Below are positions 1-64,000 of a stretch of DNA of 64,000 nucleotides, piece after piece. The DNA comes from an uncultured Bacteroidales bacterium (GTDB lineage Bacteria; Bacteroidota; Bacteroidia; Bacteroidales; Paludibacteraceae), in the NCBI GenBank assembly GCA_900321605.1, contig ONWR01000001.1:78452-142451 (forward strand), in the 5' to 3' direction. A model generated the notes under the pieces. That model saw nothing but the letters and a program-made list of their open reading frames with translations, searched no databases and was not told the origin of the DNA. Each line of letters opens with the position of its first letter. Position 1 is the first letter of the stretch. Both the position numbers and the translations under genes were made by a program.

Positions 1-239
1 GAAGGCACCTCTTGGAAAAGGGTGCTTGTTAAAGTTAAAAATATGGTTGTTTTTAGATGTTTGGACATTGGCTGTAAACGTTTGTATATGTGGTTATTAT
101 AGCGGTGTTATAAATAGTATGGTCTAGGATACCTCCTTTCCGGTCTCGATCCGCTCTGTACTCGGTCTCGGGCGGAGCCCTTGAAGTGGGTTAGTGGGTG
201 AGAGGGTTAGTGGGTGAGAGGTTGTCCTGAAATCGGGTG

Positions 240-271
240 CAAAGATAATACATTTTTTTGATATGTGCAAA
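240..271 (-). promoter_or_regulatory. Bacteroidota promoter reading off the left edge
   Basis: On the - strand TATCTTTG (CAAAGATA at 240-247) lies 20 bp downstream of TTTG (CAAA at 268-271), matching the TTTG-N20-TAnnTTTG consensus. The region around the -33 box reads TTTGCACATATC, a relative of the TTTGCATATATGCAA palindrome seen at other promoters here. The gene it drives must lie beyond position 1. Confidence 0.65.
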
Positions 272-339
272 TTTTGGGGCTTGGAAAAGTCAGAATAATG
301 AGATTTTCGGGGAGGAAAGGTGATTTAGGGGGTGTTTTT

Positions 340-358
340 GTCGGGATCAGATCCCGAC
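340..358. repeat. Mini-hairpin, 8-bp stem and 3-nt loop
   Basis: GTCGGGAT-CAG-ATCCCGAC is a perfect 8-bp stem with a trinucleotide loop and no T-tract, so it is not a terminator. Two similar hairpins follow at 396-415 (TTCGCGCA/TGCGCGAA, 4-nt loop) and 479-495 (GGACGAT-GGT-ATCGTCC). They belong to the short-loop hairpin class found throughout the window. Confidence 0.6.
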
Positions 359-423
359 GCAAGGGACAAAGAAGAGCCCCAATGGGCACGATTGGTTCGC
401 GCAATGATGCGCGAAAAGTGCAC

Positions 424-477
424 AGAGGGAAAGGGAGGAAAGGGAGAGAGAGAGAGAAGGAAAGGGAGAGAGAAGAG
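424..477. repeat. Polypurine tract (GA-rich, about 54 nt)
   Basis: An uninterrupted run of A and G built from GGGA, GAGA and GGAA words. It lies between two mini-hairpins. It is low-complexity and no gene is visible in it. Confidence 0.7.
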
Positions 478-596
478 CGGACGATGGTATCGTCCGGTTT
501 ATATTGACGCTCGACGAAAAGGGGAAACACACAATAACGCAGAATAAAGCAGAATAAAGCAGAAATTGGCAAATTTTGCATATTTTTAGGATTTTG

Positions 597-628
597 TTTG
601 CATATATGCAAAAAAAGTAGTATCTTTG
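597..628 (+). promoter_or_regulatory. Promoter of the first RND efflux operon
   Basis: TTTG at 597-600 and TATCTTTG at 621-628 are spaced by 20 bp. The -33 box is the left end of the perfect 16-bp palindrome TTTGCATATATGCAAA (597-612). The leader to the start codon at 735 is about 100 nt, A-rich and without an obvious structure. Confidence 0.8.
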
Positions 629-734
629 CAGCCGATTTTGCGTAGAACAAGCAAACAATCACACAATAAGACAAGCAAACAGTCAAACAAACCATAAAAC
701 CATCAGACGAAAATCAATAATAACTATATATTTT

Positions 735-1850
735 ATGAACATCAAACATTTCTATTTACTGGCAGCGACAGTGATGATGGTCGCTTGCGGAACGGACATG
801 CCGAAAGTGGTACAGACGTCCTACCAGACCCTTACTATCAGTAAAAGTAACATCTCCGTGCCCCTCAAGTTCAGCGCGACGCTGAAAGGTACTTCGGATG
901 TGACGATCACCCCTCAGATCAGCGGACAATTGATGGAAGTACTCATTACCGAAGGTCAGCAGGTGAAAAAAGGCGAAGTCCTTTTCCGTATTGACGACCG
1001 TGACGCCAAGTTGGAGTTGGAGTCGGCGGAAGCTAATCTATTGGCAGCTAAAGCCAAAGAGAGCAGCGCTAAGTTGGAGTACGAGAGCAGTCAGAACCTG
1101 TACTCGAAAGGTATTGTCAGCAAGTATGTGTTGGATGATGCGGAGAACAACTACGCTCAAGCGACTGCTGCGGTTGCTCAATGTCAAGCGATCGCTAATC
1201 GCGCACGTGTGAACCTTGGTTATTGCACGATCACGGCTCCGGTGGACGGTGTGATCGGTTCGATACCTGTGTTTGCAGGAGACCAAGTGAACAGCTCGAC
1301 CTACCTGACGATGGTGAGCGGAAACGCAAAGATGTATGCTGAGTTCTCGGTCAGCGAGTCGATCTTGGAGCCGGACAAAGCGACGGAGAAGAACCAGAAG
1401 CAAGGTGCAGGTAAAGAGGATGACGACGAATGGACTATTTCGGATTTTCCGGATGTGACGTTCTACTACAAGAGCGGCACCGAGTACCCTTACAAAGGTC
1501 GTATTACCAGTATGACCGGAACGGTGGATCGTACGACGGGTGCGCTGACCTGCAAGGCTACGTTCCCGAACCCCAAGGGTGCGCTCTATTCGGGTATCCA
1601 AGGAACGGTAGTGATTCCGCTGGACGTACATAATGTGATCGTTGTTCCGCAGAACGCTGTTGTTCGTTTGCAGAACAAGAGTCTGGTCTATAAAGTAGGT
1701 CCGGACAGTTGTGCGTACAGCGCCATCGTGACGACCGCAGGTATCGGCGACGACCGTGACCTGATCATCGCTTCCGGTGTGGAAGTAGGCGACGTCATCG
1801 TGACCGAAGGAGCGAATAACGTTTACGAAGGACAGAGAGTATTGTTTTGA
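735..1850 (+). CDS. RND efflux periplasmic adaptor lipoprotein (HlyD/AcrA family)
   Basis: Membrane-fusion subunit of a tripartite efflux pump, expected to bridge the inner-membrane RND transporter and the outer-membrane channel. The 371-aa product starts with a lipoprotein signal (VMMVAC, Cys about residue 18). It then has the biotinyl-lipoyl-like half (ISGQLMEVLITEGQQVKKGE, about 55-75), a coiled-coil hairpin rich in Glu and Ala (about 95-150), the second lipoyl half (ITAPVDGVIGSI) and beta-barrel segments. It is the first gene of an operon: the transporter starts 75 bp downstream and the OMP follows. Family assignment is secure; the substrate cannot be read from the sequence. Confidence 0.95.
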   Translation: MNIKHFYLLAATVMMVACGTDMPKVVQTSYQTLTISKSNISVPLKFSATLKGTSDVTITPQISGQLMEVLITEGQQVKKGEVLFRIDDRDAKLELESAEANLLAAKAKESSAKLEYESSQNLYSKGIVSKYVLDDAENNYAQATAAVAQCQAIANRARVNLGYCTITAPVDGVIGSIPVFAGDQVNSSTYLTMVSGNAKMYAEFSVSESILEPDKATEKNQKQGAGKEDDDEWTISDFPDVTFYYKSGTEYPYKGRITSMTGTVDRTTGALTCKATFPNPKGALYSGIQGTVVIPLDVHNVIVVPQNAVVRLQNKSLVYKVGPDSCAYSAIVTTAGIGDDRDLIIASGVEVGDVIVTEGANNVYEGQRVLF

Positions 1851-1924
1851 TCGGCGGTCAAAACAATACGATGTACAAAGGAACAATGTACGATGTACAA
1901 AGTAGTACAAAAGACTAAGGAACA
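1851..1924. repeat. Heptad-type spacer (CGATGTACAA words)
   Basis: The 74-bp gap between adaptor and transporter is made of degenerate 7-nt words related to TGTACAA and CGATGTA. It belongs to the same spacer class as the TACATCA repeats at 8643-8700 and 46330-46383. No promoter or terminator is visible, which fits co-transcription of the flanking genes. Confidence 0.55.
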
Positions 1925-4900
1925 ATGAAGGGAAATATCTTTATATCGAAACACGTGATGGCTTGTGCGATAGCCATCGTGATTATGCTGGTCGGATATA
2001 TCAGCCTCAACACCCTGCCGGTGGAGCAGTATCCGAACATCGCTCCTCCGACGGTGGAAGTAAGCACCTCGTACTCGGGAGCGGACGCATATAACTGTAT
2101 GAAATCCGTGATTCAGCCTCTGGAAGAGCAGATCAACGGTGTGGAAGACATGACGTACATGACAGCGACGGCTACCTCAACCGGTGACGTTACTATCATG
2201 GTGTATTTCAAACAAGGCACGGACCCCGATATCGCGACCGTCAACGTGCAGAACCGTGTGTCCCAGGCACAAGCATTGCTGCCGAGCGATGTTATCAAGG
2301 TAGGTGTGACCACCATCAAAAGGCAGAACAGTATTCTCCAGATCGCCGGTCTCAAATCGACCGACGGCAAGTATGACGCGGATTTTATATCGAACTATAT
2401 TGACATCAACGTCAAGCCTCGTCTGCTTCGCGTGACGGGTGTAGGTAACGTAGTGAATTTAGGAAACACGTACGCGTTGCGTGTATGGCTGAACCCCGAA
2501 GTGATGGCTCAGTACGGACTCGTACCGAACGATATAGCTGCCGCAATCGATGCCCAGAGTTTTGTGACCGCTACCGGTACCCTCGGTCAGCAATCCGAGA
2601 ACGCGTTCCAGTACCCGATGGAGTACAAAGGTACGCTCAAGAGCATTGAGGAGTTTGAGAACATCGTGCTGCGTACCAAGGACAACAGCACGGTGCTGTA
2701 CCTCAAGGACGTAGCGAAGATAGAGATCGGTGCAAAGACCTATACCATGACCTCGCTCATGGACGGTGTGCCGGGTGTGTTCTTTCTCGTCAATCAATCC
2801 CCGGGAGCCAACGCAACCCTTGTAAACCAGAAGATCGACGAGCTCTACGAGCAACTCAAACCGACCTTGCCTGCGGGCTTGGAGTTTGTGACCCTCATGA
2901 CCAGTAATGACTTCCTCTTCGCCGCTATTCATAACGTGGTGGAGACACTCGTCATCGCAATCATCCTTGTGATCCTCGTCGTTTATTTCTTCTTGCAGAA
3001 CTTCAAAGCTACCTTGATCCCATCTATCTCGATCATCGTCTCGCTGCTCGGTACGTTTACTATCGTGCAGATGGCGGGTTTCTCGCTGAATATATTGACA
3101 CTCTTTGCGTTAGTACTGGCTATCGGTACAGTCGTGGATGATGCGATCGTGGTGGTGGAAGCCGTGATGGCGAAGTTAGAGAGCGGAAAGATGCAAGGCT
3201 CGCCTAAGGATCAGGCTATTCAGGCTACCCGTGAGGCAATGAGCGAAGTGTCGGTAGCAGTTATCTCCTGTACCCTCGTTTTCATGGCGGTGTTCATCCC
3301 TGTGACGTTCATGAGCGGTACGTCCGGTACGTTCTTCACGCAGTTCGGTATCACGATCGCGGGTTCGGTCGGTCTGTCGTGCGTGAGCGCCCTCGTGCTC
3401 TGTCCGGCTCTCTGCGCCCTGATGATGCGTCCTAACGATGAGAAGAGCCTCGAAGGCAAGAAATGGAAAGGTCTTGATTACTACACCAAACTCGCTTATG
3501 AAGCCAGCTTCAATGCGATCCTCTCGAAATATCAGAAAGCCGTTACGGTCTATCTGAAAAAGCCGTGGGTGTCGTTTGCTCTGCTCGCTTGTGCAGCGGT
3601 GTTGTTTGTGCTGTTTATGAAGATCCTGCCTTCGGGTCTGGTACCGCAGGAGGACCAAGGTGTGATCCTCTGTGAGGTGCGAATGCCGGAAGGATCGACC
3701 CTCCATGAGAACACCGAGATCATGAAGCAGGTGGAGGAGAAAGTGAAAGCTATTCCAGAGATGGAGAGTTACGGTCTGTGTAGCGGTTACGGTATGCTCT
3801 CGTCCAATGGTTCGAGCTACGCTACGCTCATCATCCGTCTTAAGAACTGGAGTGAGCGTCCTGGCTTTGAGCACTATATAGACGCCGTCATGGGACGATT
3901 CTACTACGACTGTCTGAGCATCAAGAATGCACAGGTCATTCCGTTCCAGATGCCGCAGATCCCGGGTTACGGTAACTCCAGTAGTATCGACCTTCAGGTA
4001 CAAGATCTGAGTGATGGTGACATGACGCAGTTCTGCGAATATACGGATAAGTTCCTCCAGAAACTGCAGGAACGTCCGGAGATCGAGAGTGCTATGTCCA
4101 CCTACTCGGAGCGTTTCCCGAAATTCAAAGTGCATGTTGATCCGATCCAATGCGAACGTGCCGGAACTACTGCCAAGGATGTGCTGAACATCCTCGGTAC
4201 CTACTGCGGAGGTGCGTATGTGGGTAACTTCAACCAGTACGGTAAGGTCTATCAGATCTGGTTGAGCGCCGGACAAGAGTATCGTCTGGATCCCTCGTCG
4301 CTCAATAATATGTTCATCAAAGTAGCCAACGGCAAGATGGCTCCTCTCTCGCAGTTCGTACGACTCGAAGAGATCGTCGGTTCGTCTTCGCTGGCTCACT
4401 TCAACCTCTTCCAGACCATCTCCTGCTCCGTGACGACCGCCAGCGGTTATTCGGAGGGCGAGGCACACAAAGTGATTGAAGAGGTCTTCAAAGAGATGAT
4501 GCCGGCTTACTGCTCTTACGAGTACGGCTCTATGTCCCGTGAGGTGGAGGAGAACGCGAAGAGTAACACTACCGTCCTGATTTATCTCATCTGTATCATC
4601 CTCATCTACCTCATCTTAGGTTCGCTCTATAACAGCTGGGTAACGCCTTTCGCTGTCCTGCTGTCCGTGCCGTTCGGTCTGATGGGTTCGTTCCTCTTCT
4701 CGTGGATCGGAAACAAGATCGGTCTGCCCGGCATGGATAATAACATCTACCTCCAGACGGGTGTGATCATGCTGATCGGTTTGTTGGCAAAGACCGCGAT
4801 CCTTATTACCGAGTTCGCCAGCGAACGACGCAAACAAGGTCTGTCGATTGTAGAGGCTGCGTTGGAGTCTTGTAGAGAGCGTCTCCGTCCGATCCTGATG

Positions 4901-5116
4901 ACCGTCATCACGATGATCGTAGGTATGATCCCGTTGGTGATCACCGGTGGAGCTGGTGCAAACGGTAACCGTGCTTTGGCACTCGGTGTGGTAGGTGGAA
5001 TGTCCATCGGAACACTTGCTTTGGTATTCGTCGTACCGGCGTTCTTCATCGTCTTCCAGACCATCGAAGAGAAGATCAGCGGTACTCCCAAAATGGAGGA
5101 GAAAAGTGAAAATTGA
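1925..5116 (+). CDS. RND efflux transporter, inner membrane (AcrB/HAE1 family)
   Basis: Proton-driven drug/metabolite exporter of 1063 aa, the usual length of AcrB-type proteins. The N-terminal TM helix (MACAIAIVIMLVGYISL) precedes the first periplasmic porter domain. The TM2-6 block carries the family signature VVDDAIVVVEAVMAKLE with the paired Asp residues of the proton relay, and the second half repeats the architecture with a TM block ending about residue 1045 (GTLALVFVVPAFFIVF). The downstream OMP start follows immediately, so the three pump genes form one operon. Confidence 0.97.
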   Translation: MKGNIFISKHVMACAIAIVIMLVGYISLNTLPVEQYPNIAPPTVEVSTSYSGADAYNCMKSVIQPLEEQINGVEDMTYMTATATSTGDVTIMVYFKQGTDPDIATVNVQNRVSQAQALLPSDVIKVGVTTIKRQNSILQIAGLKSTDGKYDADFISNYIDINVKPRLLRVTGVGNVVNLGNTYALRVWLNPEVMAQYGLVPNDIAAAIDAQSFVTATGTLGQQSENAFQYPMEYKGTLKSIEEFENIVLRTKDNSTVLYLKDVAKIEIGAKTYTMTSLMDGVPGVFFLVNQSPGANATLVNQKIDELYEQLKPTLPAGLEFVTLMTSNDFLFAAIHNVVETLVIAIILVILVVYFFLQNFKATLIPSISIIVSLLGTFTIVQMAGFSLNILTLFALVLAIGTVVDDAIVVVEAVMAKLESGKMQGSPKDQAIQATREAMSEVSVAVISCTLVFMAVFIPVTFMSGTSGTFFTQFGITIAGSVGLSCVSALVLCPALCALMMRPNDEKSLEGKKWKGLDYYTKLAYEASFNAILSKYQKAVTVYLKKPWVSFALLACAAVLFVLFMKILPSGLVPQEDQGVILCEVRMPEGSTLHENTEIMKQVEEKVKAIPEMESYGLCSGYGMLSSNGSSYATLIIRLKNWSERPGFEHYIDAVMGRFYYDCLSIKNAQVIPFQMPQIPGYGNSSSIDLQVQDLSDGDMTQFCEYTDKFLQKLQERPEIESAMSTYSERFPKFKVHVDPIQCERAGTTAKDVLNILGTYCGGAYVGNFNQYGKVYQIWLSAGQEYRLDPSSLNNMFIKVANGKMAPLSQFVRLEEIVGSSSLAHFNLFQTISCSVTTASGYSEGEAHKVIEEVFKEMMPAYCSYEYGSMSREVEENAKSNTTVLIYLICIILIYLILGSLYNSWVTPFAVLLSVPFGLMGSFLFSWIGNKIGLPGMDNNIYLQTGVIMLIGLLAKTAILITEFASERRKQGLSIVEAALESCRERLRPILMTVITMIVGMIPLVITGGAGANGNRALALGVVGGMSIGTLALVFVVPAFFIVFQTIEEKISGTPKMEEKSEN

Positions 5117-5130
5117 AAGGAGGAAGGAAT

Positions 5131-6525
5131 ATGAATATGAAACAATATAGCATTTTTGCCCTTTTGCTGGCAATCTTTACTTTAAACTCTTGCGGGGTAT
5201 ATAAGAAATATCAGTCTCAGTCTGAGGCGCCGGAGAACCTCTTCGGTACGGGTGACACGATCGCTCAGTTAGCGAAAGAGTCGTCGGTAGCCGAGGTTTC
5301 TTGGCGTGAGTTCTTCACCGATCCGCTGCTTCGTCAACTCATCGATTCCGCCCTCGTCCGTAACACCGACATGCAGTCCGCCAGTCTCGCCGTAGAGCAA
5401 GCTCAGGCTTCGCTCAAAGCAGCCAAATTGGCGTACCTGCCTTCCCTCAGCCTTGCGCCGCAGGGGAGTGTGTCCGGTACGATGTCCAAATCCGGCTCGA
5501 CCAGTTCGGCTACATGGGCATATAACATCCCGCTTCAGCTGGATTGGAACATAGGCATTGCCGGTTCTGTGACGGTGAACAAACGCAAGGCGAAAGCAGT
5601 CTTGGAGCAAGCGAAAGCTATGCGTGAGGCTACACAGGCAAACCTCATCGCTACCGTAGCACAAGCGTATTATCAGCTCCTTCTGCTTGACCGTCAGTTA
5701 GCTATCCTCACCGAGACCGACAGTCTCTGGGCAGTCTCGTTGGAGATGGAGCGTGCCCTTTGGGAGAACGGTAAAGCCTATTCGACGGCTGTGGAGCAGA
5801 TGGAGGCTTCGACCCTCGATGTCAAGATGCAGATACTGAGCACCAAACGCAGTATCTTAACGGCAGAGAGCGAGCTTTGCAAACTGCTTCGTCAGACGCC
5901 GCAAGAGATTACTCGCAGTTCGTGGGGTGCGTACAAACTGCCCGAACGTTTCGGTACCGGTGTACCCGCAGCTCTCTTGCAGAACCGTCCGGATATCAAA
6001 GCCGCCGACCAAGCTTTGGCTCAAGCGTTCTATAACACCGCTGCCGCTAAGTCGCAGTTCTATCCCTCTCTTTCGCTCTCGGGCTTGATCGGTTGGACTA
6101 ACAACGGAGGTCTGATCGCTAATCCGGGGGCACTGCTCATGCAGGCTGCGGCTTCGTTGGTACAACCGATCTTCGCGCAAGGCAAACTGACGGCGCAACT
6201 CAAGATTGCCAAGTACAACCAAGAGGACCAACTCAATAAATATGTGCAGACCGTTATTGACGCCGGTAATCAGGTCAACGAAGCTTTGGCAGACTGTCAG
6301 ATCTCCGCAGAGAAAGATGTGCTGTATAAACGCCAGGTGGAGGTACTGCGTAACGCCTATGAAGGCACGCATGAACTGATGAACAATGGTAAAGCCAGCT
6401 ATATCGAGGTGCTCACCGCTCAGGAGTCGTACCTCACCGCGCAGCTCAACGAGGTGACGAACCTCTATAACGGCTCACAAGCGATCATCGGTCTCTACAT
6501 CGCCCTCGGCGGTGCGACGAAGTAA
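5131..6525 (+). CDS. Outer-membrane efflux lipoprotein (NodT/OprM, TolC fold)
   Basis: Outer-membrane channel of the pump. A lipobox (TLNSC) follows a short hydrophobic signal, and two OEP repeats are visible (first near AVEQAQASLKAAK, second near ALAQAFYNTAAAKSQF), as in the NodT family. I place the start at 5131: an unusually strong Shine-Dalgarno-like AAAGGAGGAAGG at 5116-5127 precedes it, and the upstream in-frame TTG at 5113 lies inside the transporter's last codons. The product is 464 aa. A terminator follows directly, ending the operon. Confidence 0.94.
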   Translation: MNMKQYSIFALLLAIFTLNSCGVYKKYQSQSEAPENLFGTGDTIAQLAKESSVAEVSWREFFTDPLLRQLIDSALVRNTDMQSASLAVEQAQASLKAAKLAYLPSLSLAPQGSVSGTMSKSGSTSSATWAYNIPLQLDWNIGIAGSVTVNKRKAKAVLEQAKAMREATQANLIATVAQAYYQLLLLDRQLAILTETDSLWAVSLEMERALWENGKAYSTAVEQMEASTLDVKMQILSTKRSILTAESELCKLLRQTPQEITRSSWGAYKLPERFGTGVPAALLQNRPDIKAADQALAQAFYNTAAAKSQFYPSLSLSGLIGWTNNGGLIANPGALLMQAAASLVQPIFAQGKLTAQLKIAKYNQEDQLNKYVQTVIDAGNQVNEALADCQISAEKDVLYKRQVEVLRNAYEGTHELMNNGKASYIEVLTAQESYLTAQLNEVTNLYNGSQAIIGLYIALGGATK

Positions 6526-6526
6526 C

Positions 6527-6557
6527 AAAAAAGCAACTCGCTCGAGTTGCTTTTTTG
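6527..6557. terminator. Intrinsic terminator after the efflux operon
   Basis: GCAACTC/GAGTTGC stem with a 4-nt loop (GCTC), flanked by A6 and T6, so it could work in both directions. It starts two bases after the stop codon of the outer-membrane channel. Confidence 0.85.
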
Positions 6558-6559
6558 TT

Positions 6560-6780
6560 GTTTGGGACTACGTCCTTGTTTGGCTGCGTTTGTTTGGCTT
6601 CGCTTGTTTGGGACTGCGTCCTTGTTTAACTTCGTTTGTTTGGCTTCGCTTGTTTGGGACTGCGTCCTTGTTTAACTTCGTTTGTTTGGCTTCGCTTGTT
6701 TGGGACTGCGTCCTTGTTTGACTGCGTGTTTAAACTATCAAACAGGAGCTCTGCTCCGAACCAAGCCCGAAGGGCTCAAA
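6560..6780. repeat. 46-bp tandem repeat of short hairpins (4 units) plus tail
   Basis: Units start near 6565, 6611, 6657 and 6703, a constant 46-bp period. Each has a GGAC-TNC-GTCC-type hairpin (loop TAC or TGC), then TTGTTT words; the first three also carry GGCTTCGC, the reverse complement of the stable mini-hairpin GCGAAGC. The block ends with GGAGC-TCT-GCTCC (6745-6757) and AGCCC-GAA-GGGCT (6764-6776). A single related copy lies at 9451-9508. The block fills the gap between two convergent genes and encodes nothing credible. Confidence 0.8.
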
Positions 6781-6783
6781 CAA

Positions 6784-6811
6784 GTAAAAAAGCGCCTCGA
6801 GCGCTTTTTTA
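6784..6811. terminator. Intrinsic terminator of argS, overlapping its stop codon
   Basis: AAAAAAGCGC-CTCGA-GCGCTTTTTT forms a symmetrical stem. The TAA stop of argS (6809-6811 on the - strand) lies within the T/A tract, so the terminator is fused to the end of the gene. It could also stop transcription arriving from the left. Confidence 0.8.
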
Positions 6812-8626
6812 CATTCTCTCCGGCATCTCGATACCGAGGAGACCCATTGCGGAGCAAAGCACTTTCGCTACGTTCTTGGCAAGGAGCAGACGCAGTGCCT
6901 TTTTGGCGGGATCGGGCTCGTTGAGGATGCTGAGGTCGTGATAGAACGAGTTGAAGTCACAGGCGAGCGCGTACGCGTAATTACATAGGATCGCGGGCGA
7001 GAACTCGTCTCCGGCAGTACGCACGGCAGAGGGATATTCGGTCAAACGCTGAATGAGCGCTAACTCTTTCGGGTCAAGAGAGAGTGCCTCTCCCTTCAGG
7101 GCGGAGGTAGATTCTCCTTCCGCTTTTCTCAAAACGGATTGAATACGCGCGTAGGTATATTGAATGAACGGACCGGTGTTACCGTTGAAATCAATGGACT
7201 CAGCGGGGTTGAAGAGCATATTCTTACGCGGATCGACCTTCAGGATGAAGTACTTGAGTGCGCCGAGTCCTACCTTGCGGGCAATCTCGTTCGCCTCTTC
7301 TTCGGTGATACCTTGCAGGGTATTGACCTTGTCCTTGCTGATCTCACGTGCATCTTCGATCATCTTCTCCATCAGATCATCGGCATCGACTACCGTACCC
7401 TCACGGCTCTTCATCTTACCGTTCGGCAGTTCGACCATACCGTACGAGAAATGTACGAGTTCCTTGCCAAACGGGAAACCGAGACGGTCAAGGAGGATAG
7501 ACAGCACTTTGAAATGGTACTCCTGTTCGTTGCCGACCACATAGACCATCTTGTCAATGGGGTAGTCTTGGAAACGCAGCTTGGCAGTACCTATATCCTG
7601 CGTCATATAGACAGAGGTACCGTCCGAACGGAGCAGCAGTTTCTCATCCAGACCGTCCTTGGTGAGGTCAGCCCAGACGGAACCGTCCTCACGGCGGTAG
7701 AACTGACCGGAGGCGAGTCCTTTCTCCACCTCCGATTTGCCCTCCAAGTAGGTGTTCGATTCGTAGTAGATCTTATCGAACGAAACGCCCATTTTGCGGT
7801 AGGTCTCGTCAAAACCGGCATAGACCCAGCTATTCATCTTCGCCCAAAGCTCACGCACCTCAGGGTCGTTAGCTTCCCATTTACGGAGCATCTCTTGCGC
7901 TTCGAGCATGAGCGGAGCCTCGCGTTTAGCGGTCTCTTCGTCCTTACCGGAAGCCATCAGTTCGGCTATCTGTTTCTTGTATTCCTTGTCAAAACGCACA
8001 TAGTAATCACCGATGAGGTGGTCGCCTTTCTTGCCGCTTGACTCGGGTGTCTCACCGTTACCGAACTTCAACCATGCGAGCATGGATTTGCAGATATGAA
8101 TACCACGGTCATTGACGATATTGGTCTTCACCACTTTCCATCCGTTCGCCTCTTGGATCTTCGCAATCGAATAACCGAGCAGGTTATTACGCACGTGACC
8201 GAGGTGCAGCGGTTTGTTGGTGTTCGGAGACGAATACTCCACCATCATGAGGGGATGTACCATTTGGTCATTTACCATTTGGCTATTTGGACGATCGAAA
8301 CGACCGTAGTTCTCGTCGGCATCGATGCCTTGGAGTTGCTCAACCCAGAACGCATCGGAGATACTGAGGTTCAGGAATCCTTGTACTGCATTGAATTTGG
8401 AGATGATGTGCGCCTCTTTGGTCATCCATTCTCCTATCTCGGCAGCTACCTGAGCCGGCGCTTTGCGAGCCAACTTAACGAAAGGAAAGACCACCAAGGT
8501 GATGTTTCCCTCAAACTCCGGACGGGTCTTTTGCAAGGATATCTGGCTGTCCTCGGCATCGACGTTATACAACGCCTTCACTGCCGCTTTTGCCAATTCG
8601 GTTATTTGTTGTTCTAAACTATTCAT
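6809..8626 (-). CDS. argS: Arginyl-tRNA synthetase
   Basis: Class I aminoacyl-tRNA synthetase charging tRNA-Arg in the cytoplasm; 605 aa. The additional N-terminal domain is present. The HIGH signature is in NKPLHLGHVRNNLLG (about 137-151), a KMSKS-like GKMKSREG lies in the C-terminal half, and the anticodon-binding alpha-helical domain ends the protein (LLLAKNVAKVLCSAMGLLGI). Just before the HIGH region the family normally has a short link; here residues about 113-126 (NSQMVNDQMVHPL) are encoded by heptad-like repeat DNA, an apparent in-frame insertion at 8256-8295. The rest looks intact, so I expect function. Confidence 0.97.
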   Translation of the reverse strand: MNSLEQQITELAKAAVKALYNVDAEDSQISLQKTRPEFEGNITLVVFPFVKLARKAPAQVAAEIGEWMTKEAHIISKFNAVQGFLNLSISDAFWVEQLQGIDADENYGRFDRPNSQMVNDQMVHPLMMVEYSSPNTNKPLHLGHVRNNLLGYSIAKIQEANGWKVVKTNIVNDRGIHICKSMLAWLKFGNGETPESSGKKGDHLIGDYYVRFDKEYKKQIAELMASGKDEETAKREAPLMLEAQEMLRKWEANDPEVRELWAKMNSWVYAGFDETYRKMGVSFDKIYYESNTYLEGKSEVEKGLASGQFYRREDGSVWADLTKDGLDEKLLLRSDGTSVYMTQDIGTAKLRFQDYPIDKMVYVVGNEQEYHFKVLSILLDRLGFPFGKELVHFSYGMVELPNGKMKSREGTVVDADDLMEKMIEDAREISKDKVNTLQGITEEEANEIARKVGLGALKYFILKVDPRKNMLFNPAESIDFNGNTGPFIQYTYARIQSVLRKAEGESTSALKGEALSLDPKELALIQRLTEYPSAVRTAGDEFSPAILCNYAYALACDFNSFYHDLSILNEPDPAKKALRLLLAKNVAKVLCSAMGLLGIEMPERM

Positions 8627-8690
8627 GATCTAAATTGAAAGTGATATCTTACATCATACATCATACATCATACATCTTACATCATACATC
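8627..8690. repeat. TACATCA heptad array between argS and glycosyltransferase
   Basis: Consecutive 7-nt units ACATCAT or ACATCTT run from about 8649 to 8699, entering the last codons of the - strand glycosyltransferase (its stop is at 8691). No promoter is visible, so argS and the glycosyltransferase may share transcription. Confidence 0.75.
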
Positions 8691-9428
8691 TTACATCATC
8701 TTCGGATACTTGCGGAACCAAGAAGAGATCTTGAGACGGATGACGCCGAGGAGGGCTTCAGAGAAGATTCCTCCGCTCATCTTCGAGGTGCCCAACACAC
8801 GGTTAACGAAGATGATCGGTACCTCTGTGATCTTCGCGCCACATTTATAGGCGGTGAACTTCATCTCTATCTGGAAGGCATAGCCTTTGAAACGGATCTT
8901 GTCCAGTTCGATGGTCTCTAACAGTTTGCGTCGGTAGCAAACGAAGCCCGCAGTGGTGTCATGGATCTTCACACCGAGGACAGTACGCACGTATTTGGAT
9001 GCGAAATAGCTCATCAGCACGCGTCCCATAGGCCAGTTGACCACGTTGACACCCGTCACATAACGGCTACCGATAGCGAGGTCGGCACCCTCAATCGCAC
9101 AAGCGTCATAGAGCTTGAGCAGGTCTTTGGGGTTGTGACTAAAATCGGCGTCCATCTCGAAGATATAGTTCGCCTTGTGCTCGATTGCCCATTGGAATCC
9201 GGCTATGTAAGCCGTTCCCAGACCTTGTTTGCCTTCGCGCTCGATGAGATGAATACAGCCTTTGTATTTGCCGTTCATCATTCGTTTGACGATCTCTGCC
9301 GTTCCGTCCGGCGAACCGTCATCAATGACGAGCACGTTGAATAGTATCGGCAATTCCATCACCGTAGTGATGATCGCTTCGATGTTCTCTCTCTCGTTGT
9401 AGGTGGGGATGATTACCAATCTTTCCAT
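8691..9428 (-). CDS. Polyprenol monophosphomannose synthase-like glycosyltransferase (GT2)
   Basis: GT-A fold family 2 glycosyltransferase of 245 aa, closest in pattern to dolichol/polyprenol-phosphate mannosyltransferases. Visible motifs are VIIPTYNERENI at the N-terminus, the nucleotide-binding DDGSPDGT (about 36-43), the metal-binding EMDADFSHNP (about 93-102) and GSRYV. There is no C-terminal GtrA-like membrane domain, so it is a soluble or peripheral enzyme acting on a lipid-phosphate acceptor at the inner membrane. The last codons lie in the heptad array. Donor and acceptor are inferred from family. Confidence 0.9.
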   Translation of the reverse strand: MERLVIIPTYNERENIEAIITTVMELPILFNVLVIDDGSPDGTAEIVKRMMNGKYKGCIHLIEREGKQGLGTAYIAGFQWAIEHKANYIFEMDADFSHNPKDLLKLYDACAIEGADLAIGSRYVTGVNVVNWPMGRVLMSYFASKYVRTVLGVKIHDTTAGFVCYRRKLLETIELDKIRFKGYAFQIEMKFTAYKCGAKITEVPIIFVNRVLGTSKMSGGIFSEALLGVIRLKISSWFRKYPKMM

Positions 9429-9450
9429 AACTAAATTATTATTCTAAAAA

Positions 9451-9503
9451 TGTTTGGGACTTCGTCCTTGTTTGGCTTCGCGTCAAACAAAGCCCGCAGG
9501 GCT
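9451..9503. repeat. Short-hairpin repeat, sibling of the 46-bp array
   Basis: Contains GGAC-TTC-GTCC, GGCTTCGC and AGCCC-GCA-GGGCT in the same order and with the same TTGTTT linkers as the block at 6560-6780. Its right arm reaches the stop codon of the - strand metallo-hydrolase. Confidence 0.7.
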
Positions 9504-10333
9504 CAAACTTGAATGATCTTGTCGTTCAACTCATATGTAGGACTTGGCGAGGTGCGAGCCAGCGGTTTGAGGAAGATATCGCTACCGGGCTCGATCTCAA
9601 TCTCCTCCAAGTACTCCTTGACGGTGTTGTAAGCTACCTCGGGGTCGTTGTTCTCCAAGGACAAGTGGCAGAGCCAGACGTTTCTCAGGCCGGGATGCCA
9701 GTTACGCTCCAAGAGCGCACCACAGGTGTCGTTGCTCTGATGACCGCGCGGACTAAGGATTCGCTCCTTGAGGTAAGTAGGGTACGGACCGTTGAGCAAC
9801 ATATGCTCGTCATGGTTCGCCTCGATCACAAGGTGGTTCGCCGTACGGATATACGCCTCCATCTCGTCGTTCACCGAACCGCAGTCGGTCATCAGCACAA
9901 ATCGCTGATCCATATAATCGATGCAGTACCCCAAACAATCGGTGGAGTCATGCTCAATGTGGAAAGTGTTGATCTTCATGCCGAACAGATTCCATTCTTG
10001 CCCTCTCTCAAAATACCGGCGGCTCGTTCTGAGTTTCTCGCGGACTCCATAGTTGCGGTCTATACCCTCGTGGATCTCGGCGGTGGTGTAAATAGGAATC
10101 TTCACCCGCTCACCCAAGGTACCTACCGCACGGATATGATCCGCATGATCGTGCGTGACCAAGACACCCATGATATTGGGGAAATCGAGATCCATCTCGC
10201 GCAGGTTCTTCTGAATCTGCCGAGCAGAGATGCCTGCGTCTATCAGCACCCCTCGTTGACGGGTACCGAGATAGTAACAATTACCGCTACTACCGCTCGC
10301 AAAACACCTGAATATGAGTCCGTTTTCCTCCAT
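9503..10333 (-). CDS. MBL-fold metallo-hydrolase (WalJ/YycJ family)
   Basis: Metallo-beta-lactamase-fold hydrolase of 276 aa in the YycJ/WalJ group, which has exonuclease-like roles linked to DNA or cell-wall stress. Motifs are FRCFASGSSGNCYYLG at the N-terminus, DAGIS, the metal site THDHADHIRA, MTDCG and EANHDEHML. I choose ATG at 10333; an upstream in-frame extension would run through the promoter palindrome (10368-10381) and start before the predicted transcript. The - strand promoter at 10351-10382 puts the transcript start about 12 nt before this ATG. Confidence 0.93.
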   Translation of the reverse strand: MEENGLIFRCFASGSSGNCYYLGTRQRGVLIDAGISARQIQKNLREMDLDFPNIMGVLVTHDHADHIRAVGTLGERVKIPIYTTAEIHEGIDRNYGVREKLRTSRRYFERGQEWNLFGMKINTFHIEHDSTDCLGYCIDYMDQRFVLMTDCGSVNDEMEAYIRTANHLVIEANHDEHMLLNGPYPTYLKERILSPRGHQSNDTCGALLERNWHPGLRNVWLCHLSLENNDPEVAYNTVKEYLEEIEIEPGSDIFLKPLARTSPSPTYELNDKIIQV

Positions 10334-10350
10334 AGTATCAAAAAATCGTG

Positions 10351-10382
10351 CAAAGATACGAAAAAATTTGCATATATGCAAG
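10351..10382 (-). promoter_or_regulatory. Promoter of the WalJ-like gene (divergent pair)
   Basis: On the - strand TATCTTTG (10351-10358) is 20 bp downstream of CTTG (10379-10382), which is the right arm of the palindrome TTGCATATATGCAA at 10368-10381. The same palindrome also supplies the -33 box of the + strand promoter. Confidence 0.75.
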
Positions 10383-10398
10383 AATTTTTGTAATTTTG
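10367..10398 (+). promoter_or_regulatory. Promoter of the BadF-type kinase gene (divergent pair)
   Basis: TTTG at 10367-10370 and TAATTTTG at 10391-10398, 20 bp apart. The -33 box is the left arm of the shared palindrome at 10368-10381. Leader length to the ATG at 10460 is about 55 nt. Confidence 0.78.
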
Positions 10399-10459
10399 CA
10401 CCGAAAAAATGAAAATAGTACTTTTCAATATATCATAAATCGCTAAATCGTCAACCAAT

Positions 10460-11347
10460 ATGATTTTAATTGCCGACAGCGGAAGTACCAAAGTTCATTG
10501 GTGTCTTCTTACAGCCAGCGGACAGTGCTCGGATGTGTTTACCGACGGCATCAATCCGCTTTTCCAAACGACTATCGCTATGCAGAACAGTATCTCGAAC
10601 CAACTTCTGCCGCAGATAGCACCTCTGTTGTGGGCGGGTACGCTCACCCATATTTTCTTTTATGGTGCCGGATGCACGCCGGAGAAGAAGATCTTCGTTC
10701 AGAAAGCCCTTGAGGCGGTCTTCAAGAAAGCAGAGGTGCATGTAGCGTCCGACATGCTCGGTGCGGCTCGTGGCTTGCTCGGTCACAACGTTGGTGTAGC
10801 TTGTATCCTTGGTACCGGTTCCGGCAGCTGTTTCTATAACGGCGAAACGATAGAATGGTGTGTACCCTCCCTCGGTTATATCCTTGGCGATGAGGGTTCG
10901 GCTGCTGTCCTCGGCAAACGATTAGTGGGCGACCTGCTCAAGAATCAACTTGGTGACGATCTTAAAGAATCTTTCTTTAAGGAATACGAGACCTCCATGG
11001 CGGATATCATTGAGAAGGTATATCGTCAACCGTTCCCAAACCGCTTCCTCGCGAAGCTCTCTAAGTTCTGTGCCGATCATATAGACGATCCCCGCATCCA
11101 TGACCTCGTCTATGACCATTTCGTGCAGTTCATCCGCAGGAATCTGGTGCAGTACTTCCAAAAGTCCAATGACAAAATCTCCAATGCCAACGGAGCTGGT
11201 TTTGTGGGTTCGATAGCGTATTACTACAAACCGATCTTGGAGGAAGCGATGAAGAACGAAAAACTGCCTTTAGGCATGGTGCTCAAAGATCCGATAGAGG
11301 GTCTCAAAGAGTATCACCGCTCCGTCATTGTTCCGACGACGGAATAA
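10460..11347 (+). CDS. BadF/BadG-type ATPase, N-acetylglucosamine kinase-like
   Basis: Member of the sugar kinase/HSP70/actin ATPase superfamily, 295 aa. The phosphate-1 motif is at the N-terminus (LIADSGSTKVHW), the second in ACILGTGSGSCFYNG and the adenosine-type glycines near GDEGSAAVLG. Family members include N-acetylglucosamine and N-acetylmuramic acid kinases as well as 2-hydroxyacyl-CoA dehydratase activators; the short length and absence of an iron-sulfur cysteine motif favour an amino-sugar kinase. Monocistronic: it has its own promoter and a terminator. Confidence 0.88.
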   Translation: MILIADSGSTKVHWCLLTASGQCSDVFTDGINPLFQTTIAMQNSISNQLLPQIAPLLWAGTLTHIFFYGAGCTPEKKIFVQKALEAVFKKAEVHVASDMLGAARGLLGHNVGVACILGTGSGSCFYNGETIEWCVPSLGYILGDEGSAAVLGKRLVGDLLKNQLGDDLKESFFKEYETSMADIIEKVYRQPFPNRFLAKLSKFCADHIDDPRIHDLVYDHFVQFIRRNLVQYFQKSNDKISNANGAGFVGSIAYYYKPILEEAMKNEKLPLGMVLKDPIEGLKEYHRSVIVPTTE

Positions 11348-11375
11348 GGTGAGAAGTGAAAGGTGAAAGGAAACA

Positions 11376-11404
11376 GAAAGCGTCCGAAAATTCGGGCGCT
11401 TTCT
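11376..11404. terminator. Terminator between convergent kinase and serB
   Basis: AGAAAGCGTCCGAA and TTCGGGCGCTTTCT form a long stem with a 2-nt loop and one G.U. It is followed by a weak T-run, and A-rich DNA precedes it, so it can serve both convergent genes. Heptads flank it: GTGAAAG words at 11348-11370 and TTCAGAA words at 11424-11468. Confidence 0.7.
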
Positions 11405-11423
11405 GGATAATGATATTTTTTAG

Positions 11424-11468
11424 AATTCAGAGTTCAGAGTTCAGATTTCAGAATTCAGAATTCAGATT
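11424..11468. repeat. TTCAGAA heptad array
   Basis: Seven consecutive 7-nt units (TTCAGAG, TTCAGAT, TTCAGAA). The same word family occurs inside the coding sequence of the metallo-hydrolase at 16066-16130. The array abuts the stop codon of serB. Confidence 0.8.
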
Positions 11469-12682
11469 TATTTTAGGAACGCATCTTTGAAGCCAAGGAA
11501 ATAGAGGATACCGTCCAGACCGACCGTGGAGATCGCCTGACGAGCCGAAGCCTGCACTTTGGGTTTGGCATGGAAAGCGATGCCGAGTCCGGCTATACCG
11601 AGCATGTTGAGATCGTTTGCTCCATCTCCGACAGCGATGACCTGCGCTAAGTCGATATGCTCCACCTGCGCGATGAGTTGGAGAAGTTCGGCTTTGCGTT
11701 TGGCATCAACAACATCTCCGAGGTATCGTCCGGTGAACTTACCGTCCTCAACCTCCAGCTCGTTGGCATAGACATAATCGACTCCGAAGCGTTGCTGCAG
11801 ATACTTACCGACGAACGTGAATCCGCCGGAGAGTATTGCTATCTTAAAGCCACATTTCTTAAGGACAGAGAAGAGTCGGTCGGCACCTTCGGTGATAGGC
11901 AGATGGTCGATTATATCCTGCTGCACGGAGGCATCGAGACCTTTCAGAAGCGCTACGCGACGCTTGAAAGACTCCTTGAAATCGATCTCACCGCGCATCG
12001 CAGAGAGAGTGATGGCTTTGACCTCGTCCCCTACCCCGGCACGCATCGCGAGTTCGTCAATGACCTCGGTCTGGATGAAAGTAGAGTCCATATCGACGCA
12101 GATGAGACGTCGGTTGCGGCGGAACATATCGTCCCGCTGGAAGGAGATGTCGATACCCTCTTCGCGGGAGACGTCCATGAGTTCTTTCTGGAGGGTCTCG
12201 CGGTCCGGCAGGTCTCCGCGGAGGGAGAACTCGATGCAGGAATGTCTTTTCTCAACCGGCAGAGAGACGTTCGGTCGGTCGCTCAGACGGAGGATATTAT
12301 CGATATTGAGGTGTCTTCCGGCGAAGAGTGCGGTGACGCGTGCAATATGCCGCGCGTTGATCTCGCGTGCGAGAAGGGTCACCACATATCGATCTTGCTC
12401 CTGACGTCCGACCCATGCCTGATAATCCTCTTCGGAGAGAGGGGTGAAGCGAACGATCATCTCCAGTTTGGAGCAACAGAAGAGCACCTCTTTGATCATG
12501 TCGCCGCTCTTAGTAGCATCCTCTACGCGAATGAGGATACTGAGGTTGAGCTGGTGATGGAGGTTAGACTGACCGATATCCTGCACGAAAGCGCCGTATT
12601 TACCCAGCACTTCCGTAACCGCCGAAGTGACACCCGGTTTATCAAAACCGATGATGTTGATTAAAATAAATTCACGTTGCAT
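11468..12682 (-). CDS. serB: Phosphoserine phosphatase with N-terminal ACT domains
   Basis: Last step of serine biosynthesis: hydrolysis of O-phosphoserine. The 404-aa protein has two N-terminal ACT-like regulatory domains (ILINIIGFDKPGVTSAVTEV at the start, a second around YVVTLLAREINARHIARV). The HAD phosphatase domain carries the nucleophile motif DMDSTFI, motif II LSGGF and motif III/IV AVGDGANDLNML. Start taken at ATG 12682; the track's earlier start adds ten residues without homology. It lies downstream of efp on the same strand but behind a terminator. Confidence 0.95.
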   Translation of the reverse strand: MQREFILINIIGFDKPGVTSAVTEVLGKYGAFVQDIGQSNLHHQLNLSILIRVEDATKSGDMIKEVLFCCSKLEMIVRFTPLSEEDYQAWVGRQEQDRYVVTLLAREINARHIARVTALFAGRHLNIDNILRLSDRPNVSLPVEKRHSCIEFSLRGDLPDRETLQKELMDVSREEGIDISFQRDDMFRRNRRLICVDMDSTFIQTEVIDELAMRAGVGDEVKAITLSAMRGEIDFKESFKRRVALLKGLDASVQQDIIDHLPITEGADRLFSVLKKCGFKIAILSGGFTFVGKYLQQRFGVDYVYANELEVEDGKFTGRYLGDVVDAKRKAELLQLIAQVEHIDLAQVIAVGDGANDLNMLGIAGLGIAFHAKPKVQASARQAISTVGLDGILYFLGFKDAFLK

Positions 12683-12701
12683 AATAATATTGCCCTGACC
12701 A

Positions 12702-12730
12702 TAAAGAGACACCCATCGGATGTCTCTTTT
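12702..12730 (-). terminator. Terminator after efp
   Basis: AAAGAGACA and TGTCTCTTT form a 9-bp stem around CCCATCGGA, with a short T-run in either direction. It sits 20 nt beyond the efp stop on the - strand. Confidence 0.75.
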
Positions 12731-12749
12731 AGGTTGTAGTTAAGCTTGA

Positions 12750-13313
12750 TTAGCGAACTCGCTCGCAGTAAGAACCGTCGCGTGTATCGATTCGGATGAT
12801 CTCACCTTCGTTGATGAAGAGCGGAACGCGCACCTCAGCACCGGTCTCTACGGTAGCGGGTTTGAGGGTGTTGGTAGCGGTATCGCCCTTGAGACCCGGC
12901 TCGGTGTAAGTCACTTGGAGCTCTACCTTAGTCGGCAGCTCAGCGAAGAGCACGGTATCGGTAGAAGCATCAGAAACCACGTCAACGGTCATTCCCTCTT
13001 TAAGGAAATCAACACCGGTGATGAGGTCGTGAGCGATAGGTACCTGCTCGAAGGTCTCGTTATTCATGAAGATGAAGTCCTCACCCTCTTTGTAGAGGAA
13101 CTGATAGGGACGGCGCTCAACGCGAACATCCTCCAGCTTCTCACCGATATTGAAGCGGCGCTCCAAAACGCGTCCGTCAACAACGTCTTTAAACTTAACA
13201 CGCATGATCGTGTTGCCTTTACCCGGCTTAACATGCAAAAACTCGATTACAAAATACAAACGGCCGTCCATACGGATACATACGCCGTTTTTGATGTCTT
13301 GACTATTAATCAT
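12750..13313 (-). CDS. efp: Elongation factor P
   Basis: Translation factor that rescues ribosomes stalled at polyproline stretches. At 187 aa it has normal length, with the KOW-like N-domain and two OB domains. The loop with the modifiable residue reads HVKPGKGNTIMRVKFK (Lys at the tip), and the C-terminal signature ends in IRIDTRDGSYCERV. Its promoter on the - strand (13394-13425) shares a palindrome with the divergent marC-type gene. Heptad DNA of AAAATTC words fills the leader (13316-13372). Confidence 0.97.
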   Translation of the reverse strand: MINSQDIKNGVCIRMDGRLYFVIEFLHVKPGKGNTIMRVKFKDVVDGRVLERRFNIGEKLEDVRVERRPYQFLYKEGEDFIFMNNETFEQVPIAHDLITGVDFLKEGMTVDVVSDASTDTVLFAELPTKVELQVTYTEPGLKGDTATNTLKPATVETGAEVRVPLFINEGEIIRIDTRDGSYCERVR

Positions 13314-13315
13314 AA

Positions 13316-13372
13316 AAATAAATTAAATTAAAAATTCAAAATTAAAAATTCAAAATTATGAATTAAAAAATC
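13316..13372. repeat. AAAATTA/AAAATTC heptad array in the efp leader
   Basis: Seven-nucleotide units alternating AAAATTA and AAAATTC, degenerate at the ends. They lie between the efp start codon and its promoter and would be transcribed as an A/U-rich leader. Confidence 0.75.
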
Positions 13373-13393
13373 TCTTTTTTTCAAAAAACGCTG

Positions 13394-13425
13394 CAAAAGT
13401 ACAAAAAAATTTGCATATATGCAAG
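13394..13425 (-). promoter_or_regulatory. Promoter of efp (divergent pair)
   Basis: - strand TACTTTTG (13394-13401) lies 20 bp from CTTG (13422-13425), the right arm of the palindrome TTGCATATATGCAA at 13411-13424. The geometry is identical to the divergent pair at 10351-10398. Confidence 0.75.
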
Positions 13426-13441
13426 AAAAATAGTAATTTTG
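13410..13441 (+). promoter_or_regulatory. Promoter of the MarC-family gene (divergent pair)
   Basis: TTTG at 13410-13413 and TAATTTTG at 13434-13441, 20 bp apart. The left arm of the shared palindrome supplies the -33 box. The ATG at 13465 is about 16 nt beyond the predicted transcript start. Confidence 0.78.
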
Positions 13442-13464
13442 CACTCAAATTCGATAAAATACCT

Positions 13465-14076
13465 ATGGAAACGATACAAAATTTCTTCTCGGGGCTTGAT
13501 ATTTGGCAGATTATGTCGGCTTTTGTGTTCATGATCGCCATCATTGATCCTTTCGGAAATATCCCCATTACGATTAACATGGAGAAACGCGGAATCAAGA
13601 TCAGCGCGTGGAGAGTTTGTTTGGCGAGTCTGATCATTCTGATGGCGTTTCTGTTCGCAGGAGAATGGATTCTGAAGATTTTCGGTGTGAAGATTGAGTA
13701 TTTCGCGATTGCCGGTGGATTTGTGATCTTCCTGATGGCAATGGAAATGGTGTTGGATATCACGATTTTCCAGAACGATAAGTTGGAAGGCGAGATCGGA
13801 AACGGTAGTGCTATTGTGCCGTTAGCCTTCCCGATGTACGCCGGTCCGGGAGCTTTTACCGCACTGGTGGCGCTGACGGCAGAGTACTCCATAGATAATC
13901 TGAGTTTGGCGCTGATACTATGTATCTTGGTGCTTTATTTCGTACTCATCGGCACCAAATGGCTGACTAAATTCATGGGTCAGACCAGTTTGTATATCAT
14001 CCGTAAGTTCTTCGGCATCATCGTGCTCGCGATTGCCTGCAAGCTGATGTTCGGAAACCTTGCTGCTATTTTTTAA
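13465..14076 (+). CDS. MarC family integral membrane protein
   Basis: Six-helix inner-membrane protein of the MarC/UPF0056 family, 203 aa. The conserved opening (AFVFMIAIIDPFGNIPI) and GxFP-type segment (PLAFPMYAGPGAFTALV) are present. The molecular function of the family is not established; early links to multiple antibiotic resistance were not confirmed. I choose ATG 13465, since an upstream in-frame start would lie in the promoter. The stop codon is inside a 9-bp stem (GCTGCTATT/AATAGCAGC, 14062-14083). Confidence 0.92.
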   Translation: METIQNFFSGLDIWQIMSAFVFMIAIIDPFGNIPITINMEKRGIKISAWRVCLASLIILMAFLFAGEWILKIFGVKIEYFAIAGGFVIFLMAMEMVLDITIFQNDKLEGEIGNGSAIVPLAFPMYAGPGAFTALVALTAEYSIDNLSLALILCILVLYFVLIGTKWLTKFMGQTSLYIIRKFFGIIVLAIACKLMFGNLAAIF

Positions 14077-14165
14077 TAGCAGCGTTAAAGAGTTAAAATG
14101 GTGCTGCGCACGTTAAAGAGTTAAAATGGTCGCTACGCGACGTTAAATTGTTAAACTGTTAAATC
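14062..14165. repeat. Heptad plus mini-hairpin array after the marC-type gene
   Basis: A stem (GCTGCTATT-TTTT-AATAGCAGC) overlaps the stop codon. Next come two units of GTTAAAGAGTTAAAATG, followed by the hairpins GTGC-TGC-GCAC (14101-14111) and GTCGC-TAC-GCGAC (14129-14141). The end is GTTAAAT heptads. It shows the constant-linker plus variable-hairpin design of other arrays in this window, with a different linker. Confidence 0.75.
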
Positions 14166-14174
14166 ATATATAAT

Positions 14175-14624
14175 ATGAAAAGCTTTTCAGAAATGACCAT
14201 TGCGTTGGCATCGGATCACGCAGGTTATGCACTTAAAGAAAAGGTTCAGTTGTTCTTGGAGGACAATGGAGCCAAAGTGAAAGATTTTGGATGTTACTCA
14301 ACGGAGAGTTGCGACTATCCTGATTTTGCTCACCCGCTGGCAGAAGCAGTGGAGAAAGGTGAGTACGAGTTCGGTGTAGTAATGTGCTCTACGGGTAACG
14401 GTATTACCATGACCGTTAACAAACATCAGGGTATCCGTGCAGCGCTTTGCTGGGAGCCGAAATTGGCTGAGCTCGCTCGCGCGCACAATAACGCTAATGT
14501 ATTAGGTCTGCCGGCAAGTTTCATTACTGCCCCCATGGCGCTGGATATCGTTCGCAAGTTCTTCCAGACGGATTTTGAGGGTGAGCGTCATGAGCGCCGT
14601 ATTAACAAGATCCCGTGTAAGTAA
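14175..14624 (+). CDS. rpiB: Ribose-5-phosphate isomerase B
   Basis: Interconverts ribose 5-phosphate and ribulose 5-phosphate in the pentose phosphate pathway; RpiB/LacAB fold, 149 aa. The N-terminal signature IALASDHAGYALKE is clear, with the catalytic Cys in MCSTGNGI and the His in AHNNANVLGLP. Met7 (14193) is an alternative start; I keep 14175. The radical SAM gene starts inside its last codons, so the two are likely translationally coupled. Confidence 0.95.
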   Translation: MKSFSEMTIALASDHAGYALKEKVQLFLEDNGAKVKDFGCYSTESCDYPDFAHPLAEAVEKGEYEFGVVMCSTGNGITMTVNKHQGIRAALCWEPKLAELARAHNNANVLGLPASFITAPMALDIVRKFFQTDFEGERHERRINKIPCK

Positions 14625-15579
14625 CGCAATACGCTGTTATGGAAGTTATGCACTGAGTCGTCTCGGCTCAGTGCTTTTCCGTACTTCTATCCCCGTTCAT
14701 CATGCGCCGATGTTCGTTTCTGTCGAACCGGCGAACATCTGTCAACTCCACTGCCCCGAGTGCCCGGTAGGGAGAGGGGGAAGTGAAAGGTTAAAGGTGA
14801 ACGATGAAAGGACGATGCCGATGGAGGTGTTTAGACGGGTGTTGGCGGAAGTGAAGGAGACGGCTTTAGTGATGCAGTTTTATTTTCAGGGCGAACCGCT
14901 GCTGAACACGAACCTGCCTGAGATGATTCGCGAGGCGCATGAGGCAGGACTCTATACGATCGTCAGCACGAACGCTCAAGCGATGACGAAGGAGAGGGCG
15001 GAAGAATTGGTGTCTTCGGGTCTCGACCGCATCATCATCTCGATGGACGGCTGGACAGAGAGTTCCTACAGCGCCTACCGCATCGGAGGGGACGTAGAGA
15101 AATGCAAGGCGGCGATTCGATGGCTGAGAGAGGCAAAGAAGTCTTCTCGCCGGACGCCGATCATCGAACTTCAATGTCTGAGACTGAAAAGCAACGAGCA
15201 GGAATGGACGCTTTTCAAACGCGAGTACAAGGCATTGGGAGCAGACCGTTTGGTCTTCAAAACCGCGCAACTCTATGACTACGAGAACGGACATCCGTTG
15301 ATGCCCACCGAGGCGCGATACAGCCGTTATATCCAAGGCAAGGACGGGAAATACCACCGCCGAGCAATGGGCAAAGGATGTTTTAGAGTTTGGAGCGGTG
15401 CGGTAATCACCACCGACGGAACGGTGCTGCCTTGCTGCTACGACAAAGGACACGAGCACGCGTACGGAAATATTATGCAGACACCCCTCGCTGAACTTTT
15501 TGCTAATGAGAAAGCGATGTCTTTCCGCCTTGCAGCGATGGAACAAGGACCTGCGATTTGCAGGGAATGCGGAAAGTAA
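14590..15579 (+). CDS. Radical SAM/SPASM domain protein
   Basis: Radical SAM enzyme, about 329 aa, with the cluster motif ICQLHCPEC (CxxxCxxC) near residue 54 and a C-terminal SPASM-type region with paired Cys (GTVLPCCYDKG, then ICRECGK at the end). Such proteins often modify peptides or sugars; the substrate is unknown. I chose ATG 14590; other starts inside the rpiB overlap are possible. After the CPVG segment, codons about 64-75 (GSERLKVNDERT) come from repeats of the GTGAAAG/GTTAAAG type (14781-14815), an apparent in-frame insert. Confidence 0.87.
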   Translation: MSAVLTRSRVSNAIRCYGSYALSRLGSVLFRTSIPVHHAPMFVSVEPANICQLHCPECPVGRGGSERLKVNDERTMPMEVFRRVLAEVKETALVMQFYFQGEPLLNTNLPEMIREAHEAGLYTIVSTNAQAMTKERAEELVSSGLDRIIISMDGWTESSYSAYRIGGDVEKCKAAIRWLREAKKSSRRTPIIELQCLRLKSNEQEWTLFKREYKALGADRLVFKTAQLYDYENGHPLMPTEARYSRYIQGKDGKYHRRAMGKGCFRVWSGAVITTDGTVLPCCYDKGHEHAYGNIMQTPLAELFANEKAMSFRLAAMEQGPAICRECGK

Positions 15580-15587
15580 GGGGAAAG

Positions 15588-15729
15588 GGTTAGTGGATTA
15601 GTGGGTTAGTGGGTTATCTCTCGTAAATGGACCGACATTGGACCGATGTTGGACCGAGAACGGACCGATGAAGACGAGGAAAATGGGATTTGAGATTTGA
15701 CATTTGAGATTTGACATTTGACATTTGAA
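15588..15729. repeat. Three spacer repeat families between radical SAM and MBL genes
   Basis: TTAGTGG words at 15588-15616, GGACCGA-type 9-13 nt words at 15620-15665 and ATTTGAC/ATTTGAG heptads at 15685-15729. The last array runs up to the ATG of the metallo-hydrolase. No Bacteroidota promoter is visible. Confidence 0.7.
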
Positions 15730-16359
15730 ATGAAGATTGAACAATTTACATTTGGACCGTTTGGAACGAATACGTATGTTCTGACGGATGAGGACGGAAA
15801 AGTGCTCCTCATCGATCCGGCTTGTTTTTACGAGCAGGAGAGACAAGTGTTGTACCAAACGATCACCCGACTCCATCAACCGGATCAGCCTTTGACCATC
15901 GTAGCAACACACGGTCATCTGGATCATCTCTGGGGTGCTAAATGGGCTACGGAAACATGGCATACACCGGTCCGGATGCACGAAGCGGATATACCGATGG
16001 CTCAGGCGATGCAGCAACAATACGATCTCTTCGGCGTGCAGCTCAAGGCAGAGAGATTTGAGATAGAAGAGTTCAGATTTCAGAATTCAGAGTTCAGAAG
16101 TCAGGATTCAGAATTCAGATTTCAGATTATTCATACGCCGGGACATACGCAGGGGTCGGTATGTCTGTATTTTCCGGAAGAGAGGCAGCTGTTCTCCGGC
16201 GACACACTCTTCCGTTGCGGTTACGGTCGCACCGACCTTCCAGGCGGTAACTATGGTCAGTTGATCAGCTCGTTGGAGCAGTTGATGACCCTTCCTCCCG
16301 AGACCGAAGTCTTCCCCGGTCACGGCGAATCCACCACCATCGGTTACGAAAGAAGGTAA
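15730..16359 (+). CDS. MBL-fold hydrolase, glyoxalase II-like, with repeat insert
   Basis: Metallo-beta-lactamase-fold enzyme of 209 aa, similar in layout to glyoxalase II-like thiolesterases. The metal site is THGHLDHLWG (about 60-69); IIHTPGHTQGSVCLYF, FSGDTLF and EVFPGHGESTT follow. Immediately before HTPGHT, residues about 114-132 are encoded by eight copies of a TTCAGAA-type heptad (16066-16130), giving a low-complexity EFRFQNSEF-like segment. The family has no such segment, so it looks like an in-frame repeat insert. All metal ligands remain. The start is ATG 15730, after the heptads. Confidence 0.92.
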   Translation: MKIEQFTFGPFGTNTYVLTDEDGKVLLIDPACFYEQERQVLYQTITRLHQPDQPLTIVATHGHLDHLWGAKWATETWHTPVRMHEADIPMAQAMQQQYDLFGVQLKAERFEIEEFRFQNSEFRSQDSEFRFQIIHTPGHTQGSVCLYFPEERQLFSGDTLFRCGYGRTDLPGGNYGQLISSLEQLMTLPPETEVFPGHGESTTIGYERR

Positions 16360-16380
16360 AATTGCAAAGTCGACTTTACA

Positions 16381-16410
16381 AGGAAACTATAAAAGTGAAA
16401 AAAGTTTCCT
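16381..16410. promoter_or_regulatory. Inverted repeat upstream of the tetR promoter
   Basis: AGGAAACT (16381-16388) and AGTTTCCT (16403-16410) are perfect 8-bp inverted repeats with a 14-nt A-rich spacer. They end six bases before the -33 box of the TetR gene. Either an operator for the regulator or a weak terminator of the upstream hydrolase; there is no T-run, which favours an operator. Confidence 0.45.
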
Positions 16411-16415
16411 GAAAA

Positions 16416-16447
16416 TTTGCGTAATTCATTTTTTTGTAGTACTTTTG
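16416..16447 (+). promoter_or_regulatory. Promoter of the tetR-efflux operon
   Basis: TTTG at 16416-16419 and TACTTTTG at 16440-16447, separated by 20 bp. The ATG at 16468 is about 14 nt past the predicted transcript start. Confidence 0.78.
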
Positions 16448-16467
16448 TACCCGCATTTGAATGAATT

Positions 16468-17082
16468 ATGTCAGACGACCAGAGATGTAATATTATCAAG
16501 ACTGCAGGCGAGTTATTCTTTCGCCTTGGTATTCGCAGTGTTTCCATTGACAATATTTGTCGTGAATTAGGGATGTCGAAGAAGACGTTCTACGTCTATT
16601 TTGCGTCAAAGGATGAGCTGATTGAGCAGATGTTACAGGCTAACCTGAAGTACATGAGTACGAAGATGGAGGAGCTGCTGAAGTTGAATGATTTTAGGCA
16701 GATTGTGAAGCTGTTTATCAAACGGCAGGCAGCAGAGAAGAACGACGTGCGCCGTGTACCTCAGTTGGTCTATGACCTCAAGAAATACTACCCTCGTCAG
16801 TTTGCGGATTTTCAGGCAGAGTGTTTTGAAATCCACAAGCGTTACTTGACGCAGTATATAGAGCAGGGTGTGGAGCAGGGGCTCGTGCGCGCGAACCTTA
16901 ATATAGAATTAACGGCACTTATTTTTGCTCGCATACATAATAGCGCTATCCGTGACTTCGAGGAGATCGAGGCGCTTCATAACATGCACCAACTCGGACA
17001 CACGGCGATGGACATTCTCGTTCGCGGTATTCTCTCCGAGGAAGGTTTGGCACTATATTTGATGGAAGGAAATAATAAATAA
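16468..17082 (+). CDS. TetR/AcrR family transcriptional regulator
   Basis: One-component repressor of 204 aa. The N-terminal HTH is classical: IIKTAGELFFRLGIRSVSID, then ICRELGMSKKTFYVYFASKD (about 30-50). The C-terminal ligand-binding helices are variable. It is the first gene of a tetR-tolC-adaptor-transporter operon with a 5-bp gap to tolC, so it most likely represses its own pump operon, possibly through the inverted repeat at 16381-16410. The inducer is unknown. Confidence 0.93.
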   Translation: MSDDQRCNIIKTAGELFFRLGIRSVSIDNICRELGMSKKTFYVYFASKDELIEQMLQANLKYMSTKMEELLKLNDFRQIVKLFIKRQAAEKNDVRRVPQLVYDLKKYYPRQFADFQAECFEIHKRYLTQYIEQGVEQGLVRANLNIELTALIFARIHNSAIRDFEEIEALHNMHQLGHTAMDILVRGILSEEGLALYLMEGNNK

Positions 17083-17087
17083 GATAT

Positions 17088-18431
17088 ATGAGAAAATTGA
17101 TTTTAATGATTGCCGCGATACTCGCGATGAGTACAGCGGTACAGGCAGAAGACCATGTTATGGCGGCCACAAAAGGTTCCCAAATCTACAAAGACGGGGC
17201 ACCGAAAACATTGAGCCTGTCGCTCAAAGAGGCGCAGGACTACGCGGTAAAGCAGAACCGCACGCTGAAGAATGCCTCCTTAGCAGTACAGGAAGCCTAC
17301 GCAGCCCGCTGGCAGACCATCGCTTCGATGTTGCCTCAGGTAGATGGAACGTATAGCTACAGTGATTATTTAGGATATAGCGCCACATTGGGTATGGGCG
17401 GAATGCCGATAGAGATTAACATGCCTAATGTAGGAGCTCTTGGTGTGACTGCATCTGTAGGTCTTAACGGACAAGCGATCGTAGGGGTTCTGCTCAATAA
17501 CGTAGCGATTGACATGAAAAAGATCGCTCTTGAGAAATCGGAAAGCGAACTTCGAAGCAGTATATTGAGCAGCTATGTATCCGTTCTGGCTCTGCGTAGT
17601 ATCTCTAATTTGCTGGATTCGAGTTTGAATAATATCGAGCATCTGGAGACCATTACCCGCAATGCGGTAGAGGCCGGAGCTGCCGAGCAGACCACAGCTG
17701 ACCAGATTCATGTGCGCGTGAACACTCTCAAAAACTCCATCAACGTACAGAAACGAAATATCGAATTGGCGACCAACAGTCTCAAAGTGCTGTTAGATGT
17801 ACCGGCTGAAACGGAGTTGACATTAACCGAGAGCATCGATGAAGTCCTTTCACCGGAACGCGTGCTGAATCTTTTGGGTGAGAATTTCGCAGTGGAGAAC
17901 AACCTCAACTACCAGCTTCTCGCCAAACAGGTAGAACTCGCCAAACGTAATGTACACATGGCAAGCTGGGCATACGGACCGACCATCGGTGTAGGATATA
18001 ACTACACGAACCAGCAGTACTACGGCGAAGGAGGAATGCGTATGACTCCGCCGAATGTAATACAAGTGAGCGTAAAAATGCCGCTTTGGTCATCCGGTAA
18101 ACGCGCAGCAGGCATAGTAGAGAAGAAGATTGCTTTGGAGGAGGCTAAAAACACCCTCTCCGAGACCACAGATAATTTAGAGATCCAGTATCGTCAGCTT
18201 TGTTTCAATCTCTCCAATGCGTATGAGACCTATCTCAATGAGAAGGAGAATATAGAGGTGACGCAACGTGTGTTCCATTCCACCACCGAGAAATTCAAAT
18301 GGGGAGCCGCATCGAACTTGGAGTTGACCAACGCTTCGAATGACCTCATCAGCGCACAATCAACCTACGTGCAGGCGATGTTGGAGCTGATCAATGCACA
18401 ATCTGAGTTGGAAGAGTTCTTGAACAAATAA
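17088..18431 (+). CDS. TolC family outer-membrane efflux protein
   Basis: Outer-membrane channel of the second efflux system, 447 aa, with a signal peptide (IAAILAMSTAVQAED). OEP repeats begin at LKEAQDYAVKQNRTLKNASL and around LAKQVELAKRNVHMASW. Unlike the channel of the first system it has no lipobox. The C-terminal alpha-helical barrel segments include NAYETYLNEKENIEVTQR. It lies between tetR and the adaptor gene in the same operon. Confidence 0.93.
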   Translation: MRKLILMIAAILAMSTAVQAEDHVMAATKGSQIYKDGAPKTLSLSLKEAQDYAVKQNRTLKNASLAVQEAYAARWQTIASMLPQVDGTYSYSDYLGYSATLGMGGMPIEINMPNVGALGVTASVGLNGQAIVGVLLNNVAIDMKKIALEKSESELRSSILSSYVSVLALRSISNLLDSSLNNIEHLETITRNAVEAGAAEQTTADQIHVRVNTLKNSINVQKRNIELATNSLKVLLDVPAETELTLTESIDEVLSPERVLNLLGENFAVENNLNYQLLAKQVELAKRNVHMASWAYGPTIGVGYNYTNQQYYGEGGMRMTPPNVIQVSVKMPLWSSGKRAAGIVEKKIALEEAKNTLSETTDNLEIQYRQLCFNLSNAYETYLNEKENIEVTQRVFHSTTEKFKWGAASNLELTNASNDLISAQSTYVQAMLELINAQSELEEFLNK

Positions 18432-18458
18432 AATTAAAAATTAAGAATTAAATATTAT
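18432..18458. repeat. AAAATTA heptad spacer
   Basis: About four 7-nt units (AAAATTA, AAAATTA, AGAATTA, AATATTA) fill the gap between two operon genes. Confidence 0.65.
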
Positions 18459-19466
18459 ATGAAAAAGTTTTTTATTTATTCACTCGCCGTATTGGCATTT
18501 GTAGCTTGCGGCAAGAAAGAAACCACAGAAGAGAAAGAGGAGCGCGTAGAACAAGTACGTACCACCGTTCTCAAGGCGCAGGAGATTGAGCGTGTGATCA
18601 GCGTCTCCACGAACCTCCAAGGCTACGTTACTCTCAATGTAGCTCCGTCGCTCACCGGTACTATCGAGCATATTTTTGTGGAAGTAGGTAACAAAGTGTC
18701 CAAAGGTCAGGCGTTGGTGAACATGGATCAGACGCAGTACAAGACCACTAAGATCAATTTGGCTAACTTAGAGACCGAGAAGAAACGTGTGGAGATGCTG
18801 CTCAAGACCGGTTCGGCTACCCAGCAACAGTTGGATCAACTCACTACGCAATACAACGCCACGAAAGAGCAGTTGGAGTTTATTGAGACAAACACGTATT
18901 ACAAGGCTCCGTTCAGCGGCGTTATTGCTGCTAAGAACTACGAGGACGGCGAGCTCTACGGAGGTCAGCCGATCTTGGTGCTCACCCAGCTTGATCGTCT
19001 CAAAGCGCTGATTGCTATTCCGGAGAACTATTTCCCGAAACTCAAAGAGGGGATGAAACTGACCCTCACTTCGGAAATCTATCCCGATAAGATCTTCCCC
19101 GCTACCGTAGAGATCGTGTACCCGACTATTGACCCGTCGAGCCACACCTTCCAGTGCAAGATCGTCATTCCGAACGGCAGTCAACTATTGCGTCCGGGTA
19201 TGTATGTAACGACCCAGATCGGTTTGGGTAAGGAGAAAGCTATCGTAGCTCCTTATCAGGCAGTGGAGAAACTCGTTGGAGCGAACGACCGTTATGTCTT
19301 CCTCAACGAGAACGGATATGCTAAGCGTGTAGCTGTGACCCTCGGTCAGCGTTTCGATCAGAACATCGAGATCATTGCACCGGAGATCACAGACGGCGTA
19401 GAACTCGTCACCACCGGTCAGCACAAACTTGTGGACGGCGTGAAAATCAATGTAGTGAAAGAATAA
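18459..19466 (+). CDS. RND efflux periplasmic adaptor lipoprotein
   Basis: Adaptor subunit of 335 aa with a lipobox (AFVACGKK). The lipoyl-like halves are visible (GTIEHIFVEVGNKVSKGQAL and YKAPFSGVIAAKNYEDGELY), linked by a short coiled coil with LEKKRVEMLL-type heptads. The coiled coil is shorter than in the first system, as in MexH/Bacteroidota adaptors paired with TolC channels. It is followed by the transporter after an 83-bp spacer of TAATCAT heptads. Confidence 0.94.
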   Translation: MKKFFIYSLAVLAFVACGKKETTEEKEERVEQVRTTVLKAQEIERVISVSTNLQGYVTLNVAPSLTGTIEHIFVEVGNKVSKGQALVNMDQTQYKTTKINLANLETEKKRVEMLLKTGSATQQQLDQLTTQYNATKEQLEFIETNTYYKAPFSGVIAAKNYEDGELYGGQPILVLTQLDRLKALIAIPENYFPKLKEGMKLTLTSEIYPDKIFPATVEIVYPTIDPSSHTFQCKIVIPNGSQLLRPGMYVTTQIGLGKEKAIVAPYQAVEKLVGANDRYVFLNENGYAKRVAVTLGQRFDQNIEIIAPEITDGVELVTTGQHKLVDGVKINVVKE

Positions 19467-19549
19467 TTAATAATGAATAATGAATATCTCGCAGTCGGGT
19501 TAGCTGCAAAAAAATATTCATTAATCATTGATCATTAATCATTGAATTT
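19467..19549. repeat. Heptad spacer (GAATAAT and TAATCAT words)
   Basis: 7-nt units of the GAATAAT and TGATCAT/TAATCAT type flank a short unique core (CTCGCAGTCGGGTTAGCTGC). No promoter consensus is seen, so the adaptor and transporter are probably co-transcribed. Confidence 0.7.
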
Positions 19550-22500
19550 ATGGCAATATACAAAACAGCGATTGAAAAGCCGGTAACTACCGCCTTGATC
19601 TTCATTGCGGTCATTATTATCGGTATATACAGTTTCCTTAAACTGCCGATTGACCAGTTCCCGGAAATGGATCCTCCGTACATCACGGTGATGACAACTT
19701 ACCCGGGAGCGTCCGCGTCCGAGATCGAGACGAACGTCACCAAGTACATGGAGAACGCCCTCACCTCGGTGGACCACCTCAAACATATCACATCGCAGAG
19801 TAAGGATAACCTCTCCATGGTCACTCTTCAACTGGAATGGGGTTCGAACATGGACGAGGCAGTGAATGATGTGCGTTCGTTCGTCGATATGACCAAGAAC
19901 AACCTGCCGGACAACTGCGGAACGCCGATGATCTTCAAGCTCTCGACGTCCTCCATGCCGGTATGTATGTACTCCATCACGGCAGACGAGACCTACCCGG
20001 GTCTGGATAAGATCCTCAACGATGAGGTCATCCCGCAGCTTAACCAAGTGGACGGTATCGGTAACCTCTCTCTCTCCGGTTCGCCGGACCGATACGTGTA
20101 TGTCGATATCGACCAGCAAAAACTCGATGCCTATGGTATCACGTTGGAGCAGGTCGGTAATGTTGTTGCAGCGAATAACCTCAACCTCTCTTCCGGTACG
20201 ATCAAGATGCCTCAGGAGCAATATCAGATGCAGGTTCGTTCGGAGTACTTGGAGTCCTCCGAGATCGGCAACCTGATGGTAGCGATGACTCCGCAAGGTC
20301 AGCAGGTCTTCATCCGCGATATAGCGACGGTGAAAGATACCATCAAGGACCTGACGCTGGATGAGAAGACCAACGGACGCGAGTCTGTCCGTCTGGTCGT
20401 TTCCAAACAGACGGGTGCCAACACCGTGAAGGTCTGCCGTGATATCAAGAAGGAATTGGCAAAGATACAGAAACAGTTACCTGCCGACGTGAAGATCGAG
20501 GAGATCTTCGAGAGTTCGGAGAACATCCAAAACTCCATCAATTCGTTGGAGGAGTCTATCGGATATGCCCTTCTCTTCGTGGTACTCGTGGTACTCTTCT
20601 TCCTCGGCAAATGGCGTGCTACCATCATCATCGGTATCACGATTCCTATTGCCCTCATTGTGGCATTTATCTACCTCGGTTTGGCTGACTCTTCGATCAA
20701 CATCATCTCCCTCTGTTCGTTGACTATCGCTATCGGTATGGTGGTCGATGATGCGATTGTGGTCTTGGAGAATATCACCCGACATATCGAACGTGGCGAA
20801 GATCCTCACGAGGCATCTATCTATGCCACCAACGAGGTGTGGGTTTCCGTCATCGCAACGACCCTTGTGCTCGTAGCGGTATTTGTGCCGATGACGATGC
20901 TTCCCGGTATGGCAGGTATCATGTTCAAAGAACTCGGTTGGATTGTTACCATCGTCTGCTGTACCTCAACTGCCGTCGCTATCTCTCTGACTCCGATGCT
21001 CTGCTCCAAGCTGCTCAAAGCAAAGAAAGTGCATGTGGATGAGAACGGAAACCTCGTAGAGGATGAGGCAGGTAAGAAAAGCTGGTACGACCGTACTGTC
21101 GTTCATCTGTTGGATAAGATCGATGAGGGATATGCCAAAATGTTGGGTTGGTGTCTGAACAACAAGTTTATCACCTTTACCGTGCTTTTGGCGTTCTTCG
21201 TGGTGTCGATGCTGCCTTTCTTCATGGGCAAGATCGGTACGGACTTCATGCAGGAACAGGACAATGCCCGTCTGACGGTGAATATCAAGTTACAACGCGG
21301 TACGCGTATTGAGGAGACCCTCAAGACTGCCCGCAAGCTGGAGGCGCGTTTCTTGGAACTCGTGCCTTGCATCGAGGTGATCAACACCTCTGCCGGTTCG
21401 AACGACGAGGCGACTATCTCCGCTATGTTCTCCTCCACGATGAACAACACGATCCAGATGACGATCCGTCTGCCTAAGAAATGGAGACGTGATCAGACCG
21501 TTTGGGAGATTGCCGAGACCCTTCGTCAGGAGATGAGCCGTCATCCGGAAGTCATTGAATATCAGTGTACCACCTCCGGTTACGGCGGTATGGGTAATAA
21601 CTCGGTGGATATTGAGATCTATGGCTATGATTTTGACCTCACTTCCTCTTTGGCAGAGCAGTGCCGTAAGTTAAGCGCAACGCTGCCCGGAGCCCGTGAC
21701 GTGAAGATCAGCCGTCAGGACGACCGTCCGGATATCAAGATCACCGTGGATAAAGAGAAAGCATCGCGTCTCGGACTCAGTTCCGCTACTATCTCCACTT
21801 ACCTGCGAAACCGTGTGTCCGGTATGGCTTGCGGTTACCTCAAGGAAGACGGATCGGAGTACGATATCGTGGTTCGTTTGCAGGAAGAAGACCGTAACTC
21901 CATCTCCGCCGTTCTGGACATGACTATTCCTACGGCTACCGGCAAACAGGTCAAACTCTCCGAAGTAGCTTCTATCGGTGAATACTGGGCACCGCCTACC
22001 ATCGAGCGTAAGGCACGTCAGCGTATTGTCACCGTCAGCGTCACTCCGTACAACACCTCTTTGGGTGAATTGGCTAAACAGGTAGAGGCAAACGTCTTGC
22101 CGCAGCTGGATCTGCCTACCGGTTATACGGTACACCTCGGCGGTAGTTATGAGGATCAACAGGATACCTTCAGAGACATGGTTCTGCTGGCTGTCCTGAT
22201 CGTACTGCTTGTCTATATCGTGATGGCTTCGCAGTTCGAGTCGCTTCGTATGCCTGCCATCATCATGTTCTCGGTGCCTTTCGCCCTCTCGGGTGTGGTT
22301 ATTGCCCTGTGGATAGCAGGTCGTTCACTCGATATGGTCGGTGCCCTCGGTGTCGTACTGCTGATCGGTATTGTGGTGAAGAACGGTATCGTGCTCGTGG
22401 ACTATATCAACCTGATGCGCGAACGCGGATATGCGCTCAATGACGCTATCCAGATGTCCGGTCGCTCCCGTCTGCGCCCTGTGCTCATGACTGCTTTCAC

Positions 22501-22732
22501 CACCATCTTAGGTATGATCCCGATGGCAGTCAGCGAAGGTGAAGGCGCAGAGATGTGGCAACCTCTCGGTATCGTCGTCATCGGCGGTCTGACGATCTCC
22601 ACCTTCCTCACGCTCTTCATCGTCCCCGTGCTCTATGGTTCGATGACCAAACATGGGGATCGCAACAAGCAGGAAGCACTCCGCAAGAAGTTTATCTTCA
22701 TGGATCTCAAGGTGAAAAAGGAAAATTCGTAA
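19550..22732 (+). CDS. RND efflux transporter, inner membrane (HAE1/AcrB family)
   Basis: Proton-coupled exporter of 1060 aa. The N-terminal helix (ALIFIAVIIIGIYSFLKLPI) precedes the porter domain. The TM block holds MVVDDAIVVLENITRHIERG with the proton-relay Asp pair, and the second half carries VGALGVVLLIGIVVKNGIVL and the terminal TM segments. It is about the same size as the transporter at 1925-5116 but clearly divergent in sequence, so the two pumps are not a recent duplication. Confidence 0.97.
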   Translation: MAIYKTAIEKPVTTALIFIAVIIIGIYSFLKLPIDQFPEMDPPYITVMTTYPGASASEIETNVTKYMENALTSVDHLKHITSQSKDNLSMVTLQLEWGSNMDEAVNDVRSFVDMTKNNLPDNCGTPMIFKLSTSSMPVCMYSITADETYPGLDKILNDEVIPQLNQVDGIGNLSLSGSPDRYVYVDIDQQKLDAYGITLEQVGNVVAANNLNLSSGTIKMPQEQYQMQVRSEYLESSEIGNLMVAMTPQGQQVFIRDIATVKDTIKDLTLDEKTNGRESVRLVVSKQTGANTVKVCRDIKKELAKIQKQLPADVKIEEIFESSENIQNSINSLEESIGYALLFVVLVVLFFLGKWRATIIIGITIPIALIVAFIYLGLADSSINIISLCSLTIAIGMVVDDAIVVLENITRHIERGEDPHEASIYATNEVWVSVIATTLVLVAVFVPMTMLPGMAGIMFKELGWIVTIVCCTSTAVAISLTPMLCSKLLKAKKVHVDENGNLVEDEAGKKSWYDRTVVHLLDKIDEGYAKMLGWCLNNKFITFTVLLAFFVVSMLPFFMGKIGTDFMQEQDNARLTVNIKLQRGTRIEETLKTARKLEARFLELVPCIEVINTSAGSNDEATISAMFSSTMNNTIQMTIRLPKKWRRDQTVWEIAETLRQEMSRHPEVIEYQCTTSGYGGMGNNSVDIEIYGYDFDLTSSLAEQCRKLSATLPGARDVKISRQDDRPDIKITVDKEKASRLGLSSATISTYLRNRVSGMACGYLKEDGSEYDIVVRLQEEDRNSISAVLDMTIPTATGKQVKLSEVASIGEYWAPPTIERKARQRIVTVSVTPYNTSLGELAKQVEANVLPQLDLPTGYTVHLGGSYEDQQDTFRDMVLLAVLIVLLVYIVMASQFESLRMPAIIMFSVPFALSGVVIALWIAGRSLDMVGALGVVLLIGIVVKNGIVLVDYINLMRERGYALNDAIQMSGRSRLRPVLMTAFTTILGMIPMAVSEGEGAEMWQPLGIVVIGGLTISTFLTLFIVPVLYGSMTKHGDRNKQEALRKKFIFMDLKVKKENS

Positions 22733-22758
22733 TTTATAATTTTTAATTTTTAATTCTC

Positions 22759-23052
22759 ATGAAGAGTGTAATGATCGTATTCAATCAGGCGAATACAGGC
22801 CGTGTCGAATATATGTTGGATGTCTTAGGCATCAAAGGCTTTACGTTCTTTGAGCAAGTACAAGGTCGTGGTACCAACGGCGGTGAACCCCGCCGTGGTA
22901 CACACGCTTGGCCGGAGATGAACTCATGCGTCATCACGGTGGTCGAAGACGAACAGTTACCGACCTTGTTGGAGTCCATCAAGAAACTGGATTTGCGCAA
23001 CGAAGAAGTCGGTGTACGCGCTTTTGTGTGGAATATTGAAGCCACAGTTTAA
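22759..23052 (+). CDS. PII-like transporter-associated protein (PG0541 family)
   Basis: A 97-aa protein with the ferredoxin-like fold pattern of PII signalling proteins (KSVMIVFNQANTGRVEYMLD at the N-terminus, a T-loop-like RGTNGGEPRRGTHAW). Its pattern fits the Bacteroidota family annotated as PG0541 transporter-associated, typically encoded next to RND pumps, as here, 26 bp after the transporter. Role inferred: sensing a small molecule and modulating the pump. The gap carries TAATTTT heptads. A terminator follows. Confidence 0.85.
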   Translation: MKSVMIVFNQANTGRVEYMLDVLGIKGFTFFEQVQGRGTNGGEPRRGTHAWPEMNSCVITVVEDEQLPTLLESIKKLDLRNEEVGVRAFVWNIEATV

Positions 23053-23083
23053 AAAAAAATCGCTCTTCGGGGCGATTTTTTTT
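23051..23083 (+). terminator. Terminator of the second efflux operon
   Basis: A9, stem AATCGC/GCGATT around CTCTTCGGG, then T8. Its last T residues and the following G form the TTTG -33 box (23081-23084) of the next promoter, so terminator and promoter overlap. Confidence 0.85.
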
Positions 23084-23112
23084 GCGTATGTCAAAAAAAA
23101 GCAGTACCTTTG
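23081..23112 (+). promoter_or_regulatory. Promoter of the ABC ATPase/ruvB unit
   Basis: TTTG at 23081-23084 and TACCTTTG at 23105-23112 with a 20-bp spacer. The start codon at 23122 is only 9 bases after the -7 box, so the mRNA should be leaderless or nearly so. Confidence 0.78.
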
Positions 23113-23121
23113 CAACCGATT

Positions 23122-23775
23122 ATGGCTGTTCAGATAGAACATATATGTAAATCGTTCGGTTCGCAGCAGGTTTTGCGCGACGTGTCACTGGCTATTCCTG
23201 AAGGTCAAGTGGTGGGTTTGTTGGGTCCGAACGGAGCCGGTAAATCGACGCTGATGAAGATCCTGATCGGTCTTTGGAGTGCCGATAAAGGGACTGTCTC
23301 TGTTCCTCCTCGCATCGGATACCTGCCGGAGAATAATCCGCTTTACGAAGAGATGTACGTGGCGGAGTACCTCGAGTTCATGGCAAAAATGTCCAATGTC
23401 AAGAGTCAAATGACCAAGGAGCTCATTGAACTGGTCGGTCTCACGCCGGAGAAGCACAAACACATCCGCGAGTTGAGCAAAGGTTACCGTCAACGTGTGG
23501 GGCTTGCTCAAGCTCTGCTCGGAGACCCGCAGTTACTCATTTTAGACGAACCCACTACAGGTCTGGATCCGAACCAGCTGGTCGAGATACGCGCCCTCAT
23601 CCGCGATTTGGGCAAGGAACGCACCGTCATCCTCTCCACGCACATCATGCAGGAGGTACGCGAGATGTGCGGCCGAGTCGTTATTCTGGACCACGGACAG
23701 ATCAAAGCCGACCGGCTTATTACAGAGATTGAAGACTTGGAGAGTTTATTCCGGTCTGCAACATTAAACAGTTGA
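23122..23775 (+). CDS. ABC transporter ATP-binding protein (GldA-like)
   Basis: ATPase subunit of an ABC exporter, 217 aa. Walker A is [11 protein letters not shown], the signature is [16 protein letters not shown], Walker B is [15 protein letters not shown] and the switch His is in LSTHIMQEV. The pattern resembles GldA-type ATPases of Bacteroidota, but no gliding partners are present, so I do not assign gldA. No permease gene is adjacent. ATG 23122 is used because the promoter leaves no room for the earlier frame. The linker at [11 protein letters not shown] has a weak heptad look (23385-23420). Confidence 0.88.
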
Positions 23776-23777
23776 TT

Positions 23778-24794
23778 ATGGCAGAATTTGATATAAGAAA
23801 CCAGATGACCGAGAAAGAGCAGGACAATGCCCTGCGTCCTTTATGCTTTGCCGATTTTGCCGGACAGAGCAAGGTCACATCGAACCTCAAGATCTTCGTC
23901 GAGGCAGCTAAACTGCGCGGCGAGAGCTTGGATCATGTGTTGCTCTTCGGCCCTCCGGGACTCGGTAAGACGACCCTCAGCAACATCATCGCCAACGAAC
24001 TCGGCGTCGGGTTCAAAGTGACTTCGGGTCCCGTATTGGACAAACCCGGTGATTTGGCAGGACTACTCACAAGCCTTGAACCCAACGACGTCTTGTTCAT
24101 TGATGAGATCCACCGTCTGAGTCCGATCGTAGAGGAGTACCTCTATTCGGCAATGGAGGACTACCGCATCGACATCATGATCGACAAAGGTCCCTCGGCA
24201 CGCACTATTCAGATCGACCTCAATCACTTCACCCTCATCGGTGCTACTACCCGTAGCGGATTGTTGACAAGCCCGCTCCGTGCGCGTTTTGGTATCAACT
24301 GCCATTTGGAGTACTACGATGCCGACATCCTCGCCGGTATCGTCAAACGTTCGGCACGGCTCTTAGGCGTGGAAATCAACGAGAAAGCGGCAGGCGAGAT
24401 CGCCCGTCGGTCACGCGGTACGCCCCGTATAGCCAACGCCCTGCTGCGTCGTGTGCGTGATTTCGCGCAGGTAAAGGGCAATGGAGCCATCGATTTAGAG
24501 ATCGCCAAATATGCGTTGGAAGCACTTAATATTGACACCTTCGGTCTCGACCAGATCGACAACAAACTGCTCACCACCATCATCGATAAGTTCCGCGGCG
24601 GACCGGTCGGACTCAACACCATCGCTACCGCTATGGGCGAAGATGCCGGTACTATCGAGGATGTGTACGAGCCGTACCTCATCAAAGAGGGCTTCATCAA
24701 ACGTACACCGCGAGGCCGCGAAGCTACCGAACTGGCGTACAAGCACCTCGGCAAGACGATCCTTAGTCCCGACGGACAGCAATCTATGTTTTAA
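23778..24794 (+). CDS. ruvB: Holliday junction branch migration ATPase RuvB
   Basis: Motor of the RuvAB complex that drives branch migration in recombination repair. The 338-aa protein carries the RuvB-N AAA domain: Walker [16 protein letters not shown], Walker [13 protein letters not shown], sensor [11 protein letters not shown] and an arginine-rich [19 protein letters not shown]. The winged-helix C-domain ends with the RuvB-C signature ([21 protein letters not shown]). Start ATG 23778 lies two bases after the preceding stop. Confidence 0.97.
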
Positions 24795-24816
24795 GAAATA
24801 AATAATTACAGATCAT

Positions 24817-26112
24817 ATGAAGAATTTTGTAGAAGAACTGCGCTGGAGAGGCATGTTGCAGGATATCATGCCCGGCACAGAAGAACAGTTAATGAAAGAG
24901 ATGACCACCGCTTATGTGGGTATTGACCCGACAGCGGACAGTCTGCATATCGGTCACCTGTGTGGCATCATGATGCTGCGTCATCTGCAGGCTTGCGGTC
25001 ATAAACCTATCGCCCTCATCGGAGGCGCTACCGGTATGATCGGTGACCCGTCTGGCAAATCAGCAGAGCGTAACCTGCTGACCGAGGAGATCCTGCGTCA
25101 TAACGTAGCTTGTATCCGCGAGCAGTTGGAGCATTTCCTCGATTTTAACAGCGATGCTCCCAATGCTGCGGAGTTAGTCAATAACTACGATTGGATGAAG
25201 GACTACACCTTTATCAATTTCACGCGCGACATCGGCAAACTCATCACCGTCAACTATATGATGGCGAAAGACTCCGTGAAGAAACGTTTCAACGGCGAGT
25301 TCAGCCAAGGTATGTCCTTCACCGAGTTTACCTATCAGTTGCTGCAGGGCTACGACTTCGTTTATCTGAACGAACATAAGAACTGCTTGCTGCAAATGGG
25401 CGGTTCGGATCAGTGGGGTAACATCACCACGGGTATCGAGTTGATGCGTAAGATGAACGGTAAGACCGCTTTCGCCCTCACCTGTCCGCTGATCACCAAA
25501 GCCGACGGCGGTAAGTTCGGCAAGACTGAGAGCGGCAATGTGTGGTTGAGCAAGAAATACACGAGTCCGTATAAGTTCTTCCAGTTCTGGATGAACGTCT
25601 CGGACGATGATGCCAAACGTTACATCAAGATCTTCACGAGCCTCAGCCGCGAGGAGATTGAGGCACTCATCAAGGAGCACGAAGAGGCACCTCATCTGCG
25701 CGTGCTTCAGAAACGTCTGGCGAAAGAGGTAACCTGTATGGTACACAGCGAGGCGGACTACAATGCGGCTGTGGAGGCATCCAATATATTATTCGGAAAC
25801 ACGACCGCGGACGCGTTGCGCGCGTTAGACGAGGCTACGTTCCTCGATATCTTCAACGGCGTAGAGCAGTACGAGATTCCGATGGCTGACCTCAAAGCAG
25901 GTATCGGTCCGTTGGATCTGTTGGCCGAGCGCACGAATATCTTCCCCTCCAAAGGCGAAGCACGTAAGATGATTCAGGCGAACGGATTCAGTTTGAACAA
26001 AGAAAAACTGACCGATCCGCAAACCCCGCTGACGGACGCAAATCTGCTCAACGGAAAGTACCTTCTTTTCCAAAAAGGAAAGAAAAACTACTATCTGGTA
26101 GTTGCAAAATAA
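24817..26112 (+). CDS. tyrS: Tyrosyl-tRNA synthetase
   Basis: Class I synthetase charging tRNA-Tyr; 431 aa. The HIGH motif is in [11 protein letters not shown], the KMSKS counterpart is [10 protein letters not shown], and the C-terminal S4-like RNA-binding domain spans about 360-431 ([20 protein letters not shown]). It belongs to the TyrRS type with a shorter loop common in Bacteroidota. It is 22 bp downstream of ruvB and probably in the same transcript. Confidence 0.97.
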
Positions 26113-26150
26113 GAAAAAAAGCATAAAAAGTGCAAAATTATTACAAAAAA

Positions 26151-26182
26151 TTTGGTCATATCAAAAATTTGTTGTAATTTTG
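26151..26182 (+). promoter_or_regulatory. Promoter of the leader RNA/tRNA-Gln/rplY unit
   Basis: TTTG at 26151-26154, TAATTTTG at 26175-26182, 20-bp spacer. The next start codon is over 330 nt away, which makes room for the structured RNA and the tRNA. Confidence 0.8.
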
Positions 26183-26188
26183 CACGCT

Positions 26189-26312
26189 TTTTCGCTAAAA
26201 CCCATTACGGGGTCCCCGAAAATTTCTAATTTTTGGGGAGAGCGGAGGCACAAGTTGCCCGTTCATTAAGCGGAGCGGTATGAACTGTTGCACACTTGTT
26301 GCCGAACGCGAC
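26189..26312 (+). ncRNA. Candidate structured RNA upstream of tRNA-Gln
   Basis: The stretch between the promoter and the tRNA folds well by eye. A 12-bp hairpin TCCCCGAAAATT/AATTTTTGGGGA with a TCT loop (26213-26239) is followed by a long-range stem GGCACAAGT (26247-26255) with ACTTGTTGCC (26294-26303), which encloses GTTCAT/ATGAAC (26261-26266 with 26280-26285). There is no coding potential. It could be an independent small RNA, a 5' precursor that guides tRNA processing, or an rplY leader. I do not recognise it as a named family. Confidence 0.5.
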
Positions 26313-26383
26313 TGTCCACTCGTATATCGGTATTACACCGGATTTTGGTTCCGAGAAGCGAGGTTCGACTCCTCGGTGGACAA
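26313..26383 (+). tRNA. tRNA-Gln (anticodon TTG)
   Basis: Acceptor stem TGTCCAC (26313-26319) pairs with GTGGACA (26376-26382), followed by discriminator A at 26383. The T arm is CGAGG-TTCGACT-CCTCG. The anticodon loop TTTTGGT in CCGGA/TCCGA gives anticodon TTG, reading CAA. The D arm is GTA/TAC. One mismatch (C-A) is at the top of the anticodon stem. CCA is not encoded. Confidence 0.85.
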
Positions 26384-26517
26384 CTCAAGGGTAAACCCCT
26401 CCCTGCCCCTCCCCACAAGGGAGGGCATTTAGTAAAAAGGGGTACGTGTGATGGGATACGGGCAGCATCACGACAATTAACAACTACTGCCCCATATTGA
26501 GTAACACAAATTAAAAA
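26384..26517 (+). other. Leader between tRNA-Gln and rplY with G/C-rich repeat
   Basis: Holds a C-rich/G-rich element (CCCCTCCCTGCCCCTCC, then AAGGGAGGG, about 26396-26428) of the same family as one inside the oxidoreductase gene at 33190-33245. A small stem GTGATG/CATCAC (26448-26473) follows. No second promoter is seen, so rplY is probably transcribed together with the tRNA. Confidence 0.5.
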
Positions 26518-27075
26518 ATGAAAGAATTCGCATTAGTAGGTACTCCGCGTAGCGAGTACGGTAAGAAGGCCGCTAAGGCTCTTCGCGCAGAGGAATTGAT
26601 TCCTTGCAACATCTACGGTTGTGGTCTGAACGCCACCTTCACAGTATCAGCAGCTGACGTTCGCAAGCTCATCTACAGCCCGGACACCCAGATTGTTGAT
26701 CTGACCATCGGTGACACCAAGGCCAAAGCTATCGTTAAAGAGTTGCAGTTCCACCCGATTGACGGCAAAACGCTGCATATTGACTTCCTCGCAGTGGACG
26801 AGAAGAAGCCGGTTGTAGTAGAGATCCCTATTCAGTTGAACGGTCTCGCTGAGGGTGTTAAAGCCGGTGGTAAACTGGTTCAGAACATGCGCAAACTCAA
26901 AGTTCAGGGTATCTACACCGCATTCCCGGATCGCATCAACATCGACGTTACCGAGCTTGGTCTTGGTAAGAAGATCGCCGTTGCTGACGTGAAGATCGAG
27001 GGTCTGAAATTTGTCAACCCTGCTGACGCTTGCGTTGCTGAGGTAAAAGCTACTCGTCAGAGCAAGCAAGGCTAA
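26518..27075 (+). CDS. rplY: 50S ribosomal protein L25/general stress protein Ctc
   Basis: Large-subunit protein binding 5S rRNA, in the longer CTC form with a C-terminal extension; 185 aa. The L25 domain covers about 1-95 (ALVGTPRSEYGKKAAKALRA, then ELQFHPIDGKTLHIDFLAVD) and the TL5-type domain follows (VEIPIQLNGLAEGVKAGGKL). Co-transcription with tRNA-Gln and a structured leader suggests linked control of translation components. Confidence 0.95.
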   Translation: MKEFALVGTPRSEYGKKAAKALRAEELIPCNIYGCGLNATFTVSAADVRKLIYSPDTQIVDLTIGDTKAKAIVKELQFHPIDGKTLHIDFLAVDEKKPVVVEIPIQLNGLAEGVKAGGKLVQNMRKLKVQGIYTAFPDRINIDVTELGLGKKIAVADVKIEGLKFVNPADACVAEVKATRQSKQG

Positions 27076-27173
27076 TGAGTCAAAAGTCGAAAGACAAAAG
27101 ACAAAAGACAGGGGCGAGGCGTTAAACGCCCCGCCTCTCATTTTTAATTCGTAATTTTTAATTTTTAATATAC
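27076..27173. repeat. AAAGACA and TAATTTT heptad arrays
   Basis: AAAGACA units at 27078-27112 and TAATTTT/TAATTCG units at 27138-27172 surround a short GC-rich stretch (GGGGCGAGGCGTTAAACGCC) that can form GGCG/CGCC. The second array reaches the GTG start of pth. Confidence 0.75.
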
Positions 27174-27737
27174 GTGAAATTCCTTATTGTCGGACTTGGA
27201 AATATCGGCGATGAGTACGCCGGTACTCGTCATAACATCGGTTTCATGATGATTGATGCTTTCGCTGCATCGGTTAATGCCACATGGCAGGACAAGCGGT
27301 ACGGCTTTGTAGCCAAATGTCGCGTGAAGAACGCGGAGATGGTCCTGCTCAAACCCTCCACCTATATGAACCTCTCCGGCAATGCCGTGCGCTACTGGCT
27401 CCAACAGGAGAAGATCCCGGTGGAGAACATGCTCGTCTTGGTGGACGACCTCAACCTGCCTTTCGGTACGATACGTATCCGCAAACAGGGTTCCAACGGC
27501 GGACACAACGGACTCGGTAACATACAATCCGTATTAGGAACGGACGCGTACGCACGCGTGCGGTTCGGCATCGGAAACGAGTACACACGCGGTACGCAGA
27601 TCAATTTCGTCTTGGGAGAATGGACCGATGAGGAGAAGAAAAAGATCGATGAGCGTCTGAAAGTGACCACCGAGATCATCCCTTCCTTCTGCCTGCAAGG
27701 CATCGACCGCACGATGAATCAGTTCAACAATAAATGA
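27174..27737 (+). CDS. pth: Peptidyl-tRNA hydrolase
   Basis: Releases tRNA from prematurely dropped peptidyl-tRNA; 187 aa. The N-terminal signature [20 protein letters not shown] carries the catalytic His, with the Asp in [16 protein letters not shown] and GSNGGHNGL following. The start is a GTG at 27174, directly after the heptad array; no ATG is available upstream. Confidence 0.96.
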
Positions 27738-27747
27738 CCCTTCCAAA

Positions 27748-29679
27748 ATGTCGAATCTCAAATCTCACATAGCAAATCACCCTTGGTTTTGTGCAGCTTG
27801 TAATCTTTTGATAGTGATGGCGGCTTATACGCTGTCACGCCTTTTTTTCTTCCTAACGAGTCCGGATCTCTTTCCGAACGTGACGGCGGCTCATCTATGG
27901 GAGATGGTACTTGGCGGTATGCGCTTTGACCTGACGGCTATCCTCTATCTGAGTTCGGTCTATCTGCTTTTGGCATTGTTGCCGCTTCCGATGAAGTGGA
28001 GACAAAATGGTGTATATCAATCGGTTGCCAAGTGGTTCTTCTTGGTACCCAATTTAATCGGTATTGCTGTCAACTGTGCCGACATGGTGTATGTGCGGTT
28101 CACCGACAGACGAACCACCATCACCTTCTTCGATGAGTTCCAGAATGACGGAAACCTGCTCTCTGTCTTTTTGCAAGGCGCTGTGCAATACTGGTACGTG
28201 ACCCTCTTTGCGTTGCTTCTCATGACAGGAGTGGTGATGCTTTTCCGGAAATCATATTTCTCCATGAACGACTCCCGAATCGCTTCGCGTCCATGGATAT
28301 ACTACCCCGTTGAAGTGTTGCTTTTTGTGGTGAGCACGTATTTTATTGTGATCGGCATCCGAGGCGGATTCGGCAAATACACCCGTCCCATCACGCTCAG
28401 CAACGCCCTGCAATATACCGACAGACCGCAGGAGACCATGCTCGTTCTCAACACTCCGTTCTGCATTATGCGTTCTTCCGAAGGAAGCACGTATACCGAT
28501 CCGCATTATTTTGCGGAGGACGAAGTAGCGCAAATCATGACTCCTTGGCATGCACAGCCCTCAGAACCAAAGACTCAGAAACTCAATGTCGTCGTCTTCA
28601 TCTTGGAGTCGTTCGCGGCGGAGCACATCGGTTTTTACAACGAAGGAAGAGGCTACACGCCTTTCTTGGATTCGCTCTTGGCGCAAAGTGTGACGTGGCG
28701 TTACTCTTTCGCTTCCGGTCGCAAGTCGATTGACGCAATGCCTTCGGTACTCTCGTCTATTCCGATGTTGATCAACCCCTATATCGTCACCCCCTATTCC
28801 ACCAACGCCGTCTCTTCTATTGCCGACTGTTTGGGCAACGAAGGCTACACCACAGCTTTCTTCCATGGCGCTCCCAACGGCTCGATGGGATTCCAAGCTT
28901 ATGCCCGTAGTGCCGGGTTTGACAAGTATTACGGTATGGACGAATACCCGAACGCTAATCGCGATTTTGATGGCACTTGGGCGATCTGGGACGAAGAGTT
29001 CCTGCAGTTCTACGCTCACACGATGAGCACGATGACCGAGCCTTTCATGACGGCTGTCTTCACCGCTTCGAGCCATCATCCCTTCAAAGTGCCCGAACGC
29101 TACGAAGGCGTTTTCCCGCAAGGTTCTCAACCGCTTCATCAGTGTATCGGTTACAGCGATCTCGCTATCCGCCGGTTCTTCGAATATGCTAGCACGCAGC
29201 CTTGGTTCGAGAACACGCTGTTTGTCATCACTGCCGATCATACAAACCAACTCTGTACCCCTGCGTACACAAACGCACTCGGTCAATACCGCGTACCGGT
29301 GGCATTCTTCTGTCCGGCTCACCTGCCTGCGGAACAACGAACCGACATCGTCAGCCAGACGGATATTATGCCCTCTGTCTTAGGTTTCACAGGGTACCAA
29401 AAGCCCTATTTCGCTTTCGGCGAGGATGCGCTCACTACCCATAAGCAACATAACTACGCCGTTTGTTACAACAATCCGGTTTTCCAGATCATGAGCGACA
29501 GTCTGCTCATGCAGTTTGACGGAAAAGAGGTGACTTCCCTCTATGCCTACCGAACCGACACGCTGCTCCAACATCCGCTCCCGACCGAACAGGCACCGAC
29601 CGAGATGACCGATTATCTGAAAGCGTATATCCAACAGTATATCCACCGAATGGTGACAAATCAATTGACACATGAGTGA
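27748..29679 (+). CDS. LTA synthase-like sulfatase (phosphoethanolamine/glycerol phosphate transferase type)
   Basis: Inner-membrane alkaline-phosphatase superfamily enzyme, 643 aa. About five TM helices fill the first 210 residues. The extracytoplasmic sulfatase domain begins at VVVFILESFAAEHIGFYNEG, has the nucleophile region near SFASGRKSIDAMPSVLSS and metal sites at VITADHTNQ and SHHPF. It probably transfers a phospho-alcohol group from phospholipid to an envelope glycan; substrate unknown. Its first codons (SNLKSHIANHP) fall in 7-nt-period DNA, so the annotated N-terminus may be partly repeat-derived. Confidence 0.88.
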   Translation: MSNLKSHIANHPWFCAACNLLIVMAAYTLSRLFFFLTSPDLFPNVTAAHLWEMVLGGMRFDLTAILYLSSVYLLLALLPLPMKWRQNGVYQSVAKWFFLVPNLIGIAVNCADMVYVRFTDRRTTITFFDEFQNDGNLLSVFLQGAVQYWYVTLFALLLMTGVVMLFRKSYFSMNDSRIASRPWIYYPVEVLLFVVSTYFIVIGIRGGFGKYTRPITLSNALQYTDRPQETMLVLNTPFCIMRSSEGSTYTDPHYFAEDEVAQIMTPWHAQPSEPKTQKLNVVVFILESFAAEHIGFYNEGRGYTPFLDSLLAQSVTWRYSFASGRKSIDAMPSVLSSIPMLINPYIVTPYSTNAVSSIADCLGNEGYTTAFFHGAPNGSMGFQAYARSAGFDKYYGMDEYPNANRDFDGTWAIWDEEFLQFYAHTMSTMTEPFMTAVFTASSHHPFKVPERYEGVFPQGSQPLHQCIGYSDLAIRRFFEYASTQPWFENTLFVITADHTNQLCTPAYTNALGQYRVPVAFFCPAHLPAEQRTDIVSQTDIMPSVLGFTGYQKPYFAFGEDALTTHKQHNYAVCYNNPVFQIMSDSLLMQFDGKEVTSLYAYRTDTLLQHPLPTEQAPTEMTDYLKAYIQQYIHRMVTNQLTHE

Positions 29680-30082
29680 AGTTCGCGTAGATAAATACCT
29701 CTGGGCGATGCGTATCTATAAGACGCGTTCCATCGCCGCCGACGCTTGTAAGAACGGACGCGTCTCCATCAACGGCGTACAACTCAAGCCGAGCCGTTCG
29801 TTCCATGTGGGAGACATCTTCAACGTCCGCAAAGGACCCGTCACGTACACCTATAAGGTACTACAACTCTCCGAGAACCGCCTCGGTGCCAAACTTGTGC
29901 CCGAATACATGCAGGATTGCACAAGCCCTGCGCAACTGGAGATCCTCGAACTCGCGCGCCTTGCCGGAAACGGCGGACGCGACAGAGGCACTGGTCGTCC
30001 GACCAAGAAAGACCGACGAGACATCGAGACCTTCATGAGTGATAATTACTTAGACGACATTGATTTTGATGATGAAGAGTAA
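29672..30082 (+). CDS. S4-domain RNA-binding protein (Hsp15/HslR-like)
   Basis: A 136-aa protein with an N-terminal S4 fold (RVDKYLWAMRIYKTRSIAAD, then GRVSINGVQLKPSRSFHVGD) followed by a charged C-terminal tail ending in DDIDFDDEE. Hsp15-type proteins bind 50S subunits carrying stalled nascent chains. It overlaps the preceding sulfatase gene by 8 bp and the next gene by 14 bp, so the three are translationally coupled. Confidence 0.9.
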   Translation: MSEVRVDKYLWAMRIYKTRSIAADACKNGRVSINGVQLKPSRSFHVGDIFNVRKGPVTYTYKVLQLSENRLGAKLVPEYMQDCTSPAQLEILELARLAGNGGRDRGTGRPTKKDRRDIETFMSDNYLDDIDFDDEE

Positions 30083-30515
30083 AAAAGAAAATATCGCTGA
30101 ATACATCCTCTATCTTTGGCAGATGGAGGACTACTTGCGTGCTTTTCCGCAGAACGCGGACGCGACGCCGGAGTTGCATGAACTCAACGAGATGATGCAC
30201 CGTGAAGGAATCATGAACGGCGGACATCTGGCTTTGGCCAACAATGCCCTGAACGAACTGGAGGAACTGCACGCGCAGCTCTTGGACGAAGACGCTATGT
30301 ACCGCGCCTCGATCATTCGTCTGCAACCCTCCCTCAACCTCCTCAAGGCAAAAACCGACCGTCCCACGATGAGCGATCTTGAAGCCTGCTTCACCCTGCT
30401 CTACCAGATCATGTTGCTCCATCTGCAGAAACGTCCCGTTTCACCCGAGACCGCGTCAGTTCAGCAGCAAGCGACCAAAGTACTCCGATTCCTAAGCAAT
30501 GCCTACAAATCGTAA
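30069..30515 (+). CDS. DUF4924 family protein
   Basis: A 148-aa, mostly alpha-helical protein (ENIAEYILYLWQMEDYLRAF near the N-terminus, then LNELEELHAQLLDED) resembling the Bacteroidota family DUF4924. No catalytic motif is evident. ATG 30069 or 30072 is used; the start lies within the end of the S4 gene. Function unknown. Next to it, 30516-30573 holds AAATCGT/TCAAATC heptads. Confidence 0.8.
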   Translation: MMKSKKENIAEYILYLWQMEDYLRAFPQNADATPELHELNEMMHREGIMNGGHLALANNALNELEELHAQLLDEDAMYRASIIRLQPSLNLLKAKTDRPTMSDLEACFTLLYQIMLLHLQKRPVSPETASVQQQATKVLRFLSNAYKS

Positions 30516-30573
30516 ATAAAATTCAATCGTCAATAAATCGTACCTCGTAAATCGTCAAATCGTCAATTAAAAT
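30512..30573. repeat. AAATCGT heptad spacer before nth
   Basis: Degenerate 7-nt words (TAAATCG, TCAAATC, GTCAATT) fill this gap and end at the nth start codon. Confidence 0.65.
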
Positions 30574-31209
30574 ATGACACCCCATCATCGTTTTGCACAT
30601 GTTCTCAGTTGGTTTGAAGCCAACATGCCGGTAGCGGAGAGTGAGTTAAACTTCACAAATCCCTTCCAGTGCCTTGTGGCGGTGATGCTCTCCGCCCAAT
30701 GCACCGACAAACGGGTGAACATGGTCACCCCTGCCCTCTTTGCAGCGTACCCCACACCCGAAACCTTGGCCGAAGCCACCTCCGATGAGGTCTTCGAATA
30801 CATCAAATCGGTCAGTTATCCCCGTTCCAAAGCCGAACACCTCGTTCAAATGGCACAACGTCTCGTCTCTGCCTTCCACGGCTTCGTGCCCGATAACATC
30901 GATGACCTTCAGACCCTTCAAGGCGTTGGACGCAAAACGGCGAACGTAGTCTGCGCGGTCATCTGGAATCAACCCACCATGGCGGTGGACACGCATATTT
31001 TTCGGGTCAGCGAACGGCTCGGTCTGACTACCGGCAGCAAGAACCCGCTCCAGACTGAGCGTCAGTTGGTCAAATACATCCCTGCCGACATCATTCCCAA
31101 AGCCCACCACTGGCTCCTTCTGCACGGACGTTACATCTGCCAAGCCCGCAAGCCCAAATGCGAACAATGCGGATTGAGGGAATATTGCAGATTTTTTTCA
31201 AAAAAATAG
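30574..31209 (+). CDS. nth: Endonuclease III (DNA glycosylase/AP lyase)
   Basis: Base-excision-repair enzyme removing oxidised pyrimidines; 211 aa. The HhH motif LQTLQGVGRKTANVV includes the catalytic Lys, the catalytic Asp is in VDTHIFRV, and the C-terminus carries the [4Fe-4S] loop with Cys spacing C-x6-C-x2-C-x5-C (CQARKPKCEQCGLREYC). It ends in a terminator hairpin that overlaps the recA promoter. Confidence 0.96.
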   Translation: MTPHHRFAHVLSWFEANMPVAESELNFTNPFQCLVAVMLSAQCTDKRVNMVTPALFAAYPTPETLAEATSDEVFEYIKSVSYPRSKAEHLVQMAQRLVSAFHGFVPDNIDDLQTLQGVGRKTANVVCAVIWNQPTMAVDTHIFRVSERLGLTTGSKNPLQTERQLVKYIPADIIPKAHHWLLLHGRYICQARKPKCEQCGLREYCRFFSKK

Positions 31210-31240
31210 CACATCTCTTGCACATGTGCTTTTTTTTTTG
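31208..31240 (+). terminator. nth terminator fused to the recA promoter
   Basis: AGCACAT (31208-31214) and ATGTGCT (31224-31230) form a 7-bp stem followed by T10. The loop contains CTTG (31217-31220), the -33 box of recA, and the T-run is the spacer to the -7 box. Confidence 0.7.
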
Positions 31241-31248
31241 TACCTTTG
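31217..31248 (+). promoter_or_regulatory. recA promoter
   Basis: CTTG at 31217-31220 and TACCTTTG at 31241-31248, 20-bp spacer. The palindrome GCACATGTGC (31220-31229) begins at the -33 box. I see no classical LexA box. The leader (31258-31296) is AAATGGT/AAATGAT heptads. Confidence 0.75.
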
Positions 31249-31296
31249 CACCCGCTAAATGAACAAATGGTAAATGATTAAATTGTAAATAGTTTT

Positions 31297-32337
31297 ATGG
31301 CAGAAAAACAAGCACCGAATGCAGACAAACTGAAAGCGCTGCAGGCAGCGATGGCTAAGATTGACAAGAACTACGGCAAAGGCGCCATCATGAAACTGGG
31401 CGACGAGAATATCGAGAACGTACCCGTGATCCCCACCGGCAGTCTGGGGCTGAACTACGCCCTCGGCGTTGGCGGTTACCCCAAAGGACGTATTATCGAG
31501 ATCTACGGTCCCGAGTCGTCCGGTAAAACGACCCTCGCTATTCACGCGATGGCGGAAGTACAAAAACAAGGCGGCATCGCCGCTATCATCGACGCCGAGC
31601 ACGCCTTCGACCGTTTTTACGCAGAGAAACTCGGTGTGAACATCGCCGAACTGTTGATCTCTCAGCCCGATAGCGGCGAGCAAGCACTGGACATCGCCGA
31701 CGAACTCATCCGCTCGGCGGCAGTGGATCTCATCGTCATCGACTCTGTCGCAGCCCTCACCCCGAAAGCGGAGATCGCAGGCGATATGGGCGATAACAAA
31801 GTGGGACTGCAAGCACGTCTGATGTCGCAGGCACTGCGTAAGATGACTGCTTCCGTCAACAAAACAGGTACCACCGTCATCTTCATCAACCAGCTGCGCG
31901 AGAAGATCGGCGTCATGTTCGGAAACCCCGAAACAACCACCGGCGGTAACGCCCTCAAGTTCTACGCCTCTGTCCGTCTCGACATCCGCAAGACGGGTCA
32001 GATCAAAGACGGCGAGCAGATCAAGGGTAACCAAGTGCGCGTCAAAGTGGTGAAAAACAAAGTGGCTCCTCCTTTCAAGAAAGCCGAGTTCGACCTCATG
32101 TTCAACGAAGGTATCTCGCGCATCGGTGAGATCTTGGATTTCGCAGTCGCTACCGAGGTCATCAAGAAAAGCGGTTCGTTCTTCTCGTACGGAGACACCA
32201 AACTTGGTCAAGGACGCGATAAGGTCAAAGAGGTGCTTGCTGACAATCCTGATCTGTGCGAAGAACTCGAAGCTAAGATCAGCGAGCAAGTAAAAGAAAT
32301 GGGTCTGGAGAACGTCCTTTCGAAAATTGGAAAATAA
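31297..32337 (+). CDS. recA: Recombinase RecA
   Basis: ATP-dependent DNA strand-exchange protein and SOS co-protease; 346 aa. Walker A is [14 protein letters not shown], Walker [13 protein letters not shown], the L1/L2 loop regions are [18 protein letters not shown] and [20 protein letters not shown], and the C-terminal domain is complete. The next gene starts inside its last codons (10-bp overlap). Confidence 0.98.
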
Positions 32338-33979
32338 GCAATACATATTGTCCCCGCGCGAAGCGCACGAAGCGGAGCAGAAATGGCGGGTAGTGAAACG
32401 TTCAGTAGATGCACGGCAGCGAGATTTGCGCGTGCATCTTACTGTTCTTACGGATGATCAAGGCAAACCCATCGCCAAAGATGCGCCGATTCCGCTCTAT
32501 GAGCCGCCTGTCTTCCAAGATGTACATCATGCCAAACGGGAGGCTGTCATCATCGGCGCAGGTCCCGCAGGACTGTTTGCTGCCCTCACCCTCATCGAAC
32601 ATGGCATCAAACCCATCATTTACGAAAGAGGAAAGGAAGTAAGCGAAAGGAAAAAAGATATCGCATTGCTGAACCGAAACGAGGGGCTGAATCCCGAGTC
32701 GAACTACTGCTTCGGCGAAGGAGGAGCCGGTACGTTCTCCGACGGCAAACTCTTCTCCCGTTCCAAAAAACGCGGAAACATGCAGCGCGTCATGGAGCTC
32801 TTCCATTTCTTCGGAGCACCCGACACCGTCCTCTACGAAGCACACGCGCATATCGGTTCCGACAAACTGCCCACCATCATCAAAAACATGCGCGAATGTA
32901 TCCTCGCTCATGGCGGAGAAATCCATTTCGAGACGAAAGTCGAGTCCCTAAAAAATCTATCAGCGAAGCGGTCTGTCAGTGAAACGGTCTGTCAGCAAAG
33001 CGGTCTGTCAGCCGAAGGCGGTCTATCGTTGGCGGTGCCAACGATATTGGCGATCGGGCACTCGGCACATGATACATATAGGATGTTAGCAGCCGAAGGC
33101 GTAGCCCTTGAGACCAAAGGCTTTGCTATGGGCGTACGCGCTGAACATCAGCAAGCACTCATTAACAGGCTCATGTATCATCTGACAAAACCCCACCTAA
33201 CCTCCCCACAAGGGAGGAACACTCCCCTTGAGGGGGAGAAGGAGGGGGTTATCAAATTTGTCGGCAATGCCTCCTATTCGCTCGTTACCCAGGTCGATGG
33301 ACGAGGGGTCTATTCGTTCTGTATGTGTCCGGGCGGACACATCGTTCCGGCGGGTAGCACACCCGACACCTGTGTCGTCAACGGAATGTCCGCTTCCCAC
33401 CGCAACTCGCCTTTCGCCAACTCAGGCATGGTCGTACAGATCAATCCCGAAGACATCCCGGGCAACGATCCCCTCCGAGGACTCGAATACCAAGAAGCCC
33501 TTGAACGCCTCGCTTACAGCGAAGCTATCCTACAGCGAAGCGGTCTTACAGGCGAAGCCGATCCTACAGCCGAAGGCGGTCTTACAGCGAAGCGGTCAGC
33601 CGTTGCGCCAGCGCAACGGCTACGCGACTTCGTAGAAGGACGTCCCTCCAAGAACCTGCCGCCTTGCAGCTACCTGCCGGGCATCGTCCCCTCACGCCTC
33701 GACCAGTGGTTACCGCCTCATATCGGCAAACGTCTCCAACAGGGCTTCCGCGACTTTGACAAGAAATATCCGGGCTTCCTTACCAACGAGGCAGTCATCC
33801 TTGGTGTCGAGAGCCGAAGTAGCAGCGCCGTGCGTATCCCTCGTGATCCCGAGACCCTTCAATCTGTCTCCACACCCGGGCTATACCCCTGTGGCGAAGG
33901 AGCCGGCTACGCAGGAGGAATCACCTCTTCCGCACTCGATGGCATCAACGCTGCCCTCAAAATAGCCGACTTGGCATGA
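32327..33979 (+). CDS. NAD(P)/FAD-dependent oxidoreductase (COG2509 type) with three repeat inserts
   Basis: Flavoprotein dehydrogenase of 550 aa, cytoplasmic, unknown substrate. FAD binding is shown by [20 protein letters not shown] (about 75-95) and the C-terminal [36 protein letters not shown] and [12 protein letters not shown] are family segments. Three low-complexity blocks interrupt it: 32955-33044 (16-nt hairpin array, about residues 209-239), 33186-33252 (C/G-rich repeat, about 287-309) and 33523-33622 (hairpin array, about 398-431). All keep the frame open. The start is TTG at 32327, overlapping recA; no in-frame ATG exists upstream of the FAD motif. Confidence 0.88.
32955..33044. 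repeat. Intragenic 16-nt hairpin array A
   Basis: GTCTGTCA starts at 32971, 32987 and 33003 (16-nt period), separated by GCGAAGC, GTGAAAC and GCAAAGC, then GCC-GAA-GGC and CGTTGGC-GGT-GCCAACG. The repeat is read in changing frames because 16 is not a multiple of three, yet no stop codon arises. Confidence 0.85.
33186..33252. repeat. Intragenic C/G-rich repeat B
   Basis: AACCTCCCCACAAGGGAGG followed by CTCCCCTTGAGGGGGAG and GGAGGGGGTT forms nested hairpins. It is related to the element in the rplY leader at about 26396-26428. Confidence 0.7.
33523..33622. repeat. Intragenic hairpin array C
   Basis: CTTACAGCGAAGC, CCTACAGCGAAGC, CTTACAGGCGAAGCC, CCTACAGCCGAAGGC and CTTACAGCGAAGC in succession, ending with a 10-bp stem GCCGTTGCGC/GCGCAACGGC with a 2-nt loop (33599-33620). 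Confidence 0.85.
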
Positions 33980-34047
33980 TTATTGCAACAAGAATCACGT
34001 AATTACGTAATACCGTAATCCCGAAAAAAAACTAAAACTATAATACA

Positions 34048-35541
34048 ATGAAAAAGATCTTCTTCTCCGCCCTGATGCTGGGCGCAGCGCTCTTCGCAAG
34101 CGCACAAAGTAAGTACGACCATTATTACACCAACCTGCCCATCGAGATTGAACGCGTGCAGGAAGTGAAATTCCCGTCTACCTCGGTCAACATCGCCCAA
34201 TACGGCGCTGTGCCGGACGGAAAAACCGATTGTACGGAGGCTTTCGACAAAGCCATCAAAGAGCTTTCCAAACAGGGCGGTGGACACGTCATCGTGCCGC
34301 GCGGAGTGTGGAAAACGGGTCCTATTCAACTGCGCAGTAATATTGATCTCCACCTCAGCAAAGGAGCTACTATCCTTGGCTCTGAGAACAAATTGTTATA
34401 CGTTCAGAAAAATGACAGCCTGCGAGACGGTAGCAAGAAATGTCACGCACTCATCTACGGTTCCAAACTCGAGAACGTGGGCATCACCGGTAAGGGTGTG
34501 ATCGACGGTCAAGGCTTCATCTGGCGTCCGATCAAAGAGAAGAAACTCAAACGAGGCGGAGCAGGCGAGTTCTGGGACGAAGCGCTCGCTCTCGGTGGTA
34601 CCATCAAGCCAGATGACAAGACCTACAGCCTCTGGTATCCCTTCAACCTCAATCCCGAACTCGGTATTCCCAATATCGCAGCAACGGCTGAGATCCAAGA
34701 GAAAATGCGTCCGCACTTGGTCAACATCACCGACTCCAAGAACGTTGTAGTGGAGGGTGTCACCCTTCGCAACAGTCCGAAGTTCCACTTGGTACCGACG
34801 CGTATCCAAAACCTCATCATCGAGAATGTCACCATCGATTGTCCGTGGTGGGCGCAGAACGGCGATGCCATGGACCCGGGTAACGTACAAGTAGCCCTCA
34901 TCGCCGGTTGTCATGTCAGCGCTGGTGACGATGGTATCTGTATGAAAGGTGGCGTCGGAGACAAAGGTGTAGAAGCTGGTCCGCAACGCGATTTCCTCAT
35001 CACAAACGATACCGTGTATCGCGCACACGGCGGCTTTGTCATCGGTTCGGAGTTCTGCGGCGGCATGCAGCGTCTCATCGTCAAAGATTGTATGTTCGAT
35101 GGTACCGACATCGGTTGCCGTTTCAAATCGGCTCCGGGTCGTGGAGGTTGGTGTGAAGACATCTATTGCTACAACATCACTATGAAAAATATCCGCGAAG
35201 CGGCTATCTTCTTCCAATCCGGTTACGCGGATCGTTCTGCTGGTGGACGCGGTGCTACCGATAGTGACGACAAGACGAAGTTCTATCCCCATTGGAGCAA
35301 TTTCACCTTCCGTAACATCATCTGTGTGAACCCGCAAACGGCGGTGGACATCACGGGTCTGAAAGGTCTGCCCGTTCATAATCTGCTCTTCGATGGCGTT
35401 AGTTTCTACGGTGTCAAAGAAGGCATCAAGATGGACTACGCAGAGGACATCACTTTCCAGAATTGCACCTTGACCCCTGCCAAAGAGCACACTCTCAAGC
35501 ACACCAAGAACATCATCTGGAACGGCAAACCCCTGGAATAA
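34048..35541 (+). CDS. Glycoside hydrolase family 28 (polygalacturonase-like)
   Basis: Secreted pectin-degrading enzyme, 497 aa, with a signal peptide (MKKIFFSALMLGAALFASAQ). The right-handed beta-helix GH28 motifs are present: AQYGAVPDGKTDCTEAFDKA at the N-terminus, NGDAMDPGN and SAGDDGICMKGG with the catalytic Asp residues, HGGFVIGSE and CRFKSAPGRGG. No Bacteroidota promoter is obvious; the leader carries CGTAATTA-type repeats (33985-34020). It probably works with the pectate lyase and SusCD genes 4-12 kb downstream. Confidence 0.93.
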   Translation: MKKIFFSALMLGAALFASAQSKYDHYYTNLPIEIERVQEVKFPSTSVNIAQYGAVPDGKTDCTEAFDKAIKELSKQGGGHVIVPRGVWKTGPIQLRSNIDLHLSKGATILGSENKLLYVQKNDSLRDGSKKCHALIYGSKLENVGITGKGVIDGQGFIWRPIKEKKLKRGGAGEFWDEALALGGTIKPDDKTYSLWYPFNLNPELGIPNIAATAEIQEKMRPHLVNITDSKNVVVEGVTLRNSPKFHLVPTRIQNLIIENVTIDCPWWAQNGDAMDPGNVQVALIAGCHVSAGDDGICMKGGVGDKGVEAGPQRDFLITNDTVYRAHGGFVIGSEFCGGMQRLIVKDCMFDGTDIGCRFKSAPGRGGWCEDIYCYNITMKNIREAAIFFQSGYADRSAGGRGATDSDDKTKFYPHWSNFTFRNIICVNPQTAVDITGLKGLPVHNLLFDGVSFYGVKEGIKMDYAEDITFQNCTLTPAKEHTLKHTKNIIWNGKPLE

Positions 35542-35611
35542 AGCACCCTTGCCTACCCCTTTTGCCCAATTTAGGTGACAAAATACATTTATTTTGCATT
35601 TTCTTTCCAAA

Positions 35612-35674
35612 AATATTTGCTATATCAAATTTTATTTGTAACTTTGCAGCGTAAAAATTGGTATAGCAAATATT
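35612..35674. promoter_or_regulatory. Paired inverted operators around the hipBA promoter
   Basis: AATATTTGCTATA (35612-35624) and its perfect reverse complement TATAGCAAATATT (35662-35674) are 37 bp apart; over 20 bp the sites match at 18 positions. The left copy covers the -33 box, the right ends one base before the ATG. This is the geometry expected for autoregulation by the HTH protein. Confidence 0.65.
35616..35646 (+). promoter_or_regulatory. hipBA promoter
   Basis: TTTG at 35616-35619 and TAACTTTG at 35639-35646, 19-bp spacer, lying between the two operator copies. Confidence 0.75.
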
Positions 35675-36016
35675 ATGGACACCTATTTCTCTTCCAATAA
35701 CGCGCTTTTAGCGCAAATCGGTCTGAAGGTAAAAAGCCGGCGAATTGCAGCTAACCTTACCCAAAAACAACTATCTGAACAAGCCGGAGTGGCTCTTTCT
35801 GCGGTCGGGAACATTGAAAAAGGACAAAACAGCTCGCTGCTCACCTTGATTCAGGTTCTGCGGACGATAAAGAGCCTCGATCTGCTGGAACCTTTCTTCA
35901 GGGAAGAAGAAATAAGCCCCATTGCATATGCCGAAGCCTTGAGAAAAAACGCAACGCCTAAACGTGTCCGCAATAAAAACAACCAACACCCCTCTAAACC
36001 TCTTTCATCATGGTAA
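35675..36016 (+). CDS. HTH XRE-family antitoxin/regulator (HipB-like)
   Basis: A 113-aa DNA-binding protein with an XRE helix-turn-helix (IGLKVKSRRIAANLTQKQLS, then EQAGVALSAVGNIEKGQNSS, about 14-55) and a basic C-terminal tail (KNATPKRVRNKNNQHPSK). It overlaps the HipA gene by 7 bp. By family it should neutralise HipA and repress the operon through the flanking operators. Confidence 0.9.
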   Translation: MDTYFSSNNALLAQIGLKVKSRRIAANLTQKQLSEQAGVALSAVGNIEKGQNSSLLTLIQVLRTIKSLDLLEPFFREEEISPIAYAEALRKNATPKRVRNKNNQHPSKPLSSW

Positions 36017-37281
36017 TCGCTGCTGAAGTTCATTTATGGAACCGCCTCGTAGGTGTTGTCCTCTGGAACGAGCGTCATGGTTACGCTACTTTCCAGTATG
36101 CACCCGAGTTTATCAACAGCGGTCTGGAGATAGCACCGCTGACCATGCCGCTCGGTTCTCGTATCTACTCCTTCCCCGAATTGCCCAAACAGACCTTCAT
36201 GGGACTCCCGGGACTGCTGGCGGAAGCCCTGCCGGACGCTTTTGGACGGGCGCTGTTGGATAAATGGCTCATTGCGCAGAATAGGCAAACCGCCAACCCG
36301 GTGGAGAGACTTTGTTTTCAGGGCAAACGAAGTATGGGAGCTTTGGAGTTTGTGCCCTCACAGGAGCGCCAACTGGAGATGGAGCATACCATCGAAATCA
36401 ATAATCTGGTTGAGACCGCACGGGAAGTGCTGCATAGCAAACAAGCGCTGCAAACCAACTTGTCCGAACCCACTGAAGCACTCATGGACATCATCCGTGT
36501 GGGCACATCTGCCGGTGGACAACGGGCAAAAGCCGTCATCGCCTATAACGATACAACAGGAGAAGTCAGAAGCGGACAGCTCTCTGCTCCCGAAGGATTT
36601 GACTACTGGCTCATCAAACTCGATGGCGTGACCAACAAAGAACTCGGAGACCCGCAACACTTCGGAGAAATCGAATATATCCACTACCTCATTGCCAAAG
36701 AAGCGGGCATCCACATGACCGAGTGCCGCCTGTTGCGCGAAAACGGAAGGGCACACTTCATGACGCGCCGTTTTGATCGACAAAACGGAGAAAAAATACA
36801 CATGCAGACGCTCTGCGGTCTCGCACACTATGACTACAATATGCTGCATGCCTACTCGTACGAACAAGCCTTCGGAGTTATGCGCCAACTTTACCTTCCT
36901 TACTCCGATGCCGAGGAATTTTTCCGCCGGATGGTCTTCAATGTGGTAGCACGCAACCAAGATGACCACACCAAGAACATCTCTTTCCTCATGGATAAAA
37001 CCGGCACTTGGCATCTCTCTCCGGCGTACGACATGTCGTGGGCGTATAGCGCCGACGGCATTTGGACAAACACCCACCAAATGTCCATTAACAATAAATG
37101 GGACGCCATCACCCGCGAAGACCTCCTCAAAGTGGCATATGAGATGAACATCAAAAAAGCACCTAAGATCATTGATCAGGTTGTCGATGCCGTTGCCCTA
37201 TGGCCCACCCTCGCCCAAACCCGCTCCGACATCCCCCAACCCACCATCGATTACATCTCCTCCACCCGCCATTTCGTCTAA
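36010..37281 (+). CDS. hipA: HipA-family serine/threonine kinase toxin
   Basis: Full-length HipA-type kinase, 423 aa. E. coli HipA phosphorylates glutamyl-tRNA synthetase and induces persistence; targets here are unknown. Visible are the HipA N-terminal domain (LPGLLAEALPDAFGRALLDK), the ATP-loop region VGTSAGGQRAKAVIAYN (about 165-181), the catalytic ARNQDDHTKNISF (about 313-325) and the metal-binding PAYDMSW. All key residues are present, so it is probably active. The module lies between the GH28 gene and the SusCD locus. Confidence 0.92.
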   Translation: MVIAAEVHLWNRLVGVVLWNERHGYATFQYAPEFINSGLEIAPLTMPLGSRIYSFPELPKQTFMGLPGLLAEALPDAFGRALLDKWLIAQNRQTANPVERLCFQGKRSMGALEFVPSQERQLEMEHTIEINNLVETAREVLHSKQALQTNLSEPTEALMDIIRVGTSAGGQRAKAVIAYNDTTGEVRSGQLSAPEGFDYWLIKLDGVTNKELGDPQHFGEIEYIHYLIAKEAGIHMTECRLLRENGRAHFMTRRFDRQNGEKIHMQTLCGLAHYDYNMLHAYSYEQAFGVMRQLYLPYSDAEEFFRRMVFNVVARNQDDHTKNISFLMDKTGTWHLSPAYDMSWAYSADGIWTNTHQMSINNKWDAITREDLLKVAYEMNIKKAPKIIDQVVDAVALWPTLAQTRSDIPQPTIDYISSTRHFV

Positions 37282-37317
37282 CCCCACCCATTCAAACACG
37301 GATGTAAGTAAACCCAA

Positions 37318-37375
37318 ATAGCGTCTATTCTTAGGCTATTCATAGGTTATTCATGGGCTATTTATAAGTTATTGC
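37318..37375. repeat. 11-nt tandem repeat (GGCTATTCATA)
   Basis: About four degenerate copies of an 11-nt unit (GGCTATTCATA, GGTTATTCATG, GGCTATTTATA, AGTTATTGCAA) follow hipA. Another 11-nt repeat lies at 57803-57867. Confidence 0.65.
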
Positions 37376-37400
37376 AATACCAAACAACTACCTTCACAAT

Positions 37401-37802
37401 ATGGCTAAAGCAGAATTTAACGACCCTGTAGAAATTATCAGGGGCAAACTCAACAAACGTCAGAAAGACATCTATCGCATCAAATCCTTCCGCTCGCCGA
37501 CGGGAGCAGTCGTCATGCTAGGACCTCAAGAGGTCTATCGCATCAACCATCCCCGTGACTACGACCTCTCGCCGGTGACGCCGAACGAGAAAGCCCACCA
37601 GGACCTGTTCAAGCAAGCCTGCCAAATGGCGACCCTCCAACTCCTGCCCAACGCACCCGAACGACCCCTTTGGGTCAAACGGTTTGATGCCCAGCTCTCC
37701 CAACCCGAGGCGCTCGATCCCACCAAACCACCCAAACGCTACGGTAACTTCCGTGCCTTCGTCCGAACCGCCATCTTCTTCCAACTCAAATACCCGCAAT
37801 AA
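37401..37802 (+). CDS. Small conserved hypothetical protein
   Basis: 133 aa, basic, no signal peptide or TM segment. The N-terminal FNDPVEIIRGKLNKRQKD parallels LNSPLKTLSGKLNRHSD of the next gene, and both continue with an R-x-x-S/T-x-x-G/V segment and a helical NEKAHQDLFKQACQMA/QQRAQNDFTQLRRQA region, so the two are probably paralogues. I do not recognise a function. It lies 119 bp after hipA in the same orientation, but there is no evidence of a shared role. Confidence 0.75.
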   Translation: MAKAEFNDPVEIIRGKLNKRQKDIYRIKSFRSPTGAVVMLGPQEVYRINHPRDYDLSPVTPNEKAHQDLFKQACQMATLQLLPNAPERPLWVKRFDAQLSQPEALDPTKPPKRYGNFRAFVRTAIFFQLKYPQ

Positions 37803-38010
37803 ATAATTGTCGATAATTGTTGACCCTACACATAATTTTGGACCCCACATATAATTTTTGAATCATTTTGGATAATTTTGGACTAATGAATAATTGTCTT
37901 TAATTGTCGTTAATTGTTGACTAAAAACTCTATGTTCATTAGGTCGGATGCTATCCGACAATGGTCGCCCGACCATCGTTTATCCATTTTTTTCTTAAAC
38001 ACCACCAACC
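37803..38010. repeat. Low-complexity spacer with two short-loop hairpins
   Basis: ATAATTTTGGAC and TTAATTGTCG words fill 37803-37920. Two perfect hairpins follow: GTCGGAT-GCT-ATCCGAC (37943-37959) and ATGGTCG-CC-CGACCAT (37961-37976). Confidence 0.7.
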
Positions 38011-38364
38011 ATGAGTCAAGTCTCTTTGAACAGCCCCCTCAAGACCCTCTCCGGCAAACTGAACCGCCATTCCGACCTCGTCTTTGTCACGCGCCATCGC
38101 ACAGAGAGCGTCTCCACCCGCACGCTCTCTTCTTCCTCCGCCTCACCCGCATCGTGCATGAATGCACGATCATCCTCCCCCTCTCCTGCTCAACAACGAG
38201 CACAGAACGACTTTACCCAACTCCGCCGCCAAGCGCAGTATATCCTCGCCACTCCCTCTCTCCGCGACCGCTATCTCCGTCAATGGACCAAGCAGCACAG
38301 GTTCCACACCCTCCTTGGCTTTATCATGCACTCCCTCTCTGTATCGTGCATTGATGCACGATAA
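38011..38364 (+). CDS. Small hypothetical protein with hairpin insert, paralogue of upstream gene
   Basis: 117 aa. The N-terminal GKLN motif and the C-terminal helices align with the upstream small protein. The middle (about residues 42-56, Ser/Pro-rich) contains the 20-bp hairpin ATCGTGCAT/ATGCACGAT at 38151-38170, and the same hairpin occurs again at 38343-38362, covering the stop codon. The middle segment therefore looks like inserted repeat DNA. Coding status is moderately supported by the shared motif. Confidence 0.6.
   Translation: MSQVSLNSPLKTLSGKLNRHSDLVFVTRHRTESVSTRTLSSSSASPASCMNARSSSPSPAQQRAQNDFTQLRRQAQYILATPSLRDRYLRQWTKQHRFHTLLGFIMHSLSVSCIDAR
38343..38362. repeat. Second copy of the ATCGTGCAT/ATGCACGAT hairpin
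   Basis: Nine-bp stem with a TG loop, identical in stem to the copy at 38151-38170 (loop GA). The TAA stop of the small gene begins on its last base. Confidence 0.8.
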
Positions 38365-38367
38365 AAA

Positions 38368-38435
38368 AAATGGCCCGCATCAGCGAGCCATTTCCTTTTC
38401 GATTACATCAGCCAAGTTCGGCTGATCTATTTTTT
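38368..38435 (+). terminator. Two consecutive terminator-like hairpins
   Basis: AAATGGC/GCCATTT (38368-38374 with 38387-38393, inner CGC/GCG) is followed by a short T-run. A second stem ATCAGCC/GGCTGAT (38407-38426) is followed by T7 at 38429-38435. They separate the + strand small gene from the convergent secreted-protein gene. Confidence 0.65.
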
Positions 38436-39132
38436 AGAGCTTTGCGCCAAGAGCGTTGTACTCTACACCATTCTTGCGGATGATGAGTTGACCATCGCGG
38501 TAGAACTTCTCAACCTTAGCAGCACCCTCTACGTTCTCAACGCCCTGAGAACCAGCACCGATTTGAATAGCTTTAACACGATAGCCTCCATCGAACTCTT
38601 TGATCTCTACATCACCACCCATAGAGGTGTACTCCAGAGTCTTCCAAACATAACCTTGCTCGTCAGCACCTGCGCTACCCTTAGCCGGCAGAGTCAGGTC
38701 GGTAGAAACTGCTACAGCATTTTTCGGATAAACAGCATCAGCATCAGCAAAATTAGCAGCAGTACCACCCTTAGCAGCAGCAGTCAGAATGATAGCATCA
38801 CCCGGCTGGGTGTTCTTGATAATCAGAATACCATTCTTGCCACCGAACTCATAGCACTTGCCCGGATAAACAACGAAAGCTTTTGCTTTGTCCGAACCGT
38901 TCTTGATCTGGAATACAACATTCGGCTCAGCGTTAATGTAGCTCTCGCTTGCAACACCAGCTTTGATGTCGTAAACATACTTACCAGCAGCAGCGTCCGA
39001 ACCGGAGTTCAGGGTAGCTTCGGAAATAGTCCAAGCATCGATAGTTGTACCAATAGCAGTCAGGTCTACAACCTTAGCGTTTACTGTCATAGCTGCAACA
39101 ACAGCAGCTGCGAAGAGGAAAAATTTCTTCAT
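38434..39132 (-). CDS. Secreted protein with C-terminal sorting-like motif
   Basis: 232 aa with a signal peptide (MKKFFLFAAAVVAAMTVNA) and a beta-rich, Gly/Ala-rich body. The end FYRDGQLIIRKNGVEYNALG resembles the end of the 1697-aa protein (LINGQLFIIRGEKMFDAKGQ), a pattern frequent at the C-termini of Bacteroidales surface or type IX-exported proteins. I do not recognise the body domain; it might bind carbohydrate given its position beside the pectate lyase. It has its own promoter. Confidence 0.8.
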   Translation of the reverse strand: MKKFFLFAAAVVAAMTVNAKVVDLTAIGTTIDAWTISEATLNSGSDAAAGKYVYDIKAGVASESYINAEPNVVFQIKNGSDKAKAFVVYPGKCYEFGGKNGILIIKNTQPGDAIILTAAAKGGTAANFADADAVYPKNAVAVSTDLTLPAKGSAGADEQGYVWKTLEYTSMGGDVEIKEFDGGYRVKAIQIGAGSQGVENVEGAAKVEKFYRDGQLIIRKNGVEYNALGAKL

Positions 39133-39201
39133 AATTGTTGAGTTTTAAATTGTTAATATAAAAGGTTAATTTGTAAAATTCACTTTACATTTTTTACGAT
39201 G

Positions 39202-39233
39202 CAAAATTACTGCTTTTTTTTGATATACACGAA
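39202..39233 (-). promoter_or_regulatory. Promoter of the secreted protein gene
   Basis: - strand TAATTTTG (39202-39209) with TTCG at 39230-39233, 20 bp upstream, an imperfect -33 box. The sequence TTCGTGTATATCAAAA is again a degenerate form of the promoter palindrome. Confidence 0.6.
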
Positions 39234-39279
39234 TACTTTTTGCTGAAAAATGTAGAAAAATTGACATTTGTGTATATTT

Positions 39280-40749
39280 TTAATACAAATGTGCCACCAA
39301 AGACTGCAGATAGACCTCCAAATTGGTATAAGTCTTATTCAAAGAATAAGCTTTTCCATCGCTTGCATTTCGCTTATCCAAACCGTGTTCATCCTCCCAT
39401 ACATCGGGCATACCGTCTCTGTCTGTATCCACAACCTCCGTTCCGGGATCCAGAATCGGATATCCTCCTGCTTCGGAAGGTGTATTAATGAGTTTACCGG
39501 TTTGGTTGCGAACATCATTGACGATACGCGTATCCGCAGCATCCCGATGAAGCGAACAACCCGCCTTGGTAAGCACGGTCTCATAGGCATCATCTGCTGT
39601 CTGTTCATTTGTCAAAAGCGTCATACCATCCGTCCAACGAGAAGATGCCACACATTGTGATTTCTTACTTGCTTCATCAGGATAGACGCCTTTCCAATTA
39701 TTGTTGGTTACATCGGTGGAGCCATCCATGATGTTGCCGGTGAGATAGAATTTACCGGGCTCTACTTCTCCTCCATATTTAGGAGAACAACCTTCATGCT
39801 TACCTTTGCTTATATAATCACATGTGGTAGTTGGATTAAGTAAACGCTCCTTAACTCCACTCTTCGTCGAAGGACCTGGTTTGTAGTAGTTCTTGACGAA
39901 ATTAATATGTCGTCCACCTGCTTGAGTCGTTGTGCCTTCTCCGCCGTACGCGGAATTACTCTCCCAATTATACACCACATTATTGACATAATCTATCGGT
40001 CCTGCAATCTTGGGATTGACATAGTCATGGTCAAAACGGGGATTACGGCTCTGATGATGCGCCAAGAGGTTGTGATGGAACGAAGCATTCTTTCCTCCCC
40101 AAATACCGCCATAACCATGTGCTCCTTTAGCATGCACAGATGCTTTGAGCGACTCAGTGATGAAGCAGTACTGAAGCGTAAAATCGGTATTGCCGTACAC
40201 GCTGACGCACTCGTCTGTACTCCATGAGAAAGAACAGTGATCTACCAACACATTGCGGCAACCAACGATAGTCAACGCATCTCCTTCTACTTTTTTATCA
40301 TCACCCATACGGAATCGTACATATTGGATGATGACATTGTCCGCCTTCACCAACACCGGATAATTGGCGATACAAATACCGTCTCCGGGCGCTGTCTGTC
40401 CGGCAACAGTGACGTTGCCGCTGGAAATTCCAAGAGCTCCTTGTTCCAAATAAATGGTACCGGCTACGTCAAAGACAATAGTGCGTGTACCTTCCATTAA
40501 TAAAGCGCGGCGCAAAGTGCCGAACGCAGGTTTGCCTGTAGTTGGTTCTAATGAATCCTCAAGCGTTGTGACATGCACTACCATACCTCCGCGACCTCCG
40601 CTGGTATATTTACCGCCACCTTCTGCGCCAGGAAAAGCCAACACTTTTGCAGTCGGCGGCTCAACAGGGTCGCTCTCTCCGCCTCCCTTTTTACAGGAAG
40701 GGAGGCAGAGAAGCAACGCTAACAGGATATAATAAGTTTTAATATTCAT
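39280..40749 (-). CDS. Pectate lyase, PL1-type lipoprotein
   Basis: Cell-surface enzyme cleaving pectate by beta-elimination, 489 aa, with lipobox LLCLPSC. The beta-helix domain shows AFPGAEGGGKYTSGGRGG, VDHCSFSWSTDECVSVYG and HHQSRNPRFDHDYVNPK (catalytic Arg region). The C-terminus has a calcium-binding-like DTDRDGMPDVWEDEHGL motif. The start overlaps the SusD stop by about 11 bp, so it is the third gene of the SusC-SusD-lyase operon. An alternative start is two codons upstream. Confidence 0.93.
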   Translation of the reverse strand: MNIKTYYILLALLLCLPSCKKGGGESDPVEPPTAKVLAFPGAEGGGKYTSGGRGGMVVHVTTLEDSLEPTTGKPAFGTLRRALLMEGTRTIVFDVAGTIYLEQGALGISSGNVTVAGQTAPGDGICIANYPVLVKADNVIIQYVRFRMGDDKKVEGDALTIVGCRNVLVDHCSFSWSTDECVSVYGNTDFTLQYCFITESLKASVHAKGAHGYGGIWGGKNASFHHNLLAHHQSRNPRFDHDYVNPKIAGPIDYVNNVVYNWESNSAYGGEGTTTQAGGRHINFVKNYYKPGPSTKSGVKERLLNPTTTCDYISKGKHEGCSPKYGGEVEPGKFYLTGNIMDGSTDVTNNNWKGVYPDEASKKSQCVASSRWTDGMTLLTNEQTADDAYETVLTKAGCSLHRDAADTRIVNDVRNQTGKLINTPSEAGGYPILDPGTEVVDTDRDGMPDVWEDEHGLDKRNASDGKAYSLNKTYTNLEVYLQSLVAHLY

Positions 40750-42697
40750 AATCATTCCAAAGGGAACCGTTCGACGCAGAGATATTCACATCAAAGATCG
40801 GCCAGTACTGATGCATGTCAATATTGGTACCTTCTTTATACAAATACCAGTCTGCCGGTGTAATAATCGGGGTAATAACCTCACCGGATTTCTTGAAGAA
40901 GAAGGACTTAGCAACCCAGCCCTGCTCTTTATCGTAATCAGGAGGACAGGTCGAACCTTTTTCCAGACCAACGAAGCGGTCAAAGACATAGGCATGACCA
41001 TTCTGTGCATAAGCATCATTCTTCACGTAGTGGAACCAAATCGTGTCATTACGCCAGCTATAGTCACCCAAAGCGTTCTGCAAATCATATACATCTTTTT
41101 GCGCTTTCTCCAGTTTCTCCTTGAGCAGGCCCCAACGCATAAGGTCATACTTACGGATATTCTCGCCGCAGAACTCAAACGCACGCTCATCTACGATAGC
41201 TTCGAAATCCAGCGATTTACTCGGTAATCCGGCACGTTGACGAACACGGTCGAAACACTGTTGACCGCTGATACCTTCAATATCACCTGGACCGTTTCCT
41301 TCTTTCGAACCGATGGTAGCCTCAGCGTACATCAGCAGGATATCGGTATAGCGCAGAATAGGCATGTCAATACCATCTTCGTTAGATGAATAAGGACGGT
41401 TCATCCATTCAATACGCAGTTTTCCGCAGTACATTTGACCTGCATTCGAGTTCTTCTGATACACCTTCTTTTCTCCTGCTTTCGAACCCGGGAAGGTTTG
41501 TTCTACATAACCTGTAGGAGCGGTACCGCTACCATCGTCATACTCCCATGTCCAAGGCAGAATAGTGACATCTCGACGCTTATCAGCCTTATCATAAGCA
41601 TAGTAGAATGTCGGCACGATCTCAATCATTGCCTGAGTCTTGGTGTTATTGGTGTTACCAGAACCGTAAGATCTTGTATTGATGAGAGCACCCGCACAGT
41701 TGGTAGAAATCTTATTACCTGTCAGTGCAAGCACCTGACCACGTGAGTCATCCAAGAACGGCATAGCCCAAATCCACTCGGATTGAGAATAATCCGTTAC
41801 GTCATGACATAGGTCAAGGAATATAGAATCGAAGGAATTTTTAAATTTATAGTCTTCTGTTTTGATAATCTGCGCACAAGCTTTAGCAGCCTCCTCATAG
41901 AGAGCCAAGCGCTTGCCTGCATCCTTTACGTTATATTGCACATGGCAAGATCTTGTACCTCCTTCGGTAAATACGTCGGGACGCATAGCCAAACCGGCAT
42001 ACATCAAATCCAGACGAGCCAGCAGACCCAATGCGAAAGCTTTACTTGGACGACCGGTATTATTAGCAGCTTTACTGATAGGAATAGCTGCGGACCACGG
42101 CATCAGTTCTGCTGCCTCCTTAAGGTCTGAACGCAACTGTTCAAAAATGACATTACGATCCGATTTCTTGGAATAAAGAACCTCATCATTGTTTCCTTTG
42201 AAAGAATCAAAGCAAGCAGGTACATCACCCCAATACTTAATCATCTCCAGATAGCAGAATGCACGCAAAGTAAGTGCCTCACCCAAGAGGTAACGGAAGT
42301 TTGCATCATTCAGATCAGAGTTCGCGCGTATACCATCTATTACTACGCTCGCGCGCTCGATAGCTGAATTCAAATATGCCCAAGGGTCCTTACCATTAGA
42401 GGTAGAAAGATCACCTGTACCGCCCGTTATGTTATATGCGGCATAATCTTTATCTTCAGATTTAGAGCAGTGCTCAATATCGGTATTCATTGCCACATAG
42501 CCACCGCATAGACGGTTACGGAAGGATTTATCCTCTCCGAAAGTATTGTAAATAGCGCCGATAGCCTGCTCGGTCAAATCAGCTGATTTGAACACGGCAA
42601 CGTCCATAGCCGAAGGTGACTCCGTCTGAAAGAAGCCCTTCTCACAGGCTACCAATACAAGTGCCAAGGCACCTAAAATTAAATATTTTGCTTTCAT
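40739..42697 (-). CDS. SusD/RagB family nutrient-binding lipoprotein
   Basis: Outer-membrane glycan-binding lipoprotein, 652 aa, lipobox LVLVACEKG. TPR-like helices of the SusD fold are visible (ALTLRAFCYLEMIKYWGDVP), and the RagB C-terminal part ends with the typical RYTDILLMYAEA and ERAFEFCGENIRKYDLMRWG. It forms a complex with the SusC protein 21 bp upstream. Pectin fragments are the likely ligand given the adjacent PL1 and GH28 genes. Confidence 0.95.
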   Translation of the reverse strand: MKAKYLILGALALVLVACEKGFFQTESPSAMDVAVFKSADLTEQAIGAIYNTFGEDKSFRNRLCGGYVAMNTDIEHCSKSEDKDYAAYNITGGTGDLSTSNGKDPWAYLNSAIERASVVIDGIRANSDLNDANFRYLLGEALTLRAFCYLEMIKYWGDVPACFDSFKGNNDEVLYSKKSDRNVIFEQLRSDLKEAAELMPWSAAIPISKAANNTGRPSKAFALGLLARLDLMYAGLAMRPDVFTEGGTRSCHVQYNVKDAGKRLALYEEAAKACAQIIKTEDYKFKNSFDSIFLDLCHDVTDYSQSEWIWAMPFLDDSRGQVLALTGNKISTNCAGALINTRSYGSGNTNNTKTQAMIEIVPTFYYAYDKADKRRDVTILPWTWEYDDGSGTAPTGYVEQTFPGSKAGEKKVYQKNSNAGQMYCGKLRIEWMNRPYSSNEDGIDMPILRYTDILLMYAEATIGSKEGNGPGDIEGISGQQCFDRVRQRAGLPSKSLDFEAIVDERAFEFCGENIRKYDLMRWGLLKEKLEKAQKDVYDLQNALGDYSWRNDTIWFHYVKNDAYAQNGHAYVFDRFVGLEKGSTCPPDYDKEQGWVAKSFFFKKSGEVITPIITPADWYLYKEGTNIDMHQYWPIFDVNISASNGSLWNDYEY

Positions 42698-42718
42698 AAT
42701 GATATATATTTTCGGTGA

Positions 42719-45700
42719 TTAGAACTGAATATTCAAACCTACGTTAACACCGCGGCTCTTGGGATATGCCGAGAAATCCACACCCGGAGTAAGCGGGTTC
42801 TTGCTGGAGCGGGTATCCACTTCCGGATCCAGACCGCTGTACTTCGTTGCGCAGAACAAGTTAGTACCCTGAACATAGACACGGATGTTATTGATGACTT
42901 TGGTCTTCTCCATCCAGTCTTTCGGGAATGAATAACCTACGGTCAACTGATTGAGACGCAGGAAACTACCGTCCTCCAAGCACTGGTCAGTCACTACATA
43001 GTGCGACATAATCGGGCTATAGGTATTGGCACCTTTGTCCACGTTCATCTGATCAATCTGGCTTGCGAAAGTCTTATATGCGTCACCTGCTACGATCACA
43101 CCGGATGCATAAATATCAGGCATATATGTACCCTCTGCATTATAGAGCGAATAACGGTTGTTGAAATTCATAGAAGTGATGAGGTTACGCATCTTTGTCT
43201 TCTCTGTTACAGTCGTGTACTCCATCTTCGAGAGGTTCAGGATCTTATGACCGAACGCAAACGTGAAGTTAGCTCCCACATCTACGCGACCCCATTTCGG
43301 ACCGCTGATATTGAAGTTAATGTTGAAACCACCGGAGTGAGTCGGAACGGTATTACCCAACACTTTTTTGTCCTTGGCATCAATAACACCGTCACCGTTC
43401 TGATCTTTGAACTTGATAGAACCCGGCACCGGTTTGTTGCTCAGGAATCCGTCACCATATCTGGGTACGCCCTTAGCCAAACCCCAAGTATGAGTTCCGG
43501 TTGCATAACTTTGGAAGTCCGCAGCGGTGTAATAACCGTCGGTCTCATAGCCATATACATTACCCACCGGTTGACCAACTTCTACAAGGAACTCTGCGGT
43601 TGTCAAGTACTCAGACGAACCGAAGCAGCTGGTTTGTGCCAAAAGCGAACTCATGTTACCGAGATCTTGTACACGCGTTTTATTGAAGGAGATATTAGCG
43701 TCAACAGTCAAGTTGTAACTCAGGTTCTTGGAGCGATGGTCAAGAATAACGCCCTTGATAGAAAACTCCATACCCATATTACGCGTCGAACCGATATTCT
43801 GATATTGGTAGTTATAGCGAGCAGGCAGGTTCTGACGGATGATCAGATCCTTGGTAGTATTCCAATAGAGATCGATGGTACCGGTCAAGCGCTCATTGAA
43901 GAAACCGTAATCGATACCGAAGTCACGAGTAATAGTAGTCTCCCACTTGAGGTTCGGGTTAGAAGCAATCTTCTCACTACCACCTACTACAAGGATGTTG
44001 CTGGTACCTTGTCCCATATCAAGATAAGTCATCTGCTGCGAGAGGAAGTCCGGGTGCAAATAACCCAAATCCACTTGGTTATTACCAGCCATACCTACAG
44101 ACAGACGGAATTTCAAGTTGCTCAACCAGCTGGAAGCTTTTTGCATCCAATCCTCGTCCGACATACGCCAAGCTATAGCAGCAGAAGGGAAGTAACCCCA
44201 TTGGTGACCTTTTGCAAAACGAGTCGAACAATCGGCACGGAAAGTAGCAGTGATGTAGTAACGACCTCTGTAGTCATAGTTAGCACGAGCAAGGAACGAC
44301 AATTGGTTATCACGAGGATATACATAGTTGCTGATCTCGCTATATGCTGCTTGACCTAAGTAGTTAAAAATCTCACCTTTCTCCACATCGTAGCTTCCTT
44401 TATAACCGAAGCCGTTCTGTGTATTGGTTTCACCTTTGCGGATGATAGTCTCCTCACCGATCAAAACGCTTACGTTATGATCACGCTTGAAACTCTGCTT
44501 CCACTCCAAGGTATTGTGGTTAGTAAGCGTAGAAGTACGCTCGCCCAACACTTGAACCTGTGCCGTCGGACCTAACTCTTGAATACCCGGACGACCGGTG
44601 TTTCGTGCATAATAAGTAGTCGGACCATAGTAGCGGTCAGTCTTTATATCACGACTCTCATAACCCAGATCAACACGTGCTGTAAAGTGCTTTGCGAACT
44701 TGTAGCTCATGTATCCCTGAACATTCCACTTGATATCTTTTTTCAACTTATAGTTGTCGCGGATAGTGGTCAGAGGGTCATAGAGAGAACCGAACGTTTC
44801 ATCCTCCTCACTACCGGAACCATCGTTCTTTGCCAACAATTTGGTCGGAGCGAATACAACGCAGTTACGAAGACGTGACTCAGTTGCCGATCCGTTGTCT
44901 TTTACGGCATTCGAACCCGAACCCAGCACTTTAGTAGAGGTGTAACGAGCAGTAAATCCTACCGTGAAGTCTTTGAACGGTTTGAACTTAGCTTTCGCAG
45001 AAAGGTTGTTACGTGTATAGTTCGATTGCTCCATGATGGCTTTGTCGTCAATACGGTTATAAGACAGCGTAAAGTTGGCGTTTTTGTTACCACCATTGAT
45101 ACTTACAGACTGATTCGAGTTAAAACCGGTGCGACCAAAAGTTTTGTCCTGCCAATCTATGAACTCATGCTGAGATTCATCATCATACTGCTGGAGCAGT
45201 GTGGAAATCGGAGTGGTTTTGATTGTCGGATCATCCTCACCCGATGCCTTATATTTCGTCTCATTGTATACCGGATCAAAATAAGCAAAGAACTGTCCAC
45301 GCAAATCCGAGTTAGACGCGTCAGTAGTGTTATACTTCATCGAGGCCCATTCGTACTGCATCAAGGCAAACTCGCGCGGATTCATCACTTTGTATTTCTT
45401 GGCGATTTTCTTCCATCCCACATATCCAGAGTAGTCAACATGGAAAGTCATCTTATCGCTATCCGTATTGGTATCTTTGGTAGTGATAATAATTACACCG
45501 TTTGCACCCTGTGCACCGTAAATAGCAGTAGCCGCAGCATCCTTCAATACGTCCATCGAAGCAATGTCACTCGGCGCAATATCGGAAATAGAACTAACCG
45601 GCATACCATCCACGATATAAAGCGGGTCATTGCTCTGCGTCAAAGAAGTACCACCACGAACGCGGATCTTCACATCGGCATCAGGACTACCTTCTGTGGT

Positions 45701-46159
45701 GGTAACCGTCACACCGGACAACTTACCTTGCAGAGCCTCTGCTGCGCTCGTCACAGGAATATCCTTCAGTTGGTCAGCGCTTACCGAAGCTACAGATGTA
45801 ACCACGTCACGTTTCTTGGTAGTACCGTAACCGGTAACTACTACCTCTTCCAATACTTCTGCATCTTCTTGCAGTACTACATTCATTACATCGCCGGTGA
45901 TGTTCAACTCTTGGGTTGCCATACCGATGTAAGAGAATACAAGCACTTTTGCATCATCTGGTACTTCAAGGGTGTAATTACCGTCGAAATCCGTTACTGT
46001 ACCAATAGTGGTACCTTTCACGAGCACCGAGGCTGAGATCACGGTCTCGCCTGTCGGATCCGTTACTGTTCCGCTAATCACACGAGCTTCAGCAGCTATG
46101 CCCACAAATAGCAAAGCTGCGAGTGTCATGGTACGGAAAACACTGAGATTCAGTTTCAT
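42719..46159 (-). CDS. SusC/RagA TonB-linked outer-membrane transporter
   Basis: TonB-dependent importer of oligosaccharides, 1146 aa. Signal peptide (LAALLFVGIAAEARV), carboxypeptidase-like domain (ISGTVTDPTGETVISASVLV), TonB-box region EEVVVTGYGTTKKRDV, plug domain with RVRGGTSLTQSNDPLYIVDG and YGAQGANGVIIITT, then the 22-strand barrel ending in NVGLNIQF. The first gene of the pectin operon. No sigma/anti-sigma or hybrid regulator gene lies beside it. Confidence 0.97.
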   Translation of the reverse strand: MKLNLSVFRTMTLAALLFVGIAAEARVISGTVTDPTGETVISASVLVKGTTIGTVTDFDGNYTLEVPDDAKVLVFSYIGMATQELNITGDVMNVVLQEDAEVLEEVVVTGYGTTKKRDVVTSVASVSADQLKDIPVTSAAEALQGKLSGVTVTTTEGSPDADVKIRVRGGTSLTQSNDPLYIVDGMPVSSISDIAPSDIASMDVLKDAAATAIYGAQGANGVIIITTKDTNTDSDKMTFHVDYSGYVGWKKIAKKYKVMNPREFALMQYEWASMKYNTTDASNSDLRGQFFAYFDPVYNETKYKASGEDDPTIKTTPISTLLQQYDDESQHEFIDWQDKTFGRTGFNSNQSVSINGGNKNANFTLSYNRIDDKAIMEQSNYTRNNLSAKAKFKPFKDFTVGFTARYTSTKVLGSGSNAVKDNGSATESRLRNCVVFAPTKLLAKNDGSGSEEDETFGSLYDPLTTIRDNYKLKKDIKWNVQGYMSYKFAKHFTARVDLGYESRDIKTDRYYGPTTYYARNTGRPGIQELGPTAQVQVLGERTSTLTNHNTLEWKQSFKRDHNVSVLIGEETIIRKGETNTQNGFGYKGSYDVEKGEIFNYLGQAAYSEISNYVYPRDNQLSFLARANYDYRGRYYITATFRADCSTRFAKGHQWGYFPSAAIAWRMSDEDWMQKASSWLSNLKFRLSVGMAGNNQVDLGYLHPDFLSQQMTYLDMGQGTSNILVVGGSEKIASNPNLKWETTITRDFGIDYGFFNERLTGTIDLYWNTTKDLIIRQNLPARYNYQYQNIGSTRNMGMEFSIKGVILDHRSKNLSYNLTVDANISFNKTRVQDLGNMSSLLAQTSCFGSSEYLTTAEFLVEVGQPVGNVYGYETDGYYTAADFQSYATGTHTWGLAKGVPRYGDGFLSNKPVPGSIKFKDQNGDGVIDAKDKKVLGNTVPTHSGGFNINFNISGPKWGRVDVGANFTFAFGHKILNLSKMEYTTVTEKTKMRNLITSMNFNNRYSLYNAEGTYMPDIYASGVIVAGDAYKTFASQIDQMNVDKGANTYSPIMSHYVVTDQCLEDGSFLRLNQLTVGYSFPKDWMEKTKVINNIRVYVQGTNLFCATKYSGLDPEVDTRSSKNPLTPGVDFSAYPKSRGVNVGLNIQF

Positions 46160-46386
46160 AAAGAAATTTGTTTGTTGATATTAAATTTTGATTTTTTAGT
46201 TTTACCATGTATTCAGATACTATAAGTATCAAATGCGGCGCAAAATTACACAAAATCCGTCATTCTAATGTGGAAAAATTGACGGAAATGATAGAAATAC
46301 ACATTTTTTTGCAAAATTGACTTTACAAAATGCACATCGTACATCGTACATCATACATCGTACATCGTACATCGTACATCTTTCCT
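46160..46386. promoter_or_regulatory. Upstream region of susC with weak promoter and heptads
   Basis: On the - strand TAATTTTG (46241-46248) is a good -7 box but no TTTG is present at the -33 distance, suggesting activator dependence. A GATACT-ATA-AGTATC hairpin (46216-46230) lies in the leader. TACATCG heptads occupy 46330-46383, up to the stop of topB. Confidence 0.5.
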
Positions 46387-48339
46387 TCAAAACGGTTCCG
46401 CATAGGTACAGCCCTCGCGCCAGCGGGAACAACCGTAACGAGTGTTACCGCGGATGATGAGTCCCTGACGACAAACAGGACAAAGCATACCGGCTTTGTT
46501 CGATTTGACATCCCGAACGACACCGGTTGTCATCTCTTTGAGTTCGTTCAAAAACTCCAACGCCTGATACTCTCCACGCTCTATCTCACGCAGTTTCTTC
46601 TCCCATAGACCGGTCAGTTCAGCGGACTTCAGCAGCGGAGAGACAATCAGATGAATCAGATTGATACCCGTCTCCGTAGCCCTGAGGCTCTTTCCTTGTT
46701 TCTGGATATACTTGCGCTGATAGAGTTTCTCGATAATAGCCGCACGGGTAGAAGGACGTCCGATACCGTTCTCCTTCATCGCCTCCCGCAGTTCATCGTT
46801 CTCCACCGTCTTACCTGCGGTCTCCATCGCACGCAGCAGAGTCGCCTCGGTATAGTACTTCGGCGGTGTGGTCGTTTTCTCTTTCAATACCGGCTCATGA
46901 GGACCGCTCTCGCCCTTCACAAACGCCGGTAAAGACTTGGCATCATCATTAAGCGAAGCGTCACCATTCTCATCATTGAGTTCGCTCTGCGAACGATCAT
47001 TACCAAATACTGCTCTCCACCCGGGTTTGAGCACTTCTCTACCCGTCACTTTGAAATCGATCTCACCTGCTTTTGCCAAAACCGTCGTATTACTTACCTC
47101 GCATTCAGGATAGAACGCCGCAATGAAATGCAGTGCCACCAAGTCATACACTTTCTTCTCATCCGCGGTCAGACCTTCCGGACGCTGCCCCGTCGGGATG
47201 ATAGCATGGTGGTCGGTCACTTTCTTGTTATCAAACACTTTTTTTGACTTAGGCAACGAACCCGCCCCTTTCTTACCGTCCGCCTTGAGTCCCAACAGAG
47301 GCGTTACTTGCGGATAATAATCCTTGATACCCGCTAAGGTATTCGGCACTTTGGGGTAAATATCATCGCTCAGATAAGTGGTATCCACACGCGGATACGT
47401 CGTCACGCGTTTCTCGTACAGCGATTGAATGAGTTGCAGGGTCTGTTCTGCCGAGAACGAGAATTTCTTATTGCAATCCACCTGCAAGGATGTCAAGTCA
47501 TACAGTTTAGGGGCAAACTCCAAACCCTCTTTCTTCTCCACGGACGTGATCACAAACGGCTGATCTTTGATGCTGTCCACCAGCGCTTGTCCCTGTTCTT
47601 CGCTCGTGATAGCATATTCGCCTTCTTCTACCGGCAGTTGTGCGCTGAAGAGCGTATCGCGGTAGTTGGTCTTCAGCTCCCAATATGTCTTCGGCACGAA
47701 ATGCTCTATCTCTGCCTGTCTCTTGACCACCAGCGCTAATGTCGGAGTCTGCACGCGTCCCACAGACAGCACTTGTCGGTCTTTTCCCGTCCCACGCGCG
47801 TACCTTATAGTATATGCGCGCGTAGCGTTCATGCCCAATAGCCAATCGCCTATGGCTCGCATCATACCTGCCTCATACAGATGTTGGTACTCGCTTTGGT
47901 CTTTGAGTTGCGCAAACCCTTCACGGATAGCGTCTTCCGTCAACGAACTAACCCACAGACGTTTCACCGGACATTTGCAACCTGCCTGCTGATAGACCCA
48001 ACGCTGGATCAACTCTCCCTCTTGCCCGGCATCACCGCAGTTAATCACCTCGTCGGCTTGTTCGATCAAGGATTTGATGACATTGAATTGTTTGTGTACA
48101 CCCTCATCTCCATGCACTTTGATGGAGAAACGTGCCGGAATCATCGGCAGCGAACTCAGGCTCCATGCTTTCCATTGCTCCGTATATTCCTGCGGATCGA
48201 GCAACGCGCAGAGATGACCGAATGTCCAAGTAACTTGGTATCCGTTCCCTTCAAAATATCCGTTCTTGCGCTGATTAGCTCCCAGCACTCGGGCAATGTA
48301 CTCCCCCACGGACGGTTTCTCTGCTACGCAAACGACCAT
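46387..48339 (-). CDS. topB: DNA topoisomerase III with repeat insert
   Basis: Type IA topoisomerase, 650 aa. The TOPRIM domain starts VVCVAEKPSVGEYIARVLG with the acidic NCGDAGQEGELIQ; the catalytic Tyr is in VTTYPRVDTTYLS; a C-terminal Zn ribbon reads CPVCRQGLIIRGNTRYGC. Residues about 445-467 (SELNDENGDASLNDDAK) derive from repeat DNA at 46938-47003 with TCATCATT linkers and the hairpins GCGAAGC and GTTCGC-TCT-GCGAAC. Chromosomal, not plasmid-like: no mobilisation genes nearby. Confidence 0.94.
   Translation of the reverse strand: MVVCVAEKPSVGEYIARVLGANQRKNGYFEGNGYQVTWTFGHLCALLDPQEYTEQWKAWSLSSLPMIPARFSIKVHGDEGVHKQFNVIKSLIEQADEVINCGDAGQEGELIQRWVYQQAGCKCPVKRLWVSSLTEDAIREGFAQLKDQSEYQHLYEAGMMRAIGDWLLGMNATRAYTIRYARGTGKDRQVLSVGRVQTPTLALVVKRQAEIEHFVPKTYWELKTNYRDTLFSAQLPVEEGEYAITSEEQGQALVDSIKDQPFVITSVEKKEGLEFAPKLYDLTSLQVDCNKKFSFSAEQTLQLIQSLYEKRVTTYPRVDTTYLSDDIYPKVPNTLAGIKDYYPQVTPLLGLKADGKKGAGSLPKSKKVFDNKKVTDHHAIIPTGQRPEGLTADEKKVYDLVALHFIAAFYPECEVSNTTVLAKAGEIDFKVTGREVLKPGWRAVFGNDRSQSELNDENGDASLNDDAKSLPAFVKGESGPHEPVLKEKTTTPPKYYTEATLLRAMETAGKTVENDELREAMKENGIGRPSTRAAIIEKLYQRKYIQKQGKSLRATETGINLIHLIVSPLLKSAELTGLWEKKLREIERGEYQALEFLNELKEMTTGVVRDVKSNKAGMLCPVCRQGLIIRGNTRYGCSRWREGCTYAEPF
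46938..47003. repeat. Intragenic hairpin array in topB
   Basis: CATCATTA-GCGAAGC-GTCACC and CATCATTGA-GTTCGC-TCT-GCGAAC-GATCATTACC: a constant TCATCATT-type linker alternates with short-loop hairpins, the same design as elsewhere with a different linker. Confidence 0.75.
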
Positions 48340-48394
48340 AGAAATGTAAGATTTAAAAATGTAAGATGTATGATTTATGTATAAAGGTAATTAT
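48340..48394. repeat. ATGTAAGAT-type heptad spacer
   Basis: AAATGTA/AGATTTA and GTAAGAT/GTATGAT words between topB and the four-helix protein gene. A related TACATCA-type spacer lies at 48788-48838 on the other side of that gene. Confidence 0.6.
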
Positions 48395-48772
48395 TTACGA
48401 TTTATCCCTTTCAGATGCCTCTATTTTGGCTTTAGTAGTTATAATCGCCTTAGTGGTTATTCGTCTAAGTTCGATGCTTTCTTCGTAGAGGTCTTGGACT
48501 TTCGATTTTGGCAACATCTCACTATCGATAATAAGGTTCAACCAATGACTTGTTTCATCTATCTCCTCCTGAACCATCCTTAGCTTATTAAGAAAATCTT
48601 TATCTGATTTAGCTATGCACGCTGCCCTATAATTTGCAGAGGGCGAAGTACCTGAACGAACAATCTGCTTTGCGATTGCATTCCCTGCAATAGTATTTGG
48701 CATCGCATTTACCATCCTGATAATACGCAATGCGAACACTCTGTATCGCTCCTTTAATTCTTCTTTCGTCAT
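48395..48772 (-). CDS. Four-helix bundle protein (23S rRNA intervening-sequence family)
   Basis: 125 aa, all-helical, with the family signature VRSGTSPSANYRAACIAKSD preceded by RIIRMVNAMPNTIAGNAIAKQ. Such genes were first found in 23S rRNA insertions and occur as free-standing genes in Bacteroidota, often near polysaccharide or mobile regions. The biological role is unknown. It is flanked on both sides by repeat spacers. Confidence 0.88.
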   Translation of the reverse strand: MTKEELKERYRVFALRIIRMVNAMPNTIAGNAIAKQIVRSGTSPSANYRAACIAKSDKDFLNKLRMVQEEIDETSHWLNLIIDSEMLPKSKVQDLYEESIELRRITTKAIITTKAKIEASERDKS

Positions 48773-48839
48773 TGTCCTTCTTCCTTAAAATAAATCGTAC
48801 ATCCTTCGTACATCATACATCTTTCCTTCGTACATCATT

Positions 48840-51116
48840 TCAGCTTTGCTGAGCCCCGTATCCGTACCCGGCACGTAAGCCCTTGACGCCATTAAGGACA
48901 CCGGCAACATTATGCATTCGTTTCTGTTCAACTACCTGATTGATATAATCGATCATCTCGGTGGACGTGTACTTGTAGCGGCAAACGAAGATCGTCATGT
49001 CCGCAATACGATCCAACAGGAACGTATCGCTCACCAGCGCAACAGGCGCTGTATCGACGATGATATAGTCGTAACGCTTACGCAACTCCGCAAACAACGC
49101 ATCCAGACGCTCTGTCTGCAGCAACTCCGACGGGTTCGGAGGAATAGCGCCGCAAGGTATCAAATCCAGATTCTTATGCTCGCCGCTCGGAACGATAATA
49201 TCATCTATCGTCACATCCGGCTCTGCCAGATAATCGGTCAGATGACCTTTGGTATTCAGGTTAAAATAGGTAGCCAACATCGGTTTGCGGATATCGAGTC
49301 CCACCAACGCCACTTTCTTACCCAAGAGCGCCAACGAGAGGGCGGTGTTGCTGGAGACATAGGATTTTCCTTCGCCGTTGATACTCGAAGTCACCAAGAT
49401 CACCGGTGCTTTCGTCTCTGCAGGAAGCATAAAACGCAAGTTGGTACGTATCAATCGGAAGAGCTCTGCCGAAACGGTCGACTCGCCTTCGCGGATAGCG
49501 ATGTGCGCATGACGCGAGTTCTCCACGATCTGACCCAGTACAGGTGCTTTGAATCGCTGCTCGTACTCCTTCACGTCATCGATCTTGTCGTTAAAGAGCT
49601 TATACAGATACAGCAGTCCCGCCGGAATCATCAGTCCGAAGAACAGACAGATGATCAGCAAATTACGTAATTGCGGACTACGACTCCGCACATCGCGTTG
49701 CGGCATATCGAGGATCTTCGCCGGAATCGTCGTAGCAGCCAACATCAGCGAGTTCTCCTCTCTCTTCTCATAGAGGAAGAGGTAAAGCCTCTCTTTGATC
49801 TTCTGATCACGCACTACGCGCACGTACTCGCGCTCCTGCTCCGGTGCATTCTTGATCTGACGATTGATCTTCGACTCCTGTGCCTGCAAGCCGTTCAGAC
49901 GTATCTGCAAACTCTCACGCACCGAACGGATAGTAGCGATGATGTTCTGCCTCATGGAGCTCAATTGTTGATCCAATTGCTCCACTACAGGGTTACTGTC
50001 CGTAGCGGTACGCTGAATACGCATCCGCTGAAGCAGCAGCGCGTTGTATTGCGACAGACTCGAACCCAACGAAGCGTCGGTAATACCGATATTGGCAGGA
50101 ATGAGATTATTGCGTTTGGTGTCGTCGCGCAGGAACTCGTCCACATAGTCCACCAAACTCAACTGCGTCTCTATCTCTGCTATAGCACTTTGCTCGGCAC
50201 GACTTGCATGGAGGTACAACTGCGCCTGGGTCTCCAAATGCGCGATGTTGTTTTTTTCTTTGTATTCAGAGACAGCTTTCTCGGCTTCGCCGAGTTCCTC
50301 GGTAATGATTCTGAGTCGCTCATCGATGAAAGCAGCGGTATTGGACGCAATCATATTCTTGTCCACTAACGTATTCATGTTGTATTGCTCAATGACCTGA
50401 TACAGGAACGCCTTATCGCGATCCGGCATCGGAGATTTCATGGAAAGATCGATGATGTTCGACTCTTTCTTATGCTGCGCCACCTTGAGCAACTGACGGT
50501 AGTCAGACACCACCAACTCATGCCTTTTGTGAACCACTTTATAGGTGGTATCTTGGCTCAACGGACGGTTCGCATGAATACGGATAGTACCCACCGCCGT
50601 CTCTATCGGCTCGTCGAGCGTCTCTACGCGAGAGGTGGAACGGGTGAAATAGCCCAATTTAGTTTTTACTTTATAGCCCGACTTGGTGGCTTTGACCGTT
50701 ACGGTAAACGGAGAAAGGGACGCATCTTCCGTCAGGCGGATATAATCGATCGTCAACGCCGGATTACGGAACTCGCCTTTCCAACGCACACCGTCCTTTA
50801 CGAACGAATACTCCCAAAGGTTCAGTGCATCAATGGATTGCGCGATCAACCCGCGAGAACTAAACACCACCAACTCGTCTTCGGTCTGCGCATTGCCGCC
50901 CAGACCCAACATCGCCATCGGGTCCATTTTCTCGCTCATCATATCGCCTTGACGCAACATGATGCTGGCATCGGTTGTCCAACTCGGACTCTTACGCACA
51001 TAGTAAGCCACGCCCAACAACAGGAAGAACGCCACTCCTATGGCAAACCACCACCAGTGTTCCAACACCACGCGCACTACCTTGCGCACATCTATTTCGT
51101 TTTGATTATTTTCCAT
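48840..51116 (-). CDS. Polysaccharide biosynthesis tyrosine autokinase (Wzc-like)
   Basis: Inner-membrane co-polymerase and BY-kinase for capsule/exopolysaccharide chain control, 758 aa. An N-terminal Wzz domain has TM1 (WWWFAIGVAFFLLLGVAYYV) and TM2 (LLIICLFFGLMIPAGLLYLY); the cytoplasmic kinase has Walker A SSINGEGKSYVSSN, A' VALVGLDIRKP and Walker B YIIVDTAPVALVSD. The C-terminal Tyr cluster is short (GYGYGAQQS). I use ATG 51116; the longer frame runs into TATAAAC heptads. The wza gene is directly upstream. Confidence 0.94.
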   Translation of the reverse strand: MENNQNEIDVRKVVRVVLEHWWWFAIGVAFFLLLGVAYYVRKSPSWTTDASIMLRQGDMMSEKMDPMAMLGLGGNAQTEDELVVFSSRGLIAQSIDALNLWEYSFVKDGVRWKGEFRNPALTIDYIRLTEDASLSPFTVTVKATKSGYKVKTKLGYFTRSTSRVETLDEPIETAVGTIRIHANRPLSQDTTYKVVHKRHELVVSDYRQLLKVAQHKKESNIIDLSMKSPMPDRDKAFLYQVIEQYNMNTLVDKNMIASNTAAFIDERLRIITEELGEAEKAVSEYKEKNNIAHLETQAQLYLHASRAEQSAIAEIETQLSLVDYVDEFLRDDTKRNNLIPANIGITDASLGSSLSQYNALLLQRMRIQRTATDSNPVVEQLDQQLSSMRQNIIATIRSVRESLQIRLNGLQAQESKINRQIKNAPEQEREYVRVVRDQKIKERLYLFLYEKREENSLMLAATTIPAKILDMPQRDVRSRSPQLRNLLIICLFFGLMIPAGLLYLYKLFNDKIDDVKEYEQRFKAPVLGQIVENSRHAHIAIREGESTVSAELFRLIRTNLRFMLPAETKAPVILVTSSINGEGKSYVSSNTALSLALLGKKVALVGLDIRKPMLATYFNLNTKGHLTDYLAEPDVTIDDIIVPSGEHKNLDLIPCGAIPPNPSELLQTERLDALFAELRKRYDYIIVDTAPVALVSDTFLLDRIADMTIFVCRYKYTSTEMIDYINQVVEQKRMHNVAGVLNGVKGLRAGYGYGAQQS

Positions 51117-51185
51117 AGCTTTCAACGATAAACTATAAACTATCAACTCTCAACTACCCTAAACTCTAAACTCTTAACTCTAAAC
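51117..51185. repeat. TCTAAAC/TATAAAC heptad array between wza and wzc
   Basis: About nine 7-nt units (GATAAAC, TATAAAC, TATCAAC, TCTCAAC, TCTAAAC, TCTTAAC, TCTAAAC). It lies inside the operon, without promoter or terminator signals. Confidence 0.8.
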
Positions 51186-51974
51186 TTACTTAAGCACCGT
51201 CACCACGATAGTAGCCGCACTCAGTGCTGCGGACACTACGCCAAGCCACACGCTGGTATTGGCACTCGCTACGGCACGCACCTTATTCGGCGACACGTAC
51301 ACCACATCGTTCTGCTGCAAATAGAAATACGGAGAGCTGTAGATATCCGTGCTACCGAGGTTAAGCCGTGCGATCTGCATCTTGCCGTCCACCTCACGGG
51401 TCACTAACACATTGTCCCTGCGTCCGTAAGGCGTCAAGTCGCCCGCGGCTGCTAACGCGTCGAGGATCGTCATATGACCGTTGGAGAGCCCCACCGGACC
51501 GGGTTTCGTCACCTCGCCCATCACCGAAACCTTAGCGCCGATGATATTGGCAGTCACTATCGGATTCAGCACTTGTGCCTCCAAACGCTGCTTGATCATC
51601 TGCTCTACCTCGCTGCGTTTCAAACCGGCTATATGCAGCTTACCCAAGACCGGAAAATCGATATTTCCCTCTTCATCCACGGTGTAGCATTGCAGCGTCG
51701 GGGTTGTCGAAAGACTTCTCTCTCCCGGCTTGGCATAGACCACCAGCGGCAGGTTGTACGGCACAATAGCCTCCTGATCCAACGCCGAGACGATGATAGA
51801 AAGCGCATCCCCCGGACGCACGATCAATTCGGTTTTCGACTCATAAGAAGCATTGATAGCATCTACTTTCTCCGGCTGAGCATCCACGAGGTAGGTCAAC
51901 TGCTTTTGCGTCACGCAACCCGCGCACGCGAAAACAAGCGTCAGCGCAACCATTAGTCTCGATATTCTGTTCAT
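51186..51974 (-). CDS. Polysaccharide export outer-membrane lipoprotein (Wza-like)
   Basis: Capsule/exopolysaccharide export channel subunit, 262 aa. Lipobox FACAGC (Cys about 20), then the poly-export domain (ELIVRPGDALSIIVSALD) and SLBB domains (GKLHIAGLKRSEVEQM, then VTKPGPVGLSNGHMTILDAL). A C-terminal TM or amphipathic helix ends the protein (WLGVVSAALSAATIVVTVL). It is first in a wza-wzc operon with its own promoter; the glycosyltransferase locus is not in this window. Confidence 0.94.
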   Translation of the reverse strand: MNRISRLMVALTLVFACAGCVTQKQLTYLVDAQPEKVDAINASYESKTELIVRPGDALSIIVSALDQEAIVPYNLPLVVYAKPGERSLSTTPTLQCYTVDEEGNIDFPVLGKLHIAGLKRSEVEQMIKQRLEAQVLNPIVTANIIGAKVSVMGEVTKPGPVGLSNGHMTILDALAAAGDLTPYGRRDNVLVTREVDGKMQIARLNLGSTDIYSSPYFYLQQNDVVYVSPNKVRAVASANTSVWLGVVSAALSAATIVVTVLK

Positions 51975-52001
51975 AAGCATTTAAATTTCAAAATAAGCGT
52001 G

Positions 52002-52033
52002 CAAAGATACAACAAAAAAACCATATACGCAAG
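52002..52033 (-). promoter_or_regulatory. Promoter of the wza-wzc operon
   Basis: - strand TATCTTTG (52002-52009), 20 bp from CTTG (52030-52033). The -33 region reads CTTGCGTATATGG, a degenerate copy of the promoter palindrome. Confidence 0.75.
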
Positions 52034-52124
52034 TGCGCGCGACATTTATTTGCAAAAAGAGCATTTTTTTCATAAAAAATGCACTCTTTTCGTCTTTCTA
52101 CTTTCACCTTTCAACTTTTTTTTG

Positions 52125-52132
52125 TACTTTTG
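52125..52132 (+). promoter_or_regulatory. Promoter -7 box of the activator/lptE unit
   Basis: TACTTTTG at 52125-52132; the -33 position has TTTC (52102-52105), a weak match. TTTCACC/TTTCAAC heptads at 52086-52122 overlap the spacer. The ATG at 52154 lies about 15 nt beyond the expected transcript start. Confidence 0.55.
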
Positions 52133-52153
52133 CATGTTATTTTGTGCTTTTTT

Positions 52154-53365
52154 ATGACGCAACAGGATTTATTGGCTATCAAACAGCGGTTCGGCATCAT
52201 TGGCAACAGTCCTCTGCTGAACCGAGATATAGAAATCGCCGTGCAGGTTGCCCGCACGGATTTGAGCGTGCTCATCACCGGTGAGTCCGGTGTCGGTAAG
52301 GAGCATTTCCCGAAAGTGATACATGCTTTCTCAGCCCGCAAACACGGACCTTATTTCGCCGTCAACTGCGGTGCTATCCCCGAAGGAACCATCGATTCCG
52401 AACTCTTCGGACATGAGAAAGGAGCCTTCACGGACGCGAAAGCTGAACACAAAGGCTATTTCGAGATCGCCGACGGCGGTACGCTGTTCTTGGACGAAGT
52501 GGGTGAACTGCCGATGCAGACCCAAGTGCGTCTGCTCCGTGTGTTGGAGACAGGCGAATACCTGCGTATGGGCTCCAGTACGGTGCGCAAAACGAACGTT
52601 CGCGTCGTTGCGGCTACGAACCTCAACATGCGTCAGGCAATCGACGACGGACGGTTCCGCGAAGACCTCTATTACCGTCTCAATACGGTAGAGATACGCG
52701 TACCCGCATTGCGCGAGCGAAAAGAGGATATACCGCTCCTCTTCCGTAAGTTCGCCGTTGATTTCTGCAACCGTTACCAGATGCCGCCTCTCTCCCTCAA
52801 CGAAGAGGCAACACGGCTACTCCAGAACTCCTATTGGCGCGGAAACATCCGTCAGCTCAAGAACCTTGCCGAGCAGATGTCCGTCATCGAACTGGATCAT
52901 CAGATCAATGCCGACACTCTCCGCAAATACCTGCCGCAGGAAGAGAACCGTCAGGACTTAGTCCTCCGCACGCCGACGCAGCAAGCCGGAAAAGACTACT
53001 CCCACGAACTCGGCATTCTCTATAACATGGTCATTCAGAACCGCCAAGAGATAGAAGAACTACGCCAACTGCTGCAGGACGGTCGCCATCACGAGATGCA
53101 CAAATCACGAGAGCACGAAAATCGCATTCCTGCTTCCACCACGTACGACATTACTGCGCCCCGTTCGACCGAGGAGATTCACCCGTCCCGCGAAGCCGAA
53201 GAGATCATCCCTATTGAGGAGTCGTCTCTCCGCATCGAAGATGGCGAGAAAGAACTCATCCGCCGCGCACTCGAACTGACAGCAGGCAACCGAAAAGAAG
53301 CTGCCGCACGGCTCGGCTTCTCAGAAAGAACCCTTTATCGCAAAATCAAAGAATATGATCTATAA
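52154..53365 (+). CDS. Sigma-54-type AAA+ activator with Fis HTH, no receiver domain
   Basis: 403 aa. AAA+ domain: Walker A TGESGVGKE (42-50), GAFTDA at 90-95 in place of the canonical GAFTGA, Walker B GGTLFLDEVGELP, arginine-finger region FREDLYYRLNTVEIRVP. The C-terminal Fis HTH is NRKEAAARLGFSERTLYRKI. There is no N-terminal sensor or receiver, so activity is constitutive or controlled by expression. Start at 52154, since the longer frame begins before the promoter. It overlaps lptE by 11 bp, a gene order (activator, lptE, secG) known in Bacteroidota. Confidence 0.9.
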   Translation: MTQQDLLAIKQRFGIIGNSPLLNRDIEIAVQVARTDLSVLITGESGVGKEHFPKVIHAFSARKHGPYFAVNCGAIPEGTIDSELFGHEKGAFTDAKAEHKGYFEIADGGTLFLDEVGELPMQTQVRLLRVLETGEYLRMGSSTVRKTNVRVVAATNLNMRQAIDDGRFREDLYYRLNTVEIRVPALRERKEDIPLLFRKFAVDFCNRYQMPPLSLNEEATRLLQNSYWRGNIRQLKNLAEQMSVIELDHQINADTLRKYLPQEENRQDLVLRTPTQQAGKDYSHELGILYNMVIQNRQEIEELRQLLQDGRHHEMHKSREHENRIPASTTYDITAPRSTEEIHPSREAEEIIPIEESSLRIEDGEKELIRRALELTAGNRKEAAARLGFSERTLYRKIKEYDL

Positions 53366-53924
53366 ATCCAACAGCCCGAAGGGCGGTCTTACAGCGCAGC
53401 GGTCTTACAGCGTCAGCGGTCTTACAGCACACCTCGTGTGCGGTCTGCTGCTGCTCATTATGAGCAGCTGCTCTGTGAGTTTCAAACTGAACGGTGCCAA
53501 CATCAACTACCAGACCACGCACTCTATCGGCATCTCGGACTTCCCGAACAATGCGCCGATGGTCAACCCGACGCTGAGCAATGCGCTCACGGAGGAGATA
53601 CGCGATCTCTATCAGCGTCAAACGCGCCTCCAGATCCTCCGCAAAGGCGGTGATCTCGAACTCGAAGGCTCCATCATCGGCTACGACCTCTCGCAGGGTG
53701 CCATCAGTGTGGACAGCTACGCTTCGGAGAGCAAACTGACAATCCGCGTTTCCGTGCGGTTCACCAATAACATCAACCCCGAAGAGTCGTTTGAGAAGAC
53801 CTATACAGCGTACCAGACCTTCGACGCTGCCCTCCTCCTGTCCGACGTGCAAGATGAGCTTTGCGCCACGATGATACGTGAGATTGCAGAGAATATTTAC
53901 AACGATACAGTAGCAAAATGGTAA
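53355..53924 (+). CDS. lptE: LptE-family LPS assembly lipoprotein with repeat-built signal region
   Basis: Outer-membrane lipoprotein that plugs the LptD barrel; 189 aa. The body shows SVSFKLNGANINYQTTHSIG and NPTLSNALTEEIRDLYQRQT, typical of Bacteroidota LptE. Residues about 7-38 are encoded by the 16-nt hairpin array (53370-53468), including the hydrophobic core and lipobox (LLLIMSSC) made by the 8-bp hairpin GCTGCTCA-TTA-TGAGCAGC. The signal is still plausible: basic N-region, hydrophobic stretch, SSC. The start overlaps the activator's stop. Confidence 0.88.
   Translation: MIYKSNSPKGGLTAQRSYSVSGLTAHLVCGLLLLIMSSCSVSFKLNGANINYQTTHSIGISDFPNNAPMVNPTLSNALTEEIRDLYQRQTRLQILRKGGDLELEGSIIGYDLSQGAISVDSYASESKLTIRVSVRFTNNINPEESFEKTYTAYQTFDAALLLSDVQDELCATMIREIAENIYNDTVAKW
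53370..53468. repeat. Hairpin array encoding the LptE signal region
   Basis: GGTCTTACA linkers start at 53385, 53401 and 53418, separated by CAGCCC-GAA-GGGCG, GCGCAGC, GCGTCAGC, GCACAC-CTC-GTGTGC (53427-53441) and GCTGCTCA-TTA-TGAGCAGC (53450-53468). Same linker as arrays A and C in the oxidoreductase gene. Confidence 0.85.
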
Positions 53925-53952
53925 CCATTTAACAAATGTTTTTTATGTTTAT

Positions 53953-54094
53953 GGCCTTGATTGATTTAAACTCGGAGAGTTGAGCAAATAGGTAGTAAAA
54001 GCTGCCTGGAAGCTTGCTTACAAGCAGGTTTTAGTGGCTATTTGTTCAAGAAGCTCTGCTTCTAAAGCAATCGAGGGGTTTTATATGTTTTTGT
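53953..54094 (+). ncRNA. Candidate multibranched structured RNA
   Basis: CCTTGATTG pairs with CAATCGAGG (9 bp, one G.U), enclosing three hairpins: AACTC-GGA-GAGTT; a long stem GAGCAAATAG/CTATTTGTTC with an inner TAAAA-CTGC pairing and GCTTG-CTTA-CAAGC tip; and GAAGC-TCT-GCTTC. There are no stop-free frames of note and no clear promoter. Either a transcribed RNA in the lptE 3' region or a repeat-family member; I do not recognise it. Confidence 0.4.
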
Positions 54095-54131
54095 TTAATT
54101 TTATAGGACTCCATATAACTATTTAACAAAA

Positions 54132-54168
54132 AAATGACATAGAATTTGCATATGTCATTTTTTTTTCG
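54132..54168 (+). terminator. Terminator fused to the secG promoter
   Basis: AAATGACATA (54132-54141) and TATGTCATTT (54151-54160) form a 10-bp stem with A7 before and T9 after. The 9-nt loop contains TTTG (54145-54148), the -33 box of secG. Confidence 0.75.
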
Positions 54169-54176
54169 TACCTTTG
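54145..54176 (+). promoter_or_regulatory. secG promoter
   Basis: TTTG at 54145-54148, TACCTTTG at 54169-54176, 20-bp spacer lying in the terminator's right arm and T-run. The leader to the ATG (54343) is about 160 nt and carries the 16-nt repeat array. Confidence 0.78.
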
Positions 54177-54192
54177 CACCCGATTTTGAGAT

Positions 54193-54320
54193 TGCCTTTC
54201 CGTAAAGCAGTCTATTAATGAGATTGTCTTTCTGTGAAATGGTCTGTCAGCGAAGCGGTCTGTCAGTGAAACGGTCTGTCAGAGAAGCGGTCTGTCAGCG
54301 AAGCGGTCTATTAATTTAAA
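54193..54320. repeat. 16-nt hairpin array in the secG leader (about 8 units)
   Basis: GGTCTGTCA begins at 54241, 54257, 54273 and 54289, and GGTCTATTA at 54305: an exact 16-nt period. Variable 7-mers are GCGAAGC, GTGAAAC, GAGAAGC and GCGAAGC. Three degenerate units precede from 54193. It would be transcribed as the 5' leader of secG. Confidence 0.88.
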
Positions 54321-54342
54321 ACATGTTTAAAATTAAATAATT

Positions 54343-54711
54343 ATGTACATTTTTATTACTATCTTAATTGTCTTTGCCGCCGTTCTGCTGACGCTTTTGG
54401 TGTTGGTACAGAATAGTAAAGGCGGTGGTCTGGCTGCCGGTTTCGCGAGCGGCAACCAGGTGATGGGTGCGCCCCGTACGGCAGACTTCTTGGAGAAAGC
54501 TACATGGACGCTGATTGCGGTGATTGTTGCTTTCAGCATTGCTGCTGTTGGTTTCAATGCCGGTAATAACGCTTCTTCGGACGATCAATCCGCTATCCAA
54601 GTAGAGGAAGTAGCTCCCGAAGCTGCTCCTGTAGCAGAGCCCGCATCCGAGTCCGCTCCTGCTGCAGCTCCTGCTGCAGAGCCTGCTGCTGAACTCCCCG
54701 CACAGGACTAA
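54343..54711 (+). CDS. secG: Preprotein translocase subunit SecG
   Basis: Small inner-membrane subunit of SecYEG, 122 aa. Two TM helices (FITILIVFAAVLLTLLVLVQ and TLIAVIVAFSIAAVGF) flank the conserved cytoplasmic loop NSKGGGLAAGFASGNQVMGA. The C-terminal tail is Ala/Pro/Glu-rich (AAPAAEPAAE-like), common in Bacteroidota SecG. A terminator follows 18 bp later. Confidence 0.95.
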   Translation: MYIFITILIVFAAVLLTLLVLVQNSKGGGLAAGFASGNQVMGAPRTADFLEKATWTLIAVIVAFSIAAVGFNAGNNASSDDQSAIQVEEVAPEAAPVAEPASESAPAAAPAAEPAAELPAQD

Positions 54712-54728
54712 TCCTGTCCGCAACCAAC

Positions 54729-54764
54729 GAAAAAAGTGTGTCATTCATTTGGCACACTTTTTTG
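54729..54764. terminator. Bidirectional terminator after secG
   Basis: AAAAAAGTGTG and CACACTTTTTT form an 11-bp stem around TCATTCATTTGG. The - strand Bro-N-like fragment reads into it and ends inside (stop at 54745). Confidence 0.85.
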
Positions 54765-54927
54765 TTAACCATTGTTTGAACGGCTCAGCTTTTTTGGAGG
54801 GGATGGATTGGATGATGCGGAAAAGTTGCTCAGTATCAGCCACATCGGTAAGGTAACGCTTACCATCAGCAGCCTGCAATTTCAGTTGCTTACAATTTGT
54901 AAGCATCTCATTTGCGCCTTCTGCCAT
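54745..54927 (-). pseudogene. Fragment of a Bro-N-like phage antirepressor
   Basis: 60 aa with the segment TNCKQLKLQAADGKRYLTDV and IIQSIPSKKAEPFKQWL, matching the centre of Bro-N/DinD-type antirepressor-like proteins. The N-terminal Bro-N portion and everything after AEPFKQWL are missing; the frame ends inside the secG terminator. The promoter (54945-54977) is intact, so a short peptide may still be made. Probably a remnant of a larger gene. Confidence 0.65.
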
Positions 54928-54944
54928 AGGTTTCAAATTTGCTA

Positions 54945-54977
54945 CAAAGGTACAAAAAAAAATATGATATATGCAAA
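54945..54977 (-). promoter_or_regulatory. Promoter of the Bro-N-like fragment
   Basis: - strand TACCTTTG (54945-54952) and TTTG (54974-54977), 21-bp spacer. The -33 region is TTTGCATATATCATA, close to the palindrome motif. Confidence 0.7.
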
Positions 54978-55097
54978 TTTTCGTTCACAAATTTAACGAA
55001 TTAAACGAAATTGGACTTATTGTCCACAGATTGCACAAAGGACACAGATTTACGGTTAGTCTAAAAGCACCCCAAAACAATTCCCTTCATAAACTTA

Positions 55098-55125
55098 ACA
55101 TCCCCGCCGGAGGGCAGGGGTGCTT
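55098..55125. repeat. CCCCGCC-GGAG-GGCAGGGG hairpin (copy 1 of 3)
   Basis: AACATCCCCGCC/GGCAGGGGTGCTT-type stem with a GGAG loop just past the stop of the 2-TM gene. Related copies lie at 57149-57176 and 57868-57895, all at 3' ends of - strand accessory genes. Confidence 0.65.
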
Positions 55126-55137
55126 GAGAGATGATAC

Positions 55138-55893
55138 TTATCTTTTCCAAGATATACGATAGAAATATCCAGACTCAGGTCTAAATGTTTGATACAAATA
55201 TTGCCGGTGGACAGAATCATAAGGAATCGTATCAAATTTCTTATATCCCCCTCCTGTAGCCGCATGTATCAATTTGCGCTCCACAACAGCATTTTCTGAC
55301 ATATTTTTATATCCCAACGATATATTAACTTGAATATAATCAATTGGATAGTCAACTCTTAATTCTACGTAGGTTGACGATTTGTGGTTAGAATCATTTA
55401 TATTTGCCTTAAACTGAACGGCGGCAGTTTGGTTATAGAGAGGAGGATTCTTAAATCCAAGTTTCAAAGTGTCAAATTCTGTCTCGTCATCATGTTTGTC
55501 AAGTCCTACAACGTCCTGCAAGTCAGACTCCCATTTGAAATTATCATCGCCCGACCATTTTAAACCGGTATCGAAGACTTGCATTATAGCACACTTAACC
55601 TGAATTAGTTTCTGCACTTCAAAAAGGATATGATCCCCATCGTCTGTTTTATAGGTTATATAGGATGATATGCACCGATGATCTCCGTTGATATTCTCTT
55701 CCAAGTAACTATTTAATACGCGCAAAATAGCCCACAATATGGTTGCCAATGAAAGTACCAGTGTTCCTAATGCGATCCATATTGCTATTTGATCACGAAA
55801 GCACAAACAAACAACAGATACGATAGAACATATCGCACTGACTGCCATAAGTTTTTTATTGACTACTAGCCAAAACTTTGATAAGAGTTTCAT
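55138..55893 (-). CDS. Two-TM membrane protein with unknown soluble domain
   Basis: 251 aa. Two adjacent TM helices (about 15-32 and 36-58) precede a soluble domain of about 190 residues that looks beta-rich (VELRVDYPIDYIQVNISLGY, then YLYQTFRPESGYFYRISW at the C-terminus). The layout, a 2-TM anchor plus a cytoplasmic domain, recalls membrane effectors of anti-phage systems, but I do not recognise the domain. AT-rich. It has its own promoter and lies 139 bp downstream of the RES gene. Confidence 0.75.
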   Translation of the reverse strand: MKLLSKFWLVVNKKLMAVSAICSIVSVVCLCFRDQIAIWIALGTLVLSLATILWAILRVLNSYLEENINGDHRCISSYITYKTDDGDHILFEVQKLIQVKCAIMQVFDTGLKWSGDDNFKWESDLQDVVGLDKHDDETEFDTLKLGFKNPPLYNQTAAVQFKANINDSNHKSSTYVELRVDYPIDYIQVNISLGYKNMSENAVVERKLIHAATGGGYKKFDTIPYDSVHRQYLYQTFRPESGYFYRISWKR

Positions 55894-55936
55894 TATATTT
55901 TTATGCGTCTACACCCATCATTTTGAATTTTCGCTG

Positions 55937-55968
55937 CAAAATTACAAAAAATAATTTATATATGCAAT
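55937..55968 (-). promoter_or_regulatory. Promoter of the two-TM protein gene
   Basis: - strand TAATTTTG (55937-55944) with ATTG (55965-55968) at the -33 distance of 20 bp; the region reads ATTGCATATATAAA, a half of the palindrome. Confidence 0.65.
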
Positions 55969-55977
55969 AATTTGCTC

Positions 55978-56024
55978 AAAAAAAATGCCATTTTTATCAA
56001 TTTTTCGGATTTTACGGCATTTTT
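55978..56024 (-). terminator. Terminator after the RES gene
   Basis: AAAAATGCC (55981-55989) and GGCATTTTT (56016-56024) form a 9-bp stem with a 26-nt loop; the A-run at 55978-55985 gives a T-tract on the - strand. Confidence 0.65.
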
Positions 56025-56032
56025 ATTGATTC

Positions 56033-57112
56033 TCATTCATTAATAGAAGCGAAATCCATTTCCCGTAACCGCTCTTCTAAGATATAAAATAACGTGTTTT
56101 CTTCCTGCCTATCGGATGCTATCCCAAACACAGATTCTTTATTTGCTTCATATTCACTGGTAGTCGGTTGCGTCAAAGAAAACATCTCTGACAATCGTGA
56201 GCAATAGCCTTTATCGGCGACCTCATACACAGGGATAGCGATATTCTCTATTACACGTAAATCATGACCTATATAATTTTTGAAATCCTCTTCCTGTTGA
56301 GTAGTATCATAGATTACTCCATCAATGGTTCTTTTGCTTGCACTATCCTTCACGATCATGTGCATTACAAGTTGAGGGAATACATATTCAGGTTTGTAGA
56401 TTCCTTCATCGGATTGAGTTTTAAAAGAGCATGCTATAATCAACGGCAATGCCATTAAATATTCCTTTAAGTCCGAACTGGTCGCTTGTCCCAAATCTCT
56501 TTGAATTCTCAAGTCCAGCAAATTTAATTTTTCGCCATCTTTCAAACGAAATGCAGCAATCATGAGATTATTGATGTTTGCTCTCCGCATTTCTTCCCAG
56601 CATACATAAATGGAGCATCCCAAATACAAGCAAGGCATTCCTATCATGCTATACCGATAGGATTTGATTAATTCGCGTTTTTCATAGGGGGTGTGAAAAA
56701 GATCTTTTCTTTTAAATGTTTTATAGATTTTTCCCCCTTCCACTTTAGACCTCATTCGATAATAGGTCGTTATACCATTGGCATTTACTCTCTCATAACG
56801 CCATTTATCTTTGTATTTTCTCCACCATTTATTCTCTATACATTTGGCAATAGTACCATTGTTATAATCGCTATAGGTCCTTTGGATATACTCACATAAT
56901 TTTTTCAAATCTCGTTTGAATTTTTTATCAGGATGATAGACAGGATTAAGGCTTAACAAGTCATTAGTATCACCGTATCCTTCATACTTTACTCCATCCG
57001 ATACACATTCACAATACTTTTCTAAGGCATTCTGCAATCGTTCTGTGAACACTCTCCCATCAGCTTGAGTCCATTCATAGATATTTTTTACCAAATCTCT
57101 ATAATCTAGCAT
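56033..57112 (-). CDS. RES-domain protein (putative NAD+-degrading toxin/effector)
   Basis: 359 aa. A N-terminal helical region of about 110 residues precedes a RES domain: TYYRMRSK (116-123), FHTPYEKRELIKSYRYSMIG (139-158), PCLYLGCSIYVCWEEM (160-175), LIIACSFK (223-230) and YKPEYVFPQ (238-246). These cover the Arg, Glu and Ser positions that name the family. RES toxins such as MbcT/ParT act on NAD+ or use it as an ADP-ribose donor and pair with an Xre-type antitoxin; no such gene is adjacent. Neighbours are a nucleotidyltransferase upstream and the 2-TM protein downstream. Confidence 0.85.
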   Translation of the reverse strand: MLDYRDLVKNIYEWTQADGRVFTERLQNALEKYCECVSDGVKYEGYGDTNDLLSLNPVYHPDKKFKRDLKKLCEYIQRTYSDYNNGTIAKCIENKWWRKYKDKWRYERVNANGITTYYRMRSKVEGGKIYKTFKRKDLFHTPYEKRELIKSYRYSMIGMPCLYLGCSIYVCWEEMRRANINNLMIAAFRLKDGEKLNLLDLRIQRDLGQATSSDLKEYLMALPLIIACSFKTQSDEGIYKPEYVFPQLVMHMIVKDSASKRTIDGVIYDTTQQEEDFKNYIGHDLRVIENIAIPVYEVADKGYCSRLSEMFSLTQPTTSEYEANKESVFGIASDRQEENTLFYILEERLREMDFASINE

Positions 57113-57139
57113 TTTCTCTTAAATTTAAAGTTAATTACG

Positions 57140-57232
57140 CTATATATTCTCAACAACCCCACCAAAGGCAGGGTTGTGAGGTTTATTTAGTTGCTCCACC
57201 ATTACGCGGCGTTCTTCATCGGTCAAACTCAT
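57140..57232 (-). pseudogene. Truncated HEPN-like gene start
   Basis: A 30-aa frame starts with ATGA overlap on the nucleotidyltransferase stop: MSLTDEERRVMVEQLNKPHN. The opening resembles HEPN-domain partners of minimal nucleotidyltransferases, but after LNK the sequence enters the CAACCCTGCC...GGGTTG repeat (57149-57176) and ends. It looks like a partner gene cut short at a repeat. Confidence 0.55.
57149..57176. repeat. CAACCCC-CAAAGGCAGGGTTG hairpin (copy 2 of 3)
   Basis: CAACAACCC pairs with GGGTTGTG around CACCAAAGGCA. It lies exactly where the HEPN-like frame loses similarity. Confidence 0.65.
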
Positions 57233-57549
57233 ACCAAGACTACTTTATCGTGTTCAACATTCTTGACAAACGGGGTAAAATGCATTTGTTGCCATTGTTT
57301 TTTGGTATAAATCTGAGGAATAACCATTTGGTCTTCTTCAGAAGCCATCAATGTAAAGGGATAAGCATATCGTACAAAATCGGTTGTCTTTTGCTTATCT
57401 TCATCCAATAAGATCAGCAAATCCCAGTCTGACTCAGTATTGGCTGTCCCTCTGGCGCGAGATCCGTACAACCACAAAGAAGCTGTACTTGGAAGAACTT
57501 GCTTTCCAAGCATTGACAAACGTCTTATGAATTGTTTTGAATCACTCAT
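57229..57549 (-). CDS. Minimal nucleotidyltransferase (MNT) domain protein
   Basis: 106 aa. The pol-beta-type motif WLYGSRARGTANTESDWDLL (26-45) gives the GSxARG and D-x-D residues. MNT proteins usually act as antitoxins that AMPylate a HEPN RNase encoded immediately downstream; here that partner is reduced to about 17 credible residues. Own promoter at 57579-57610. The surviving MNT may be a leftover of a broken HEPN-MNT module or serve another partner. Confidence 0.88.
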   Translation of the reverse strand: MSDSKQFIRRLSMLGKQVLPSTASLWLYGSRARGTANTESDWDLLILLDEDKQKTTDFVRYAYPFTLMASEEDQMVIPQIYTKKQWQQMHFTPFVKNVEHDKVVLV

Positions 57550-57578
57550 AGTTTATTATCCTTTTACCTTTGACGCCG

Positions 57579-57610
57579 CAAAGTTACAACAAATTTATCA
57601 AATATGCAAA
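57579..57610 (-). promoter_or_regulatory. Promoter of the MNT gene
   Basis: - strand TAACTTTG (57579-57586) and TTTG (57607-57610), 20-bp spacer; the -33 region reads TTTGCATATTTGATAA. Confidence 0.75.
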
Positions 57611-57922
57611 TATTTAGGCGAAATTATTAAATATGCTCGCATAATTTTATGATTTTGACTAAATAGTTGTTATTTGCACGTCAGTGCGACAGTAATTTCG
57701 AGGTGGGACGGCAAAGCCGTGTCGGTGTCCTCGAAGTTACTATATTTGATATACACAACTTTTTCACGAACAATTTTATATTTTCGTAAATTTTTGATCA
57801 TTACAAAACCCTTATAAAACTCTTACAAAACTCTTATAAAACTCTTATAAAACTCTTACAAAACTCAACAACCCCGCCGGAAGGCAGGGTTGTTAAGTTA
57901 TTTCGCCGGAAAGGCGGGAGGG
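57611..57922. repeat. Gene-free stretch: long hairpin, 11-nt repeats, C/G hairpins
   Basis: 57691-57741 is a 51-nt hairpin: AGTAATTTCGAGG pairs with CCTCGAAGTTACT (13 bp, one G.U), with ACGGC-AAA-GCCGT inside. 57803-57867 is about six copies of an 11-nt unit (ATAAAACTCTT/ACAAAACTCTT). 57868-57895 is copy 3 of the AACAACCCCGCC/GGCAGGGTTGTT hairpin with a GGAA loop, followed by CGCC-GGAAA-GGCG. No gene is visible. Confidence 0.7.
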
Positions 57923-58066
57923 TTAGTTACCGATGACATCACCACCTCCTAAATCAGTAGTTCCTTGACCACTGTTCTGAAGGGTTCCCGGGCTACCTGC
58001 TAATACGAGCGAAGATAATTTCACTTGCTCTGTCTCTACAATCGGTTTCTTATACATCTTTTTCAT
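57923..58066 (-). CDS. 47-aa peptide gene of Bacteroidales type
   Basis: Starts MKKMYKKPIVETEQVKLSSL and ends in a Gly/Asn/Ser-rich tail (GTTDLGGGDVIGN). Short genes opening with MKKxYxxPxxxxxxx and ending in Gly-rich tails are frequent in Bacteroidales and are uncharacterised. It lies downstream of the 1697-aa surface protein on the same strand, separated by an inverted repeat. Confidence 0.6.
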   Translation of the reverse strand: MKKMYKKPIVETEQVKLSSLVLAGSPGTLQNSGQGTTDLGGGDVIGN

Positions 58067-58101
58067 AATTGATATTTTTTACGTTATTAAATTATAGTTG
58101 A

Positions 58102-58143
58102 CTAGTCTACTGGTAGACTATCTCTAGTTTTCCAGTAGACTAG
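58102..58143. repeat. 12-bp perfect inverted repeat
   Basis: CTAGTCTACTGG (58102-58113) and CCAGTAGACTAG (58132-58143) with an 18-nt loop. The left arm itself forms TAGTCTAC-TG-GTAGACTA. No T-run on either side, so it is not a standard terminator. It lies between the surface-protein gene and the 47-aa gene. Confidence 0.75.
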
Positions 58144-58152
58144 CAGACTATC

Positions 58153-61100
58153 TTATTTCACTAACTGACCCTTAGCGTCGAACATCTTCTCACCGCGGAT
58201 GATGAAGAGCTGACCATTGATCAGAACCTTAGCAGGAGCGTCAGAAGCGTTCAGAGCGTCGATACCGGTAGCTACTTGCGGACCATGAACAGCCATCGTT
58301 ACGCGACGACGAGGAGCATTGCCTTGTTGCGGCTCATTGTTGTAAGCCGGAACACCACCCATATTCAAGTATGCACGATGTTCGCCAACATATACATTAT
58401 CCGAGTTAACGATGTAAAGCGCGTTATTGTAAATAATGTAGTTGTTCGGGTTATTTGCAATCGAAACTTGGCTGAACGAACCAATAAGACCGTTGTTGTC
58501 ATCATCATTTACAGGAGCACCTACAGCGTCACCGGTATATTCAACCTCAAAGGTAGTTTCCGTAGCATAGATGATGTACGGACGACCTGCTACAGTTGTA
58601 GTCACTTCCTCAAGGATGATGTCAGTGCCATTCTGAGCTTTGCTAAGTACGCGCCAGATAGAACCTGCCTTTACTGAGATGACTGCTTTGTCCAGACACA
58701 TCGTGTAGTATTCACCTGCATTCAGACCATTACGAACTTCAGTGTAAGACGGATCAGGTATCTGTGTAAAGAGTGCGGAAATAGTTACGTCTTCATCCGG
58801 CATTGAGAATGTATAAGAACCGGCAGAAACGCTGCTTACAACATTATCCATATTTACCCACAACTCAGTTAACTCAAAACCCGCATTTGCAGTAATAGTC
58901 AGTGTTACAGATTCGCCCTCTTCTGCCTCCGTCTTGTCGGATTCTACAGTTCCGTTATCAATCATATCAACAATAGTTACATTGTATTTGGTCGGAGTTA
59001 CAGGTTTCGGAACGTAGAACTGGATAGCCGTTTGTCCGCCTGTGTAGCAAGAGAAGATTTTCGGGCTATTAGTAGCGTTGAACTTCAAGTCGTTGTGCGT
59101 GTTGCTACCATTAGCTACAGCACTAGTTGCTGTCAGAGTCCACTTCGCATTATCATCAAGAGTAGCCTGACGTTTCAGATAGTTCTTAGCGCTTGATGCA
59201 GCATAGAGGTACTCACCATTCGAAGCTTGGAGGGCGAATACTCCTTCTTCCTCTTGAGCAACGAGCGTGAAGGACATTGTGTTCTCACCCGGTGTGAATA
59301 CACCTTCTTCCAGCGTACCAGCTACGGCAGCACGGTTGTTGTCATTCTGTACACCTATTGCGTAGGTAACACCGCCAGTAGCACCTGTGATGAGCACTTC
59401 TGCACCATCTACAAGGTCTGCATCTGTAGCAGCAATCCATTCAGAAGTTGTGCTAACTGCCGTTTCTTCAACAACAGGAGCAGTAACGGTCAGCGAGAGG
59501 CTGATTTCTTTATCAGCAGCTGCACCTGCTTCATCACTGATGGTCAGCGTTGCAGCGAACGTACCTACGTTAGCAGAGCTTGCCGAAACATGGAGCGTTG
59601 CATTACCAGTGAGGGCATCCTCGTCCACGCTAAAGGCTGCAGCGCCGGTACCTGTAATTTCTACCGAAGCGTTACTTACGTTAACGAGAGTAACCTCAAG
59701 GTCTCTTGCTGTGATTGTTGCACCTTGCTCTTTCGAACCGAAGCTGATATACGAAGCAGGATTGGTTTCAAATCTCGGAGTCGGATCCGTTACGGTCAGA
59801 CCGGAGATTTCATAGCCAGCAGATGTAACAGTACCAATCTTGGCACTAATCGTTACAGTCTCGTCACCAGCTTGCAGAGCGTCATACAACCAATCTTCTA
59901 CTTGGTCAGTAACATCAACCGGTGCTTGCGGAGTACCACCTAAGGTGTAAGTACCCATTACGGTTAGACCTGCAGGGTTAATTGCTGCGCCTGCCTCATA
60001 GGTTTTGTTCTCCAAGTCACCAGAGATTTCCAAACTCTGGAGCACTGGCAGGATACCACCTTCTTGGTTAACACCGAAGATAATGAAACGTTTTCCTGCG
60101 GAATCATCTGCCTCAAAAGTAATCTCAGTAGGCTCAGTTATTTCAGAAAGATTCACATAATAATACTGCGCATAAGGAGTATTCTCGAGAATAAATGGTG
60201 AATTTCCTTTTGCTCCGGCATCTTTATTAATATTAAATGTACCAAGTACGCTTTCGCCTTTTTTAACATTCAATATTACTGCTTGTGCATCAGCTCCGTA
60301 ACATACAGCATGGAAGTGGAGTTTAGTGGTATTCGTAGGAACCGTTACGGTTGTTGATCCCCATGCGGAACCAGTACCGGTTTTCTTAGCAGCATATGTT
60401 GGAGCCAGTTCTTCATTACTAAATTTAACAACATCTGTGCCAATTGTCACATTGCTTGTATAAGTAGTTGCCCATTGAGAAAGATCATTCCATTTTGCAT
60501 AAAGGGTCTCATCCTTACTAAGCGGAGCACCTGCAACGGCTTCAGAACCAGCCTCAAATGTAGCAGTAGTAAACCAACCTCCGAAGCTTTTCTCATTCTT
60601 CGTTACAGTAGGCAGCGGATCAGGCAGATTCGTTGCTTCTGCAACATCTTCAATATCCTCATTAGCTCCATTCTCTACATAAGTAATGCTGTAGGTCTGA
60701 ACTGCCGGACGGTTGAACGAATAGAGGTAGCCTGTGTTAAACTCAGGAACAGGCTGATTGTTCTTTATGTATTTCTTCAGTGGACCATAAATAACCAATT
60801 CGTCCATTACTTGGATATCGGTTTTTGCCTCGAAGTTTGCATTATTAAGTCCCTTACAGTTATATGCCTGCAATCTGTCGCTTTCTACTCCATTTTCGGA
60901 AATATAGAAAGTGAGTTTACCGCTATTAGGATTGCTGGTAGGAGCTGTACAAACGATACCTGCTACATACACACTATTCTCGGTCTGTCCATCATCTTCA
61001 AGTTCATCAATGATACCCAGAGCCTCAGCAACGGAGTACGGTTCAAGCCATTTAGCATAAAGAGTGATAGCTGCGGTAGATGTTACTGCTGCGCCAGCAA

Positions 61101-63246
61101 CGGCAGGAGTTTCCAACTCACTATCAGTAAACCAACCTCCGAAGTTTTTGCCTGCTTTCGTGATTACAGGAAGCGGGTTCGGCAGATTGCTCTGCTGTGT
61201 CAAATCTGTAACAGCCGTACCGCCATTCTCCTCAAACGAGATGTTTGCACGGATAACAGCATTTTTAACCTCTAATGTATAAGAAACGCTGTTGGCTTTG
61301 TATGTCTCATTGCCTGCAAATACAGCAGTAATTGTAGTTGTACCAGCTGCTACAAGAGTGATTGCGCCGGTATTTTCATCAATAGTAGCCGCATCGGCGT
61401 TAGAACTACTATAAGTTACAGTTACGCTATTCGTGTTAGTCAGCGTCGGGAATGTGTTTTCGCCTTCGAGTTCTGCTTCATAAGAAGCCTCACTCCAAGC
61501 AAGTTTAGCCGCCGGTTTCAAAGCAACGATGTAATTGTCTTGTGCAAATTGATTAACGGATTTATATTCGACCAAATTACCAAATACAGTTACTTCATCG
61601 CCAACTGCAATTTGATCCTCTGACGTAAAATCGGTGTTATTGAGATACTTTCCGCGATAAATAATAATGCTGTTCTCTTGTCCCTCATCCTTGAGAGTAT
61701 AAGTAGCGTTCTTATGTTGCGTACTTACCTCAGTAATAGTAGCAATGATACCCTTTACATACTTGTTATTAGAAGGGGTTGCAGCCAAAGCATCAGCAAC
61801 CGTCAACGGAGTAATCTTCGTGAAGGTCTTTTCTGCTACAGCACTATTATCATATCCATCTGCTACAGCAATTGCTTTAATTGTTGTCGTTGTGGAAACT
61901 GGGATAGCAGAAGAATATACAGAAGAAGATGTCGTAGGATCATTTCCATCTGTAGTATAATAGATAATTGCACCTGTTGTTTCGCAAGCTAAAGTCACAC
62001 TGGTAGATGTCAAGAAACTCTCGTCACCTGTCTCAAAAGTAGGTTTGGCTGCTTTCGGATTTGCACCGGCTTCTTCATAAGTAACAGATATTGTTGTCAA
62101 AGCACTATTTCCTGTTGAATTAGCATGCGAGAATGTCACAGAATTAGATTCGCCAGACCATTCTGTGCCAGTGATAGTACCCTCATTAGCCGTCATGGTA
62201 TTTTTCAAACCTGTTACAGAAGTGATATTATATCCGGATGGTGCAGTTATAACTAATGTGTTCCCACTATAAAGTCTAATTTCACTGTCTTTTAGGTACA
62301 TATTAGAGCCTGTGCCTTTTTTATACTCTACGGTAATATCATCCTTTGAGCCAGAATAATCTTTAAGGTTTGAACCTGAAAGTGAACCATTCAAGCCGCT
62401 AGTACCAAAGAAAGCATTGCAAAAAGTAATGCTGTATTCACCCGGAGTAACGACATGAGCATTAACAGTAATACCTACATCTTTATTTCCAACAATATTA
62501 CCACTTGTAGCTGTAACATTAACAGAATTGAGACCTTGTGTCAAAGCACCAGCTGGAGTATAAGCCCACGCTACAGAAGATGTTAAGTTCTCTTCACTCG
62601 AGTCGTCATAATGTCCTGTAGCAACAAGTCCTGTATAATCAAAAAACTCGCCCTCCTCATAAGTAACCTTGGGAGTACCTGAAATTGTTATAGAAGAAAG
62701 CGTTTTTGATGCTTCTGTATAGAATTTTGCGCTTTTAAACTCCACGAACTTATTGCTAGTTCCACTAACAGACACGTTGAATACAAATTTGTAATATGCA
62801 TTCTTAGCCCATTGGGTTGCAGGACTTGTTGGAGCAAAAGTAATGGTTGAGTTCGCAGCAAAAGTAGTTTTAGAAACTTCATCAATTTTAGTAGAAAAAT
62901 CTGCATTAGAAGCTACAATTAACTTTACGGAATTAACTGTAATACTACTTGCAGCACCAACCACAAGTTCCACTTTTGTGATAGCATCACTCATTGCGGT
63001 CTTGCTATACACAGCACGATCGACTCCACTCAAGCTCTTACCTCCAAGACGCCAAGGAATCAAACTAGCATTACCAGTTACATTCCATTTGATGCCGCTA
63101 ATCGTTACGTCACAATTACTAGCGTAGGAATTGTTACTTCCTGTTGCCGGTGTTAACGTGTAGGCCTCTTGTTCAGCTCCCCACACATTTCCCACGCTGA
63201 GTAGCATCACCATCAGCAGGGATAGAAATAGTTTTAATTTTTTCAT
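58153..63246 (-). CDS. Large multidomain surface/secreted protein
   Basis: 1697 aa with signal peptide (MKKLKLFLSLLMVMLLSVGN). Domains in order: N-terminal adhesin-like region; Ig-like (about 185-260); chitobiase-C-like repeat (PTFETGDESFLTSTSVTL, about 405-475); OB-fold-like segments (VKGIIATITEVSTQHKN and VYVAGIVCTAPTSN); Big2-type Ig; two InlB/Listeria-Bacteroides repeats ending LYAKW; further Ig-like domains; a divergent InlB repeat; C-terminal motif LINGQLFIIRGEKMFDAKGQ. It is probably exported to the cell surface and binds glycans or host material; no catalytic domain is evident. Confidence 0.88.
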   Translation of the reverse strand: MKKLKLFLSLLMVMLLSVGNVWGAEQEAYTLTPATGSNNSYASNCDVTISGIKWNVTGNASLIPWRLGGKSLSGVDRAVYSKTAMSDAITKVELVVGAASSITVNSVKLIVASNADFSTKIDEVSKTTFAANSTITFAPTSPATQWAKNAYYKFVFNVSVSGTSNKFVEFKSAKFYTEASKTLSSITISGTPKVTYEEGEFFDYTGLVATGHYDDSSEENLTSSVAWAYTPAGALTQGLNSVNVTATSGNIVGNKDVGITVNAHVVTPGEYSITFCNAFFGTSGLNGSLSGSNLKDYSGSKDDITVEYKKGTGSNMYLKDSEIRLYSGNTLVITAPSGYNITSVTGLKNTMTANEGTITGTEWSGESNSVTFSHANSTGNSALTTISVTYEEAGANPKAAKPTFETGDESFLTSTSVTLACETTGAIIYYTTDGNDPTTSSSVYSSAIPVSTTTTIKAIAVADGYDNSAVAEKTFTKITPLTVADALAATPSNNKYVKGIIATITEVSTQHKNATYTLKDEGQENSIIIYRGKYLNNTDFTSEDQIAVGDEVTVFGNLVEYKSVNQFAQDNYIVALKPAAKLAWSEASYEAELEGENTFPTLTNTNSVTVTYSSSNADAATIDENTGAITLVAAGTTTITAVFAGNETYKANSVSYTLEVKNAVIRANISFEENGGTAVTDLTQQSNLPNPLPVITKAGKNFGGWFTDSELETPAVAGAAVTSTAAITLYAKWLEPYSVAEALGIIDELEDDGQTENSVYVAGIVCTAPTSNPNSGKLTFYISENGVESDRLQAYNCKGLNNANFEAKTDIQVMDELVIYGPLKKYIKNNQPVPEFNTGYLYSFNRPAVQTYSITYVENGANEDIEDVAEATNLPDPLPTVTKNEKSFGGWFTTATFEAGSEAVAGAPLSKDETLYAKWNDLSQWATTYTSNVTIGTDVVKFSNEELAPTYAAKKTGTGSAWGSTTVTVPTNTTKLHFHAVCYGADAQAVILNVKKGESVLGTFNINKDAGAKGNSPFILENTPYAQYYYVNLSEITEPTEITFEADDSAGKRFIIFGVNQEGGILPVLQSLEISGDLENKTYEAGAAINPAGLTVMGTYTLGGTPQAPVDVTDQVEDWLYDALQAGDETVTISAKIGTVTSAGYEISGLTVTDPTPRFETNPASYISFGSKEQGATITARDLEVTLVNVSNASVEITGTGAAAFSVDEDALTGNATLHVSASSANVGTFAATLTISDEAGAAADKEISLSLTVTAPVVEETAVSTTSEWIAATDADLVDGAEVLITGATGGVTYAIGVQNDNNRAAVAGTLEEGVFTPGENTMSFTLVAQEEEGVFALQASNGEYLYAASSAKNYLKRQATLDDNAKWTLTATSAVANGSNTHNDLKFNATNSPKIFSCYTGGQTAIQFYVPKPVTPTKYNVTIVDMIDNGTVESDKTEAEEGESVTLTITANAGFELTELWVNMDNVVSSVSAGSYTFSMPDEDVTISALFTQIPDPSYTEVRNGLNAGEYYTMCLDKAVISVKAGSIWRVLSKAQNGTDIILEEVTTTVAGRPYIIYATETTFEVEYTGDAVGAPVNDDDNNGLIGSFSQVSIANNPNNYIIYNNALYIVNSDNVYVGEHRAYLNMGGVPAYNNEPQQGNAPRRRVTMAVHGPQVATGIDALNASDAPAKVLINGQLFIIRGEKMFDAKGQLVK

Positions 63247-63258
63247 AATGTTTATATT

Positions 63259-63304
63259 TTAAAGTTAAACAAAAAGTTAATTATATTCGTTTGATTTGTT
63301 ATTG
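63259..63304. repeat. Duplicated leader sequence, copy 1
   Basis: AAGTTAAACAAAAAGTTAATTATATT(C)GTTTGATTTGTT is repeated almost exactly at 63669-63715. Both copies lie just upstream of - strand genes (the 1697-aa protein and the antitoxin-like gene). Confidence 0.75.
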
Positions 63305-63308
63305 CTTC

Positions 63309-63407
63309 TTAAAATATCACCATTTTCTGCGGGATAATGCGATGGACATATGCCGTTTCTCCATCTTGTTTAGCCTGCTCGGTGAGTTTTACATCGTACT
63401 TCTTCAT
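63309..63407 (-). pseudogene. Truncated RelE/ParE-type toxin
   Basis: 32 aa: MKKYDVKLTEQAKQDGETAY, then VHRIIPQKMVIF. The first 15 residues match the start of RelE/ParE toxins, but the core with its catalytic residues is absent. It begins with an ATGA overlap on the preceding antitoxin-like gene, the usual toxin-antitoxin arrangement, so it appears to be an internally deleted toxin. Confidence 0.6.
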
Positions 63408-63655
63408 ACAGCCTCACGAATATCACCCATTCCAAACTCCTCTCCAAGATCTTTGGATAAACCGTCAAAATACTCATCCACAGTGTACATTGGCTTGTTC
63501 TTGAAGTCCGGATCGATACTTAACGGCCTGCGAAGCGGTTGAACTTTGATTCTCTCAATATATTCCAACACCTCATTCAGCCGCTCTTCATCTTCCACCA
63601 TCGAGCCCATCGCCATTAAAAAGCGTCTGCTTGCTATTGCTTGAGCTGAACTCAT
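63404..63655 (-). CDS. Antitoxin-like small protein
   Basis: 83 aa, helical N-terminus (SAQAIASRRFLMAMGSMVED), acidic C-terminus with YTVDEYFDGLSKDLGEEFGM. Its overlap with a RelE/ParE-like start and its acidic tail suggest an antitoxin. The family is not recognised by name. The upstream leader at 63669-63715 duplicates that of the 1697-aa gene. Confidence 0.65.
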   Translation of the reverse strand: MSSAQAIASRRFLMAMGSMVEDEERLNEVLEYIERIKVQPLRRPLSIDPDFKNKPMYTVDEYFDGLSKDLGEEFGMGDIREAV

Positions 63656-63668
63656 AATGATAAAATTT

Positions 63669-63715
63669 TAAGTTAAACAAAAAGTTAATTATATTAGTTT
63701 GATTTGTTGCTAAAG
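63669..63715. repeat. Duplicated leader sequence, copy 2
   Basis: Near-identical to 63259-63304 over about 43 bp (TTAAGTTAAACAAAAAGTTA and following), differing mainly at one C/A and one A/G position. Confidence 0.75.
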
Positions 63716-63765
63716 TTTTGATAGTTTTGGAGGGTACTTCGTTTCAAGACGTTTGAATTGCTGCT

Positions 63766-63996
63766 CTACATTCTAATTCCCCCGAATTCAGGGGTTTTAA
63801 AATCAGGATTATAGAGCTGCTCCCATACACCAAGGAAATCAATAGTGCTTTTGTTATTAAGCCATTTCTCTATTAATCTGCTCCCCTCCTCAAAACCTTT
63901 TGTCATATCCGTTAAACAGATATAATCATTCTGGTTCATGTCTAATAGTACATTGATAGCAGTTCCTTTTACGACTATGGATTTTGTCTGTTTCAT
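63766..63996 (-). pseudogene. KilA-N domain protein, truncated
   Basis: 76 aa: IVVKGTAINVLLDMNQNDYI, CLTDMTKGFEEGSRLIEKWL, DFLGVWEQLYNPDFKTPEFG and GIRM stop. This is the N-terminal half of the KilA-N DNA-binding domain of Bacteroidota phage-type proteins, which normally continue for about 200 more residues. The frame ends at a TAG after GIRM. Probably a decayed prophage or accessory gene. Confidence 0.75.
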
Positions 63997-64000
63997 TAAT

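Follow-up and report, generated by a model that had tools for sequence, protein, structure and literature searches.

Constant linkers and changing mini-hairpins: a dispersed repeat system in Paludibacteraceae genomes

Introduction

Short tandem and palindromic repeats take several described forms. CRISPR arrays are built from repeats of about 23–47 nt separated by unique foreign spacers, the heptanucleotide repeats of cyanobacteria are known as STRRs, and the double-hairpin elements are palindromes of organellar genomes. Heptamer tandem repeats such as TAACTGA are described from Beggiatoaceae, Cyanobacteria and Bacteroidetes as dispersed over patchy lineages, often intergenic and sometimes in genes, and as arising by an unknown mechanism (PMC4679880), while the GGGAATC repeats of Xanthomonas are described with inverted arrangements and possible stem-loops (PMC4692102). 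REP sequences are characterized as carrying a GTAG or CGTC terminal tag and stems of 5–13 bp, with some copies within genes and complementary changes in their stems (PMC3733652). For the Rickettsia palindromic elements (RPEs), the account of the one tested case is that guanylate kinase with an insert is active and has a changed affinity for its substrate (PMC2229807). Small hairpins that spread in organellar genomes and vary between relatives, among them the repetitive hairpin elements of sponges, are described in PMC2800124, and the palindromes of Volvox are presented as small hairpins with preferred short loops (PMC2670323). The Borg extrachromosomal elements are described as having tandem repeats in reading frames, which give rise to disordered stretches and have a hot spot (PMC9879509). 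In DNA biophysics, extraordinary stability and resistance to nucleases and heat are reported for mini-hairpins whose loop is GNA or GNNA (any N) and whose stem has at least two G-C pairs (PMC4686876).

Here, we describe a family of repeat arrays found in a window of 64 kb, by which we mean the whole stretch of DNA that was analysed (bases 78452–142451 of its contig). The genome to which it belongs (G000) is a draft of 2.3 Mb in 64 contigs and is 95% complete. The arrays work like RPEs and heptamer repeats, yet lack a defining feature tested for each. With RPEs and the coding palindromes of Wolbachia they share palindromic DNA that lies both between genes and, in frame, within conserved ones; 126 of 203 arrays are of the in-frame kind, and their Pfam-matched hosts include chorismate synthase, LpxB, RecF/SMC, UvrD and RlmN. 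RPEs, however, are single long stem-loops of 105–146 bp with terminal inverted repeats, whereas the arrays here consist of tandem modules of 16–20 nt, each with a short hairpin; unlike in RPEs, the linker is fixed while the hairpins change, and unrelated repeats can occupy the same site in sister species. Heptamer repeats are likewise short, dispersed and direct, but a constant linker alternating with a covarying hairpin is no part of their descriptions, and in place of the direct 7-nt tandem unit of heptamers and STRRs the unit is here a linker plus a hairpin, mostly 16 nt, with true 7–8-mers occurring separately in the window.

The likeness to REP/RAYT systems lies in short dispersed palindromes, some of them in genes, and in complementary stem changes, but the stem has 2 bp in 376 of 482 gaps between linkers, there is no association with a Y1 transposase, and the array flanks (..CA and GG..) are set by the linker and not by a REP tag. 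A CRISPR form is not found either, the linker being of 9 nt and the palindromic gaps, mostly of 7–16 nt, lying inside unrelated genes. The original prediction had set the arrays apart from standard IS, REP and CRISPR, and judged by form they are indeed neither a CRISPR nor a GTAG/CGTC REP. Organellar palindromes are mainly noncoding and, by their descriptions, have no fixed 9-nt linker; Borg repeats belong to different genetic elements and, by their description, have no hairpin grammar. The loop rule is shared with the d(GCGAAGC) mini-hairpins, whose sequence is that of the commonest array unit, but this class is described as a biophysical and aptamer motif (PMC4686876), whereas a third of the genomic stems contain an A-T pair. 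No description of these arrays was found in the literature searched, which mostly excluded subscription journals, so that an earlier description is possible; matches to exact array words and peptides included a bifidobacteria primer.

Repeat arrays in the window

The exact linker GGTCTKWCA occurs 12 times in the window, against an expectation of 1.78 (sd 1.32), and none of 100 shuffles reached 12. Across the whole of G000 there are 103 linkers compared with 45 for a reversed control pattern, and 19 linker pairs at exactly 16-nt spacing compared with 0. The linkers of the window fall in four arrays (32954–33019, 33513–33597, 53365–53441 and 54225–54308), which are set out below with their host genes and with the arrays that have other linkers.

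54169–54177, plus strand: promoter-like −7 box TACCTTTGC, upstream of the secG-leader array
54225–54308, plus strand: secG-leader array; degenerate first unit 54225–54240, last letters GGTC
54241–54249, 54257–54265, 54273–54281 and 54289–54297, plus strand: strict linkers of the secG-leader array, in steps of exactly 16; hairpins in order GCGAAGC, GTGAAAC, GAGAAGC, GCGAAGC
54343–54711, plus strand: secG (Pfam PF03840, SecG), with the array in its leader
53355–53924, plus strand: lptE (Pfam PF04390, LptE)
53365–53441, plus strand: lptE array, at the N-terminus of the gene; linkers start at 53365, 53385, 53401 and 53418; hairpins GCCCGAAGGGC, GCGCAGC, GCGTCAGC, GCACACCTCGTGTGC
32327–33979, plus strand: FAD-dependent oxidoreductase gene (Pfam PF21688; alignment to 3nlc, VP0956), with two arrays, both in frame
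32954–33019, plus strand: oxidoreductase site A array; linkers start at 32954, 32970, 32986 and 33002; hairpins GCGAAGC, GTGAAAC, GCAAAGC, GCCGAAGGC
33024–33046, plus strand: 10-bp hairpin immediately 3′ of the site A array
33513–33621, plus strand: oxidoreductase site B array, with a terminal 11-bp hairpin at 33598–33621
6558–6727: intergenic array with linker TTGTTTG; hairpins GGACTNCGTCC, GCTTCGC, AACTTCGTT; here the minus strand has the GNA loops
9451–9503: short intergenic array with linker TTGTTTG
14083–14155: intergenic array with linker GTTAAAGAGTTAAAATG; hairpins GTGCTGCGCAC, GTCGCTACGCGAC
46938–47003: hairpins in an ATCATT-type context, within a DNA topoisomerase gene (46387–48339, minus strand)

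The secG-leader array is placed between a promoter-like box and the start codon of secG. This box, TACCTTTGC, resembles a −7 box of the Bacteroidetes type, and TACCTTTG lies at most 320 nt from secG in 19 of 24 genus loci (own locus counted). One of the hairpins, GAGAAGC, is imperfect, as an A faces a G. The lptE array codes for residues that precede a hydrophobic, lipoprotein-like segment. In the oxidoreductase gene, the palindrome at 33024–33046 is maintained with altered loops in the congeners L169–L172, and at site B longer hairpins set a distance of 36 nt between the strict linkers at 33542 and 33578, an interval that includes the relaxed linker GATCCTACA at 33560.

The original prediction read 54193–54320 as GGTCT[TG][AT]CA alternating at an exact 16-nt period with 7-mers such as GCGAAGC, GTGAAAC and GCGCAGC. 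The linker and its period are real, with strict linkers starting at 54241, 54257, 54273 and 54289, and the first two 7-mers are present; GCGCAGC is absent there and belongs to the lptE array. Exactness of the period holds for the secG leader and fails at the 36-nt gap between 33542 and 33578 and at one 17-nt step in the lptE array. The same linker does occur at the three further places named (here at 32970–33010, 33542–33586 and 53385–53426), and the other-linker arrays are likewise present, with TTGTTTG at 6558–6727 and 9451–9503, GTTAAAGAGTTAAAATG at 14083–14155, and a further array at 46938–47003.

The window also holds other repeats. A second intragenic hairpin family, CCCACCTAACCTCCCCACAAGGGGAGG, lies at 33190–33260 in the oxidoreductase gene (about residues 288–305); a copy of CCCTCCCCACAAGGGAGGG is found near tRNA-Gln, at 26407–26425; and a 9–10-bp palindrome, ATCGTGCAT/ATGCACGAT, has two copies about 190 nt apart (38151–38170 and 38342–38363), one within the ORF 38011–38364 and the other at its end. 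Separate tandem repeats of 7–11 nt, with units ATCATAC, AGAATTC, ATTTGAC, ACATCGT and TTACAAAACTC, occupy 8646–8699, 11422–11466, 15688–15728, 16068–16126, 46334–46380 and 57801–57866. The GC skew turns from positive to negative at about 24000–32000, with its cumulative maximum in the 16–24-kb block, as expected near a replication terminus. At gathering thresholds, Rfam matched only the tRNA-Gln (26313–26383) in the whole window, and the arrays were without a match.

Hairpin grammar

Units were collected as 482 gaps of 5–30 nt between relaxed linkers, [GA][GA]TC[TC][TGA][AT]CA. Part of this collection comes from a purine/pyrimidine search pattern applied collection-wide (at least 117 stretches, with all 117 used), and because such a pattern favours palindromes, a bias-free subset of 113 of the 482 units was kept separate, with units of the own genome, units retrieved by an N7 pattern and units of loci picked by protein or family. 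The gap, stem and 203-array counts include two loci, L080 and L115, in which the pattern is matched by 8-mers in tandem and there is no hairpin array.

The linkers are constant, at about 9 nt (GGTCTTACA, GGTCTGTCA, GGTCTTTCA). Between them, gaps of 7 nt predominate (327), followed by those of 8 (48), 9 (33) and 11 nt (29), with fewer of other lengths and no gap of 10 nt. Two or more Watson-Crick pairs form a stem in 452 of the 482 gaps (shuffled mean 39) and in 104 of the 113 gaps of the subset (shuffled mean 8.8). Most stems are short: 2 bp in 376 gaps, 3 bp in 34, 4 bp in 32 and 5–6 bp in 10, with 30 gaps under 2 bp. The stem bases change in pairs, and pairing is kept. Among the 327 seven-mers, positions 2 and 6 are C-G in 220, T-A in 95 and otherwise in 12, while positions 1 and 7 are G-C in 304, A-T in 18 and otherwise in 5. 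The corresponding counts in the subset are 52, 20 and 3 for positions 2 and 6, thus paired in 72 of 75 (shuffle mean 44, maximum 55), and 71 G-C and 4 A-T for positions 1 and 7, paired in 75 of 75.

The loops follow a rule of their own. GNA loops close 249 of 312 paired seven-mers (63 of 72 in the subset) and GNNA loops 38 of 44 paired eight-mers (10 of 11); of the 38 GNNA loops, 29 are GNYA, with a pyrimidine in third place, and 9 are GNRA. A GNA loop accompanies a T-A closing pair in 92 of 95 cases and a C-G pair in 157 of 217 (p = 7e-8), or 20 of 20 and 43 of 52 in the subset (p = 0.055). It is as if the weak T-A-closed stems needed the best loop, although CpG-like mutation could be an alternative origin of this association. 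GCGAAGC is the commonest unit (82 of 327 seven-mers). Two G-C pairs are found in 202 of the 327 and are combined with a GNA loop in 143, so that many units fall outside the strictly reported stable class. Longer gaps have their own forms: 26 of 33 nine-mers are GGC-NNN-GCC, 15 of 29 eleven-mers are GTCC-NNN-GGAC, and 9 of 17 fifteen- and sixteen-mers read RY-GA-RY-N3/4-RY-GA-RY, which would allow tandem sheared G-A pairs. Such pairs favour a Y-GA-R context. On inspection by eye, snap-back extension of the linker was discarded as the origin of the longer stems: their additional pairs (GGC..GCC, GTCC..GGAC) are no copy of the linker end.

A fixed linker with a varying hairpin, and GNA loops as the common trait, had been the core of the original prediction, and the gap, stem-pair and loop counts bear it out. 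Nearest-neighbour folding of the secG-leader array gave no gain over shuffles on the two strands (DNA z 0.69 and −0.18; RNA z 0.64 and 0.23). The folding parameters may lack the special stability of GNA loops; as folding was no better than shuffles, the structural claim rests on the grammar and the literature.

Distribution across taxa

The original prediction proposed a search of the genome and its relatives for linkers at 16-nt spacing. Beside the 19 pairs of G000, such pairs are found in 27 of 61 genomes of the genus (own genome counted), and the reversed control gives 0 in all 61. In a sample of the family, 3 of 120 genomes have them, each from the own genus (where 8 were sampled, own counted), with 0 of 112 in 32 other genera; in a sample of the class, 2 of 395 have them, namely G000 and the Flavobacteriales MAG NORP269 (G163). 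Among the matches listed, 72 of 80 are titled Paludibacteraceae, Bacteroidales or Bacteroidia, many of them from herbivore rumen or gut, and judging by these titles the genus is probably one of uncultured gut Paludibacteraceae. Pairs also occur in four other Bacteroidetes MAGs, three of them titled Saprospiraceae (3, 7, 7 and 1 pairs), and in Lentisphaera marina (3 pairs in tandem), the reversed control being 0 throughout. Horizontal spread and convergence are both possible sources of the linker in the Saprospiraceae, the Flavobacteriales MAG and L. marina. Linkers resemble each other more within than between genomes (likeness 0.50 versus 0.34; 71 arrays in 11 genomes; 1 of 2000 permutations). 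Viral carriage was also considered and set aside, the linker-pair pattern having 0 matches in the viral contigs searched.

Hairpin arrays with other linkers extend further. The pattern GCGAAGC N5-14 GCGAAGC matches in 127 of 395 class genomes, and because the reversed control overlaps the motif (GCGAAGCG) and many matches are chance-like, only the strong outliers G411, G313 and G370 were considered. G313 (linker AAAATAAC) and G370 have the same grammar with other linkers. The array of G370 (L335, on G370:C11; also L336) is very long and noncoding, with 57 hairpin cores, flanking heptamer repeats and AATAATC/ACGTAAGC/CATAAAC-like linkers, and in G411 GCGAAGC recurs in simpler runs, spaced by 9 nt. 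The arrays examined in G313, G370, G411 and G163 contain no open frame.

Position in genes

By mechanical ORF calls (frames of at least 100 aa), the 203 distinct arrays divide into 126 in sense orientation within genes, 13 antisense and 64 intergenic. The in-frame insertion of arrays in protein genes was missed by the original prediction. Intergenic arrays are flanked by +/+ genes in 16 cases, −/− in 20, +/− in 10 and −/+ in 6, one side being unknown in 12. The evenness of +/+ and −/− (p = 0.62) argues that there is no strand preference where a reading frame is not at stake. Within genes, the sense bias is explained by the reading frames of the units: those with GCGAAGC, GCGCAGC, GCAAAGC, ACGCAGT, GGCGAAGCC and GTCCGCAGGAC are free of stops in all sense frames with each of the three linkers, while their complements, the GGCGAAGCC unit excepted, are closed in all three frames. 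The GTGAAAC and GTGTAAC units have a stop in one sense frame each. All three phases of the first linker are used, unevenly (45, 35 and 12; n = 92).

Pfam hosts among 14 array-bearing frames scanned in G000 include chorismate synthase, LpxB, an RlmN-like protein, an O-methyltransferase and Dus, as well as a periplasmic binding protein, a universal stress protein, SusD, UvrD and a RecF/SMC-type protein with two arrays. In several hosts the domain match encloses the array, for example in chorismate synthase (match 26–375, array 100–119) and LpxB (39–396, array 202–220); in SusD and UvrD the array falls outside it. A single frame at L235:6455–7726 joins a PcrB-like region (85–247), an array (residues 263–277) and a deaminase-like region (281–423); this frame has a second array upstream, and some congeners have other repeats at this place.

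Variation between species

All comparisons of presence, absence and alleles are between species. The flanks of 84 in-gene arrays were sought across the collected loci, and 68 had a match elsewhere; a repeat-free allele is defined as one with neither linker nor script-detected tandem repeat. On this definition, 39 of 58 in-gene sites have at least two distinct alleles, 23 have a repeat-free allele and 9 have another tandem repeat. The protein segment GHWxEGLYSH, for example, is found in L047 and L144, and is 60 nt longer, with an array, in L105 and L107. Where orthologous arrays have equal unit layout, 39 stem pairs are unchanged, 4 are changed on both sides with pairing kept and 1 is broken. 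Arrays absent elsewhere in the genome, or fixed across relatives, were what the original prediction said would count against it; they prove to be genome-wide, and they are missing from, or differ in, sister species.

Site A of the oxidoreductase is legible in 29 of 30 genus loci (own counted; L166–L195 region). Six have one to four GGTCT-type units, varying with species, four have C-rich AACCTCCCCACAAGGGGAGG hairpins, three combine a CCAATA linker with other hairpins, and others have 7–8-nt tandem repeats such as AAATCAC, GGAAAATG, GAGGTTA or AGTCGAA; a few short loops are without an obvious repeat, and L192 has a long, ordinary, non-repeat stretch. By script, the 30 distinct alleles comprise 6 arrays, 12 other tandem repeats and 12 with neither, of which 4 are the C-rich hairpins, and at least 22 of the 30 genus alleles have some repeat, of several unrelated kinds, at this site (window 32950–33050). 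The CCCACCTAACCTCCCCACAAGGGGAGG hairpin family fills site A in the four congeners L167, L168, L178 and L180. Aligned with the solved structure 3nlc, sites A and B both contain gaps. Of 30 loci, 24 have a secG match (own counted); the secG leader holds an array in 9 of these, a single linker in 1 and neither in 14. Ahead of lptE, the leader array runs forward in the own genome and three congeners and backward in L211 and L212, the latter judged by eye.

Candidate enzymes

The original prediction pointed to a RAYT-like gene or a dedicated nuclease, and neither is borne out in the families tested. A search of G000 at E ≤ 0.001 gave no member of the Y1 transposase family (PF01797). At the same threshold the family is present in 22 of 61 genus genomes, 18 of them over cut-off, and in 11 of 27 genomes with arrays versus 11 of 34 without (p = 0.59). 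Y1 transposase and arrays being thus unassociated in the genus, an origin from RAYT/IS200 is not supported. For the nuclease, only SbcD was considered. It is over the curated cut-off in 10 of 61 genus genomes, with some match at E ≤ 0.001 in 32 of 61, and arrays occur in 2 of the 10 genomes over cut-off versus 25 of the 51 others; the rarity of arrays with SbcD is not significant (p = 0.16). The idea that the arrays result from a loss of SbcCD, a hairpin nuclease, was rejected, because the rate across the class (71 of 395 genomes over cut-off) is like that of the genus (p = 0.86) and because SbcD is present in G411, G370 and G313, genomes with hairpin arrays of other kinds.

Proposed mechanism and alternatives

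The two readings offered at the outset, replication slippage or a mobile palindromic element, are still the best. We favour, with a probability of about 0.5, an account in which the arrays are dispersed, modular and selfish at the level of DNA, amplified as mini-hairpins by slippage and template switching, and tolerated in leaders and protein loops. How they amplify and disperse, and whether they are selfish or neutral, we infer from the patterns above, and support for the mechanism is moderate. On this account, the gap on one strand would fold into a short stem, mostly of 2 bp and up to 6, with a loop that is mainly GNA or GNNA. Lagging-strand synthesis or repair would leave that strand single; the hairpin would then stall synthesis, and the identical linkers would let the strand realign, so that units are gained or lost. 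Intrastrand template switching in the quasi-palindrome would rewrite one arm from the other, and stems would drift while remaining paired. As a mere example of such chemistry, human polymerase theta is reported to extend a folded strand whose 3′ end has two paired bases (PMC11292364). Whole arrays would now and then be copied to new loci in an ectopic step. No dedicated enzyme would be required; of the two families examined, neither Y1 transposase nor SbcD tracks the arrays. Arrays would persist where harm is small, in gene leaders, intergenic gaps and tolerant protein loops, helped within genes by most unit types being stop-free in sense frames.

A bolder form of the same idea, which we regard as tentative and on balance doubtful, takes the arrays as minimal DNA replicators with single-strand folding as their sole fitness trait. 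Nuclease-resistant mini-hairpins of about 7 nt would be amplified between direct repeats and reseeded at new loci, as single-stranded fragments that survive or as repair templates, without an encoded enzyme; they would have colonised core genes because most units can be read in all three sense frames, and would have remodelled protein loops across the genus.

Dispersed copies with genome-biased linkers, array-free orthologous sites and a patchy spread that takes in distant taxa would also fit a non-autonomous mobile element, whose linker and hairpin are recognised by a transposase or dedicated enzyme as in REP with RAYT or a MITE. We consider this unlikely, since no Y1 transposase was found in G000 (E ≤ 0.001) and the family is unassociated with arrays in the genus (11/27 vs 11/34), the variable, mostly 2-bp stems offer an enzyme little to read, and the viral contigs gave no match. 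That arrays are kept by selection on the protein, as disordered or flexible linkers of the kind proposed for Borg tandem repeats, is quite unlikely. The 126 of 203 arrays in sense within genes and the other repeats carried by the same loops in sister species speak for it; however, the paired base changes keep a nucleic-acid stem while often altering residues, first linkers use all three phases, though unevenly (45, 35 and 12 of 92), 64 of 203 arrays are intergenic, those examined in G313, G370, G411 and G163 are without an open frame, and 23 of 58 sites have an orthologue without a detected repeat.

Ordinary microsatellite slippage of a 16-nt sequence, with a chance palindrome and a hairpin without a role, would be in keeping with the many 7–11-nt tandem repeats of the same window and with such repeats at the same protein sites in sister species. 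It would not lead one to expect paired changes, a GNA/GNNA rule or several stem lengths between constant linkers, and we hold it to be very unlikely. The least probable account places the element in RNA, as hairpins in mRNA leaders or coding regions that tune translation, stability or termination. Arrays do stand upstream of the start codon in 9 of 24 secG leaders (own counted) and in sense orientation within genes, but outside genes their orientation is even (16 +/+, 20 −/−), and RNA folding does not surpass that of shuffles on either strand. Moreover, RNA would favour GNRA, whereas four-base loops are mostly GNYA (29, against 9 GNRA), wobbles are rare (7 of sense type and 4 of antisense type among 654 pairs), and the Rfam match in the window is a tRNA alone.

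Significance

The arrays are a real, ordered and unexpectedly widespread repeat system. They tie the GNA mini-hairpin of DNA biophysics to a natural family of repeats that is spread over the genome and has a grammar that can be read, and provide about 200 natural cases (203 arrays) of the birth, correction and spread of bacterial palindromes and of the ways in which core proteins tolerate in-frame inserts. They are also a warning to annotators that the variable linkers of these proteins may be driven by DNA.
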